Source: Sipunculus nudus (lineage: Eukaryota; Annelida; Sipuncula; Golfingiida; Sipunculidae). From it: a stretch of 64,000 nt of DNA. Made by a program: the position numbers and the translations under genes. The DNA lies in the NCBI GenBank assembly GCA_026874595.1, contig CM049320.1, positions 24,838,214-24,902,213 on the forward strand, given 5' to 3'. Under the pieces are notes generated by a model. It was given only the letters and a program-made list of their open reading frames with translations. It did not search any database and had not been told where the DNA came from. This document shows, one piece after another, positions 1-64,000 of the stretch. Within the stretch, counting starts at the first letter, position 1. Every line of letters begins with the position of its first letter.

Positions 1-88
1 GAAAATACCAGATGTTTATTTGCTACAGCTTTGTATCCTGTGATTGCATTTGGGCCGGCAGTCAATAAACCTTTTTAAAGTCATTCTG

Positions 89-211
89 TCACTCTAAAGT
101 CTGCCGCTTCAGTTCGAACAGAACGTCCACCATGCACAGCATAGGTGCCTTTTCAATTATATCTAATGGTGTGTTCCCTCTGTTGGTCTTGCGTCTATAC
201 AAACGTGGCAT
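89..211 (-). pseudogene. N-terminal fragment of a pogo/Tigger-like transposase
   Basis: A 40-codon minus-strand reading frame begins MPRLYRRKTNRGNTPLDIIE and stops soon after. The PR-x-Y-x-RKT-x-RG-x-T opening is typical of the N-terminus of pogo/Tigger-type proteins, just before the Psq/CENP-B helix-turn-helix. The expected helix-turn-helix does not follow; the frame drifts and ends at a TGA. On the minus strand the start is preceded by a splice-acceptor-like tttattttcag. I read it as a decayed transposon scrap, not a working gene. Recognition is from motif memory only. Confidence 0.4.
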
Positions 212-1813
212 AGTTCCTGAAAATAAAGAAAACCTGCTTTATTTGGAAAAAGCCTAATATGATTATAATAAGATTTATTTGTAGGCCCAATTAGAGTTAT
301 TTATTTGTGGATATAGTCATGGGTTAAGTTCATCCATGGCTCAACTGAACCCATGATCTTTTGCTCAACTTACCCATGTCCATTATTTGCATTTTAAACC
401 CAAACTTCTTAAATTTGTTTACAGATAAGGAAAATACATTTATCATAAAAAATGGTAAATATATAGGCTGTCACTTTGAATATATGAAACAAACGTAGTC
501 TATGTATGTTGGTAAAAAAAAAAAACTCTGACCTTACCTGATTGACTAGAACTGCAACTGGTCGAGGAATATTTTTTTTAATTTTTATCACGTTTATTAA
601 TGTTCAGTGATCATTTTATAATTCATGAATTGGCTCCTTCTGTTGGGTGCAAATAGTTTACTTAATTTCTTTTTCCAGGGAGCCCCACTATCACTAAGGG
701 GTAAGGACCACATGAGAATCCTCCTATAATTGAGCACACACACGCCACCTGTATTGGTAATTGAATATTACGGGAACTGGTCAGGGCAGCTGGACATAGG
801 GTAAACAGAGTTACAGGTCACGTGGTCCTATTTGTTTACATGACCTGGGGTCACCAAGCCCTGAAGGAGAGTAGTGAATGGTCTGGCTTTCTCTGGTTGG
901 CTCTAGCCATCATGTGGTGGAGCATCAAAAACATCCCGGGTTTGTTTGATTTTTAAGTATGTTAAGCATAATTTCCAATAAAATTGACAATTTTGGTCAA
1001 TTTTTTTTAAATCTGTGGCCAATCAAAGAGGTGTTGTCAAAAATGCTTGTTTGGGACTGCTTGGTGGGGTATTTTGGGCTTCACCGCATTTGGGCCAGGA
1101 TCGTTAAAAAATGAGATACACAAGCCCCCTTTTTTTTTGGTTTAGTTTGACTGAAGAAACAACAAATTCTCAGGTGAAAAAAAAGTTTAATATCAGAATT
1201 TATTTCGAAAATTATTTAAAAGAGGCCAAAACCGCAGGTGTTTTATAGATGTTTTATAGGAAAAATAAATACAGCCACGTGTCCTACAGGATATATAGGG
1301 GTTGCTTTTAATGGGGTATATTTATGTAAAATCAAAAATTTAACAGACAAAATTATAGGGACTTACGCAGGTCTACTGATTGACAGAATTTGACGTTTTA
1401 TAAAAAATCGACTTTTCCGTGCAGAAAAAAAAAACTTGTTAAATGGCCGTGTCTGAAATGACCGAGACAACAGTATTGCTGATTGCTCCGAATAGGTGGC
1501 GACTGGTGATGGCTCATTCTTTGCAAAAAGCAAGCAGTGGGGGTGGCTCAACTTACCCGGGAATGGCCCAACTAACCCGTTCTTCCCCTAATCTGGTAGG
1601 TTGTTTTAGTAATTTACCATGCATACAACTGATTTCATCTTAAACATTTTTAATGAGGTGACTGTGGTGTCAAAATAGGCAAAAAATCACTGGAAGTTTG
1701 ATTAAACGAAAAATTAAAACTATAATTGTAACACAGGGTGCTTTAAGACCATTGTCACTATCCTGAAAAAAAAACCAGATTAGACAGATCAATGCATCTC
1801 AAAGGTAAGCCCA

Positions 1814-1887
<74 letters not shown>

Positions 1888-2493
1888 TCAATGTTATCCT
1901 ATAGAGCTGCTACAAATGAATATCTATTCTAACAAATGCTTATCTGTTCCATCTAAAATGGGGATCGGTAACTCCTAGTGGGAGTGGAAATAAGCACTTC
2001 CGTACATTTATCTAAAATGCAGACCCCAAAATGATAATTTGACAGTTATTGACATACACTGATAAACAGTCCATTGATAAAAACACGGGCTTTTATCGCA
2101 ATGCAGCCCATGACAACTAAACGATTTGGTATTCATGTTCACTGGAAACAGATAAAATTGATCTGCAGTCAAACCATCGAGATGGTGGTGCCATCTATGA
2201 GTCACAGACGACAGCACCACGTCACCACGGAAAGGGATCATTCATTTACATAATTACATGCCGTATATTTAATAATTTATCCATCTGTAATTCAACATTA
2301 ATTATCCGTCATTTTATTATATCATAGTAGTGTATGTTCAAGCTCATCAGTGGATAAATCAAAAGAATACGATAGATTTATTAATACGGTAGGAGAAAAT
2401 TAATAAGGAAATAAATGCAAACGCCCCCTGTGGGTGTACACAGGAACTATTATCGGAACCGTAAACTTCCGTGAGCGCGTGACACAGTCCGTC
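212..2493. other. Upstream non-coding DNA of M6PR
   Basis: No convincing gene is present. The stretch holds A/T runs, phrases of the type ctcaacttaccc near 375 and 1548, and a long (TA)n tract at about 1817-1884. The sequence just before the M6PR start should contain its promoter and 5' UTR, but I see no clear TATA box. Confidence 0.5.
1817..1884. repeat. (TA)n microsatellite
   Basis: About 68 bases of almost uninterrupted AT dinucleotide, roughly 600 bp upstream of the M6PR start codon. Confidence 0.95.
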
Positions 2494-2639
2494 ATGGAGA
2501 TGTATTTAGTTGTGGCTTTATTATTTTCCGTTGTCAGCACGACAGTGACAAGTGCATGGGACTATGGAACATGTGAATTTGCCAAACATAAAAATACTCA
2601 CAACCAATTGGCCAGACTAAAGCCTCTTGTTAACAAAAG
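2494..2639 (+). CDS. M6PR: M6PR coding exon 1
   Basis: Encodes the signal peptide and the first lumenal cysteine (WDYGTCEF), ending in RLKPLVNK. The donor is GTGAGT at 2640 and two bases of the next codon are left for exon 2. Intron 1 is 1201 bp. Confidence 0.93.
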
Positions 2640-5600
2640 GTGAGTTACACACATGATGCACCATACATTCGCAAGCCGGTCATGTCAGGAAGGCGGGGCA
2701 GTGACTGACGCTGACAGTGAGTGGTAGTCCAGAACTGGACGATGGCGGGCCTCACAAACGATATATAATATAAATAGTTCAACAGGGTACAATTTTACAG
2801 TGGATGCAACACCAGTATGAAGATTGAATGGGAACGCCTGGAACCTAAACTGATGATTGATATTGCATGTTAAAAGGAACTCTTTCTATCTTATGTGATA
2901 CATATAATTGTGAAAGTCTGTCCAAGTACCTGTATCCGCATGTTTTTTTTAGGACAATTTTTCATACACTACAAAAACTACAAAAATTTCTGGCCAAATG
3001 GTTGCAGGAGCCATTCCTCCAACAGTCTGAGTGAGAAATAATGCCTTACCTTGCTTTGATTTTGTATGAGACGAATAACCCAAAATATGACAAAACAGGT
3101 AACAGCGTTTACAACTTTTTCATCACAAGAGAACTGATAATAGCTAGCTAGGCAAACTGATGAGGTCAGTCCATTGAAGGTGATGCGTGACCAATCTTTG
3201 TGACATCTTTGTGATGTCACTGTTGTCTATATAACAAACGCCACTCGCAGCCATTGACAATAAGACATGGAAAGTGTACAGTGGGGGAATATAAGGGTTT
3301 TGGGACGGACTATAGTACTTGCCTTATTTTTTCTCTGGCCCTATCCTCTTTAGACAGTATAGAACCATAATGTTGCTCCTTTTATAAAATCTCTCCTTCA
3401 ACAGTTCTTCTATATAGTATAGAGCCCAAGGCCTCAGCGTTCATATATCTAGTGGACAGAGTGCATACAACAGTCTGCGCAGCGTGTCATGGGTGCCTGT
3501 CCGAGTGAGTTGACCACTGATTACACACACAATATTACCTGTGAGGTGCATGTATTACATTTCAGCTGGGCGGGCCTAAAGGTTAGCAATGATGATGTAT
3601 CATGCACACTGGTAGCTGAAACAATCATACCGGCTCACCTAGACAAGCACCCAACACACGAGATAGAAGCACTGCTCAGACCATTGTATGCACTCCATCT
3701 GCTAGAAAAATCAAAGGCTGGGACCAACGATTTATGTAGGTTCACTGTAGAAAATCTCTGACTGTAATAATATCACACATGCTGAATATCACATTTACTG
3801 AGCATCTTTGGTCACCGGTAATTTTTTTGTTTAACTTCAGATACACTACTCCATATGACACAGAAGATGATTATGTCTATTATGTTGGAATTTGCACTAA
3901 AGCTAGATTGGATGCCAAAGATGAAGAGAAGGCGGGTGTCATACAGCAAAACAAGAAGACAAAGGAAGACCGAATCATTGGAAGGACCAACGATGCTGAG
4001 TTTCAAGCAGGCAGTTAGTAAACTTTTTTATATCTCGGCTGTCTGGGCTCAAAGCTGGGAGTGCGCAAGTTCAAATCTCAGCTGAGATTCCTCACCCAGG
4101 GTGTAAGCTCTGCTGGCTTAATGGGAAGACTGTGCCCTACAGTCTTTTCTTACTCACAAACCAGTGCTCCTACTTGGGGCTCCATTGGGTTATGACCCAG
4201 GAATACTCCAGATGTACATAAATATTTTAGCTACAATAAAAAATGAGGCAGTAAACTGTAGAAAACCTGTAGAAGATCCATATCTGCTTTAGACATAAAT
4301 TTAATTAAGTCAGTGTTATTAATGAGGGTGTAATTAAATGTTAGGAAAGAAGTTACTGTATTGTTTCTTTTGGCTAATCCATTAGTAGAGTAAGTGTATT
4401 ATAATTTTAATTTAAACAAAATTAAAAAGCAGGGTATATATTAAGGAAATTTTAGAACTGCACAAACCATTGATCATTCAAAATCAAATTACAAGGCTCA
4501 GGCCGGTAGCACTGGTCAAATTCTAATGCCATTGACAGTTAGGGAACCAGGATCACAAGAGAAAGTTGAATCATTATACCAATAGACATAAGAGTTTGTG
4601 ATGACATCTTTAAAACCTAGAACCATGTTAGAGGATCAGTTTCAATGTAACACATTATGGTAATGTTTGTGTAAATGTCTAGACAAAGTTGTTATGATTT
4701 GTTGTTCGTATTTAAACCATCTAATCTGATTTAGTTCAAACTCACAAAGATAATGAAATCCCTGGGTGTTCGTAATAAAACAGTATATTTTGAAAATTAT
4801 TGTTCTTTAAGAAAAGGTATGTTTGAACAATAACATCAAGCATGCCCATGGTCAAGGCGTCAGTGGACCATAAAATTAGATACTGAAGCAAAATCCCTGT
4901 GTATGGTCAAATACATGCAAATATCTCAGCTGAATGTCAATAAATCATTATCATATGTAAACCTTGTCATATGCAACGTGTCATAAGGTATTTCAAAAGA
5001 TTTGCTTCTGTTAAGTCATAGAAATGTATGAGTTTTAAGCTGCGTAACCTCTCAGAGAAACAACTATTCACCTGCATGTTCAATGTGTGAAGTCTTAAGA
5101 TTGATTGAACCAAAGAACATCATCAAGGTTTTCAAGAGTGATGCAAGGGTACGCTGTCAAGTTTTGACCAGTGCTTCATTTATAACATGACAAATGAAAA
5201 ACACTACCTCAGATGATTCACCGAGTTCAAACTCTCTCAGGATAGGAACGAAATCAGACTAGATGGTATGTAGTGCCACAGGCCTGTGGCTTCATTTATC
5301 TAGCAGAAAAAACTGTATAATGCTTTGTTTTGTCTTTTCAGCGGAATGGTTGTTGTTAGAATATGAAAGTGGGGAAGAGTATGTACACCATTGTAATGGT
5401 GAGAAAAAACGGGCACAGATCATGGTCATATGTAAACCAGGAGAAACCCAGGTGAGATATCATCATAAACTAATGTATATGTGAGAAAACACAGTCCACG
5501 AGTATATGTTCAACATAACAGGGTCACATGACCAGAGGTCTGATCTTGTGCGTGCCCGACAACTCCTAAACAGGGGAATGTAACCTGAAAATAGACGCCA

Positions 5601-8600
5601 AGAAAAAATGCTGGTTTGGTGCTTTATCAATCTTGAATTGTAAAGTCGCACAGTTTGACCACCAGGTGGAGTGCCCACAGTGTTTATATATTGCATCACT
5701 CGTTGCATCCTGTGCAAGTTTTTAGCTCAGCTGACTATAAGTCATCTGAGCTATAGTCATGGTCCATTGTCTGTCGTCCGTCCGTCTGTCTGTCCGGATG
5801 TCCATCCGTAAGACTGGCACGTTTCGACACCGTTGGACCTACGAATCTGAAATTCAGCATAAAGTTAGATGTCCCAAAAATCTCCTACCATGCTGAAAAT
5901 TGGATCAGTAGGACTTCGTTCCTTCCAGATTTTAAGGAAAAACCTCAATTTTTTATTAGAAATCTATTCTCACCAGGGTTGGGTTTTAGGCTGCCCAAAA
6001 CCTGTTTTCGGCAGGGCAGAGCCTAAAACCTGCCTTTAACTGCCTAAAATAGGTTATAACCTGCCTAAAACTGCCTTTAACTGCCTAAAACCTTATTTAC
6101 CCTCAGCTATGACTTGTACAAGTTGTAGTTTAACTATGTTTTATTGTTTAACAACTATATATGCATTAAAGAAATAATCTCAACAAATTAAAAGTGAGGA
6201 AAACTCTAATCAAACTAAACAAATTAAACCATGATACAAAAAAAAAGCAACAAATGAATACAACACTACTTTAGGTTTTCTATCAGAACACAGTTCTCTG
6301 ACTATTTTAGCTTGTATCCCGAAATCATGTTCTGAGGTCTTCCACCTCCATTACTGCCCATTTATAAATGAATGCTCCTACTGTTACTAGTGTTAGCTTA
6401 TAACCAGATACTTTGATTGGCTTTTCGATCACAGAAGTTTTTTCCTAATTTAAAAAGTTGTCCCATTTACACTGAATAGTCCTTAATAATGTAGTCCCAC
6501 TAACATATCATGAATGTTTTGTATGCCTGTAGCTTCAAATTGCAAAAAAAAGGCAATGGATTGATTTTATAAATTATAGCAGATCTTTTATGCTAGGCAT
6601 ATTAACTAAAAATATGAAAATATCTTTTCATCATCTGATAATGAATAAGAATTTCCACTATTTGTTTATTCCCTCAGCTAGGTCATCCCTTGTCAAATTT
6701 TATGATTTTGTGCACATACTTATTGTCTATATAATGATGGATATGCTCTGTTAACTGTATGATGAGATTGTGGAAATGGAACCCTCGTGAAACTTTTTAA
6801 TTAGTACTCAAATGAAAATGCGAAAATATAGTGCAATGAATGTGTTGCAAACCACAGAATATTCATAATTACTTTTGGGCTGTGTTAAATGTAAAGGCCT
6901 GAGAAACCTACATGTCATGGTCAGGGGCCCATAAAAAGTTTGACTCAAGAACAGTTTTCAGGGCAAGGGCTTTGATTGCATCCTGCTAGTCATGTATGAA
7001 AGTTCACATGAACATCTAAAAGGATACAGCAGTAGGACTTATGACTATTGGGTCTTATGACCCCATTGCCCTGATAAATAGTAATTAACTGGTCTAATCA
7101 AGCATGACCTTCTCCTCTGATACCCTGCCTTACAAGAGGCATTCTGGAGGCTCTGTTATGTCATTCCAGGTAGCAGTGCACTCATCAAGAAACTCAAAGG
7201 GTCCTGATAATGACATTATCTTGGCCAATGAAACAATGTGCCACAGAAACATGGTCTCATGCTCAAGAAACCTATACAGGCTTATTGAAGACTGCATGGT
7301 GCCAGCCAACAGGAAATCATGCATTACTATACCTGAAACCTTCCAGAAGCCCAGCAAAGCCTTGTGACTGTATCACCCCTGTCAGTTTGGTAGTTTTATA
7401 GATCTTTAAGTCAAAAATTTAAACAAATATAGGTTTTGGGCACTTTTGGTGCCTAAAACCTGCCTAAAACCTGTTTTAGGCGGGGCAGTTTTAACCAGGT
7501 TATAACCTATGGTTAAAACCTTCCTGCCTAAAACTTGCCAACCCTGATTTTCACACTTCAGGACTGCCTAATATCAAAACCACTCATCTGGTTTTCTTCA
7601 TATTTACCATAAATATTCCTCTATATAGTTCCTATGTACAAGCCGTCATTATTATCTAATTTAAAAAAGTTATGGGCCCAAACATAATGGACTTTGTAAA
7701 AAAATCAGGAAGATATTTGGTCACTTAAGACCAAAAGTGTTAAAGGTGGGGACTTTTTTCCAGTAATACAACTTTAATTAATCAAAATTTAATTGTATAC
7801 CAAAAATTAGATCAAAATCTGTTAAATTTTTTTAAATATTGGCTAAAATATAAAATTGGTACCTTAAATTTTGCCCAACTTTGGCCACAGCACATTTTTT
7901 TCCTGTAAGTACTGTGGATTAAATTTTCACAGCATGTATACATAAGGATTTAATCTGTTAAAATCTGAATTTTGAAAATAAAAGCTGCAAAATTAGGCTA
8001 GTTATTGAATTTTTTTGGAGGCTCTTGTTGTATTCCCTTACATTTTCAAGCAGTCCACTTTGATGACTGTAGGTCATTCAGAGCACATCTCTATGCTCTC
8101 CAGGCTGTTGGCATAATTTTAGATGTCCCCAAAATCTCCTACCATACCGAAAATAGGGTCAATTGGACTTCGTTCCTTCGAGATATTAAGGAAAAAAACT
8201 CAGTTTTCCATAAAAAAAGTCATTGTTACACTTCAAGGCTGTCTAATATCAAAACCACTGATCTGTTTTTGATCGTATTTAGTATTCACATTCTTTCATA
8301 CATTTTCTATGAACATACCAAAAATTAGGTCAGTATTGGGTATTATTTTGAAGTTATGGGCCAAAACATAATGCAATTTTTTAAAAAATCAGGAAAAATA
8401 TTGACTCACCTAACATGAGAATTGCTGAACCTAGAGACTTTTTTTCAGGAATATAACTTTATTTAATCAAGATTCAATTGTTTACCCAAAATTAGATCTG
8501 AATTTTGCAAATTTTTTTTTTTGTTTTTTATTTTTACTTCAGAAGAGTAAAAACTTCACCAGGTGTGAAATTGACTATTAATTCCAGTAATAAATTAAAA

Positions 8601-11600
8601 CTGGGATAGTAATTAGCACAATGATATTGTTTGTCCCTCATTCAACCAACAGTGTGTATACTTTATTTGAAAAGATGTTTTATTTTTCAAATTTACTTTT
8701 ATTTTATTTTGGTGAATAAAATTAAGCATGTCCTGAAAACTCCAATGTGCAAAACTTTTTAATAGTGATTCAAGGAATATTCTTGTAGATGCCATGTTGT
8801 GGCATTATTTTCTTTTAAATTCAGTTTAAACATTTATGATTTAAAAATAATAAAATATATGTGTATGCATAATATGACCCAATATGAGCTACACAGTTTT
8901 TTACTCTTTATATATAATGATTGCAACTTTTGCAACAATTCTAATATTTTAACTTATATTTTCAGGTTTTTTTGTTTTTTTTATTAAAAATTTATAAAAC
9001 CTGTAAATAAAAAAAATGGCTCAGATAAAAACTTCTTAATGGAAAAAGTGGATCTGCTTAAAAAAATAGGATTATATATAAACTTAAATGCATTATTCCC
9101 TTGAAAGTGAAATAAAGGTATTAGTCCATTCTGTCCACTTCCCTGTCCATCTGTAAATTTTCATATGCATTACAGTATCTCAAATTTTTTACGGTTTTCT
9201 TCATGACAGTCTTGTCAGAGTATTAGTTTGCAATCATATATTTAGAACTTTACTATAACCAAGTAGGAGGGCCCCTTTCCTCTTAGCTTTTCATATTCTT
9301 ATATAAATGAAAAACATTACAATAGAATATTTCTACATCCACCTTCGTGCTGCCCTCACTTTTCCCTTCTCCGAACCCCATCCCAAAGTCAGCCTCAGTT
9401 AGCAAGAGCAAGATGAATCAGATATATTCATACTTTAATATTTTGTATAACTAATCGTCCATAGGTACCTATGTACATGCCAGAAATATGTCAATATTGT
9501 GTAATATGTAGACATAGTGGGCATCACAATAATGTACCTTGTCAAGACTAAAGAGATATTGTGTCATACAGTCACAAATTCATAAATCACTTCATCAGCA
9601 TAGTACATCATAACATCATATCTGTCAAGTTGAAAGCTTGCAGACTACCATACACTTTAGATCCTTCAACAAATAGCCTTATCATCATTCTACTGCTGCT
9701 TATTACTGCTGTCATTGCATTCATATTTGCTCAAATATATCACAATTTTTAACCCCTCCTAAATAAATAAAAAATAAACCACTATATTTGACTCTATTAA
9801 TCCATCAGTCAGGTTTTCATTTATCATTTACTCACATATTACATTACATTTCTTTATAAAAGCCCAACATGTCCATGATATTCATAAGCTTTATCGACTC
9901 GATATAGTATCACAGTGGAGAAACATTTATAGTTCAATCACAATCAGCTGAGCGCCGTGCCCCAATGCCTTGTTTTTTACTCGTAAACAGGAGGAAGCAT
10001 ATAAATTAAGAACCAAATATTCTCAGATATCACAATATTTCAAAGGGGCCTATTCCGACATCTTCCATTGATTGACTATAGATAATCCCTTCTACCTTTT
10101 ATAAAACCAGGTAAGAAATCTCATTACATACAGGCTGTTTACTTTTTTATATCCACATGTTTATAACATATGGGGGGCTCGTCAAAATAATGCCAAAAAC
10201 ACACTCAACAGTGACATCTGGCGGAAAGATTTACAAACCAGAGATTTGCAAAGGCATTTTGCATCCATCAGAGAGGTGTTATAAGAATTTTTTTTAAAAG
10301 GGAATACAGATCATTAATACATGTAGGAAAAGCCTTAATTTCTCCAGAAAATGTAGGTGCATAGCTAGCTTAAATGATGTCATGGGTTACTGCGCTGCTC
10401 TTTATGATCTGGACACAATTTTTTGAGCAATGGAAAATTTTGCAGATGTCTTCAATATTTTTTTTATTACATTGGGCTTTTATATTGTCAGGTGACTTAA
10501 ATATTTGCAATTTAATGTCAAATTAAAATTGATTAGATTCTTCAAATTGTAAAGGAGGTCTTCGATAGATCTTTAATTCGCTCATAGGTAACTAGGGCAC
10601 CACAGAAAAATACAAAACCAGTTTCAGTTACAGGAAAACTGGTTCTGTTTGGTTTCACATTGTATTTATAATTGGATGATTTAGGCGAAACTGAAATCAA
10701 CTCCAGAGATGGTTTCACAGTTTCATCAAATCCAGTTTTGGTTCCTCAGTTATATAGTAAACAGTTTCCCGGAACTGAAACCAGTTTAAAATTTTTGATT
10801 TGGCCCTATGGTAAGTGGACATGTTTTGTCTGATCTGTTAATATTATGATGATAGAAAGACTGTGAATCACTAACAAGATAATATTTGTAATTCCAGGGC
10901 CAGTTAAGAATCATTGAAGAAAATAATAACAAAACCTCTGACTGCTACTACTTGTTTGAACTGGAGCATGAAGCAGCCTGCAAAAAACAGGAACCCAGAG
11001 TGTACGGTCTCAGTATAGGCTCCGTCATAGTTATCATGTGAGTGAAACAATATGAAAAACTTGTCTTGCGATTTATTAATTCATTTGTGTATGTATATAT
11101 ATATGTATATATATATGAGGTTTGGTTCCCCCCCCCCCTTATTTTGACTTGGAATAGAGTGACTTGGACTTGTACTCACACTTAGAGGTTAGGACTTGAG
11201 AAATCAGGCCTAGTCCATTTTGACTGCAGAAAAAAACCACATAAGGCCTGACTGGAAACCCTGCCATGAAAACTTGCTAACTAATGACAAAATAATATTA
11301 CAAAAACAAGTTAAGATTACATTCCAAACTCAGTCTCTGCATTTTGAGTAAAATGTGATTCAATGTTAAAGTAAAAATCATGGGTAAATTGACATGAAAA
11401 TGCACATGGTGATTTCTGATTCCTATTTTAGTGGGCTTTTTAGTAAGACATTTCAGACTCTGACTTAGAGTTGAGTTTAATAAAACACTGGGGCTTGAAG
11501 AAGATTGACTTGAACTTGAACTTCGACAGACATGCCAAGTCTCATGCATTGGGGATGAGACCCGTGCATTTACTCCTCATCTCATGCTTTCACACCAAGG

Positions 11601-14600
11601 GACATAAATCTCACGCATCCTGTAAACTGGCCTGGTCATCCCCAGCTTTCAAGTTAAAAAGGACATCTTATCCCATTCGTTCTTTCAAGACTGGAAGTGG
11701 AACAAAGTAGTGCCGAATGTGGTGAACTGACCCATTTGACAAGGTGTTGTGTCTTGCCTGGAGGCTAGAAATTTGGGATACCCAGCAGCATCTTGCCAGA
11801 ATTTTTAGCTCAGCTGACTATAAGTCATCTGAGCTATAGTCATGGTCCATTGTCCGTCGTCCGTCCGTCTGTCTGTCCGTCTGGATGTCCGTCCGTAAGA
11901 CTGGCACGTTTCGACACCGTTGGACCTACGAATCTGAATTTCGGCATACAGTTAGATGTCCCCATAATCTCCTACCATGCCAAAAATTGGGTCAATAGGA
12001 CTTCGTTCCTTTGAGATATTAAGGAAAAACCTCAATTTTTTATTAGAAATCTATTTTCACACTTCAGGACTGCCTAATATCAAAACCACTCATCTGGTTT
12101 TCTTCATATTTACCATAAATATTCCTCTATATAGTTCCTATGTACATGCCAGATATTAAGTCAGTATTATATAATTTAAAAAAGTTATGGGCCCAAACAT
12201 AATGGACTTTGTAAAAAAAATCAGGAAGATATTTGGTCACTTAAGACCAAAAGTGTTAAAGGTAGGGACTTTTTTTTCAGTAATACAACTTTAATTAATA
12301 AAAATTTAATTGTATACCAAAAATTAGATCAAAATTTGTTAAATTTTTTTAAATATTGGCAAAAATATAAAATTGGTACCTTAAATTTTGCCCAACTTTG
12401 GCCATGGCACGTTTTTTTCCTGTAAGTACTGTGGGTTTAATTTTCACACCATGTATACATAAGGATTTAATCTGTAAAAATCTTAAATTTGAAAATAAAA
12501 GCTGCAAAATTAGGCTTGTTATTGAATTTTTTTGGAGGCTCTTGTTGTATTCCCTTACATTGTCAGGCAGCCCACTTTGATGACTGTAGGTCATTCAGTG
12601 CACATCTCTATGCTCCCCAGGCTGTTGACATAATTTTAGATGTCCCCAAAATCTCCTACCATACCGAAAATTGGGTCATTAGGACTTTGTTCCTTCGAGA
12701 TATTAAGGAAAAAAACTCTGTTTTCCATAAAAAAAAGCCATTGTTACACTTCAAGGCTGCCTAATATCAAAACCACTGATCTGTTTTTGATCGTATTTAG
12801 TAATCACATTCTTTTATACATTTTCTATGAACATACCAAAAATTAGGTCAGTATTGGGTATTATTTTGAAGTTATGGGCCAAAACATAATGCAATTTTTT
12901 AAAAAATCAGGAAATATATTTACTCACCTATCATGAGAATTGCTGAACCTAGAGACTTTTTTTCAGGAATATAACTTTATTTAATCAAGATTAAATTGTT
13001 TACCCAAAATTAGATCTGAATTTTGCAAATTTTTCAAGTTATTAGCATAAATAAAAAATCAATACCTTAAATTTTGTCCAACTTTGGCACTGTTGATTTA
13101 ATTTTCCCAGCATATATGCATAAGGATTTAATCTTTTAAAATCTGAACATTCAAAAGAAATTGATTGGAATGAATAGCTTTTATTCATGTTTTCATACAC
13201 CATGTCAAGAGTTGTTTACATCTAGCCCACCTAGTAGTACAGCCTTCACTTGCATTATGTAACCCACCCCAGGCAGCTTACCTTGGCCCAGCTTGGCCAC
13301 TACTAGCAGGCTTCCCCTTTGCCCTGCACTTATCCCCCCCCCCCCCAGCTGGTGCATAAACTAGATGAATGTTATAATTTTTCTGTATTTTATTTTATTC
13401 TTGGACATGCTACATTTTAGATTTTGTATTGTACCACCAGGGTTACAATGATTAAAGTGTACATTTAATTGTGTCCACAAAGTGGTGTATTGCTGTGAAA
13501 GTGTGGATGTTCATGAGATAAGTAATTCCTTACTTCAGAAGAGTAAAAACTTCACCAGGTGTGAAATTGACTATTAATTCCAGTAATTAATTAAAACTGG
13601 GATAGTAATTAGCACAATGATATTGTTTGTCCCTCATTCAACCAACAGTGTGTATACTTTATTTGAAAAGATGTTTTATTTTTCAAATTTACTTTTATTT
13701 TATTTTGGTGAATAAAATTAAGCATGTCCTGAAAACTCCAATGTGCAAAACTTTTTAATAGTGATTCAAGGAATATTCTTGTAGATGCCATGTTGTGGCA
13801 TTATTTTCTTTTAAAATCAGTTTAAACATTTATGATTTAAAAATAATAAAATATATGTGTATGCATAATATGACCCAATGTTTTTTACTATGTATATATA
13901 ATGATTGCAACTTTTGCAACAATTCTAATATTTTAACTTTTATTTTCAGGTTTTTTCATTAAAAATTTATAAACCTGTAAATAAAAAAAATGATTCAGAT
14001 AAAAACTTCTTAATGGAAAAAGTGGATCTGCTTAAAAAATAGGATTATATTTTAACTTAAATGCATTATTCTCTTGAAAGTGAAATAAAGGTATTAGTCC
14101 ATTCTGTCCACTTGCCTGTCCAACTATAAATTTTCGTATGCAACACAGTATCTCAAAACTTTAACTGTTTTTCTTCATGACAGTCTTGTCAGAGTATTAG
14201 TTTGCAATCATATATTTAGAACTTTACTATAACCAAGTAGGAGGGCCCCTTTCCTCTTAGCTTTTCATATTCTTATATAAATGAAAAACATTACAATAGA
14301 ATATTTCTACATCCACCTTCATGCTGCCCTCACTTTTCCCTTCTCCGAACCCTATCCCAAAGTCAGCCTCAGTAAGCAAGAACAAGATGAATCAGATATA
14401 TTCATACTTTAATATTTTGTATAACTATTCGTCCATAGGTACCTATGTACATGCCAGAAATTATGTCAATATTGTGTAATATGTAGACATAGTGGGCATC
14501 ACAATAATGTACCTTGTCAAGACTAAAGAGATATTGTGTCATACAGTCACATATTCATAAATCACTTCTACAGCATAGTTAATCATAACATCATATCTGT

Positions 14601-15605
14601 CAAATTGAACGCTTGCAGACTACCATACACTTTAGATCCTTCAACAAATAGCCTTATCATCATTCTACTACTGCTTATTACTGCTGTCATTGCATTCATA
14701 TTTGCTCAAATATATCACAATTTTCAACCCCTCCTAAATAAATAAAAAATAAACCACTTTATTTGACTCTATTAATCCATCAGTCAGGTAATTTCATTTA
14801 TCATTTACTCACATATTACATTACATTCCTTTATAATAGCCTAACATGTACATGATATTCATAAGCTTTATCGACTCGATATAGTATCACAGTGGAGAAA
14901 CATTTATAGTCCAATCACGATCAGCTGAGCGCCGTGACCCATGGGTCCCTTGTTCATTGGTTTCCTGTCTAGGTTGATCCCTCTTACAGGAATGGCATTT
15001 CTTGACTGCCAAGACCATAAGTTTGACATCTCACGCATTGTGATTCTGCCAACTTGGCATCTCTGCCTCTAAGACTCTGACTCAGATTAGGACTCGGCTA
15101 ATGAGGACCTTACTACATCACTGCTAGAGATGATCAAGTGTCACAAGGCTGAATGTTCACAGACATAAAAGCTGCAAGAAATAATGTTAAAAGTACAAAT
15201 CCATGAAATATTGCGGATCATAAACTGATATAGATAATTACTTTAGGCAAAACTATAAATAATTTAAGCATGTCAAGTTGACTAGGTTTACTGTAAGCAC
15301 AATATAAAATCTCAGCACTGGCAATGCTTGATACAGTCAGAATGTTAATGTGAACAACTGTAATTCTATATTATCAGTGTTTTATATATATAATACACCA
15401 GCCTCAACCAGGGTTGTTATTTTTTCCAGGAAAAACTAGTTTCTCCCGGACAGTGGGAAAAACCCGGGATTAATTGGGAATAACTGGGGAAAACTGGTTA
15501 GTACCGGGAATTACTGGGGAAAATGTCTGATCAAAATTTTTAAGAGAGTATAATGATGTATAGTTAATTAATTCTGTTTAATGTTGCATGTTGAAATTAT
15601 ATGTG

Positions 15606-15659
<54 letters not shown>

Positions 15660-18600
15660 TTTCCACATGTGATGAATATATATATATAGGTGAGTGTGTG
15701 TGTGTGTGCAATATTTCCACAACTCATGCTAGTGCATTACTATTACTTAATTACCAATTTACTGCAACATAAACTTTAGTAGGTGAGCTGACAAAAGTTA
15801 TCAAGCATGTTAACCTAATCAAGGCTGAGTTAATCTTGGGGGTACAGAAGTGTGAAGAAGCCATGCTAGTCAATCATGTAACAAGCTTGTAACATGTTAC
15901 TGCACCCTGAGAGGTCCATCAGAGTTGGATTGGTAAATATGTATCAATGAACCTTATTTCTTAACCATCAATGGACTTTTTCAGTGTAACTGATATATCT
16001 GATTATCTGTTTACCTATCACTATGTATATGTCACAGGACAAACTCCGATCCAGTAGAATCGTCGATCTTACTAGGACAAAGTCCGATCAGACTTTCTAC
16101 TAGGAGAAACTCCGATCAGACTTTCTACTAGTAGAATTGGCGATTCTACAAGGACAAACTCAGATCATAGCCTCTACTAGGACAAACTCTGATCATAGCC
16201 TCCACTAGGACAAACTCCGATCAACCAGAGACCACAACATAATTAGACTTTCTACTAGTAGAATCAGTGATTCTACTAGGACAAGCTCCGATCGTGGTCT
16301 CTACTAGGACAAACTCCAATCATATATAAATGTACTAGTTGGGTCAGAGCTTCTACTAGGGAAAACTCTGAATGTAGTCTCTACTAGGACAAACTTACCA
16401 TAATGGTCTAATTTCTGAAACCTGAGATTATGAATGAATTAAACACAGTAATATGGTAACCAAATGTTTTATTTATTTATTATACAAAATATGACTTTCT
16501 AAAAGACTAGAGTATATCATGATAGTTTTATACAATATACAGGACAAGGGTTGTTTATTGGTTTTTAATATGGGGTTAAACACTGGTATATGGTATTGGT
16601 TGACATGTTAGGTTTTTTTTTGTAAAACCATTATATTTATTCATTGTTTTATGTACTATACTTCTAGAATTCTTGTTATTACCCTGTATTGTATATGATT
16701 GCTCCTTGCAAAGTGCCACCCTGAATGTCAAAACAGATTTTGAGCTTTGAGGAAGTTGATATAACCTTAGGACTGATTTTTTTATGATTGACTTGCACTT
16801 AACCGAGGCAACTGTATTTCTGCGAGTGAGTCTTTTGAAAAAGTTCTGTATGAAAATACACACAATCTGTATAAATGGCTTATTAATTGATAAACATAAG
16901 TACTGTCCCATGTATATATTGCATTTTTCTCTTTTATTTTAAGAAATAAGTAATACCTATGTTCAGGAATTGTAGATAACAGTTTGTGCTAATTTGTGCT
17001 TGTGCTTTTATTTGTATTTTTTATCACATAAACTTGTATGTTCTATATGAAACCTACATTCTGTATCAGTGGCTATTTCATTGATTAACATAAGTAATGT
17101 TGTATGTATATATTGCAATTTTTCTCTGTGATTTTAGGACAGGATAAATGAAATATTTTAGATCTATCCGTAAATTAAGGAATTTTTCATATATACAAGT
17201 AGATAAACAGTTTGTGCTTATATGTGCTTGTGCTTTTATTTGTATTTTTTAGAATATGAACTTGTATATATTGTACATAAATAAAGGATTTGTATTTCTG
17301 AGAATCAAAGTTCTATTTGAAAATACCTACATTCTGTATCAGTGGTTTAATTGATAAACATAAGTACAGGTAGATGTATATATTGCATTTTTTTGCTGTG
17401 AATTTAAGACAGGATGTGAATGAAATATTTTCGATCAATATTCAGGAATTTTACATATACACAAGTAGATAAACAGTTTGTGCTTACATGTGCTTGTGCT
17501 TATCTTTGTAATTTTTTTATCAAATAAAATTGTATGAATATATTTGAATGAAACATTAAGATGTATGTCTGTGACTTGTATATATAATCGTAGGATATTG
17601 TGTTTTATCATATATTTTATTCATTTTTAGCTCAGCTGACTATAAGTCATCTGAGCTATAGTCGTGGTCCGTTGTCCATCGTCTGTCTGTCCGTCCGTCC
17701 GTAGATGTGGCACATTTTGAAACCGTAAGACCTAGGAATCCAAAATTCGGCATAGTGTTAGATGTCCCCAAGATCTCCTACCAAGCCGAAAACTGGGTCT
17801 TTGCAACTTTGTTCCTTTGAGAAATTAAGGAAAAACCTCAATTTTTTATTAAAAACCTATTTTCACACTTCAGGACTGCCTAATATCAAAACCACTCATC
17901 TGTTTTTCTTCATATTTACCATAAATAATCCTCTATATAGTTTCTATGTACATGCCAGAAAGTAGGTCTGTATTATATAATTTAAAAAAGTTATGGGCCC
18001 AAACATAATGCACTTTGTAAATAATCAGGGAAAAAATTTGATCACTTAACATAAAAATTGTTAAAGCTAAGCACTTTTTCTCTAGATATATTACTTTTAT
18101 TAATCAAATTTAAATTGTATACCCAAAATTAGATCAAAATCTTTTAAAATATTAGCAAAAATAAAAAATTTTAAATTTTGCCCAACTTTGACCATGGCAC
18201 GCTTTATTCCTGTAACTGCTGTGGATTTAATTTTCAAAGCATGTTTATTTTTTAGCATTTCAACTGTTAACACCAAAAATTTGAAATCAGTTGATCAAAA
18301 ACTGTAGATTTTATTCAAGTTTTCGAGCACCATGTCACATATTGTATACATAAAGCTAGTGTTATGCAGTTTGCTAGAGCTCAGCTCCTGAGCTTACTTT
18401 AAGTTCCTTATATTTGGCATACAGTTAGTTGTCTCCAAAATCCCCTATCATGCCAAGAATTTGGTCACTAGGACTTAATTCCTTTAAGATATTAATGAAA
18501 AACTCATTTTTCCATTAAAAACCCATTGTTACACTTTAAGACTGCCTAATATCAAAACCACTGATCTGACTTTGATCATATATAATATACATATTTTTCT

Positions 18601-21600
18601 ATACATTCACTATGCATGTGCCAGAAATGATGTCAGTATTGCATTTAAGTAATAGGCCCAAACATAATGCACTTGTTAAAAAATCAAGAAATAAATTTAC
18701 TCATCTAAGATGAGAATTGCTGAAGCTGGAGACTTTTTTCAGGAATATAACTTTATTTAATCAAGATTCAATTGTTTACCCAAAATTAGATCTGATTTTT
18801 GCAAATTTTCCAAGTTATTAGCTTAATAAAAAAATCAATACCTTAAATTTTGTCCAACTTTGGCAATGGCACGTTTTTTTCCCTGTAAGCCCTGTTGATT
18901 TAATTTTCACAGCATATATACATAAGGATTTAATTTTTTTAAATTTGAAATTTCAAAGAAATTGATCGGAAAGAATAGCTTTTATTCAAGTTTTCATACA
19001 CCATGTCAAGTGTTGTTTACATCTAGCCCACCTAGTAGTACAGCCTTCACTTGCATTATGTAACCCACCCCAGGCAGCTTGACATGGCTCAGCTTGGCCA
19101 CTACTAGCAGGCTTCCCCTCTGCCCTGCTCCCCTCCCCCCCAGATGGTGCATTAACTAGATGAATGTTATAATTTTCTGTATTTCATTTTATTCTTGGCT
19201 ATGCAATGACACATTTTAGATTTTGTATTTACCACCAGGGTTAACTTACAATGATTAAAGTGCACATTTAATTGTGTCCAAAAACTTCACCAGGTGTGGA
19301 ATTGACTATTAATTCCAGTAATAAATTATAGCTTAGATTGTAATTAGCATAATGATATTGTTTGTCCCTCATTCAACCAACAGTGTGTATATTTGAATAC
19401 TTTATTTGAAAAGATGTTTTTATTTACCATATTTACTGAATCTTTTATTTTATTTCAGTGAATAAGATTAAGCATGTACTGAAAACTCCAATGTGCAAAA
19501 CTTGTTAATAGTGATTCAAGGAATAATCTTGTAGATGCCATGTTGTGGCATTATTTTCTTTTAAATTCAGTTTAAACATTTGTGATTTAAAAATAATAAA
19601 AATATATGTGTATGCATAATATGACCCAATATGAGCTACACTCTGGATATATAATGATTGCAACTTAGAATTCTAATATTTTAACTTGTATTTTCAGTTT
19701 TTTTAATACAAATTTATAAAACTTGTAAATAAAAAAATATTAATAAGATAAAAACTATTTTAATGGAAAAAGTGGATATGCTTAAATAATAGGCTTTTAT
19801 ATAAACTTAAATGCATAATTCCCTTGTAAGTGAAATAAAGGTATTAGTCCATTCTGTCCACTGGCCTGTCCATCTGTAAATTTTTTATATGCATCACAGT
19901 ATCTCAAAAACTTTTACTGTTTTCCTTCATGACAGTCTTGTCAGAGTATTAGTTTGCAATCATATATTTAGAACTTTACTATAACCAAGTAGGAGGGCCT
20001 CTTTCCTCTAAGCTTCTCATATGCTTATATAAATGAAAAACATTAAAATAGAATATTTTGCATTTGCAAAAATTTCAAACTTAAGCTGAGCGCCATGACC
20101 CATGGGTCCCTTGTTAATCTCAGGTTTCAGAAATTAGGTAAATTATGGTAAGTTTCTCCTTGTAGAGACTACAGTCGGAGTTTATCCTAGTAGAGACCAC
20201 GATCAGAGTTTGTCCCAGTAGAGACTACGATTGGAGTTTGTCCTAGTAGAATCGCCGATTCTACTTGTAGAAAGTCTAATTATGATGTGGTCTCTGGTTG
20301 ATCAGAGTTTGTCCTAGTAGAGGCTATGATTGGAGTTTGTCCTAGTAGAATCGCTGATCCTACTAGTAGAAAGTCTGATCGGAATTTCTCCTAGTAGAAA
20401 GTCTGATCAGACTTTGTCCTAGTAGAATCGACGATTCTACTGGATCGGAGTTTGTTCTGTGACATATATACATACAAACAAGCTTTTTTTTAAGGAAAAC
20501 AATATAAATTTTCATATCTTGGTTTTGTGATTTGAGTATGTTTGTTTAAATATATATATGTGTGTGTGTGTGTGAGAGAGAGAGATGATATTTCCTTTTA
20601 ATTCAGTCAGATATCTGCTGGTCTCTCCTTTTATAAGATTATTAGAGGTTTTTCCCAGTTTTTCCCCAATTCCCACTTTGAGAGGTTTTTCAAAGCCGGG
20701 AAAAACTTACAACCCTGGCCTCAACAGTGATGTAAAATTATGCTTCCCTGTATAATTTGCACCAAGGTTTTTCATTTCAATTTTATGAATTAATAAGGAA
20801 GATTATTTTTGGTGAAATACACTCTTGACAGTTTCCAGGCTTGATAATTTACCTACATTTTTTATTTCATATTTGTACATATTGTTACTATATATGATTT
20901 TAAATGATTTTCTTTGAATAACAGTGATACTGTGACCCTATAATGCAATAAAGTATGTTATTTCTCATATTTTTTTCAGATTTTTCACATTACTTGGAGT
21001 GTACCTTATTGGAGGGTTTATATACATGAGATTTGTGGTCCATGCACGGGGCATGAACCAGATACCAAACTGGAGTTTCTGGCAAGATTTTGGCAACTTA
21101 CAAGCTGTGAGTGAATGACTCTTTATTCAAACCTATTTGTGATAGGAGACTGCCTTACAGGGTTCAGCATTGTAGAAGGTCTTGTCGAGTTCATAACAGG
21201 TTAAAATATGACATGACAGGATGGCCTGTAACAATTAATAGGGGCCTTGAATCATCATGATACAAACTATTGCTGTAAATACAGTTGCCATTTGTATTTG
21301 ATTGATGATACCTTTATTTTCGTTTGAACCCAGTCTTACAGAAAACTACCTAACAGAGTACTTTTTATTATAGTGCAGCACTATTGTTATTCAAAGCCTG
21401 CAGTCTTAATATACAGCTGCTGATGAATAATTAAAACTCAAGAACACGTGAATATACAAACTATTTGTATATAATTTATTCCATCACTATGGTAACTCGG
21501 CATTTCCATCCCTTGCACAACTCTGCTGTCATTCACACAGCCTGTGGCAGTTTTCTTCTGTATTAGGTCAGTAATTCAGCAAAAATGTAGGGGGAGTGAA

Positions 21601-22398
21601 ACATATACTGAATTATAATATATAAATTATAATATATAATATATAAATATTCATACAAAATGGATGTTGTTGAAAGGTAGATCTGAAGGCATTGTAAAAA
21701 AATGATCAAAATGTTTGCATTCTAATCCAGAATAATTTTACTTTTTTTTTCATCTTTGGAAGGCAAGGCACTCTGACATCTCCACAGACTCTCCTATTTC
21801 AGAGGGGCAAAGTGCTATTAGATTCAAAGTTTAAATGTCATGTCAGTATTGATTTTAAAATATCCTGTATTTAATATATTTGTGATATCTGGTCATATAC
21901 CACTAAGCCATGTAAAAACAAACTATGTTTACATAGTATCATTTGAATTCCATGTATACATAAATCAAGAAAATATATGTATACATTTGAACTATTTTAT
22001 TACTGATTATTCATTTAGGAAATTAAAACTGTGTTGCTGAACTTTGTTTTTGCTGAACTTTTCTTCCTTAAACTTGTACTGCAGCCATTTAACGTTAGAT
22101 AAATGATCATTTCAGACAGGACTTTATTCTTAATTTTGTGTACATGCTGTTAATTATAATAACATTACTAGTGTCTTTATTGTGATTCCTTCCCAACAGG
22201 TTGACGTTTTAGTTATGTTATTTCTTGCATTTTCCTTTATTTCATTTTCACTTTCCACAGGATGGCTGTAATTTCCTGTGTCGGTGTACTGGTGGCAGTC
22301 CCTATAACCAACCAGGACAGAGAACATACAAGGGCGTCGGTGATGATCAGCTAGGTCTGGAAGATGAGGGACCTGATGATCACTTACTGCCAATGTAA
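2494..22398 (+). CDS. M6PR: Cation-dependent mannose-6-phosphate receptor (six coding exons, 277 aa)
   Basis: Exons are 2494-2639, 3841-4013, 5342-5451, 10898-11037, 20980-21106 and 22261-22398. They total 834 nt, every junction is GT-AG and the phases match, giving 277 residues, the same length as the human protein as I recall it. The product is a type I membrane receptor carrying mannose-6-phosphate-tagged hydrolases from the trans-Golgi to endosomes. Residues 1-21 form a signal peptide. The lumenal domain has six cysteines (27, 67, 124, 137, 159, 171), enough for the three family disulfides. One membrane span lies at about 181-206. The tail has FWQD-x-GNL, a cysteine cluster DGCNFLCRC and the C-terminal acidic dileucine DDHLLPM used by GGA/AP-1 adaptors. 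Family ligand residues appear conserved as Gln84, Arg130, Glu151 and Tyr161. The position matching bovine Asp103 is Val121. The start at 2494 has G at -3 and +4 and directly opens the signal peptide; an in-frame ATG at 2434 would add 20 non-signal residues. Confidence 0.95.
3489..3761 (+). other. Open frame of unknown meaning in M6PR intron 1
   Basis: A 90-codon frame starts [20 protein letters not shown] and ends with a plain stop. It lies wholly within intron 1. I recognise no family, signal peptide or repeated motif. It could be a fragment of a mobile-element protein or a chance frame. It is listed because it is longer than its surroundings predict and has balanced composition. Confidence 0.2.
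3841..4013 (+). CDS. M6PR: M6PR coding exon 2
   Basis: Starts after a pyrimidine-rich acceptor ttaacttcag. It encodes [10 protein letters not shown] and GVIQQNKK, containing Cys67 and the likely ligand-contact Gln84. The donor is GTTAGT at 4014, leaving one base of Thr107. Confidence 0.93.
4027..4230 (+). repeat. tRNA-derived SINE-like sequence in intron 2
   Basis: The segment gtctgggctcaaagctggga followed by gcgcaagttcaaatctcagc resembles a tRNA head with a degenerate B box (aagttcaaatctc), followed by a tRNA-unrelated body. Boundaries are approximate and I could not find clear target duplications. The rest of intron 2 up to 5341 shows nothing recognisable. Confidence 0.4.
5342..5451 (+). 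CDS. M6PR: M6PR coding exon 3
   Basis: Acceptor tcttttcag, donor GTGAGA, phase 0 at the end. It encodes [20 protein letters not shown] and [10 protein letters not shown], with Cys124, Cys137 and the likely ligand-contact Arg130. His123 aligns with the family phosphate-contact His105, while the expected Asp two residues before it is Val121. Confidence 0.94.
5719..9974 (+). mobile_element. AGCT element copy 1 (interrupted by a hAT-like insertion)
   Basis: The left end TTTTAGCTCAG opens a hairpin in which TAGCTCAG and TGACT pair with AGTCA and CTGAGCTA around an ATA loop. A run of ccgtc-type short repeats follows. The body matches copy 2 at 11804 closely, apart from a 1.57-kb insertion at 5974-7546 and a roughly 0.5-kb deletion near 8510. 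The right end is a slightly decayed form of the family terminus, ending CTTGTT. No transposase is encoded. It lies in M6PR intron 3. Confidence 0.8.
5974..7546. mobile_element. Non-autonomous hAT-like element inside AGCT copy 1
   Basis: The termini are CAGGGTTGG and CCAACCCTG. They are flanked by 8-bp target duplications attctcac (5966-5973) and attttcac (7547-7554) with one mismatch; the uninterrupted copy 2 shows a single attttcac at this point. Both ends carry repeats of ctaaaacctgcc and its variants. No transposase reading frame is visible in its 1573 bp, so it must have been mobilised in trans. Confidence 0.85.
9975..10592. other. Intron 3 remainder, nothing recognised
   Basis: AT-rich sequence between AGCT copy 1 and the small MITE. 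I see no open frame, repeat or RNA structure that I can support. Confidence 0.5.
10593..10808. mobile_element. Small MITE about 90 bp upstream of M6PR exon 4
   Basis: The ends are imperfect inverted repeats of about 40 bp. TAGGGC then aaaaccagtttcagtt on the left mirrors aactgaaaccagttt then GCCCTA on the right. Flanks share ggtaa, but a clean 8-bp duplication is not visible. It is 216 bp with no coding capacity. Confidence 0.55.
10898..11037 (+). CDS. M6PR: M6PR coding exon 4
   Basis: Acceptor attccag, donor GTGAGT. It encodes the end of the lumenal domain ([15 protein letters not shown] with Cys159, Tyr161, Cys171) and the first half of the membrane span ([10 protein letters not shown]). 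It ends two bases into a codon. Confidence 0.94.
11038..11803. other. Start of intron 4
   Basis: Contains a short (TA)n patch at about 11090-11120, a poly-C run near 11130 and phrases such as acttggacttg and gacttgaacttgaacttcg. The latter seem to belong to an older repeat that resumes after AGCT copy 2 (around 14985-15110). No gene is seen. Confidence 0.5.
11804..14954 (+). mobile_element. AGCT element copy 2 (most complete copy)
   Basis: About 3.15 kb. It starts TTTTAGCTCAG with the perfect stem-loop seen in copy 1 and ends in TGACCCATGGGTC then CCTTGTT. The body holds a poly-C run near 13337 and a conserved block around 13200-13330. It has no long reading frame. Copies 1 and 3 and the inverted copy at 55840 share most of the body. 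I see no target-site duplication at either end. Confidence 0.85.
15612..15656. repeat. (TA)n microsatellite
   Basis: About 44 bases of AT dinucleotide in the left part of the large hAT-like element. Confidence 0.9.
16870..17560 (+). repeat. Tandem repeat, about three units of roughly 230-260 bp
   Basis: Each unit contains ttgataaacataagta, then tgtatatattgcatttttct, then acagtttgtgcttatatgtg and gcttgtgcttttatttgtat. Units start near 16890, 17092 and 17350. It lies in the spacer of the foldback element and is non-coding. Confidence 0.7.
17625..20115 (+). mobile_element. AGCT element copy 3
   Basis: Starts ttttagctcagctgactata with the family hairpin and ends TGACCCATGGGTC then CCTTGTT. The body aligns with copies 1 and 2 but carries several internal deletions. 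Its right end abuts the inner edge of the right foldback arm. No coding sequence. Confidence 0.83.
20980..21106 (+). CDS. M6PR: M6PR coding exon 5
   Basis: Acceptor ttttttcag, donor GTGAGT. It encodes the second half of the membrane span ([20 protein letters not shown]) and the membrane-proximal tail [19 protein letters not shown], containing the Phe-Trp pair known in this family as an endosome-to-Golgi retrieval signal. Confidence 0.95.
22261..22398 (+). CDS. M6PR: M6PR terminal coding exon 6
   Basis: Acceptor ctttccacag. It encodes the cytoplasmic tail DGCNFLCRC (likely palmitoylated cysteines), [10 protein letters not shown] and the terminal DDHLLPM, then TAA. The acidic DxxLL end is the adaptor-binding sorting signal and is nearly identical to the vertebrate tail as I remember it. 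Confidence 0.96.
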
Positions 22399-23850
22399 TC
22401 ATCACCACCAGATGCCTTTATTTATAATGTAAACTTAAACTTACATATTACATACATAAGACTACATCCATGAAAGAAACCTACAGGCAATAAATTTGAT
22501 TGACGTTTGCACACATGACATGGTCACCATTGTTACACTGTATGTACCTTTTTTTAAATGTGACACAATAACTCAAAAACTCAAACAGGTGCTCCTCTGT
22601 TTAAGCTTGATGGTATATCTTGTGGTTCATCTCACTTGGCAAGGGCTTGGTAACTCTCTTATGATTTTGTGATCTTTTTTATGCTTTCTACATTGAGTTC
22701 TACCAGTGTTTGAGATATCATTATAAAGAATACATATTTTTGGTGCTCATGGGGAGATCCTTCTGCGCTACATAAAACCTCCATGAAGGCCCATCATTAA
22801 CCAGAAGTGAACAAAACATCATCTGATTCATTAGCTTTTTTTTTTAAAATAACTTTATATATTTGGGAAATGATTTTTATGAGAGCAAGCTTAACATATT
22901 TTTCTGTGAAAGAGAATAAAATCAACTTGAAATCTCAACTATGACCTGCTTGATATGTACGTTATAGTACCTTGAACAAAGTTATTAATGGCACAAAGTA
23001 TTGTCACATGAATATAAGAATACCGGTAGAGTTTTGAACCAGCCCTAGTTAGCAGGCATGTCGGATTACCTGACCTGATCACATGCAAGAAAAATGTATA
23101 TCCACACTCTAGCACAGTTTGTATCACTTAAAAATCATTGTTATACTTTGCTCTGCATAACATGCACAGGGGGTATTTTTATTTTAGAATGTAGACCCAA
23201 TGGTATTTTACAGCAAGGTGGTGACAGATTTTCGTTGTTTTTAATGTGAAATTATTTTTGTTTTTGTTATTATCCCAGCATTTTAATTCCTTACATTATA
23301 ATGTTACTCCATTTGTTAATTGTAGATAAAATTTTGTACCATTATCCATAGAACATTAAATGTATCAGATATTATGATTTTGTACAAATGATGAGGGTGT
23401 ATAATGTGTCGGCTTTAATTTGGTTCTGATATCTGTAAGCATATAAAAATGAATTACTGACAATAGCCAAGCTATTTATTTGAATATTTGTTGTGATTAT
23501 ACATGGATGTTGATATATATATATAATCTGTGACTGATATTGTATAACTGTAATCAAAACAGATTTAGTAAAGTTAGAACATACCACCTCCTTTGCAGTT
23601 AATTTTTCTGAAAACTGTTGCAAAACTGTTATGTCATAGACCATGTTTTGGCTTGCCTTGTCTTTAGTACATGGCTAACTGTATATATTAGATAAATGGG
23701 TAACTTGATTTTTTATACCTTTTTCAGACCTTAAATAAGATACCTGTTTTCTGCCAGATAGTATGATTGATTATAAGATATTATCTTTAAATTGGTAAAT
23801 TAGAAGGCATCATTATAATAAAATGTATTGTCCCAAAGTAACCTCATTCT
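22399..23850 (+). other. M6PR: Probable M6PR 3' UTR
   Basis: Non-coding DNA after the stop. Candidate AATAAA signals lie at 22489, 22915 and 23818; which is used cannot be told from sequence alone. Confidence 0.5.
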
Positions 23851-24084
23851 CTGTTTACAGTTTAACACTTTTATATATGGTGTGACCTTACAATTTTTAT
23901 ATTTGGTGTATTCTCTCAAGTTTTTCCACTCCACTTAAAATTGCATGCTGGTTTTTTTTGTGTACTAATGACTTCATCTTCCTATGCAAACTCAGTTTTT
24001 TTTAACCAAATTATGTGCATTTTATTATTAATAAATATAAGCAGAAAGGAATTTAGAGATTCAGGATTAATTTTTCTTGGAATA

Positions 24085-24376
24085 TACTTGTACCTTGTGT
24101 CATAAAAGCATGTTGTTGGCATGTCATTGGCTTAAATTGCAGGTGCAAATCTTTACTAGCTACATTCTCATTTACAATCATATTTGCATTTAGACAACCT
24201 CCTTTTGTAATTACAAAAATCTACTTGATATACTTGTACCTTGTGTCATAAAGGCATGTTGTTGGCATGTCATTGGCTTAAATTGCAGGTGCAAATCTTT
24301 ACTAGCTACATTCTCATTTACAATCATATTTGTATTTAGACAACCTCCTTTTGTTATTACAGAAATCTAGACTTTA
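24085..24376 (+). repeat. Two-copy tandem duplication, 146-bp unit
   Basis: tacttgtaccttgtgtcata begins both units at 24085 and 24231, and the following text is nearly identical through acaacctccttttg. It is a recent local duplication in otherwise unremarkable DNA. Confidence 0.9.
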
Positions 24377-25909
24377 CAGAGAGGCAAATGATGTTTGTTG
24401 ACAGATCAGTGGTGTAGCAACAGATATAACAGACAGTAACTAAAATTGTGACATGAACAAAGCAAATGAGATGGGTGCCAATCTTCATGTTTACAGATCG
24501 CATTAAAACTAGCTAGCAGAAGTTAATAATGGCTATGGACTTTAGAGCAGGGCAAAGGTATGGCAGGATATTTCATTTTTGATGTTCTCACTTTTAGGGC
24601 ACTGGGCATATTGTTTTTGAATAATAAAGGTGAATATACTTGTAGTTAAATGTCAAAAAGCAGATCATTGTAGTGATATTAAAGACCACAGTTGCCTTAT
24701 ATCTTTAGAAGCATCAAACAGTTAAATAGGTTCAACCTCTGTTACACTGGACTCATTTTGTGTGTTAAATGCTCGTCCATATAAATATGTTGTATCATTT
24801 ACCCAGCTAGATGTGTATCGGTGTATGTCTGAAGTTTGTGTGTTCCAACTATGCTTAAACAAGTACTCTGACTATACAGGCTGGTCTGGATGAAATTGAT
24901 AATATGGCTGTAATGGCTATCACTATTATCACTATTATCACTCAGCAATGATAATATAATCTACACGGACATATACTCCTTGCCAACAGCATGCTTTGTA
25001 ATTAAACATCTTATATGGTAACCCATTAAAAGCATACATCAATTTCTGATTACAATAGCTATGATAGATGGCACCTAATGGAAGTATTTTCATATTCAGT
25101 GTATTACGTATTTTTGTGAAGGAATAGTTACACTTAATGAGAGAATTTTATGGATGTGAAATGGAAACATTTGATGCATGTGATATGTATAAGACAAAGC
25201 ATAAGCACACCTTAGAGATTTGGAACAGATTCGTGTACCTAAGCATAAATATTAGATAACAATTTAATTTCATGGACATATAAAATATTAAACCATGATT
25301 GAATAGTATTATTGATTCGCTGCATGGTTATATGGTGTAGGCACAGCTGTACCAAATCAAATGCTGTAATAAACTTAAACATTCCTCTCAGATCTCTATC
25401 ATGATTGCGCAGATTATCAAACTGATTTAGTATGATATTTTTTTCACAGGTTTCAAAACTGATTAATTAATACAGGATTTTGTCATACCTACTCAGTTCA
25501 CTCATTCTGCCTGAAAGTCTGTCTGTTTAAGTTGCAAAACGATCATTGTGTACAAAATCATCTGGAAATGCTACACCTGCTTTGGGAAATGCTGCTTTTT
25601 GTATCCTTATTTGGGCCTAATATATTGGTTTCAGAATATTTGCCATATGGTGATACCAAATAAAGTGCCCACCCTCCCGTTCTCATAACAGCTGCAAACG
25701 GAGTCTTTGATTAATTTCGAGTAAAACAAAGAATTTTACAATTTTTTAGGGTTGTGTGTTAAACGCTAGTATGACCGCTACCTGTTTAACCTCAATATAT
25801 GTTTAGCCATACTGCTAATAATATTTACCCTCATTTATTTTGAATGACAATAACCTCCTTACCAGGAGTTTACTTGTATGTCAATAGTATCTGAATAAAA
25901 ACGCCACAG

Positions 25910-25976
<67 letters not shown>

Positions 25977-26769
25977 AAACGATTCAGTGTAAACATCATC
26001 GCAGTGTTGGTACACTAATCTTGGTTATATCTTTTTTCTCATGTATCACAAGTTCAAAATTACATGTCATACATGTTAAGTACAATTGTGCAATTTAAGA
26101 TAGCTTAAATATGCAGTGCATGGCAATGTTTTCATTTTGATTATAACAGAACATTTATTGAGCCTGAACTCGATATATCTTATCCTTGCAATTTCAGATA
26201 TCTTGGATCAAATATATTGTATCCAAACTATGTGTTTTTGACTTTATAGAATATAATTCTGTGTACTATAAAGCCTATTTTAAATGACCATTGATATCTT
26301 CATTTCATTGCTTTAAATGTGTATGCAATCAAAATGTATATATCGTTTTGCTCAACTCATTTTAATACTCTAGAGTGTGTAAGATGATAAAGTTACTTTG
26401 ACTTAAGGGGATTAGGGATTCCCCACTTTTTACAGTAACAACAGTTGAAGTTGTTAAGTACTTGCTACTATCTTTAGCATAAATTTTGAACATTAGTGAC
26501 AGTATAATATGGATCAAATGCATAGGGTACCAGTCTGTGTAACACTAAATGCTTTATGAGGCACGCTACAAGTCTATAACAGTTTCTAGTAAGTGGAGGC
26601 CTTAGAATGTTTGACTGTTAAGTTTATGGTTCATACATGTGGAAAGAACCGTTGGAGAAATCTGGTTTAATTGTACAAAGACAAAATATGGTGTTGTTGG
26701 GAGATTTTGCTCTGATAACATTCCATTTATACAATAAAATATACTCTGTAAAAGTTTGTATTTGGTGCC
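24377..26769. other. Non-coding DNA with one microsatellite
   Basis: No gene is supported. A (TA)n tract occupies about 25911-25970 and runs into a short CA patch. The rest is AT-rich single-copy-looking DNA. Confidence 0.5.
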
Positions 26770-28550
26770 TTTTTAGCGAACCTGTGAGCTCATGCGATGT
26801 TGTGGCGTTGTCCGTCGACCGTAAATTAACCTAAAATTAACGCAAATTAACATACTATCTTAAAACAGCAGGAGCTAGCATCAGCAAAATTTTATGCACA
26901 AAAATCAGTCATCTAAAAAACTTGGATTTTGCTTATTGTTTTTGTGTCTGCATTCACTCAGATTTTATAGGGAAAAGCTAAAAAAAACCCTTTAAAAATT
27001 GTCTTTTTCGAAAGTGTCCAGCCAAATTGTACAGTATTTCACAGGAATTTTCTCTGAAACAACCTCTCTCAAGTTATTTTGAATGGTTCAATTTCTGTAA
27101 ATTTTGGCAGAGTTACAGGAAGCGGAACTTAGTCATTTGGCAAAAAAAAAATGATACTTAAATTACAATATCAGAAACAGCTGAAGCCATCATCACCAAA
27201 TTCTGTACAAATATTTTGGTCACATGACTCGTATATGAGGTATTGGTGGCGCCATTTTGATCAGCCTTTTCTGTACGAGGGTCATCGGTTATCAGTACAT
27301 TAACTCATTTCTCAGGAATAGCAGGAGCTAGCATCCTCGAATGTTATGCAAAAATTTGTCACATATCAGTTGTTGTGGAATTGAGGTTTTTGTGGCGCCA
27401 TCTGCAGTAACTTACATTTAAGGGGGGGGGGGGGGGGGGGGGGAAGCTTAAAAAAAAAAACCTTTGAAAATCTTTATCTCTGAATTCATTCAGCCAAAAT
27501 GTTCAGAATTTTACAGAAATGATCAAGAGATGAGCTCTCTCAAGTTTGTTCAAATGGTTTTGGTTTGATGGATTTTATTCGAGTTGCAGAAATTTGAACT
27601 TAGTCATTAGGCAAAATAAGCATGCAACTTAGAAACGACAGGAGCTTGGATCACAAAGTTTTGTGCAAATGTTGGTCACATGACTCGTTTTTGAAATTGC
27701 AGTTTTTGTGGGGCCTACATCAACCTGTTTTACGGACAAAATCCATAATTTTGGCCTCTGTCAGCTTGAAATTGTTTTAAGATGGAACAGTCAAGCTGAA
27801 TTGTTTAATTTTTCACAAGAATTATCCTAGAGTAGGATACTATCAATTCTATAAGCATATGGTAGCCTGAAATAAAAGCATTGTAGCCAAAGTCTTTCAT
27901 TATGTGTAAACAGATTTACCAGAAGGCCAAGATTGTGTCTGTATCTATAAATAGCTTGGCAGAGTGACAACTGTTTGTGATTTGGCAACAGGCCAAAGGT
28001 CAGTCTGGATCTTTTTAAAGCTTTCGCAGACTGCCAACTGTATCACATCAGTAACGTAGCTGCAGCAAGCAATCTGTTCTGGTTCACTCGGGGCAACTGT
28101 GCTTCTCACCTAAGCCTGGTCAGCCCAGTGCACCTTACTCAAGAGATGCTTGATGTATTCAATTGGCCTGATATTTTGACCTGTCCATGCATCTTTGATG
28201 ACTTTGTCATTCAAAAGATTAGTGGCGCCACCTACAACAATACTTGATGTATTCAATTGGCTTGATATTTTGATCTGTCCATGCATCTTTGATGACTTTC
28301 TCGTACACAAGACTAGTGGCACCACCTACAACAATTCTTGCGCAGTGTATGTCACTGCCTATTTTCAGGAGGGATTTGACATATAAGCCTGAAATTAGGC
28401 CTGTGTATACATCTCAGATAGCTTTGTCGTATGCAAGACAGGTTGCGCACCTACAGTAATTTTTGCTGTGTATGCTCCTGCATATTCCTCAGGAGTGATT
28501 TAACATATCAGCCTGATATTATAGATGTTGATACACCTTGAATAGTTTTG

Positions 28551-30992
28551 TTAGCTCAGCTGACTTTCAGTCATGCTGAGCTATAGCGATGGGTCTTTGT
28601 CCGTCGTCCTTCCGTCTGTCCGTCCGGCCGGCCGGCCGTCCGTCCGTTAGCAGGGCACAAATCGTAACCGTAGGGGCTAGGGCCATGAACCCTATGCAGT
28701 CTTAGAGGTTATAAAAAGATCTCCTTGCAAACCTGAAATTAGGTCACTGCGACCTATATTCTCGAAGTTATGGGGTGTGTTTGCACCCCCCCCCCAGAAA
28801 TAACTCTTTGAGACAAAATTTTCATCCCAAACCTTCCATCTTTCACATACAGCTCACCTACCAACAGGGGAAGAACCATAATTTTTTTTAGGTCAAAAGG
28901 TCAATGGTCAAGGTCACAGGAGCCTCTTCTTTGAAAAGCCTGTGGATGCATTTTAAGCCAACCCTTTCATCCCAATTCTTCGATTTTTCACATATCGCTC
29001 ACCTACTAAGTTGGAGAAGAATCCTATAGATTTTGAGGTCACAAGGTCAAAGGTCAGGGTCACAGGATCCACTTCTTTGAAAAGGTTGTGGACACATTTC
29101 AAGCTAGACTTTTCATTCCAAACCATCCAGCACTGATATCGCTTCTCTGCCAACAGGGGAAAAGACCTGTTGATTTTGAGGTCAAAGGTCAAGTTCACAG
29201 CACCCACTTCTTGCGTGGAGTCATTTTCAGGCAAACTTTTCAATCTGTACCTTCCATCTGTCATATATGGCTTACCTACCAATAAGGGAAGAAGCCTATT
29301 GATGTTGAGGTCAAAAAGTCAAAGGTCAAGGTCACAATATTTAATTGTTCTAAATGCTTGTGAGCATATTTCAAGTGTAACTGTTCAACCCAAACCTTCA
29401 GTCTTTCACATATGCCACATCTATGCATCACTCAGTTTGACTCAAACTTCATATTTATGGGTCTTTTTGCTTGAATAAATAACTTATTGATTTTGGGGTA
29501 AGCTGGTCAGCAGGTTAAAGGTTGCAGGTCAAAGTTATTCACCCATTGGTTGCCAAGTAATTACACCAGATTTAAGTGGTTAGTAGTTACCCATCATTTA
29601 GAAAGAATCCAGTTGATATATGGGCAAAAGGCCAAGGTCATAGGTCAGGGATGTTCACAATTACTTATTTTATAGACCATCTCTATTTTCCTTGTATATA
29701 TAACCATCCCACTCCAGCTGGTACATCTCCCTGTGTGGCTGTAATTGTGAGTGACACTGGTGACATATGACTCCCTTTTGTATCAGCCTATTAAGTGATA
29801 AGGCTCAGTGATAAGTACCTCGTTACTTCATAACAAAAAACACTGTTGTCAGAATGCTTCAGCCAGGCATTAAGACTATGAGAGTATAGTATTAAGGTTT
29901 AGCTACTGATTTATAAGATGATGGGAACATTTTGCAGTTTATTTTATGAAATCCTAGCAATAAACTTAGTTTCCTAGATATCTGAATATTTTAATATATA
30001 TCACCACATATAAAAGCAAGTGTTTGTTCTCATAATATGTGGATGTGTACCTTGATTTAGGATGGCTTTTTGTTTTATTTCAAGACTCTTAGTCATGCTT
30101 TCTGCATTTCTTTTCTTTCAGGTTTAGCAGTTTACCTACCCTGCTGACCCCATTGAAAAGCAGCGTGATAATAAAAAATATTGGACTTACACTTTTTACA
30201 ATTGCATATCTATAAATCTGATATGAGGGCCTGGACATGCCTTATGAATTATTTTGGGCATTCATTACTGGATAATTTGCCCCAAGTTTGGTCTCGTATT
30301 GGAGAATGTGGGATATCAAATGTCATACTTGTCAGAAATCCATTATGTCTGCCAGTTAGCCACCTTAGACATTCTTTCTTCAGTGCAGTTTCAGTAATTT
30401 TTCTTTAATGTTTGGTCCGATTTAGAGAATGTTTGTTGTCTGATTTCAGACTTGTCAGAAGTCCAATATGGCCACCAGGCAACCATCTTTTAATTCCTTT
30501 TGATCATATTATCTCAAGAACAGTTAAAGTGAATGCAGTTGAATGTATATTTATGTAATCTTGTAAAGGATTGGGTCAAATATTTCTGAATAAATATTAC
30601 CATCATTTATAAAAGTGCAGTACAGTTGGCTTGTATTAAATAAAAATTCATACAGAAGCACCTGTTTCTCAATAATTCTTGCATGTATTTCCTTGATTTT
30701 TGCTATATATTTTGATCTTATATTTGCCCTTTGTGGTGTTCCTTTGAGACTGACAGGTTTCAAGCAAGCTGTTGGAATAGTTCCTGATGGCTTAACAATC
30801 ATGCATTTTCCTCAGACCATCAATTCACTGTGTTTTAACCAGACATAGGTGATATATATTTCTGTTGTCATAGAAAATTTTCAACAAATTGGTATTGGTT
30901 CTTCAAAATTTGACTGGAAGTTGTGAATCTCAGTCCATGATGTCACAGGTCATGCTTTGCAGCTGAGCGTCATGACCCATGGGTCACTTGTT
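28551..30992 (+). mobile_element. AGCT element copy 4 (diverged subfamily)
   Basis: The left end shows the hairpin TAGCTCAGC-TGACT around TTC, with AGTCA and GCTGAGCTA. The right end has the perfect palindrome TGACCCATGGGTCA then CTTGTT. The body differs from copies 1-3 and includes a diverged tandem array at 28800-29420. The flanks rejoin as one AGCG-repeat unit when the element is removed, with no target duplication. Confidence 0.8.
28800..29420 (+). repeat. Diverged tandem array with AGGTCA half-sites
   Basis: Four to five units of about 120-170 bp share an accttccatctttcacatat-type opening, a caacaggggaagaa-type phrase, ttgattttgaggtcaaaggt and gacacatttcaagc. Exact AGGTCA-A-AGGTCA (DR1) occurs at 29044-29056 and 29179-29191. 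AGGTCAAGGTCA occurs at 29323-29334. Confidence 0.75.
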
Positions 30993-31134
30993 GTATACAA
31001 GACTGGTGGTGCCACCCACAATCATTTTTGTGTTGTGTGCACCCATGCCAGTATTTCAGCAGTGACGTTTGTGTAATAGGTGTATGTTTTCGGGTTCAAA
31101 ATGTCCAGTTCTTGCATTGTACATATTGTTAAGG

Positions 31135-31284
31135 GGTGACATAAAAGCGGACCGAACTGTCTCGCTAGTGAAGCATGCTTTTCTAGCGAAGCGGTTGGAA
31201 CGCCAGACATGTGCGCCACTGACACGGGTTCGAATCCCTGATCGGCCCAGAATTTTCCCCTGAGAAATTTGTCTTCGTAACAAA
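31135..31284 (+). repeat. tRNA-derived SINE-like unit A
   Basis: Contains tagcgaagcgg, which fits a Pol III A box, and gggttcgaatccc, a perfect B box, about 45 bp apart. The unit from ggtgacataaaagcgg to cttcgtaacaaa recurs in the same orientation at 43184. The fold is not that of an intact tRNA gene. It lies just outside the left arm of the large inverted repeat. Confidence 0.6.
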
Positions 31285-31436
31285 TGGGGGCTCGTCCAAT
31301 GTGAAGGCAAACTTTGTGGCCCGTGGAATGGTGCTTTAAAGTAATAGAGTAATAACCGCCACCTAGATCACCAAAAAAAGTGTTACTCCTGGGAAAATTC
31401 GTCTTGTTCTGATAGGAGAACGCTCCTAAGAGAGGG

Positions 31437-32204
31437 TGTTAGGCCTCAAAACGTGAATCAGCACTAATCGTGAAAAATATCTCCAAACCATTAAATATAT
31501 CCAAGTCGGATATTTGATTTTTCACAAAACGAAAAAATATGCCTCTAAACGTGAAAGGCTATCTCCAAACCGTTAAATACAAAACGTGATAAAGATATTA
31601 TAGAAAAACAAATTCACGTTTTGGTCACCGGTAACGTTTTGTGAAATCACGGTTTGTGCAGGACTAAGGGTCTATTTGCGAGGAAAATAACTGGTTTCAC
31701 AGTAAGTGCAGCATTCATGTTTCGTGAAATCACAATTCAAGCTAGCCTCCAAATCGTGAAACTAGAGCCATCGTGTATGCCAATCGCGAAAATAACTGAA
31801 ACCAACAAGAAAAATCTATGCTTACTTCCAAACATACAGGTCACCTTTCTCTTAATTGTCTGTTGTATACGCAAACAGTTGACTAACCTTCATTTAAAAT
31901 GATTAAATGTCTCAAATGATTTATTTATTTCTTATTTATTACTTATTAAAATCGTTGAAATTGGAAAAAACTTCAAGTCGCACCAGAACACCTTGCACAT
32001 ACAATTGCTGTCAAACCCTGAATGCATGCGAATAATAATAATTTGACCTGAATAGACTGGTCCCTTTTCACAAAAGGAAAGAATATTCAAAGACTTTTCT
32101 TCTCCCCATTCTTACTCTGTTTCTTCCTTGTCCTCCCACTGTTTTTCTTCTTCTTTCACTCTTCTTCTCTCTTTTTTTTCTCTTCCGTTTGCCCATCGCT
32201 TTGG
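31437..32204 (+). repeat. Left arm of a large inverted repeat
   Basis: Runs from tgttaggcctcaaaacgtga through phrases such as acggtttgtgcaggactaag, cgaggaaaataactggtttc and caagctagcctcc, then into a pyrimidine-rich tract. The same phrases occur as complements at about 42420-43168. Beyond the first AGCT insertion the pyrimidine tract continues to 36245, mirrored by purine-rich DNA at 40600-42540. The full structure spans 31437-43168. Confidence 0.85.
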
Positions 32205-34109
32205 TTTTTAGCTCAGCTGACTGTAAGTCATCTGAGCTATAGCGATCACTCTTTGTCCGTCGTCCGTCTGTCCGTCCGTCTGTCTGTCCGTTAACCAGGC
32301 ACAAATCGTAACTTCTGGACCTAGAATCTTGTAACTTGACATTCTGAGAGGTCCATGAGAAATCTCCTTAGAAACCAGAAATTAGATCTCTGTTACCGAT
32401 ATCCTTCGAGCTATGGGGCCCCAAAGTACCCCCCAGAATAGAAAAAAATTTCATACAAAAACTTCAATATATCATTAATACATCATGATTGTTGGCATAC
32501 TTATTGATCATGAGATGTTTCATCAGTTTCTGCAGACTGGTGGCGCCATCTGTATTTTTCGATTTTTTACGAATTGTTTTCTCTATATTTGAGACCTTTA
32601 AAAATATGAACTCTGTTAACAGGGCACAAATCGTAAAGACTGGAGCTAGAATCTTCATTCTTTACACTGTGAGAGACCAATGAAAAGTCTCCATGGAAAC
32701 CTGAAATAAGGTCTCTGTTACCGATATACTTTGAGCTGTGGGGCTTCCATTTACCCCCCCCCCCCCCAGAATAATGGAAAATTTGATAAAAACAACCTGC
32801 AACATCTCAATAACTACAACACTGATGGTCATGATTTTTGTCATACATATTGATCAAGAGGTGTTCCATCAGTTCCTGCAAACTGGTGGCGCCACCTGTA
32901 TTTTATGTTCAAATTTTTACAATTTATTTTCTATATTTTTAAGACCTTTAAGGATGTAGTTATCTGTCAACAGGGTACAAATTGTAACGACTGGACCTAG
33001 AATCTTCATTCTTGACACACAGGGAGACCCATGAAAGGTCTCTATGGAAACCTAAATTTAGTTCTCTGTCACCCATAGACTTTGAGCTATGGCACTCCAA
33101 AGTACAGCTCAGAATAATGGAAAATTTGATACAAAAGCTGAAGTACCTGAACAACTAATGCAGAGATCACCATAATTGTTTGCATGGATATTGATAATGG
33201 AATGGTTCATCAGTTTCTGCAGACTGGTGGCACCACCTGTATTTGTTCGGGTTTTTTTTAACGATTTTTTTCTCTATTTTTGAGACCTTTAAAGATATGA
33301 ACATCTGTTAACAGGGCACAAATCATAACAACTTGACCTAGAATCTTCATTCTTGACACACTGGGAGACCCATGAAAAGTCTCCCTGGAAACCTGAAATT
33401 AGGTCTCTGTTACCCATATCCTGTATGGCTCCAAAATACCCCCCCCCCCCAGAATAATGAAATTTTTTTTACAAAAACTGCAGTATCTTAATAACTACAA
33501 CACTGATGGTCATGATTTTTGGCAAACATATTGATCGTGAGTTGTTCCATCAGTTTCTGCAGACTGGGTGCGCCTACTCTATTTTTTTCAAATTTTTACG
33601 ATTTTTTTTGCTCTATTTGTGAGACCTTTAAAGATGTGGTTATCTGTCAACAGGGTACAAATCGTAACAACTGGACCTAGAATCTCCATTATTGTCATGC
33701 AAGGAGGCCCATGAAAAGTGTCTGTAGAAACCTGAAATTAGGTCTCTGTTTCCAATAACCTTCTAGCCAAAGGACTCCGAAGTATCCCTCGGAATAATGG
33801 ACAATTTGATACAAAAGCTGAAGTGTCTGAACATCTAATGCAGAGACCACCATGATTCTTTGCATGGATATTGACCATTAAGTGTTTTTATTAGTTTCTG
33901 CAGACTGGTGGAGCCACCTGTATTTTTTTTAAAGTTTACGCATTTTTTTTCTTATTTTAGATATATAAATACAGACACAATTTTTGCCTGTTGGTTAATC
34001 TGTTTGATGCTTCAGTTGAATGGGTATATACTACCATTCAGATGATAAAATTTCCTTTTGCGAATCTCTTCCCGGTCAGCTGAGCGTCATGACCCATGGG
34101 TCACTTGTT
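32205..34109 (+). mobile_element. AGCT element copy 5 with internal 340-bp tandem repeats
   Basis: The left hairpin TAGCTCAGCTGACT-gta-AGTCATCTGAGCTA is intact, with a mismatch bulge. The right end is TGACCCATGGGTCA then CTTGTT. Five tandem units start near 32292, 32617, 32969, 33309 and 33648. Each opens with aacagggcacaaatcgtaac or a variant and contains a gactggtggcgccacctgta-type phrase. It interrupts the pyrimidine tract of the left inverted-repeat arm. Poly-C runs near 32754 and 33440 are part of the unit. Confidence 0.82.
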
Positions 34110-34310
34110 TTTGTTCATTGTCTCCTCCTTGCTCTCATCCTTACAATTTTCATCTTCTTCTATTGTACTTCTTCGTCCTTTGCTCTTCTCTTTACATTTC
34201 TTATTATAATCCGCATGCCTCTTTTTCTCTCTTCTCACTAATCTCATTTTTCTTTTTCTTTATGTCTTGCTCATCTTCGTCTTGGTCTTTTACTCCTTCA
34301 TTGCTTGCCG
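34110..34310 (+). repeat. Pyrimidine-rich tract, segment 2
   Basis: Continuation of the left-arm pyrimidine tract after the AGCT insertion, with phrases such as catcttcttctattg and tttctctcttctcac. It is low complexity; the apparent reading frames are compositional. Confidence 0.7.
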
Positions 34311-34319
34311 GAAATGGTC

Positions 34320-35110
34320 AAACGTGAAAAAACGAGATTTCACGGAAATGCTTATAACTCAGCGACTTTTTAAGCTGGACCGATATTGTTTTCGGTATTT
34401 CGTAATTTTTGCCAGCCTGACATGATAAAACTGCAAGACTGGCCAAATCTCGCACCATATCTCGTTTAACGAGAAAAAACGAGATTTCGCGGGAATACTT
34501 ATAACTCGGCGACCTTTACAGCTACACAGGTCTAGTTTTCGGTATTTCGTAACATTTTGCCAGCTTGACACGCCAGAAGAGAAATCAGGCCAAATCTCGC
34601 ACCTTATCTCGTCAAACGAGAAAAAACGAGATATCATGGAAATGCTTATAACTAGGCGACTTTTACAGCTACTCAGGTCTAGTTTTCTGCATTTGGTAAC
34701 ATTTGGCCAACTTGACATAGTAAAACTGCGAGACTGGCCAAATCTCACACTATATCTGGTCAAATGTGGAAAAACAAGATTTCACAGAAATGCATATAAG
34801 TCGGCGACTTTTACGGCTAGAAAGGTCTAGTTTTTGGCATTTCATAACATTTGGACGGCTTGACATGACAAACCTGCAAGACTGGCCACATCTCGCACCA
34901 TATCTTGTCAAACGATAAAAAACGAGATTTCACAGAAATGCCAATAACTCAGCGACTTTTACAGCTAGACAGGTCTAGTTTTCGGCATTTCATAACATTT
35001 GGCCAGCTTGACATGACAAATCTGAAAACTTCCCACTGCTTCTTGTCAAACGAGATTAAGGGGATTTCATGGAAATGTTTGAACTTGGTCCCTTTTACAC
35101 TAGAAAGGTA
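34320..35110 (+). repeat. Satellite, about 148-bp unit, six copies
   Basis: Units start at about 34327, 34477, 34621, 34770, 34918 and 35051 with aaaaaacgagatttcacgg or a variant. Each also contains cagcgacttttacagcta and a catttggccagcttgacatg-type phrase. The last unit is degenerate. Because the unit is close to a multiple of three, long frames stay open on the minus strand by chance. Confidence 0.85.
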
Positions 35111-35239
35111 TGCAGCTATTCAAGGTCAGCGTGCATACATAAACGTATTATTCGTTTCTGCTGCCCCCACAACGTTGCTCATTCATATGACTGTTTCTCC
35201 ATGCACTCTTTGTCTATCTGTCTGTATTATTTCCATTTC

Positions 35240-35270
35240 CGTCAAGCGCGTGACCTCTGGTCATCTTGTT
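35240..35270 (+). mobile_element. Isolated AGCT-type right terminus
   Basis: gcgcgTGACCtctGGTCAtCTTGTT has the family 3' hairpin with a different but still paired stem, then CTTGTT. It probably ends the element carrying the 148-bp satellite; its left end is not clear. Confidence 0.55.
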
Positions 35271-35838
35271 TTTATCCTCTTCTATTCGCTCTCCTTCTTG
35301 CTCTACTTCTTTAACTTCTTTTAAATGTGTTCTCCTTGTATTCATCTTCTTTTGTCTTGCTTTTCTTCTCATGTACTGAATCTTCTTCCCCTTCTTCTGT
35401 CTTCCATCTAACTCTTCTTCTAATTCTACTTTTACTTCTTCTTCGTCGTGCCCATCTTTTAATACGCACTTCTCTCTCTTTTCTTCATGTGTATCTTCTT
35501 CTTTTCTATATAAATCTTTTTCAATACTTTCCTATTTTTTCTTATCATCCTCATTCTTGTTTCCAATCTTATTCTACCTACTTTTTTGTCACTCTTTTTT
35601 CCCCTTCATACTCTGCCTCTGCTCCTCTTTTTTCTCTCCTCTTGTTTTTCTTTCTGTTTCTTCTTTTTGTTCTTTGCTGTATTTACTTGTCCGTATTCTT
35701 ACTCTTTAGAATTCTCCCTTTGCTTCTTTTTTTTTCGTTTTGCTCTTCTGTTGTTCACTTTTCTCCTGATCTTTTCTCTGATACTCTCCTTCAAATTCTG
35801 CTTTTCTCTTTTATAACTTTTTATAACTGCTTCTTTAT
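35271..35838 (+). repeat. Pyrimidine-rich tract, segment 3
   Basis: About 570 bases almost entirely C and T, full of cttcttctt and ttcttcttc motifs. It translates into Leu/Phe/Ser-rich frames in every plus frame, which is a composition artefact. Mirror image of purine-rich DNA at about 40866-41402. Confidence 0.8.
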
Positions 35839-36060
35839 AACCTAAGCTCACAGAAAGTTATATTAACTATAGCGATCTGCCTTCGTCCGCATTCTGTCCG
35901 TTGGGGTGACAATAAATAGAGCGGAACTAGAAACTTTAACACACTTACTGGTGATGTTTTATTAATTGAACGAGCACGGTGAAACCATTGATATTTTCTT
36001 AATATTTATTTTATCCTTTTGTTAAATTGCATAATTATACCAATTGTGAAAGTTTCTCAG
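35839..36060 (+). other. Short decayed AGCT-related fragment
   Basis: The text aagctcacagaaagttatat, then ctatagcgatctgccttcgt and cattctgtccg resembles a worn AGCT left end. It sits between two pyrimidine segments. Confidence in the family link is modest. Confidence 0.4.
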
Positions 36061-36245
36061 GTCCCTTTTATTCTTGTTCCTTTTTTTCTTTCTCTTCTTC
36101 TCCTTCCACGTCTTCTTGCTCTCTTTTCGTTTCATATTCCCTTTATTCTTGTTCTTCCTTTTTTTTCTTTTTTTTTTTCTTTCTATTTCTCTTCTTATTC
36201 CTCTTCTTCTTTTTCTTTTCTTCTCCCCTTTTTTCTTGTTTTTCC
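36061..36245 (+). repeat. Pyrimidine-rich tract, segment 4
   Basis: Low-complexity C/T run ending at the AGCG element. It belongs to the left arm of the large inverted repeat. Confidence 0.7.
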
Positions 36246-39200
36246 TTTTTAGCGAACCTGTGAGCTTATGCGATGGTGTGGCGTCGTCCGGCGTCCGTCG
36301 TCCATCGGCCGTCGTCTGTCCGTTAACCCATACTATCTTGAAAACGGCAAGAGGTAGCATCACGAAATTTTATGCAAGAAATTAGTCATCTAAAAAACTA
36401 TATCGGATTTTGCTTATTTTTTGGCTAACTGCATTTTCGTAGATTTTAAAGGAAAAAAGCTAAAAAAGCTTTAAAAATCTTCTTCTCCAAAACCGTTCAG
36501 CCGAATTCTCAGAAATGATTCCTGGAATAATCTTTCTCAAGTTTGTTCGAATGGTTTAAGTTTGGTGATTTTGGCTGAGTTACAGGAAGTTGAACTTAGT
36601 CATCTGTCCATAAAAGCATACTAAAATTATAATCTCAGAAAAGGCTGGAGCTATCATCACTAAATTTTATGCCAATGTTGTTCACATGAGACATATCTGA
36701 AATTGAGGTATTGGTGGCGCCACCTGCATCGACCTTTTTTGTACGGGGGTCATCAGTGCCCGTATCATACTGACGGCTACAAAATACTTCTTCTCTGAAA
36801 CCATATGGCCAAATAATTTAATATCGCACAGAAATGATCCTAGGGTAGTGCTTTCTGAAATTTGTTCAAATGGTCTAAGTTCAGTGACTTTTGGCTGAGT
36901 TATGGGAAGCTGAATTTAGTCATATGCTGTAACAGCCCATTTTAGCTCAGTGTCTACAAAGATCTTCTCCTCAAAAACCACTGGGCCAAATTCTTAAATC
37001 TCACACATTAATTATCCTTAGATGTTGATAATTCAAGTTTGTTCAAATGGTTTTGGTTCAGTGATTTTTGGCTGAGTTATGGGAAGCTTAACTTAGCCAT
37101 TTTGCTGTATTTTCCCATATGAGTTATAAACCTGTAAAATTTTTTTTGACTGACCCTACTGAGGCCAATTTGTTTAATATTTTAGAAGAATAATCCCCTG
37201 AATAATTCTTATAATAATTGTCTTTTATGGTTCCAAAATATGAATTTTGGCTGAATTATAAAGGTTCAATTGAGTCATTTTACCATATATGTTAGCTGTG
37301 TGAAGCAAATACACAGATACATCTAGATACATCTAGACTGGAACCAGTTTATCAGCATTTATTACATCATGCCTCTAGACATTTAGATTTCAGGTTATCT
37401 ATGGTTAATATTGACAAGAATGTTCTTTAAAAGCTTTTAAAAAATGTAGATTTATGACTTTTAGATATTCCTCATGCCAGGCAATGTTTACAATCACAGC
37501 TATACAGCTCTCTGTGGGTATATATAGACGGCTGTACATAAATTATAAATAATTGGTATCCATAGTCAAATTAATTCAAGATTTTGCCATCAGTGAGATG
37601 TATCTGTATTACAATTTTGCATTCAATATGCATCTGTATTAATTTTTAGTGTGAACTAATGCGATGGTGTGGCGGCGTTTGTCTTCTGTACGTTTACCCA
37701 TACTATTTTGAAAATGATTGGATCAAGCATTATGAAATTTAATGCAAATAATTAGCCATCTGAAAATTTTCTTAAATTATATAGAGAAAAAGCTAAAAAA
37801 AACTTTAAAAATCTTCTCCTCCGAAACACTCAAGCCAAATTGTTCGATATTTCACAGAAATAATCTTTTATACCATCTCCATCAATTTTGTTCAGGAAGT
37901 TGAACTTAGTCATCTGTCCAAAAAAGCATACTAAAATGACAGTCTCAGAAACAGCCAGAGCTATCATCACCAAATTTTTTGCCAGTGTTGGTCACATGAG
38001 TCATATATGAAATTCAGGTATTGGTGGCACCACCTGAATTGCCTTTTTTTGTACGGGGTCATGGGTCATCTGTACATTAATCCATAATTTCTCAGGAATA
38101 GCAGGAGCTACCATTCCTAGATTTTATGCAATAATCTGTCACATATCAAATTTTGTGGAATTCAGCTTATTTTTTTGCTATCTGCATTTACTTAGATTTT
38201 ATAAGGAAAATGCTGACAATATTTTAAAAGTCGTCTTCTTGTAGACGGTCCAGCCAAATTGTTAAATATTTTACATAAATGATCCCAGAGGCAAGCCCTC
38301 TCAAGTTTGTTCAAATGGTTTGCATTCGATGAATTTTAGTGGAGTTACACAAATTTGAACAGTCATTCGGCCAAATAAGCACACTGACATAGTACTCTCA
38401 GAAATGACAGAAGCTAGCATTACCAGGTATTGTGCAAATGTTGGTCACATGACTCATATTTGAAGTTGTAGATTTAGTGGTGCCACCTACATTGACCTGT
38501 TTTTTATGGGCAAAAAACCTCATAATTTTAGCCTCTTTCGGCTTAATGATGAAACTGTCAAGTTGAATTGTTCAATTTTTCAAGAGAATTATCCTAGGAC
38601 ATGGTTCTTTTAAACATATCAGAATAAAGTGAGTTTGTTGATTTTTGGTTGAGTTGTGAAAAGCTTAAGTTGGTCTTATGGCCATTATTATGTCTTTTTC
38701 AAACTGAGGACTGCACTAGTGTTCTTCTACAAAATTATTATTTCAATTATATCATCTGTAACATTGCACAAAAATTATTCTTAGGTGGCCTTTGTTCAAG
38801 TTTACTAGAATGATATTTGGCAGAACTATTGGACCTTTAACAATGAAAGTACTGCATCTTTTATTATTCTAGATATTTTGATAAAAAGTTTATGAATATG
38901 TCGGCTTGAAAAAAGAAATTTTAACCAAAGTTTTTCAGTATGTGTAAACAGATATACCAAGAGGCCAAGATTGAATCTGTATCTTTAAATAGGATGAGAA
39001 ACTGCCAACTGTTTCAGATTTGGGAACAGATCAAGAGTTCATTCAGTGCAGCCAGATATAGGTCAAAAGTTCAATCAGTGCAGCCAAGCACATGGCATGT
39101 GATCACCTCATGGGTGACATGTGAACACCTCATGGGCACCATGTGATCACTTCATGGGTGTCAAGCCCCTCAGGGCAGGGCCCCTACATGAGCTTATGCA

Positions 39201-39500
39201 ATGGTGTGGCTACTATTTCAGATTTGGCAACAAGCTAGAGGTCAGTCTGGATCTATTTATAGCTTTGGCAGACTGCCACCTGTATCAGCTTAGGCAACAG
39301 GTCAAGAGTTCACTCAGTGCAGCCAGGTATGGGTCAGGAGTTTACTCAGTGCAGTAGCTGCATTCTATTTATAGCTTTGGCAGACTGCCAAACCTTTGGA
39401 CCCTTATCTTTATTCATTTTAATGTTGCTGAGGAAGCTCGCGGATGGAGGAGCCTCCGATTCCTCCTTCCAGGGAGCTCAAGCGCAATCTTTAACTTTTT
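36246..39500 (+). mobile_element. AGCG elements, two head-to-tail copies
   Basis: A copy starts at 36246 (tttttagcgaacctgtgagc) and a second, more worn copy at about 37645 (tttttagtgtgaactaatgc). Both contain acccatactatcttgaaaac, cagccaaattgtt and ggcgccacctgcatcg-type phrases. The stretch 38930-39400 matches 27893-28100 of the first AGCG element. No coding capacity. The right end is uncertain. Confidence 0.6.
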
Positions 39501-40600
39501 AATAATAATATTATTATTATGCCGAAAGATAAAGTCTTCCTGTAACTATGATTATATAGAACACTGAACAAGAGAAACAGATTTATTTTTTTTTCAAACT
39601 GGATATTATACCTGTGTGTCACTGTACAAACATTATTTATGTTTTCGTAACACTCAGTGTAATAAAAATTAAATAGAATATGCTAATTATTTTATACATA
39701 ACACATAGATATACACACGTTTCTGTTCGTCAAAAACGTTTCCCTCTTTTATAAGAGAGGAGTTTTTATATATTCCGAGATTATTTTCCAGCAAATGTTA
39801 ATTTAAGGCATTCTAATCCTAACCTATAAATACTGAAAGATATGCAAGTCAACTGATGACTATTTAAAAAGAAAAAAAAGGTTTCCTTCTAGATGGAACT
39901 GTATCAGAGCATAACAGCCCGCTTATGGTATTGCATCCAAATTATTTACAGATTTATGGACATTTTGTCTGTTTTTGCATAATTAAATTGTGGTTTTGTG
40001 AGCAGTTTCACCTTCATACTCTGCTCGACCAATGAAACATGTATAGCATTACACAATTTGTTACTATTATCATGCTAACCTTTGAACTAGGCGGCCGTAT
40101 CTCTATAGCTTAAATGTATTTTAGCTATTTAAAATTAAAAAAAAAAATACTATGCACCCGCGATACTGATGATGAGGAATATTTTCATTAATATTGCCTC
40201 TAGCATAATTTATTTAATCTAAATCTGATCATTTAAATGTTAAATGTGTGCGTGAATTGAGGTGGGGTTTCGAATGTTTAAATTAATATGGATTAATTGA
40301 TTCTTCTTTTGTCTCAAGTATTTATTTGAACTGCCTACCGGGCCTTGATGTGAACCGTTTATGCTATGATAAGGAGGAACTGTTGAGGGACCATCTTGGG
40401 AGATAAAATTGCATCACAGGCGGTTGGATACCTATTGACTCGCGTATTTTGAAATCAGTTGAATGCGAGTTGTCATTAGTGCATCATATGCTTGCCTGTT
40501 GATTAATAACGTACATATATAACGATATCTGCAATTACAACTTTATGTAGGAAAGCTGTATATGTCTTTCCAAGAAAGGAAATGTCAGAAGTAGATGGAT
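39501..40600. other. Central spacer of the large inverted repeat
   Basis: AT-rich DNA with no recognisable gene or repeat. It separates the left-arm insertions from the purine-rich right arm. Confidence 0.45.
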
Positions 40601-41453
40601 GCGGAAAGAGCAAAAAGAAAAATAAGTGAAACAGTACTTATACTAAGAAGAGAATTAAAATAAAAATTGGAGAAAAAAGAATATTAAGATATAGGTAACA
40701 GTAAAGAATGAGAGTAACAGAAAAGAGGACAGGAAATGTAAGAAGAAATGCATGAAGACGAAAAAGAAGAAGAATGGCAAGGAGAACAGGAGTAAGGTGG
40801 AGTAGTAGAGGAAGTAGAAACAACGAGAAAAAAAAGTAGGAAAGAAGATAAAGGAAGAAAAAATATTAGACTATGAAATAGTTTAAAAAGAACAAAAAGA
40901 AGGACATGATGCAGGAGACCAATAATAAAAGGAAGAAGATGAAAATTATTAAAGGAAGGGAGAAAAGCAGAAAATAATAATAAGCAGAAGCAGAAAAAGA
41001 AACGCAGCAGAGTAGGAAGGAAAAGATGTTTAAGAAGAAAAGTGAGAAGATTAAAAAGACGAAGAAACCTGAGGAGAAATAAAAAAATAAAAACAAGAGA
41101 GAGAAGAAGAAGAGGTAGAAATAAAAAGAAAAAGAGCCAGAGGATGCATGAGAAAATTCAAAGAAGAGTTTAAAGAATAATAAGGAAAGTTTGGAAAAGA
41201 AAAAAGGATGAAAAATTGAATGAGAAGTATAGAATGAAGGAAAACATAGCAAAAAAAACAAAAAACAAAACAAACAAACAAACAAAAAAAAACAGTTAGA
41301 GCAGGAAGAAGTAAAAGTAGAACAAGAAAAAGATTGAGATTGATGCCAAAAGAAGGAGAAGAAGAATAAGGGTATTGAAAAGACGAGCAAGCAGCAGAAC
41401 AATAAGAAGCGTTATTAGGTGAAACAGAAGAAGTAGTGTGAGGAAAAGACTAG
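40601..41453. repeat. Purine-rich tract of the right inverted-repeat arm
   Basis: About 850 bases dominated by A and G with gaagaagaag motifs; strand-reversed counterpart of the left pyrimidine tracts. Its minus-strand frames (for example 40866-41402) are compositional. The solo LTR is inserted at its right edge. Confidence 0.8.
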
Positions 41454-42103
41454 TGTAACATCCGGGGGGATGGGATGTGACTGACGTAGGTTCGGGTAAT
41501 TTAACGGCTCGGGTTTTTAGACACTAGCAGTTGACACACGGTCGCATGCCGCTTAACATACATAAATGAACAAGACAGCAAGTTAGAAAAATACCATTTA
41601 ATCTAAAACAAGTACCAAAGTACACTTACAACGATGCGCCGATGTTGCCGTCGGGTGATGGCCGCAGGCGAAGCCGTAGGTCGTGGTTTCGATTCTCGCT
41701 ACTGTAGATTAATCCCAAATAAAGTTCAATGGTAATCCCAGGTAAACAGAACACTAATTCCGTGACAGGTAATCCAAATAATAAAAGCGTTATCAAATCA
41801 GGGCTGCATCGAGGGGGTAAACCAAATAAAAGCGTAATCAAACCAGGGCTGTAATCAAGACACGGGGTGACACACACCGAATGACCAGCGTGAGCCGCAG
41901 CTCTATATATAGGCTAAAGGGCGGCCGGTTATCGCTCGGGCGGGGTCCCCGGGCCAGATACCCCTGCTGCGGTAGCCGCGCAGCCCTGGTCAAGCTTCGT
42001 AGCTCGGACGGGCGGCTAGTCCCTTTAAATAATATACTCCCCGAGAGCAGGCCGGCTCACACATGCAAGCAAGTGAAACTTTCTTAGGCCTGCATTCACT
42101 ACA
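41454..42103. mobile_element. Solo LTR candidate, 650 bp, CTAG target duplication
   Basis: Begins TGTAACATCC and ends CACTACA, and is flanked by the 4-bp repeat ctag at 41450-41453 and 42104-42107. It interrupts otherwise continuous purine-rich DNA. It is more GC-rich than its surroundings and contains a TATA-like ctatatatagg near 41902. TG...CA ends and a 4-bp duplication fit some Gypsy-type retrotransposons. No internal region is present, so it would be the product of LTR recombination. Orientation is undetermined. Confidence 0.65.
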
Positions 42104-42419
42104 CTAGGAAGAATAAGAAAAAGAAGAAAGTGAACAACAGGAAGTATGAGAACACTAGCAAGAGTAAGAGAGAGTTGGTTAAATATTTACACGAAAGGGA
42201 AAAGAAGAAGAAGAAATAAAAGAAGAAGACAAGATGAAAAAGAAGTGTTAGAAGAACAGGCAGAGGAATGAGAAGAAGAGTAAGACGGGAAGAATCAGAT
42301 AAATTTCAACAAATATGAGATTAAGAACAAGATGAAAAGGAAGGAGAAGGAGAGGAAGTAGAAAAGGTAAAAGTAGAAGAAGATCACGATGAAGAATAAG
42401 GGGAAGGGCGAGGAGAAGA

Positions 42420-43168
42420 GGAAGAAAGTGCACAAAAACAACACAAAGAGGAAACAATAGAGAAAAAAGACAGATGAGGAGTGAGACGAAGATATAAAAC
42501 AGAACCAGTGTAATAATGGAGAAAAGAAGAATGGTCTTTGCTTTACTTTTGTGAATAGGGGCCAATCAGACCAGCTTATTATTATTCCCATGCATGCAGG
42601 ATTTGCCAGCAATTTGAGGGGCAAGGCGTTCTGCTGCGACTTGAAGTTTTTTTTTCCAATTTCTATTTTAATGTGTCATAAATATGTCAAAAATAAATAA
42701 TGTGAGACATAAAAAAAATTTTTTAAATGCAGGTAAGTCAACTGTTTGCGTATTCAGCAGACAGTTAAGAGCAAGGAATGTGTGGAAGTAAGCATGAATC
42801 ATTTTGCTAGTGTCAGTGTTTTTACGTTTGGCATACACGATGGCTTTAGTTTCACAATTTGGAGGCTAGCTTGAATCGTGATTTCACGAAACATGAAAGC
42901 AGAACTTACCGTGAAACCAGTTATTTTCCTCGCAAATAGACCCTTAGTCCTGCACAAACCGTGATTTCACAAACGATACCGGTGGCCAAAACGTGGATTC
43001 GTTTTCCTATAATATTTTTATCACGTTTTGTATTTAACGGTTTGGAGATAGCCTTTCACGTTTAGAGGCATTTTTTTCACGTTTGGTGAAAAATCAAATA
43101 TGCGACATATTTATCGGTTTGGAGATTTTTTTCATGATTAGTGCAGATTCACGTTTTCAGGCCTAACA
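42420..43168 (-). repeat. Right arm of the large inverted repeat
   Basis: Complement of 31437-32204: ggcatacacgatggctttag, gcaaatagacccttagtcct and cacgttttcaggcctaaca mirror the left arm. Divergence is noticeable but alignment is continuous over roughly 700 bp. Purine-rich DNA then extends to its left. Confidence 0.83.
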
Positions 43169-43183
43169 GGGGGTGTGATACGA

Positions 43184-43332
43184 GGTGACATAAAAGCGGG
43201 CCGAACTGTCTCGCTAGTGAAGCATGCTTTTCTAGCGAATCGGTTGGAACGCTGGACATGTGCGCCACCGAATAGGTTTGAATCCCAGATCGGCCTGATA
43301 TAATCCCCTGAGCAATTTGTCTTCGTAACAAA
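43184..43332 (+). repeat. tRNA-derived SINE-like unit B
   Basis: Same unit as at 31135, in the same orientation, with a slightly worn B box (aggtttgaatccc). It lies just outside the right arm of the large inverted repeat, 16 bp from its end. Confidence 0.58.
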
Positions 43333-43792
43333 ATACATATCACACATGTAATTGAAAAGTCCTGGATCAACATGTCATGTGAGCCAGTCACGTGGCCCAG
43401 CCGGAGCTTCGGGCCCAGTCAATTCAAACCACGAGCCTGTGCTCCGTACACACGTACACCAGTAAAACCAACAGAGAGCCGTGCAACGACCCAAACTTCA
43501 TGTTCAATTAACCGATCGGTCAGCGCAGGTCAGTGAGTAGCACAATGAGTGCCCACATTAGGCAGTCAGTTGATAAGTAATGTATCACTATGGTCGGGGA
43601 AAAACTGCCCGTAATCCGTAATAGCCAGATGGTCGTATTTCACAGGTTTTATCTATAGATCATATAACGGAATTTGGAAAGGGATGGATATCCAGTGGTC
43701 GAAATAGCCAGTTGCCCGCATTTCATAGTTGGTCGTTCAGACAGGTTGGACTGTATTTAGTCTGTTTAAATCTGAAAGTTAAAAAATTTCTA
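43333..43792. other. Unassigned non-coding DNA
   Basis: I see no gene, RNA or repeat that I can support here. Confidence 0.4.
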
Positions 43793-44055
43793 GGTTTTTA
43801 TCTTTTCGGAGGCTCTGTTGTACTCACTTGCATTGACAAGCTGCATGCAGGCCACGTCTGGTCACTCTGTCAGGGAACCTGATTTGAAATGGGTCACTGG
43901 GGGAGATCCCCTGTTGTCACAGGTATTCAGTTGTTGTTATTGCTTGCACTGTTCCTGTTTCAGCAGAAGGGGAAATAAGGATTTGTTTATCCTGTATGTA
44001 TATGCAAAAGTGTTGTAACTCTCAGCTGAGCACAGTGATCTATTGGTCCCTTGTT
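43793..44055 (+). mobile_element. AGCT-family right-end fragment
   Basis: ttcggaggctctgttgtact then cactt-gcattgacaagc parallels an internal block of copies 1-2 (12530-12570). The fragment ends ctcagctgagcacagtgatc then ggtcccttgtt, a decayed family terminus. The left part is missing. Confidence 0.65.
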
Positions 44056-44449
44056 TACAAAGTAATCATCTGTATGAATCCTTATCTAAGAGATAAAGAG
44101 GAATAGCCTTTCCTGCGTGTGTAACGCAGCACAAAATGGAATTAAGATTTAGATTGGGGGACTGACTCTTGGCTTAACTGCCGTCGTCAATCTGTGAATA
44201 TCTTGTTCTGCATTTGTTCATCACATATTCCAAATTAACTCCATTGCACTGTGCATGGAAGACTTCGAAAAAAAGTTGATCAGCCAGTACTTCGGAAAAC
44301 GCCGTCATTCTGCGTGATATCAATGTAAATGAAAGTCATTTGAGCTATACAATCACATTTTTGCTAGATTTTCTTTGTATCTTTATGCTTTTTCAACAAT
44401 AAATTGAATGGAAGACAGACACATTATTAATAACGGGGCACGTGTAGCT

Positions 44450-44690
44450 CCAGCACGAATACATAGTATAATTTAATTTCAGTCGAATATCATTAGAAAA
44501 TAGTGAATCATTTGCCGTATTTTAACGATACTCTAAAACTCATCAGAAAGGTAGTGAAATGGCAATATTTGTATATCATTGCCGCATGTATGGCTTCTCG
44601 TAACAGCAAAACCGTCCTGAGAACAGGTTGCACCTTTTGGCTACAATTCACACTTGGCATTCAGCAAGTATAGCCTGGTGAAAAACGGTC
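44450..44690 (-). repeat. Inverted copy of the GT15 upstream region
   Basis: Complement of 45185-45425: tattttaacgatactctaaa, gtagtgaaatggcaatattt and ggcattcagcaagtatagcc mirror the region in front of the GT15 copy at 46016. No GT15 coding sequence lies to its left, so it is an orphan promoter/exon-1 duplicate. Confidence 0.7.
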
Positions 44691-45184
44691 CCAGGTAGTA
44701 ATTTTTTATTTTTTATTTTGGTAAATAAAAGGTTTTTACATAACCTGCAGTCTTCGGAGAACATAATACTGTACACGCTGAATGAATACGTTTAGTACCG
44801 CCATCCTGTTTCAATGACCTTTTTTGGACCCATTCGGGAATATGTCATCGAGAGTTTATTGTATACACATGTGAACGGAAAAGGAGAGTCAAATGAATCA
44901 AAAACACTGTTAAAAGCTTATCCACAAAATATGATCTAATGGTTGGTTAGTTAGGTGAGCTTACAACAATTTGTCTGGATATTAATTGTTGCTGCTTCTT
45001 ATGGCTATTTTTTTTGTGCCTTGCTTAGCACCATACTGACAGCTAAGGTCTATGATTCTCAACAAGAGACCAACGGTCTTTACTTTGAAAATGCTGTTGA
45101 AGGTAGCGGACATGATAAAATAATACATTGAAAATGAAAATACAGCTAAAAAAACTAGCTGCAGTACAACATAAGTGATGAAAC

Positions 45185-45974
45185 CTTTACCTGCTAAATC
45201 AGGCTACACTTACTGAATGCAAAGTGTTAATCGCTGCAGTAGGTATCACTGGATCTCAGGAAAGTGTTCTTACGAGAGGCTATAAATGTAGCAATAATTT
45301 AATATTGCCATTTCACTTCCATTCCGGTGAGTTTTAGAGTGTCGTTAAAATATGGCTGGCGAATGATTCCCTATTCACTTATGAAATTCTATTGGAATTT
45401 AATTATACAATGTATTCTTGCTGGGGTTCCAAATGTCAAGTTTATCTTCATTTGTATCTGTGTTTTCGGATACGTTTCCTTTAAATTATTGTTTAGAAAG
45501 CATACCGGAATACCGGAAAGCCAAATTTGTGAAGAAATTTACAATTGGTTAATTGCAGGGATGCGAAAAAAAACATTCTTTTATTGGTCTGCATTCTAGC
45601 GATGATGCATTAGAAACACTGACAGAACACCTGTTTACCAATGTATTCAAGCTATACTCACCGCAAAGCAAGAGGACAATGTTCCTCCAGCAAAGTGAAG
45701 CTACTACATATTGAATATTTGCTTGCTTAAGAACAGGTAGAGTGGATTCCCGGTCCATCCTTGCTTTCTTCATGTATTCTTTTCTGCCTTTTTTATGAAT
45801 GCCTCTCTCCAGTTAATCATTCTGACAGTCGTGACCTTTCTGGAAAAGAAACTGTTCTAAAGTATGTATGAGTCACTATTCCGTACATTCACGGGTTGTA
45901 ATTTACTTCCTGGCCTCTTATTGTCCCAACACTTGTAAGTAGTATATCTTATTATCTATATCTTATTATTCCAG
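45185..45974 (+). promoter_or_regulatory. Upstream region, exon 1 end and 5' UTR intron of GT15 copy A
   Basis: This block recurs in front of copy D (54500-55416). A conserved donor gtgagttt sits at 45327 (copy D: 54631) and a conserved acceptor ends at 45974 (tattattccag; copy D: 55416, tttttgttccag). This points to a short non-coding first exon and an intron of about 650 bp before the single coding exon. A TATA-like tataaa at 45281 is not well conserved in copy D. Confidence 0.5.
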
Positions 45975-46015
45975 GAGCTAGGCCCAAATGTAATTCCCTC
46001 AACTGAAAGGCGAAA

Positions 46016-47032
46016 ATGATATTTAGCAGATCCACTGTGGCTTTTGTTGCTTTCGTATTTGTCATCTCAACATATCTTTTCCTGGTACATAAGGAAGTTT
46101 TTAGTGATCCCTCACAAAGCATGACGAAAATTGTGCTTTCAGTTGGACAAGCAAAAGAAGAAAGGAAACAATTAGTGTTGAAATGCCAGGAAAACAACAC
46201 AGAATGCACAAGGTTTTCCCAGATGATGAAAGCCTGGCCCCCTGATAAGCCGAGAGCTGTGATCTATGTTCTAACCAGAGTGGGTCGACAGAAACGCCTA
46301 ATAAACTTACTCCATACGGTTGATCAATACTTTACCAGGCAGTTCCCCTATCCAGTGATTATATTTCACTCACAAATGTTACGCAGTTCAATTCCTATTA
46401 TTAGAAATTCAACAAATTCTTCATTATTCTTTCAGGAAATTGAATTTGAACTTCCCGACTTTCTTTCCCCAAAAGAGCAATGGTTGAAAGAACACTGCAA
46501 ACGATCCCTCGGGTACAAGCATATGTGTCGTTTTCAATCCAAGTTAGTGACAGAGCAGCCGATCATTGAGCAGCTCGATTATATCTGGAGACTAGATGAT
46601 GACTCTAGCATTCGCAGCCCAGTTAAATATGATGTGTTTCGTTTCATGCGAGATAAAGAAATATATTATGGGTATATGTGCAAGTTTCCCAGCAACGCAG
46701 AATGTGTTTTTGGACTATGGAATGCAACGAGGAAATATATTAAAATGAATCATATCGAACCTAAGTTTTTCAACGAAATGACAGAAGGAATGAATTATTT
46801 CAATAATTTTGAAATCAGCAAAGTCAGCCTCAGGACGAGCCCAGAGTATAAAGATTACATCGATTACATCGACAGATTAGGGGGAATTTTCTATTATCGT
46901 TAGGGAGATGCTCCTATTAAGACCATCGGGGTATCCCTATTCGTCCCTGAAAACAAAACTCATAATTTTCTCAGCATTGGCTATGCTCATCGTGGATGTG
47001 TTAACAACCTGCCAAAGCATAAAAGCAACTAA
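46016..47032 (+). pseudogene. GT15 (KRE2/MNT1-type) mannosyltransferase-like copy A, one in-frame TAG
   Basis: The frame runs 339 codons including the final stop, with one interruption: TAG at 46901-46903 where copies C and E have TGG. The product resembles Golgi type II alpha-1,2-mannosyltransferases of family GT15, which add mannose from GDP-mannose. It has a signal anchor at about residues 8-27, then SWPPDKP-like AWPPDKPRAVIYVLTRVGRQ, HMCRFQSKLVTEQPIIEQLD, YIWRLDDDSS and NNFEISKVSL. After the stop the frame resumes with GDAPIKTIGVSLFVPENKT and IGYAHRG. The stop falls inside the RWGDAP motif, so the short product (295 aa) would lose family-conserved catalytic residues. It could be a very young pseudogene, a segregating null allele, or a sequencing error. 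Coding sequence is in one exon. Confidence 0.85.
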
Positions 47033-48257
47033 ACTTTCTTGAATTTACACAACTCTAATGTCGAATACATATTGCACGGTGAAATTCAGAGATCCCGTTT
47101 CCATTATGCAGGTTAGCTGAACTAGTTCACAACTGCATCGGGACTGTTTTTCTCAAAATGTAGGTCCAGTCTATACTAAAAGCTGCAGCTCTTGAACTAT
47201 TTAAGGCTAGGTATGGTAAATGTTGCACGGGAGACTAAACTACGATTTGTTCAATATAATAATATATATTTAAAAATGTTATGAAAATCTTCTTTGGTAA
47301 AATGAGGTGAAAAACGACATTTTGATTGTATGCTTGTTTGTACTTTAATCTGTCACCGGAGGTCATAGATGTCAAAATATGTTATAAGGGGAAAACATAC
47401 ATGACAATCAGACAGTGCATATATATTGTCATCTTAATGTAATATCCCGTGTCAAAAATATTCTACTGTCAAACAAGAGATGTACAGTCTTAGCTGTTTG
47501 TTCTGTGCATTACTTCTTTAATTTCCTAACAGTGAACAAATTAGGTTTAGGACGAGGCACTGATAAACGAAAGCTAACATATTTTAAGGAATGACATGAT
47601 TTTGATGTGACATAGTACAGTGACAATCCAAGAGGTTGAATGTTTTTTTAAGGGGTAATTACATGCTCATGCTCGGTTTCCAACTTTCCTCTTCCTGACC
47701 TTTTATTAATTGTATTATATATAAGTTATATACGAGAGAATACACATGATAATATCTGGAATAAACACACATATACACACATTTATATATGTGTCAGACT
47801 TTTCTGTGTATATTTTTGTGAATGCATCAGACCTTCGTCAGGTGGGCATGGGTTGAGAGGTGTTAAAATATGGCGGAATGTCAATGCGTAGAGTCCACAA
47901 TGCAAGAAACAGTGTATTTACGTTCTGATTGGATATTTAGTAAAATTCTAATCATAATGGCCTGTGTGAGCGTGGTACACAGCAGTCTGCATCGCTCCAC
48001 TAAGGAATTTCCGTGAAACCGACACCATCCACATTATGACGTCACGTCACGGGTCGCTATGTAAAAAAGGCGGACCACTGTGGTACAGCCCGCAATTCCC
48101 AATCGCAACGCCTATCCAAGTAGTCTTTCGAATGCCAAAATTGGTCCGATTAATCGGTCGAAGGTGTGCCGCGAGCCGGATACCAAACCCTACATCCTGT
48201 GTGAGGAATGGGGAGGTACGATTTTCCAGTGCTCTCTCCGGCCCGTGAGTTGACTAT

Positions 48258-48296
<39 letters not shown>

Positions 48297-48880
48297 ATTT
48301 TAGAGAGACTTTTCAGTTCCTGTGGATACTTAGTCGCCGAGTAGCTTTTCCCCTACCCCAAACCTACTCTTGGGTTCATAAATTTAAGAAATGGGACGAG
48401 AGTTTTAAGGTTTTATTTCAAATTCATGAATTTTCAATTTCGGTTGAAAGGCTTGGAATGACCAATTATGGTGTTAAGTATTTTATGTATGTCTAACATC
48501 AGCGCCCCAACAAGAAAATAAAATTCAAATACTTTATTATTCAATGTAGTTATGTTCTTCTTTAATTTTGATATTGGTGTGGTTTAGTCACACTTTATAC
48601 ATTAATTCTCAAAATATTCACCCGATCACGTCAGGGTTAAAATTACTGTTTCTTGGTGAATTAAGACATGATGAAGAGATTGAAATACATACTGAGAGCA
48701 CTGCTTTGTGTGATATTTTTCGTTTCGTTATGTGTAATATCAATATGGAGAATAGTTTGTTTTTCAACTATTATCTTTTTATGGAGTTTCATCCACTCCG
48801 CCACATTAGTAATGGAATGAGAAATTTCACTCTGAGAAGTAATATAATCTAAGTAGCAGGCCAGAAAAGGTGATACAAAT
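47033..48880. other. Non-coding DNA after GT15 copy A
   Basis: No gene is supported. It holds a TA/TG microsatellite at 48256-48297. The phrase gaatgcatcagaccttcgtc near 47820 resembles tails seen near some retroelements, but I cannot assign it. Confidence 0.45.
48256..48297. repeat. (TA)n(TG)n microsatellite
   Basis: About 8 TA followed by about 12 TG dinucleotides. Confidence 0.92.
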
Positions 48881-50300
48881 ATTCGGTATTTTCTATAAGA
48901 AAATGAAATATACATAGCCGTAAATTTATATATGGTGGAGATGGATAAGAAAATTAAAGATATAGACAAAACAATTAATATATGGCGGATTAGGAGTCTG
49001 ACCCTAGAAGGACGAAACCAAATAGGCAAAACTTTTATTATCGGTAGATTTAAATATCAGCTTGCTAATCTACCATATTATATGAAACTAAAAGTCTGAG
49101 AAATTGCCACGTTGTCTTTATTTAAAGAAAAGGAAAAAAAGCGGGGGGGGGGGGGGGGGGCTGAAATTCGCCACATTTAGACATCTCGGGTAGTATGCAT
49201 TTAAAGATATTTGTATACCGGAAGATAGATTTTTGAAGAAATTATGTAAGAAATTAAAACGGATATCACATAATAGAGAAATACTTTTATTGGGTAATGT
49301 TGGTCAGGTGATGAGAGCTGCTTTCTTCAAAGAAAATGGATTGTGAATCAAATAATATGGATGAATCGAAATGTTAAGATTTATAACAAATGATTTGTTG
49401 GAAAGAATCCATAACAATTGGGACCATGATCACTAATCTTTTAATGATAATAACCGTGTTAAGCATTCTGAATATTGGAAAGAACGAGGCGTGAATCTGA
49501 GATTATTCTTTCTGTGGTATTCATAAATGCCATTAGTTCTATCAAAGAAATTAGAAATTGAAAATTAATATTCGAATAAACCCCATACTTTATGGTAAAC
49601 GCTTTGCTTTACATCAAACAACTTTAAAACAGGTGTATCAGAGTATCAAGAATGCAATGTACTTGCCATTTTGTAAACTGCTACAATTTATTAATTGCTC
49701 AACACAGTGGATTATAATTGGTCAAGGGTGTACCTGTTATCTAAAAGTATGTTTCAAGATGTTAAAACACAGGATTTTCAGCATAAAGTTCTGCAGAATA
49801 TTTATTTTTAATAATTACGGGTTTCAGAAAAGGAAATTAGTAACAAATAAAAAATCCAATTTTTGTATCACTAATCGAGAAAATACAGTGCATTTATTTT
49901 TGGAATGTGAATTGATAAAAGTATTTTGATTAAACATAGAAATATGATCGGTTGAAAAGAAGATAATTTTTACTTTGATAAATCAGGAGTTGTTTTACGA
50001 GAGTGAATCGAAGAATTTTGGAAGAATTATACATTCATTATCGGTAAAAAGTATATTAATAGATACAGGTATAACAAAAGTGGTCTAACGATAACAGGAT
50101 TTGAACACTATTTAAAGTATTACATGTAGATTGAATAAATTATAGAAAAAAGACATTAAAAAACACAAGATTTAATTGAGAAGAGGGCAGTGTTAATATG
50201 TTTAATACATTGAGATATTATTTGATATTATTTGTAAGAGAAATGGTTTGATTTTGTTCTGCGTATTAATTTTTGAATAAAACTTGTAAAAAAACTAAGT
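48880..50300 (+). mobile_element. Decayed LINE remnant (C-terminal part of a reverse-transcriptase protein)
   Basis: At 48964 the plus strand reads DKTINIWRIRSLTLEGRNQI then GKTFIIGRF, the familiar stretch that follows the RT domain in non-LTR retrotransposons. Further on, 49558-49929 ends with NFCITNRENTVHLFLECELI, matching the post-RT zinc-finger region that normally reads C-x2-C...H-x4-C. Both are broken by stops and frameshifts. The 3' end is near ttgaataaaacttgtaaaaa at about 50270. The clade is not resolvable. Confidence 0.6.
49143..49160 (+). repeat. Poly-G run (18 G)
   Basis: Uninterrupted guanine run within the LINE remnant; potential G-quadruplex. Confidence 0.95.
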
Positions 50301-51012
50301 AGTAGTTAAACATGTCACACTTTTGCTATACCTGAATTATATGTTGGACTTGCTATTCTATGATCATAGGAGTTTACAGCTTTCCGGGAAGAATACTTTT
50401 TCTTTACAATTTCAGATTTAACTAAACACTACCTTTGTGTGCAGAGTTATTTGATCTGAACACCAAGTGTCAGTCGCTGCCAAATGGCGTCGCTAGTTTC
50501 GTGAAATGTATCGCTAAATAATTGTTCGAGTTTTCAATCACACAAGAAATTGATATTGCGGATGTTCACTGCCTTCAAATGAGTTTATGAGGGTCATTTA
50601 AATGCAGTAAATGAGGTTTGCAGATTGATGTGAAATTATATCTGAGGGCAATGACCCCATTAATTTGTATTTGAGTTTAATATGCAATGCGTATATTTAC
50701 CCATTTCTCGAATCCCAGGCATATATATAGGAGAATTAGATCCCTAAAATGCATGTTATTGTTTGGAATGGAAAACAAACATATGTAATATTAGATTTTG
50801 TCAGACTAAATGTACCACGGGTAAATGCGAATATAGGCTACCTCCTTTTTAACTGGTATGGTTATGTTTCAGGAATACCATTATTATATCAATCTTTAAC
50901 ATTTCCGCCTACATCAAATTAAGTATTCTGTGTAAAATATAGTTTGATTTTCTCTTTTTAGAATACAGAGAAATTCTGCTCGAGACGGCCCCGACGCGTT
51001 ACAAACAGAACC

Positions 51013-52024
51013 ATGGTGATTAGGCCATGCCACTCCGCTTTGATCGTCACTGCTTTTGTTTGTGTATCCACAATGTATGTTTTCCTAGTATATAATGCAG
51101 AAATTCTTGAATTCTCCCAAGGTCTTATGAAAATTGAGTTTTCACTCGGAATAAAAGAAAGAAAATTACGGTCACTATGCCAAGAGAAGAACGCAGACTG
51201 CATTAGGTTTTTCCACATGATGAAATCATGGCCTCCGGACAAACCGAAAGGTGCAATCTACCTCCTTACCAGAGCTGGCCGACCGTCTCGCCTTAAAATC
51301 TTACTCTGGGTACTTGAGCAGCATTTTACCAGCTGATGGGACTATCCAATTATAATATTTAACACAAAACTGCTGCGAAGCTCAATTCCTGGGATCAGAA
51401 ATTCAACTAATTCTTCATTATTCTTTCAGGAAGTTAATTTCAAAATCCCTGAATTTGTTCCTCCAGTATTTGAGTGGCCAAAATGGCCACACTGCAAAAA
51501 CCAATTGGATACAAACATATATATGTCGCTTTCATTCCAAGTTAGTTACAGAGCAGCCGGTGATTGGACAGCTCGATTATATCTGGAGACTTGATGACGA
51601 TTCCAGTGTTCGTTACCCTGTAGAATTTGATGTGTTTTGCTTCATGCGCGATAAAGATATATATTACGGATACATTTGTAAATATCCTGACATCTCAAAT
51701 TGTGTGTTTGGGTTATGGAATGCAACCAAGAAATACATCGAAATGAGACACATCAAACCACAGTTCTTCTACCAAATGCCGGATAGAATGACATGCGTTA
51801 ATAACTTTGAAATTAGTAAAGTCAGTCTTTGGACAAGCTCCGAGTACATAGATTTCATGGATTACCTTGACAGGTTAGGTGGCATATTCTACTATCGTTG
51901 GGGAGATGCTCCAATAAAGACGATTGCAGTTTCCCTCTTCGTCCCTGAAAACAAAACTCAAGTTTTTCGTCGCATAGGCTATTTTCACCGTGGGTATGTC
52001 AATAAGCCACCGCCAAAGCATTGA
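51013..52024 (+). pseudogene. GT15-like mannosyltransferase copy C, stop plus frameshift
   Basis: It starts MVIRPCHSALIVTAFVCVST, a type II signal anchor, preceded by an acceptor tctctttttag at 50961. Two lesions are visible. A TGA at 51334-51336 stands where copy E has Arg (FIS-R-FHYP). A net +1 insertion lies near 51525, in the segment matching YKHMCRF; the second half reads in the shifted frame (YICRFHSKLVTEQPVIGQLD, WRLDDDSS, NNFEISKVSLW, YRWGDAPIKTI, IGYFHRG) to a TGA at 52024. The total of 1012 nt is one more than a multiple of three, as expected. Key motifs are otherwise preserved, so inactivation looks recent. Confidence 0.87.
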
Positions 52025-53980
52025 TGGACCTCAGATTAACAATATACTAATATTTATAATCACTGATTGGACTCCGTTTAAAAAAGTAGCACAATTTTAA
52101 TATAAATTAACTGAACTTGTCCCGACTGTAATAAAACCTTTTTCGGGATTGCCAAAGCAATAAATGAGATTAACAATTTGCTAACATTTATACACATTAA
52201 TTAAACTGCGTAAATACAGAAAAAATTACATATCAATTTGATGATTTCATCTAATTCTAACTTAAACATTTTGTTGACCTTTTAAGAGAAAGGGCTATTG
52301 TGAATTACGTTTGCATATCGCTAAATACAAGCATATGATCCTATCATGCCCTAAAACAAAATTGTCATATTTGTAACGCGTTTCGCTTGATCTCGTTTAC
52401 GCTCCATCACACCAAAACTAACTGAATTGGAAACTTTGAACACTTTGGATAAGTGCCCATTATGATTAGTTCTAAAGTAAACCATATTCATATGCCAACT
52501 TGCTTTTTTTTCAAAATTTATTTTATCCTCCTGTGGTTGGTATGAATAGATTCTAAGAGCTACTGTAAACTGTTTATTCACTAGAGTACAGTTTGAAACA
52601 TACTAATAAAAATCTTAAGCGGCGTTGCATGTACATAATTTGTGTGCACATTAAATGTCATCACAATGATTGCGGTCATTACCAGCAGCGTCTATAATTG
52701 ATGCATAGTAATGAACATGCTTTTCCCTTATGTAGAATAAAAACTGTATTAAAAATCAACTGCAAAATGACAGATAAAGCTTTGATACATGGGACTAGGC
52801 ATGTATTCTACCTCTATTTTACTGAAGGACAGCAGTTGTTCTATTATAGTCTGAGTGTATCTGCTTTTATTTTTACTTAAAATCAGCTAAGCCTAAGCGA
52901 CGGCCCTTTATACTTCTACTGGTTTTCTTGTCTGGTCGCCAGGGATATCCTGAGGAAATTGTCTTTAAAATCCTAAAGTACGTCACAGTGACCTATACTC
53001 TACACTTTATAATGTAACTCACAATTTTGAGCACTGTAAAAGTAAGGCTTCCCTAAGCGTGCAATGTTGTTAACTTGTTAATCATATGTTCTGCGTTAAA
53101 TCATAATATGGCAATAATGTGCCTCTTCTACTCTTTAATTCTATCAGCATTCAAAGTTTAAAAAAACAAACCGAGATTTTCTGCGTTGTGGGTCAATTGC
53201 AAGGACTGCATGTAGACATTATGTAATATCTGTTCTAAATATCCCAGTATCCCTAAATATCCCAATATTGACCGTATTACCGATAAATGCTTGTAAGCTG
53301 CACGTGACCTTACGTGTGATGACTTCTTTTCTACAAGCCAAAATGTTAATTTCCGTCCAACCCAGATAAACAGGAAAAATAATAATTTAGTTTCTTATCA
53401 TAGTAAACTATTCAATAATTGAAGGCACCCACATTACTGGTAATTAACACAATTTTGCCTAAACGGAGCTTTCATTTTCGTTTATCATGAATGTTTACGA
53501 CTTCAAGTTCTACTAATAATTTAAGCACTGCAGGGTGATGAGCAGAACAGGATTCTGTAGCTGGAATATGAGGAAAATTCAGATTGCGCCGAAAAATGGT
53601 GAATCAGTATAGTGAATCAAAATAACCTTTTCAACCACTACCTTTTGAAATAGGTTTTCATGTTAAGGGGACGAACAGTTCCTCGGAGTCAAATTGAAAA
53701 TAATTATTTTCAAAGTAGCAGCTTTGTGGAATTTCTCTTATTTGAGTATTTGGTTTCTGTGTTTGCTTATCACGTTATTGTCTGTAAAAAATATTGATCA
53801 CATGACTTATTAATAAACTATGGATTGCGCCGCCCATACTGATCTATTCCATTGATCCAAAAATAATTTTATTTCCTGAATATCATGCAGATTTACACTG
53901 TAGGTGCCACCACTTATGCTGTACTGCAGCTGTTTCTTTTTCCAGCTGTATATCATTTTTAATATATCATTATATCATAT
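52025..53980. other. Intergenic DNA between GT15 copies C and D
   Basis: No gene or known repeat is supported. The stretch is AT-rich with no long frame. Confidence 0.45.
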
Positions 53981-53989
53981 CCACTACCT

Positions 53990-54115
53990 TTCACAGTTTA
54001 ATCAAATGAAAGACCGTTAGTCTTTTGTTGAAAATGACAGACTTCAGCGGTCAGTATTGTGCTAAGCATGGCACAAATAGTAGCCATATGAAGCAGCTAC
54101 ACTTAACACACAGAC
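53990..54115 (-). repeat. Inverted copy of 44970-45110
   Basis: ttgctgaagt-type matching is clear on the complement: agctgcttcatatggctact, tgccatgcttagcacaatac and acggtctttcatttg match 44992-45090. It shows that the upstream flanks of GT15 copies A and D were duplicated with local inversion. Confidence 0.65.
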
Positions 54116-54499
54116 AGGCTGTGATAAGCTCAAACAAATAACCCTTCATCGGGCTATATTTTGTGTGTAGCCTTTTAACATTGTGTCAGATTCAGTTGAC
54201 CTTTACGGTTGAGCACCAGATCAGACCGTGTGCAATAAACTCTCGCGGATATATTTCTCATTGTATTAACAATTCTTTGAAGAGGGATGGCGGTAAAACA
54301 AATTCATTAAACATATACAGTACTACGTTTTTTAAGACTGCATTTTATTTAAAATAAAAAAACTTTTTTTACAATATTTGAATGTTTACTAAACGTAAAT
54401 GTATTTATTTTATATACACATTGTCTTCATTTGCGCTTCACAATAAAAGCTTAAAAACACATTAAAACAATCAGGGCAAAATGACCATATCACCTTTCT

Positions 54500-55416
54500 C
54501 CATCAGGCTACACCAGCTGAATGCCAAGTGTAAATCGTTGCCAATAGGTGTCACTGGCTCTCAAGATGGTATTGTTGTTACGCCAGGCTATAGATGCAGT
54601 AATGATATATAAATATTCTCTAACTTTCAGGTGAGTTTAAGAGTGTTGTTAAAATACGGCAAATGATGCGCTATTTCCTAATGATATTCAATTGGAATTA
54701 AATTAAACTATGCATTCATGCTGAAGTTAAACATGCCCCGTTAACTTTGTTTGACTCTGTGTTTTCGGGTACTTTCCATTCAATTAATTTAGAAAACATA
54801 AAGGTATACAGGAACGTTTAATTAGTTAATTGCATTTATACCAATAAATCATTCTTTTATTGGTCTGTATGCTAGCGATGATTCTTCAGGAAACACTGAC
54901 AGACCATCTGTTACACATTATCAGGGTATTCATGCCATACTCATCGCTCAATATAATGGCACAGTTTCTCCAGCAAAGTGAGGCATCTACATATTGATTT
55001 TTGCTTGCATGAGAACAGGTAGAGTGGATTCCCGGTCCTTCCTTATTCCTTCCATCATTGATTTTATAATGCTTTTTTTTTATGAATGCCTCTCTCGTGC
55101 TAATCATTCTGAGAGTCAAGGGCTTCCTGGAAAAGAAACTGTTCTACAGTATGTTTTATTCACTATTCTGTACTGAAAACAGGTTTATCTATCTATCTTA
55201 CCAGTCCCCTTTTCACTTTAATACAATTTTATTAAAACTAATAGAATTTCATAGACTTGTCTCTCCGTTTCTCCCCCACTTGAAATACATAAAACTTGAA
55301 ATAACCACGGAACACTTATGATTAACGTATATTCAAAGAGTTGTAATTTACTTTCTGGCTTTTTATTGTTCTAACACCTATAATATATTGATGCATTCTC
55401 TATCTTTTTGTTCCAG
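54500..55416 (+). promoter_or_regulatory. Upstream region and 5' UTR intron of GT15 copy D
   Basis: Direct duplicate of 45185-45974. Shared phrases include aacactgacagaccatctgt, aggtagagtggattcccggt and tatgaatgcctctctc. The donor is at 54631 and the acceptor ends at 55416. Confidence 0.6.
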
Positions 55417-55451
55417 GAACTAGGCCCAAGTGTAATTCCCTCAGTTGAAAT

Positions 55452-55841
55452 ATGAAAATATTTAGCAGATCCACTGTGGTCTTTGCGCTTTCGTATGTAT
55501 CATCTTAACATATCTTTTCCTGACACAAAAGGAAGATTTAAGTGATCCCTCACAAAGTATGACGGAAATTGTGCTTTCTCTTGGACAAGAAAAAGAAGAA
55601 AGGAAAACAATGTGTTGAAATGCCACGAAAACAACACAGAAAGTATAAGGTTTTTCCAGATGATGAAATCCTGGCCACCTGATAAGCCAAGAGCTGTGAT
55701 CTATGTCCTAAACAGAGTGGATCGACAGAAACGCTTTCTAAACTTACTCCATACGGTTGATCAATATTTTGCCAGGCAGTTCCGCAATCCAGTAATTATA
55801 TTTCACTCACAAATGTTACGAAGTTCAATTCCTACGATTAA
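55452..55841 (+). pseudogene. GT15-like copy D, truncated and frameshifted
   Basis: Very close to copy A (for example tttagcagatccactgtggt). It has a one-base deletion near 55487, leading to an early TAA, and another near 55608. From 55612 the frame reads SWPPDKPRAVIYVLNRVDRQ and ARQFRNPVIIFHSQMLRSSI. Homology stops exactly at 55841, where an inverted AGCT element begins (aacaagggacccatgggtca). The remaining two-thirds of the gene do not reappear after that element. Confidence 0.88.
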
Positions 55842-57763
55842 CAAGGGACCCATGGGTCACGGCGCTCAGTTAAAATATTAGAATTGTTGCAAAAGTTGCA
55901 ATCATTATATATACAGAGTAAAAAGCATTTGGTCATATTATGCATACACATATATTTTATTATTTTTAAATCATAAATGTTTAAACTAATTTTAAAAGAA
56001 AATAATGCCACAACATGGCATCTACAAGAATATTCTCCACATTGGAGTTTTCAGGACATGCTTAATTTTATTCACCAAAATAAAATAAAAGTAAATTTGA
56101 TAAAATAAAACATCTTTTCAAATAAAGTATACACACTGTTGGTTGAATGAGGGACAAACAATATCATTGTGCTAATTACTATCCCAGTTTTAATTAATTA
56201 CTGGAATTAATAGTCAATTTCACACCTGGTGAAGTTTTTACTCTTCTGAAGTAAGGAATTACTTATCTCATGAACATCCACACTTTCACAGCAATACACC
56301 ACTTTGTGGACACAATTAAATGTACACTTTAATCATTGTAACCCTGGTGGTTCAATACAAAATCTAAAACGTAGCATGTCCAAGAATAAAATAAAATAAT
56401 AACATTCATCTAGTTTATGCACCAGCTGGACGGGGGATGAGTGCAGGGCAGAGGGGAAGCCTGCTAGTAGTGGCCAAGCTGGGCCAGGGTAAGCTGCCTG
56501 GGGTGGGTTACATAATGCAAGTGAAGGCTGTACTACTAGGTGGGCTAGATGTAAACAACACTTGACATGGTGTATGAAAACATGAAAAAAAGCTATTCAA
56601 TCCTATCAATTTCTTTTGAAAGTTCAGACTTTAAAAGATTAAATCCTTATGCATATATGCTGGGAAAATTAAATCAACAGTGCCAAAGTTGGACAAAATT
56701 TAAGGTATTGATTTTTTATTTATGCTAATAACTTGAAAAATTTGCAAAATTCAGATCTAATTTTGGGTAAACAATTGAATCTTGATTAAATAAAGTTATA
56801 TTCCTGAAAAAAGGTCTCTAGGTTCAGCAATTCTCATGTTAGGTGAGTAAATATATTTCCTGATTTTTTAAAAAATTGTATTATGTTTTGGCCCATAACT
56901 TCAAAATAATACCCAATACTGACCTAATTTTTGGTATGTTAATAGAAAATGTATAAAAGAATGTGAATACTAAATACCATCAAAAACAGATCAGTGGTTT
57001 TGATATTAGGCAGCCTTGAAGTGTAACAATGGCTTTTTTTCTTCCTTAATATCTCGAAGGAACAAAGTCCTAATGACCCAATTTTCGGTATGGTAGGAGA
57101 TTTTGGGGACATCTAAAATAATGTCAACAGCCTGGGGAGCATAGAGATGTGCACTGAATGACCTACAGTCATCAAAGTGGACTGCTTGACAATGTAAGGG
57201 AATACAACAACAAAAATTCAATAACTAGTCTAATTTTGCAGCTTTTATATTCAAATTTCAGATTTTAACAGATTAAATCCTTATGTATACATGGTGTGAA
57301 AATTAAATCCACAGTACTTACAGGAAAAAAACGTGCCATGGCCAAAGTTGGGCAAAATTTAAGGTACCAATTTTATATTTTTGCCAATATTTAAAAAAAA
57401 ATTAACAAATTTTGATCTAATTTTTGGTATGCAATTAAATTTTGATTAATTAAAGTTGTATTACTGGAAAAAAGTCCCTACCTTTAACACTTTTGGTCTT
57501 AAGTGACCAAATATCTTCCTGATTTTTTTACAAAGTCCATTATGTTTGGGCCCATAACTTTTTTAAATTATATAATACTGACTTAATATCTGGCACGTAC
57601 ATAGGAACTATATAGAGGAATATTTATGGTAAATATGAAGAAAACCGGATGAGTGGTTTTAATATAAGGCAGTCCTGAAGTGTGAAAATAGATTTCTAAT
57701 AAAAAATTGAGGTTTTTCCTTAATATCTCAAAGGAACGAAGTCCTATTGACCCAAATTTTTGC
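55840..57763 (-). mobile_element. AGCT element copy 7, inverted and missing its left end
   Basis: Reads as the complement of copies 1-3, from the right terminus (AACAAGG then GACCCATGGGTC) through the shared poly-C/poly-G block near 56431 to ctattgacccaaatttttg. The left hairpin and the short-repeat run are absent. It interrupts GT15 copy D. Confidence 0.85.
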
Positions 57764-58188
57764 TTATATATAAAATTTATTATGTTATAACATAGATGTA
57801 TATCTCTCTATATAATATATAATCGGAAGATCATGGGTTCGATTCCCTTGGCAGTGAACCTACTTTTTTGGGTATTCAAATCCATCCCTATATACAATGA
57901 ACCAGCATGGCTATTTTTACTCTATATAATATATGCCGCACACCAAACAAGACCACAAGTTCTCCCTGCTGCATGCAAAGTCGCTGGTTCCTGTAAAAGT
58001 ATGCATATACACAGAGGGGTTATAGATCTGTCGTTAGGTGTATCAGCTTAGTGGGTAAATCGGAAGATCATGGGTTCGATTCGCATCGGCAGTGAACTGA
58101 CTTTTCTGTGTATTCTAGTTCGATCTCTGTATACACTGAACCAGCATCACTATTCAAACATCACTTTCTTTCTTTCTCTCTCTCTCTA

Positions 58189-58258
<70 letters not shown>

Positions 58259-58555
58259 TATATTTCTGTCACCATCAAATCTCCTGAGCCAATACATCCA
58301 TGATTGATATAATTGGAAGACATACTGATCATGCAACTTATGTGCTATTTTCTGCAGAAAATGCATACATTTTCAGGAAAACACATCATGCGAAAAAAAA
58401 AACACTGACTATAGCCTTGCAACTACAACCCTTTCTCATAGGCAGTCAGACCTGGGGTCGAACCCAAGTTGCCAACGGACAGCAAAAATGAAATTTTTAT
58501 GGTGACGAATGATTTGTGTAACAGTCTATTGTGTAACAAACCTAGAATGAATGCA

Positions 58556-58598
<43 letters not shown>

Positions 58599-58760
58599 TT
58601 TTACGCAGTGGAATCATATGTGTGTGTCTGTACGTTTTACGCAGTGGAATCAGATATGGACACTCAATGTACTTCTTTCCTGATATATTGTTAAAAAGGA
58701 TTAGTAGCAAAGATGGATAAATTATACTGGAATGCCGTAAAGAAATCTTATAAATACGAC
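57764..58760. repeat. Microsatellites and SINE-like duplicates
   Basis: Two related units contain cggaagatcatgggttcgat, at 57823 and 58060, each followed by ggcagtgaac and accagcat phrases. The B-box-like gggttcgattc suggests a tRNA-derived SINE. (TC)n(TA)n occupies about 58158-58260. A (TA)(TG) tract is at 58556-58596, followed by a doubled gtacgttttacgcagtggaa. Confidence 0.5.
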
Positions 58761-59888
58761 ACTCGGTTAGCTGGGAATGTGTATTTTAAAGAACCTTCGT
58801 TGTATGCCCGTGGCATAAAAACGTAGCAGAGGGAGGAAAGACATGATGTGTGTTACATCATCATTATTATTCAAGATGTTGAAATAATGCAAATGCACGA
58901 GTAAAGTGACTGCATATACATTTGGTCACTGGAAGGTAGGTCACGTTTGTTCCCTCATTGCAGCCATTCTTTCTCCTTTGAAATTTCCTTCAATTTTAAT
59001 TTCCTAATGCTTTACTCACTTTTCTTTTTTTTATTTTCTCTGCCCTGGTCTTTCACACCACGTGGCCTTGTATAAGTACTTGGTCATGTGGTTAAAGAAA
59101 ATGACAGTTTCAACTGGAATTGTTCAAAATACCTCGGTCACGCATAGATAACGGTCACAGCGATAGACAGATTTACTTTTCTGTCTCAAATAACGACTGG
59201 CCCAGGTTTATGTAAAACTAATAAACAACTCTATCTTCAGAAAGATTGTCCGTTTGTCCCTATCAGTATGAGTCGAACATTTTCGTTTGTAGTTACAATG
59301 ATTGCTTTACAATCCTTTTTAAAAATCCTTACATCCTAATTTAATAATAAGTACATTATTTCTTGTTGAATATTTTTTTTTAAATTTCATACTGTAACTA
59401 CATGATATTAAAATAAGACCTTGGCATAGTTATTACATACACACGAAATTTTTTATATAATTTCATGGAAAGAACTTACCTAGTATTTATAAAACAGACT
59501 GCCCAAATGATAAGCAATTTGCTCAGCTCAGTATTTAAAGTTTATTTTACTTAAGCTTCCGCACTTACACCCGCCACGTCATCCCTGATTAATTTATTAA
59601 TCAATTAAAAGAAATTTGTAGATAATGAAATGTTGCATGTCAAGACACGAGCTAAGTTCCTCATCCGATGAGATTGAATAAAAAAATATTCTGTCTGCAG
59701 ATTATATATTCCAAGACAGCACCGAAAATTCAAGAATTTGTCGAAGATTATTGATTTTCTTTTCCCAGTTTCAAATTTCCATTCTCTGTCCGTCCACTCC
59801 AATCTGACTCCGGTCTAACACGTATTCATATGTTTTATATTTCATAATTCAAAGCACCTCTACTCAAGACGAGTGACTAAGTTAAGGA
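58761..59888. other. Region upstream of the intact GT15 gene
   Basis: No gene or clear repeat. It should contain the promoter of the gene at 59889. I cannot confidently place a 5' UTR intron acceptor; ttcataattcaaag ending at 59853 is a weak candidate. Confidence 0.4.
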
Positions 59889-60905
59889 ATGAAGATGAAC
59901 TTTCCAAAATCCATAATCGCTGTAGTAATAGTTACCTCGATAGGCATCATCTCTTCATATATTTTGTTTGCATATAACGATGAATTTTTTGAGCTCACAC
60001 ACGGCATAATGAAGATTGTATTTTCTCCGGAACAAAACGTGGATGGACAACAGCTGATGTCGAAATGTAATAGAAAGAACACAGAATGCATGAGGTTTTC
60101 CGAAATGATGAAATCCTGGCCTCCGGACAAACCAAAGGCTGCTATTTATGTTTTAACCAGGGTGGGAAGACAGAAGCGCCTTATAAACATGCTGGAGTCA
60201 GTTGATCAACATTTTATCAGCCGCTTCCACTATCCAGTGATAATATTTCACTCAATCATATTCCGGGGTTTAATTCCTAGTATAAGAAATGCTACAAATT
60301 TACCAATATTCTTTCAGGAAATTGAATTTAAATTACCGAACTTTCTTCCTCCAAAAGATCGTTGGCCCACACCGCACTGCATACACACTATAGGATACAG
60401 GCACATGTGTCGTTTTCAGTCAAGGTTAGTAACAGAACAGCCGATCATTGAGCAGCTCGATTATATATGGAGACTAGATGATGACTCTGATATCAGCAGC
60501 CGAATTGAATACGATGTATTTCGATTCATGCGAGATAAAGATATATATTACGGATACATGTGCATACGTCTTGACAACCCTGGGTGTGTGTATGGATTAT
60601 GGAAAGCAGCAAAGAAATACATTGAAATGAAACAAATCAAACCACATTTCTTCTACGAAATGAAGGAAAGAATGACGTACTTTAACAATTTTGAAATCAG
60701 TAAAGTCAGCCTTTGGAGGAGCCCCGAATACAAAGATTACATCGATTACATCGACAGACTCGGAGGAATATTCTACCATCGTTGGGGAGACGCTCCTATT
60801 AAGACGATTGGCGTAACTCTCTTCGTCCCTAAGAACAAGACATATCATTTTGGGGACATCGGCTATATTCATCACAGCTGTGTTAATAAACCGTCAAAGC
60901 AGTAA
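59889..60905 (+). CDS. GT15 (KRE2/MNT1-type) mannosyltransferase-like protein, intact copy E, 338 aa
   Basis: A single uninterrupted coding exon. Predicted Golgi type II membrane enzyme: a short cytoplasmic N-terminus, a signal anchor at residues 8-29 (SIIAVVIVTSIGIISSYILF), a stem, then a GT15-type catalytic domain from about 74. Visible motifs: YVLTRVGRQKRLINMLESVD (88-107), HMCRFQSRLVTEQPIIEQLD (172-191), WRLDDDS (194-200, where fungal enzymes have WR-V-E-P), NNFEISKVSLW (266-276), RWGDAPIKTI (298-307) and IGYIHH (324-329). By alignment from memory, Asp301 in RWGDAP and a His in IGYIHH match residues used for the active site and metal in yeast Kre2/Mnt1. N-glycosylation sequons: Asn134 and Asn316. 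Family members transfer alpha-mannose from GDP-mannose; substrate here is unknown. It is the only copy in this cluster with no lesion, so probably the functional one. Confidence 0.9.
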   Translation: MKMNFPKSIIAVVIVTSIGIISSYILFAYNDEFFELTHGIMKIVFSPEQNVDGQQLMSKCNRKNTECMRFSEMMKSWPPDKPKAAIYVLTRVGRQKRLINMLESVDQHFISRFHYPVIIFHSIIFRGLIPSIRNATNLPIFFQEIEFKLPNFLPPKDRWPTPHCIHTIGYRHMCRFQSRLVTEQPIIEQLDYIWRLDDDSDISSRIEYDVFRFMRDKDIYYGYMCIRLDNPGCVYGLWKAAKKYIEMKQIKPHFFYEMKERMTYFNNFEISKVSLWRSPEYKDYIDYIDRLGGIFYHRWGDAPIKTIGVTLFVPKNKTYHFGDIGYIHHSCVNKPSKQ

Positions 60906-62409
60906 GGAATTATCCATCTATTATAGACACACTTTTCACTGAAGGATTTCAACACATTATGACTCCATAAAAATACTTTCCAAAAGCCGATTCGCTGTCT
61001 GCAAATTATGTGAAATAGAGGCAACTTCAATAGTAATTACTGAACTTAATTTAATTCTGAAAGTATGTCTAACCTAGTGTTGCGTTCCTGTAATGCATTG
61101 TTACTTGACGTAGAGAAATTTTATAATGCCGAATGAGGGAGAAGACAAATGCTATGACATCTAATCTAGAAAGATTTTAAGTATATATAATAAGTTTCAC
61201 GCATATAATAACTTGTAAAATGGGCATAACTGAAAAACAAGGGAATGGTTACAGAATAGTATACATATATTATATAATTCGATAATGTAAATGATATTCC
61301 TAGGCTTTACAGTAGTGTGTATATGAGTATTTTTTTCAATGAACAAGATAAACCTGCATATAAGGAGTTCCGAGAAACATGAATAATTGATAAACTGTTT
61401 AACAGACACCCGGTGGTTTATACCAAGTAAACGTGTTCATACATATGTACTATATGTTTCAATTACTTTTCAACACAATATTTTACATCTATAGCCTGAG
61501 GGTTTCATCACAGAGGAATGAATAATATCTGAATGTCCAGATGTTCATGTTTTTTAAATACATTTGCACATGCTGGGATATCTTTTCTGGTAATCACTCC
61601 TTCATGCGTATGATTTGAACAAAATTATGTACCCATAATCCATTCCTGTTGTATTAAGGTAATAGTTTATTAATACTATTTGTAGGAAGAGACTTTCGTG
61701 TGCGCTACTGCCTTACTCGGAAGCCCTATATGTTTTCAGTCGTTCCTTCATGATATTCATTCAGGTTTCTATCTACTTGTCATTTTACACCTCAGGGAAT
61801 GACATTCACCATGGGCTTCCATAGCCTCTAGTTTTCCTGTTGCTTGCATAACGCATTTATTAGCATATATTAGCATATAAAAATAGCACTACGTAACATA
61901 ACCACCTGTGTTTGAGCTATTAATTACGTATAATTATTGTTATTTGATAACAAATGGGTCCCCTGTCCTTATCACAAGCACGTTTTCTACATCTAAATGT
62001 GTTTTTCCATTACCCGTATATTTACTGTGATTCCAATACTGTTATTGTTATTTTACAGTGGTAGGATGGCCTCTCCCAGTGTTCTTTTTGTAAACAGATA
62101 TATGTGTGTATATTAATATATTCCTATATGTGTGTATATTTATATATTCCTTATGTGTCACGGAGTCTATTTCACATGCATACTCCCAGGCCCTTAACCT
62201 AGTGTAGTGATCAATAAGGCTATAGCGTCTCGTAATGTAGGTGAAATGCACCCTGGTTACGAAGAAACAGGGTGTTTGGAGAATATACATTATTTCTTTC
62301 TCTTTCATATGTTGAACTTTCGCGGAGCAGGAGATCTAGCATCTATATTTCCATAGACCCCTAACTCGAAGACACATTCACTCAGCCGAAAGAGAAACTG
62401 ATCGTTTTG
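60906..62409. other. Intergenic DNA after GT15 copy E
   Basis: Presumably starts with the 3' UTR. No further gene, RNA or recognisable repeat apart from small AT-rich patches and a doubled tatgtgtgtatatt phrase near 62101-62150. Confidence 0.45.
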
Positions 62410-63095
62410 AAAACCGCTTTGTCGTTATGTGTCAACTCAATATATCATTTTCTGGCATATCATAAGGAAATTACTGATCACTCAAAGATATGACGAAAAT
62501 TGTACTTTCACTTGGATAAGAAAAAGAGGGCAGAAAACAATTCCTGTCAAATGCCAGATACAACACAATGCATCAGGTATTTCAATATGACGAAATACTG
62601 CCCTCCCCTCCCCCAAACAAAACAGTTCATTAGGTATTTCCAGATGATAAATTCCTGCCCCCCCCCCCCACACACACACAGACAAATGCCTGCAGAATGC
62701 ATTTGGTATTTCCAGATGATGCAATCCTGTCCCCCAAAACGTCACAGAATGCATCAGGTATTTCCAGATGATGTAATCCTGCCCCCCCCCCCCCGAAAAA
62801 TCATGAGGAATTTACTGATCACTCGAAGATATGACGAAATTGTACCTTCACTTGGATAAGAAAAAGAGGAAGGAAAACAATTTCTGTCAAATGCCAGAAA
62901 CTACATAATTTATTAGATATTTCGTGATGACGAAATATTGGCCCCAAAAACAACATAGAATGCATTAGGTATTTACAGAAGATGAAGTCCTGGCCCCAAA
63001 ACAAAACAGAATGCATTAGATATTTCAAGATGATGAAATCCTGGCCCCAAAACATGACATAATGCATTAGGTATTTCTAGATGATGAAACATCAG
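62410..63095 (+). pseudogene. GT15-like copy F, decayed into a 51-bp coding-derived tandem repeat
   Basis: 62415-62565 is recognisable as the start of a GT15 copy (tgtcaactcaatatatcatt, gacgaaaattgtactttcac, tcaaatgccag). What follows is eight copies of the codons for roughly NTECIRYFQMMKSWPP, starting near 62567, 62619, 62690, 62744, 62905, 62954, 63007 and 63058. Spacing is mostly 49-54 bp, matching 17 codons. Between copies four and five the upstream segment from ggaatttactgatcactcga to gtcaaatgccag is itself repeated, so there are two super-repeats. Poly-C runs separate some units. No catalytic domain follows. Confidence 0.8.
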
Positions 63096-63439
63096 AGAAG
63101 GGCACAGTCAGGTTCAGAGAAAGGAACAGTGAGGGCTTCAAAGGTGAATTGAGAGAGATAGACAGAAAGAGGGGATGGAACATTCAACAGTACTTAAACA
63201 CCTGGAAGGTTAAAATCTAAAATATTATGAAAAGCAGATAGAGTCTGATCGGAAAAGGTAATCTTGGCCATGGTTGGTTTATATGATTGAAGAAATTGTT
63301 GCAAATAATATTTTGAGATCCGACCATGTGTTTCCATTCGTTACCTTTTTGATAAGCTGTTGACATTTCAACAGTTTACAGATTTGTTTAATGAGATCCA
63401 ATTATTTAAATAAACCTATTTTATCATATGTATGCAGTA

Positions 63440-63660
63440 GCCATAAAGTCCCCACTTAAAAGGTGGAAGGATGGGGAAGGGGGTTATGATGGGAGTTACA
63501 ACGCATCAGTCTTTCTGTATATATTATCTTTAATTATTAAATTTATGGAATAGCAATAGAACTATTTTTCACAGTGCCAAAGAGCAAGGACTCTATGGGG
63601 TCGGGGAAGGGGATGGTGGGAGTTACAACGCCCTTGCATATCCATACAGGATATTAAATT
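63440..63660 (+). repeat. Short direct duplication
   Basis: gggagttacaacgcatcagt at 63493 and gggagttacaacgcccttgc at 63619 lie in matching contexts (preceded by ggggaaggggg/ggggaagggga and followed by ttaaattta-type text). Confidence 0.6.
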
Positions 63661-63856
63661 TAATTTAAGTGCTTACAGGAAATAAATGTTTATTCATAAT
63701 TATAAAATATTTAAGCAGGCAGAAAGGTGGAGAAACTAAACAAATCATTTTCATTCCCATTCTACTGAGCCAAGAAAAATTAACAATATTTGCCTTCATT
63801 CCTTTTTTTTCAAAACATCATTTTTTCCAGGTTTAAAAATGTAACTACACATTTAC

Positions 63857-63859
<3 letters not shown>

Positions 63860-63906
<47 letters not shown>
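63860..63906. repeat. (TA)n microsatellite
   Basis: About 46 bases of AT dinucleotide near the end of the window. Confidence 0.92.
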
Positions 63907-63909
<3 letters not shown>

Positions 63910-64000
63910 TATTTCCGTCGATTCACATTTCTAAATTGCTTCAACATTCATAGCTAATTAATCTGGTTTATAGTACCTGTCAACAGAATGGGGTGCAGGG

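Follow-up and report, generated by a model that had tools for sequence, protein, structure and literature searches.

GT15 is best known as a yeast and fungal family of mannan enzymes, and a run of GT15 sequence in the genome of an animal, Sipunculus nudus, raises the questions of where such genes came from and what their products do. The window, meaning the whole stretch of DNA analyzed, is 64 kb (G000:C15:24838214-24902213) of an assembly of 1,426,538,692 bases in 153 contigs; locus labels (L with a number) and contig labels (C with a number) are internal to this analysis, and C15 carries the window. The reading favored here, with a probability of roughly 60%, is that the one intact gene of the window and its kin form a large animal GT15 subfamily of type II, Golgi-type enzymes with a DxD/His Mn2+ site, which would transfer a hexose, likely mannose, and would be of opisthokont ancestry. 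Among the papers listed by literature searches, none dealt with what an animal GT15 does, and none came up for the phrase 'mannosyltransferase KTR1-like', 'KTR1-like' being a name that animal database entries carry. A single GT15 is tabulated for the snail Achatina fulica in the available part of one report (PMC10295696). In the available part of another, 'GT15' was a station name and not the enzyme family (PMC9983427).

GT15 copies in the window

Translated frames, Pfam and tblastn placed GT15 sequence on the plus strand at 46-63 kb of the window, which bore out the tandem arrangement described in an earlier note on this DNA; the first 46 kb gave no GT15 match by tblastn with copy E. One GT15 gene (E) is intact and four copies (A, C, D and F) are broken:

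46013..47017, plus strand: copy A, full-length GT15 pseudogene (tblastn with copy E, 64% identity)
51037..52024, plus strand: copy C, GT15 pseudogene (tblastn with copy E, 51037-52009; Pfam)
55609..55845, plus strand: copy D, GT15 fragment corresponding to copy E residues 57-135 (tblastn; 55618-55839 in a second tblastn search)
55868..57762, no strand assigned: dispersed repeat immediately following fragment D, 94% alike to the copy at 13938-11981 (blastn of the window against itself)
59889..60905, plus strand: copy E, intact single-exon GT15 gene of 338 aa (open frame; PF01793)
62422..63089, plus strand: copy F, decayed remnant of the GT15 stem region (tblastn; window self-blastn)

For the three longest frames (E, A and C) the sole Pfam family match was PF01793, whose cut-off is 25 bits, and all three scores lie far beyond chance. 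Copy E scored 143.9 bits (E 1e-41), and its assignment to GT15 stands. Its N-terminal hydrophobic anchor covers approximately residues 9-27 and its catalytic domain approximately residues 78-338. The earlier note had credited all five copies with six hallmarks (YVLTR, CRF-x-S, WRLDDDS, NNFEI, RWGDAP and IGY-x-H). This is true of copy E, which has all six within one open frame, and nearly true of copies A and C, but not of D, which has YVLNR and none of the others, or of F, which has none of the six. Copy A (open frame 46007-46903; PF01793 97.4 bits, E 1.4e-27) keeps five of the six, an in-frame TAG at 46901-46903 replacing the W of RWGDAP, and it reads R at the position of W276, which is invariant across the 31 intact proteins found genome-wide. 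Copy C reads YLLTR where the hallmark is YVLTR, and its frame is interrupted twice, by a stop near 51334 and by a frameshift that lies between 51495 and 51518; its C-terminal frame of 222 aa is open, and its 3' half scored 113.7 bits against PF01793 (E 1.5e-32). DNA upstream of copy D is common with copy A (55326-55834 against 45882-46397, 86%, window self-blastn), and the fragment ends some 25-30 bp before the dispersed repeat. This repeat family is about 1.9 kb long, with further pieces at 7547-8954 and 17758-19686. The stem remnant of copy F is duplicated (62459-62773 and 62800-63086), and within it 62912-63089 is a tandem array of 3.5 copies of a 51-bp (17-codon) unit, whose translation, TECIRYFxMMKSWPxNK, is a run of 17 residues from the GT15 stem; tblastn with copy E gave short stem matches at 62.7-63.1 kb. 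Seventeen codons of GT15 coding sequence have here become a tandem minisatellite. Ten other open reading frames of the window gave nothing against Pfam but a sub-threshold zf-RVT match at 49555-49926, and Rfam and tRNA searches of the window gave nothing.

The gene family in the genome

With copy E as the query, 69 stretches of the assembly were matched, and the Pfam model gave 53 matches, all above the cut-off. The same Pfam search gave none in 14 control genomes, which were bacteria and archaea and so are uninformative on animals. Fifty loci were analyzed, 30 from the copy E search and 20 more, with eight second cuts of the same places by the Pfam search excluded. A locus was taken as intact when its best match lay in an intronless frame, open from Met to stop, of 320 residues or more. 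Thirty-one of the 50 qualified, with lengths of 322-392 residues (15 on C8, six on C15, five on C1, three on C14 and one each on C6 and C17), and the remaining 19 were broken or partial. PF01793 matched all 31 intact proteins at E<=0.001 (best 3.1e-48). The animal expansion claimed earlier thus amounts to at least 31 intact genes, and the single-exon coding that was claimed with it is found in copy E and in all 31, none of whose coding frames has an intron. The C15 cluster consists of two arms 61 kb apart. One, at 24.770-24.823 Mb, has 16 stretches, all but one on the minus strand; the other is formed by the five stretches (four copies) on the plus strand of the window. Contamination from an organism in or on the animal is an extremely improbable source of these genes: the assembly does contain bacterial contigs, but among the matches listed all GT15 sequence lies inside six chromosome-sized contigs (61-111 Mb) and none on a bacterial contig, and it forms multi-copy clusters with decayed copies.

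Several copies have long flanks in common, namely L004/L009 (3985 bp at 94%), L042/L043 (3382 bp at 98%) and L006/L008 (2969 bp at 98%); the common stretch of L013/L015/L017 is only 1.3-1.4 kb. Because of these long common flanks, such close pairs are attributed to duplication of DNA and not to repeated retroposition. Ratios of dN/dS (NG86; pairs below 60% identity excluded) were 0.08-0.53 across pairs, with the exception of L006/L008 (0.86 at a dS of 0.013), and some pair dS values were above 2 and saturated. Copy E gave 0.23 against L002, 0.21 against L003 and 0.17 against L004. Old members under purifying selection, fresh duplicates and pseudogenes together look like birth-and-death evolution. 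Overall the genes are best read as a Golgi-type glycosyltransferase family that is old and has duplicated again and again, and whose donor and acceptor are uncertain.

Active-site residues

Residues were tabulated for 31 animal, 38 viral, seven prokaryotic and three fungal sequences, the last being solved enzymes. Animal GT15 has the GT-A fold of the Kre2 kind. At the metal site all 31 animal rows have Asp at the position of Kre2 E247 and His at that of H388; this conservative replacement of Glu by Asp produces the animal motif DxD. The catalytic-site residues Tyr220, Glu329 (the proposed nucleophile) and Asp361, in Kre2 numbering, are kept in 31, 30 and 31 of the 31. In L004 (G000:C15:24774606-24775577) the catalytic Glu is replaced by Ala (NNFAIS) in a frame that is otherwise intact; this protein may possibly be a dead enzyme that is still kept. 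An N-terminal hydrophobic anchor is present in all 31 animal proteins and was found in 0/38 viral and 0/7 prokaryotic rows. Passages available from one report give the role of Kre2 Tyr220 and argue against a double-displacement mechanism (PMC11077754).

The animal sequences share 26-30% identity with the fungal enzymes Kre2p/Mnt1p and Ktr4p of yeast and CmsA/Ktr4 of A. fumigatus (PDB 1s4n, 5a07, 7boo), and differ from them at several functional positions. DxD is kept by no yeast Kre2 family member (PMC4546622). The three solved fungal enzymes read EPD, EPN and EPK where the animal proteins have WRLDDDS, which is accordingly no fungal hallmark, and EPD/EPx was seen in none of the 31 animal rows. 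An Asn-Asp pair reads guanine in the fungal enzymes (PMC4546622; available passages of PMC11077754) and is likewise absent from all 31. None of the 31 keeps the equivalents of H323 and W325, which are acceptor residues, a cysteine pair (C164/C233), a candidate disulfide, is present in animal rows only, and the animal genes form intronless multigene clusters, unlike the fungal genes. The animal proteins are thus members of GT15 and PF01793 and not of the fungal Kre2/Mnt1 subfamily, and the label fungal-type is not supported. The name 'glycolipid 2-alpha-mannosyltransferase' would also be unsafe for the animal genes, since the guanine-reading residues are gone.

The position of the guanine-reading Asp divides the animal family. 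It is S, T or A in 18 of the 31 rows, made up of the window's own C15 group (S in 6/6) and the C14/C1/C6/C17 group (S, T or A in 12/12), whereas E is found in 12/12 rows of the C8 group and in L014, and D or E in 38/38 viral rows. Loss of the acidic residue makes GDP-mannose doubtful as the donor for those 18, and mannose, likely for the family, is an uncertain prediction for the window's group. That both groups use another nucleotide sugar, or are non-catalytic, is a tentative alternative, on balance improbable: it would account for the residue pattern, but nearly all metal and catalytic residues are kept and dN/dS is low. The side-chain change may moreover be tolerated, since a main-chain contact of Ktr4p (Val-141) also reads guanine (PMC4546622).

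Relatives on viral contigs and in prokaryotes

With the animal profile, 32 pattern matches on environmental viral contigs yielded 13 loci; with a mixed profile, 165 pattern matches yielded 114 relatives, of which 80 were kept, making 76 distinct loci; copy E alone as the query gave no relatives among three pattern matches. These sequences (L059-L071, L080-L154) share with the animal proteins the DxD, HMCRF, NFE and RWGD core, and the three tested scored 152.8-156.3 bits against PF01793. They differ in having only 31-37% identity to the animal query, in lacking the anchor and, at the two loci read, in standing in runs of sugar genes. At L060 and L064 two GT15 genes lie side by side or close together among sugar genes. 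The gene run at L060, with two GT15 frames, holds a homologue of GDP-mannose 4,6-dehydratase (E 2.6e-118, though its 395 bits fall short of the cut-off of 415). Terminase_6N matched at E<=0.001 on four of the 12 contigs tested, above the cut-off on three of the four; on account of this match these four look like tailed phages, and the other eight are unplaced. For L064, tblastn against 50,697 phage records found no GT15, and three proteins tested against PHROGs and three GT15 proteins tested against NCBIfam gave no match. Among the viral folds of BFVD, copy E was best matched by A0A5J6VLB3 (Megaviridae; 22% identity, E 1.5e-13), a possible giant-virus GT15 relative.

In prokaryote genomes a mixed alignment (A2) gave eight loci among 25 pattern matches, and with profile A1 none of 29 pattern matches was a relative. 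The eight (L072-L079) comprise archaea, namely a Methanoperedens MAG, two further archaea and the isolate Natronomonas aquatica, and MAGs of bacteria, namely of Chlamydiia, Anaerolineales and two Verrucomicrobia. In L072-L078 the core is as in animals, with DDD in four of seven rows and DTD in three; they are distant from the animal proteins, three being long-branch rows, and lack the anchor. D-x-D is present in 38/38 viral and 7/7 prokaryotic rows of the residue table, and a simple pattern recovered it in 77 of 79 distinct frames from outside animals, each 150 residues or longer, and not in the other two.

Phylogeny and origin

The tree was built from 79 rows, the 72 distinct viral frames having been reduced to 38 that are 240 residues or longer and below 75% identity, and the prokaryotic fragment L079 having fallen out. 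It is unrooted and covers three fungal sequences, animal rows from this one genome and no protists. Animal rows grouped together (100/98), as did fungal rows (100/100), and the animal rows sit on a deep branch (0.38), which lies inside no sampled prokaryotic or viral clade. Placing the animals with Kre2 was rejected with all 79 rows (AU p 1.1e-6), and with 75 rows placement with Kre2 alone or with the two Ktr4 rows was rejected as well (1.6e-111 and 2.2e-11). Recent transfer from a fungus, which the earlier note had raised, is therefore very unlikely, its only support being that fungi are where GT15 is best known; against it stand these tests and the absence of EPx and Asn-Asp from all 31 proteins, with the comparison covering three fungal sequences and not early-diverging fungi. 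From their sequences the animal enzymes look like a separate branch with an altered donor pocket and not like a recent fungal gift.

The deep order is less sharply drawn. With all rows, AU p values were 0.409 for animals with fungi, 0.283 for animals with the four DDD prokaryotes and 0.207 for animals with three archaeal rows, and the animal-fungal grouping in the full tree (53/6) requires L075. When the four DDD prokaryotic rows were removed, animals and fungi formed one side of a branch (95/66), and the animal-archaeal grouping was not rejected (AU p 0.194). The animal-fungal grouping is weak and fits vertical descent. Transfer into the animal lineage from a non-fungal source (a prokaryote, a phage or an intron-poor protist), followed by expansion, seems unlikely, though it would explain both why introns are missing and why the motif is DxD. 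It agrees with the 31/31 intronless coding frames, with D-x-D in 38 viral and seven prokaryotic rows (DDD itself in four of the latter) and with AU p values of 0.19-0.28 for animal-prokaryote clades. It is countered by the deep animal branch outside every sampled prokaryotic and viral clade and by animals with fungi being the best split once the four rows are dropped; furthermore, DxD may be ancestral, and an early retrocopy could also yield the single-exon form. The simplest history is that of an old family in which DxD was original, kept and expanded in this animal lineage, while fungi changed DxD to EPx.

The favored reading, of an animal subfamily descended from an opisthokont ancestor and not from a later transfer, builds directly on family, fold, kept metal and catalytic residues, anchor, selection and mode of duplication. 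Copy E and its kin would be type II membrane proteins, probably of the Golgi, with a GT-A catalytic domain predicted to hold Mn2+ through the DxD aspartate D197 and the C-terminal histidine H328. They would add a hexose to secreted glycans, and this would most likely be mannose, taken from GDP-mannose with its configuration retained. The family would be old in the lineage and single-exon, evolving by duplication at the DNA level, divergence and decay. Weighing against this are the weak animal-fungal grouping, which AU does not separate from the animal-prokaryote groupings (p 0.19-0.41), and, on the side of function, the absent Asn-Asp and the changed H323/W325 equivalents in 31/31 together with the loss of Glu in L004. 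It is rather doubtful, going further, that an animal-specific subfamily older than the animal-fungal split forms a multigene toolkit, in which three groups (His-Ser, His-Glu and mostly Tyr-Ser/Thr) would have different donors or acceptors and would make lineage-specific surface or mucus glycans, with a possible bearing on the bacterial partners in the assembly.

If animals, phages, archaea and bacteria have DxD-type GT15, the fungal EPx is likely derived and the family is probably older than fungi. The animal family would then also point to an unstudied set of animal glycans. Fungal members have been studied as antifungal targets, according to the passages available (PMC11077754).

Bacterial contigs in the assembly

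Of 11 COX1 matches in the assembly none lay on an animal mitochondrial contig, C5 carrying just a fragment of 51 positions. Globin and ferritin pieces compared with PDB entries were not diagnostic of the host group, and no domain of molluscan haemocyanin was matched, a negative that falls short of proving absence. Nine bacterial-type COX1 genes (L155-L163) were found on eight contigs (C60, C61, C62, C66, C72, C74, C75 and C89). They show 3 to 18 differences from the first in approximately 575 residues, and GC is 0.38 in L155. On C89 two COX1 copies lie 2.04 Mb apart, and ferritin-like matches repeat at a similar spacing. The C60-C89 bacterial contigs appear to come from several strains of one bacterium, about 2 Mb in size and perhaps a symbiont. 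A further bacterial contig, C123 (L164-L166), has a GC of about 0.52 and an apparent cbb3-type oxidase cluster, and belongs to a bacterium distinct from the COX1 strains.
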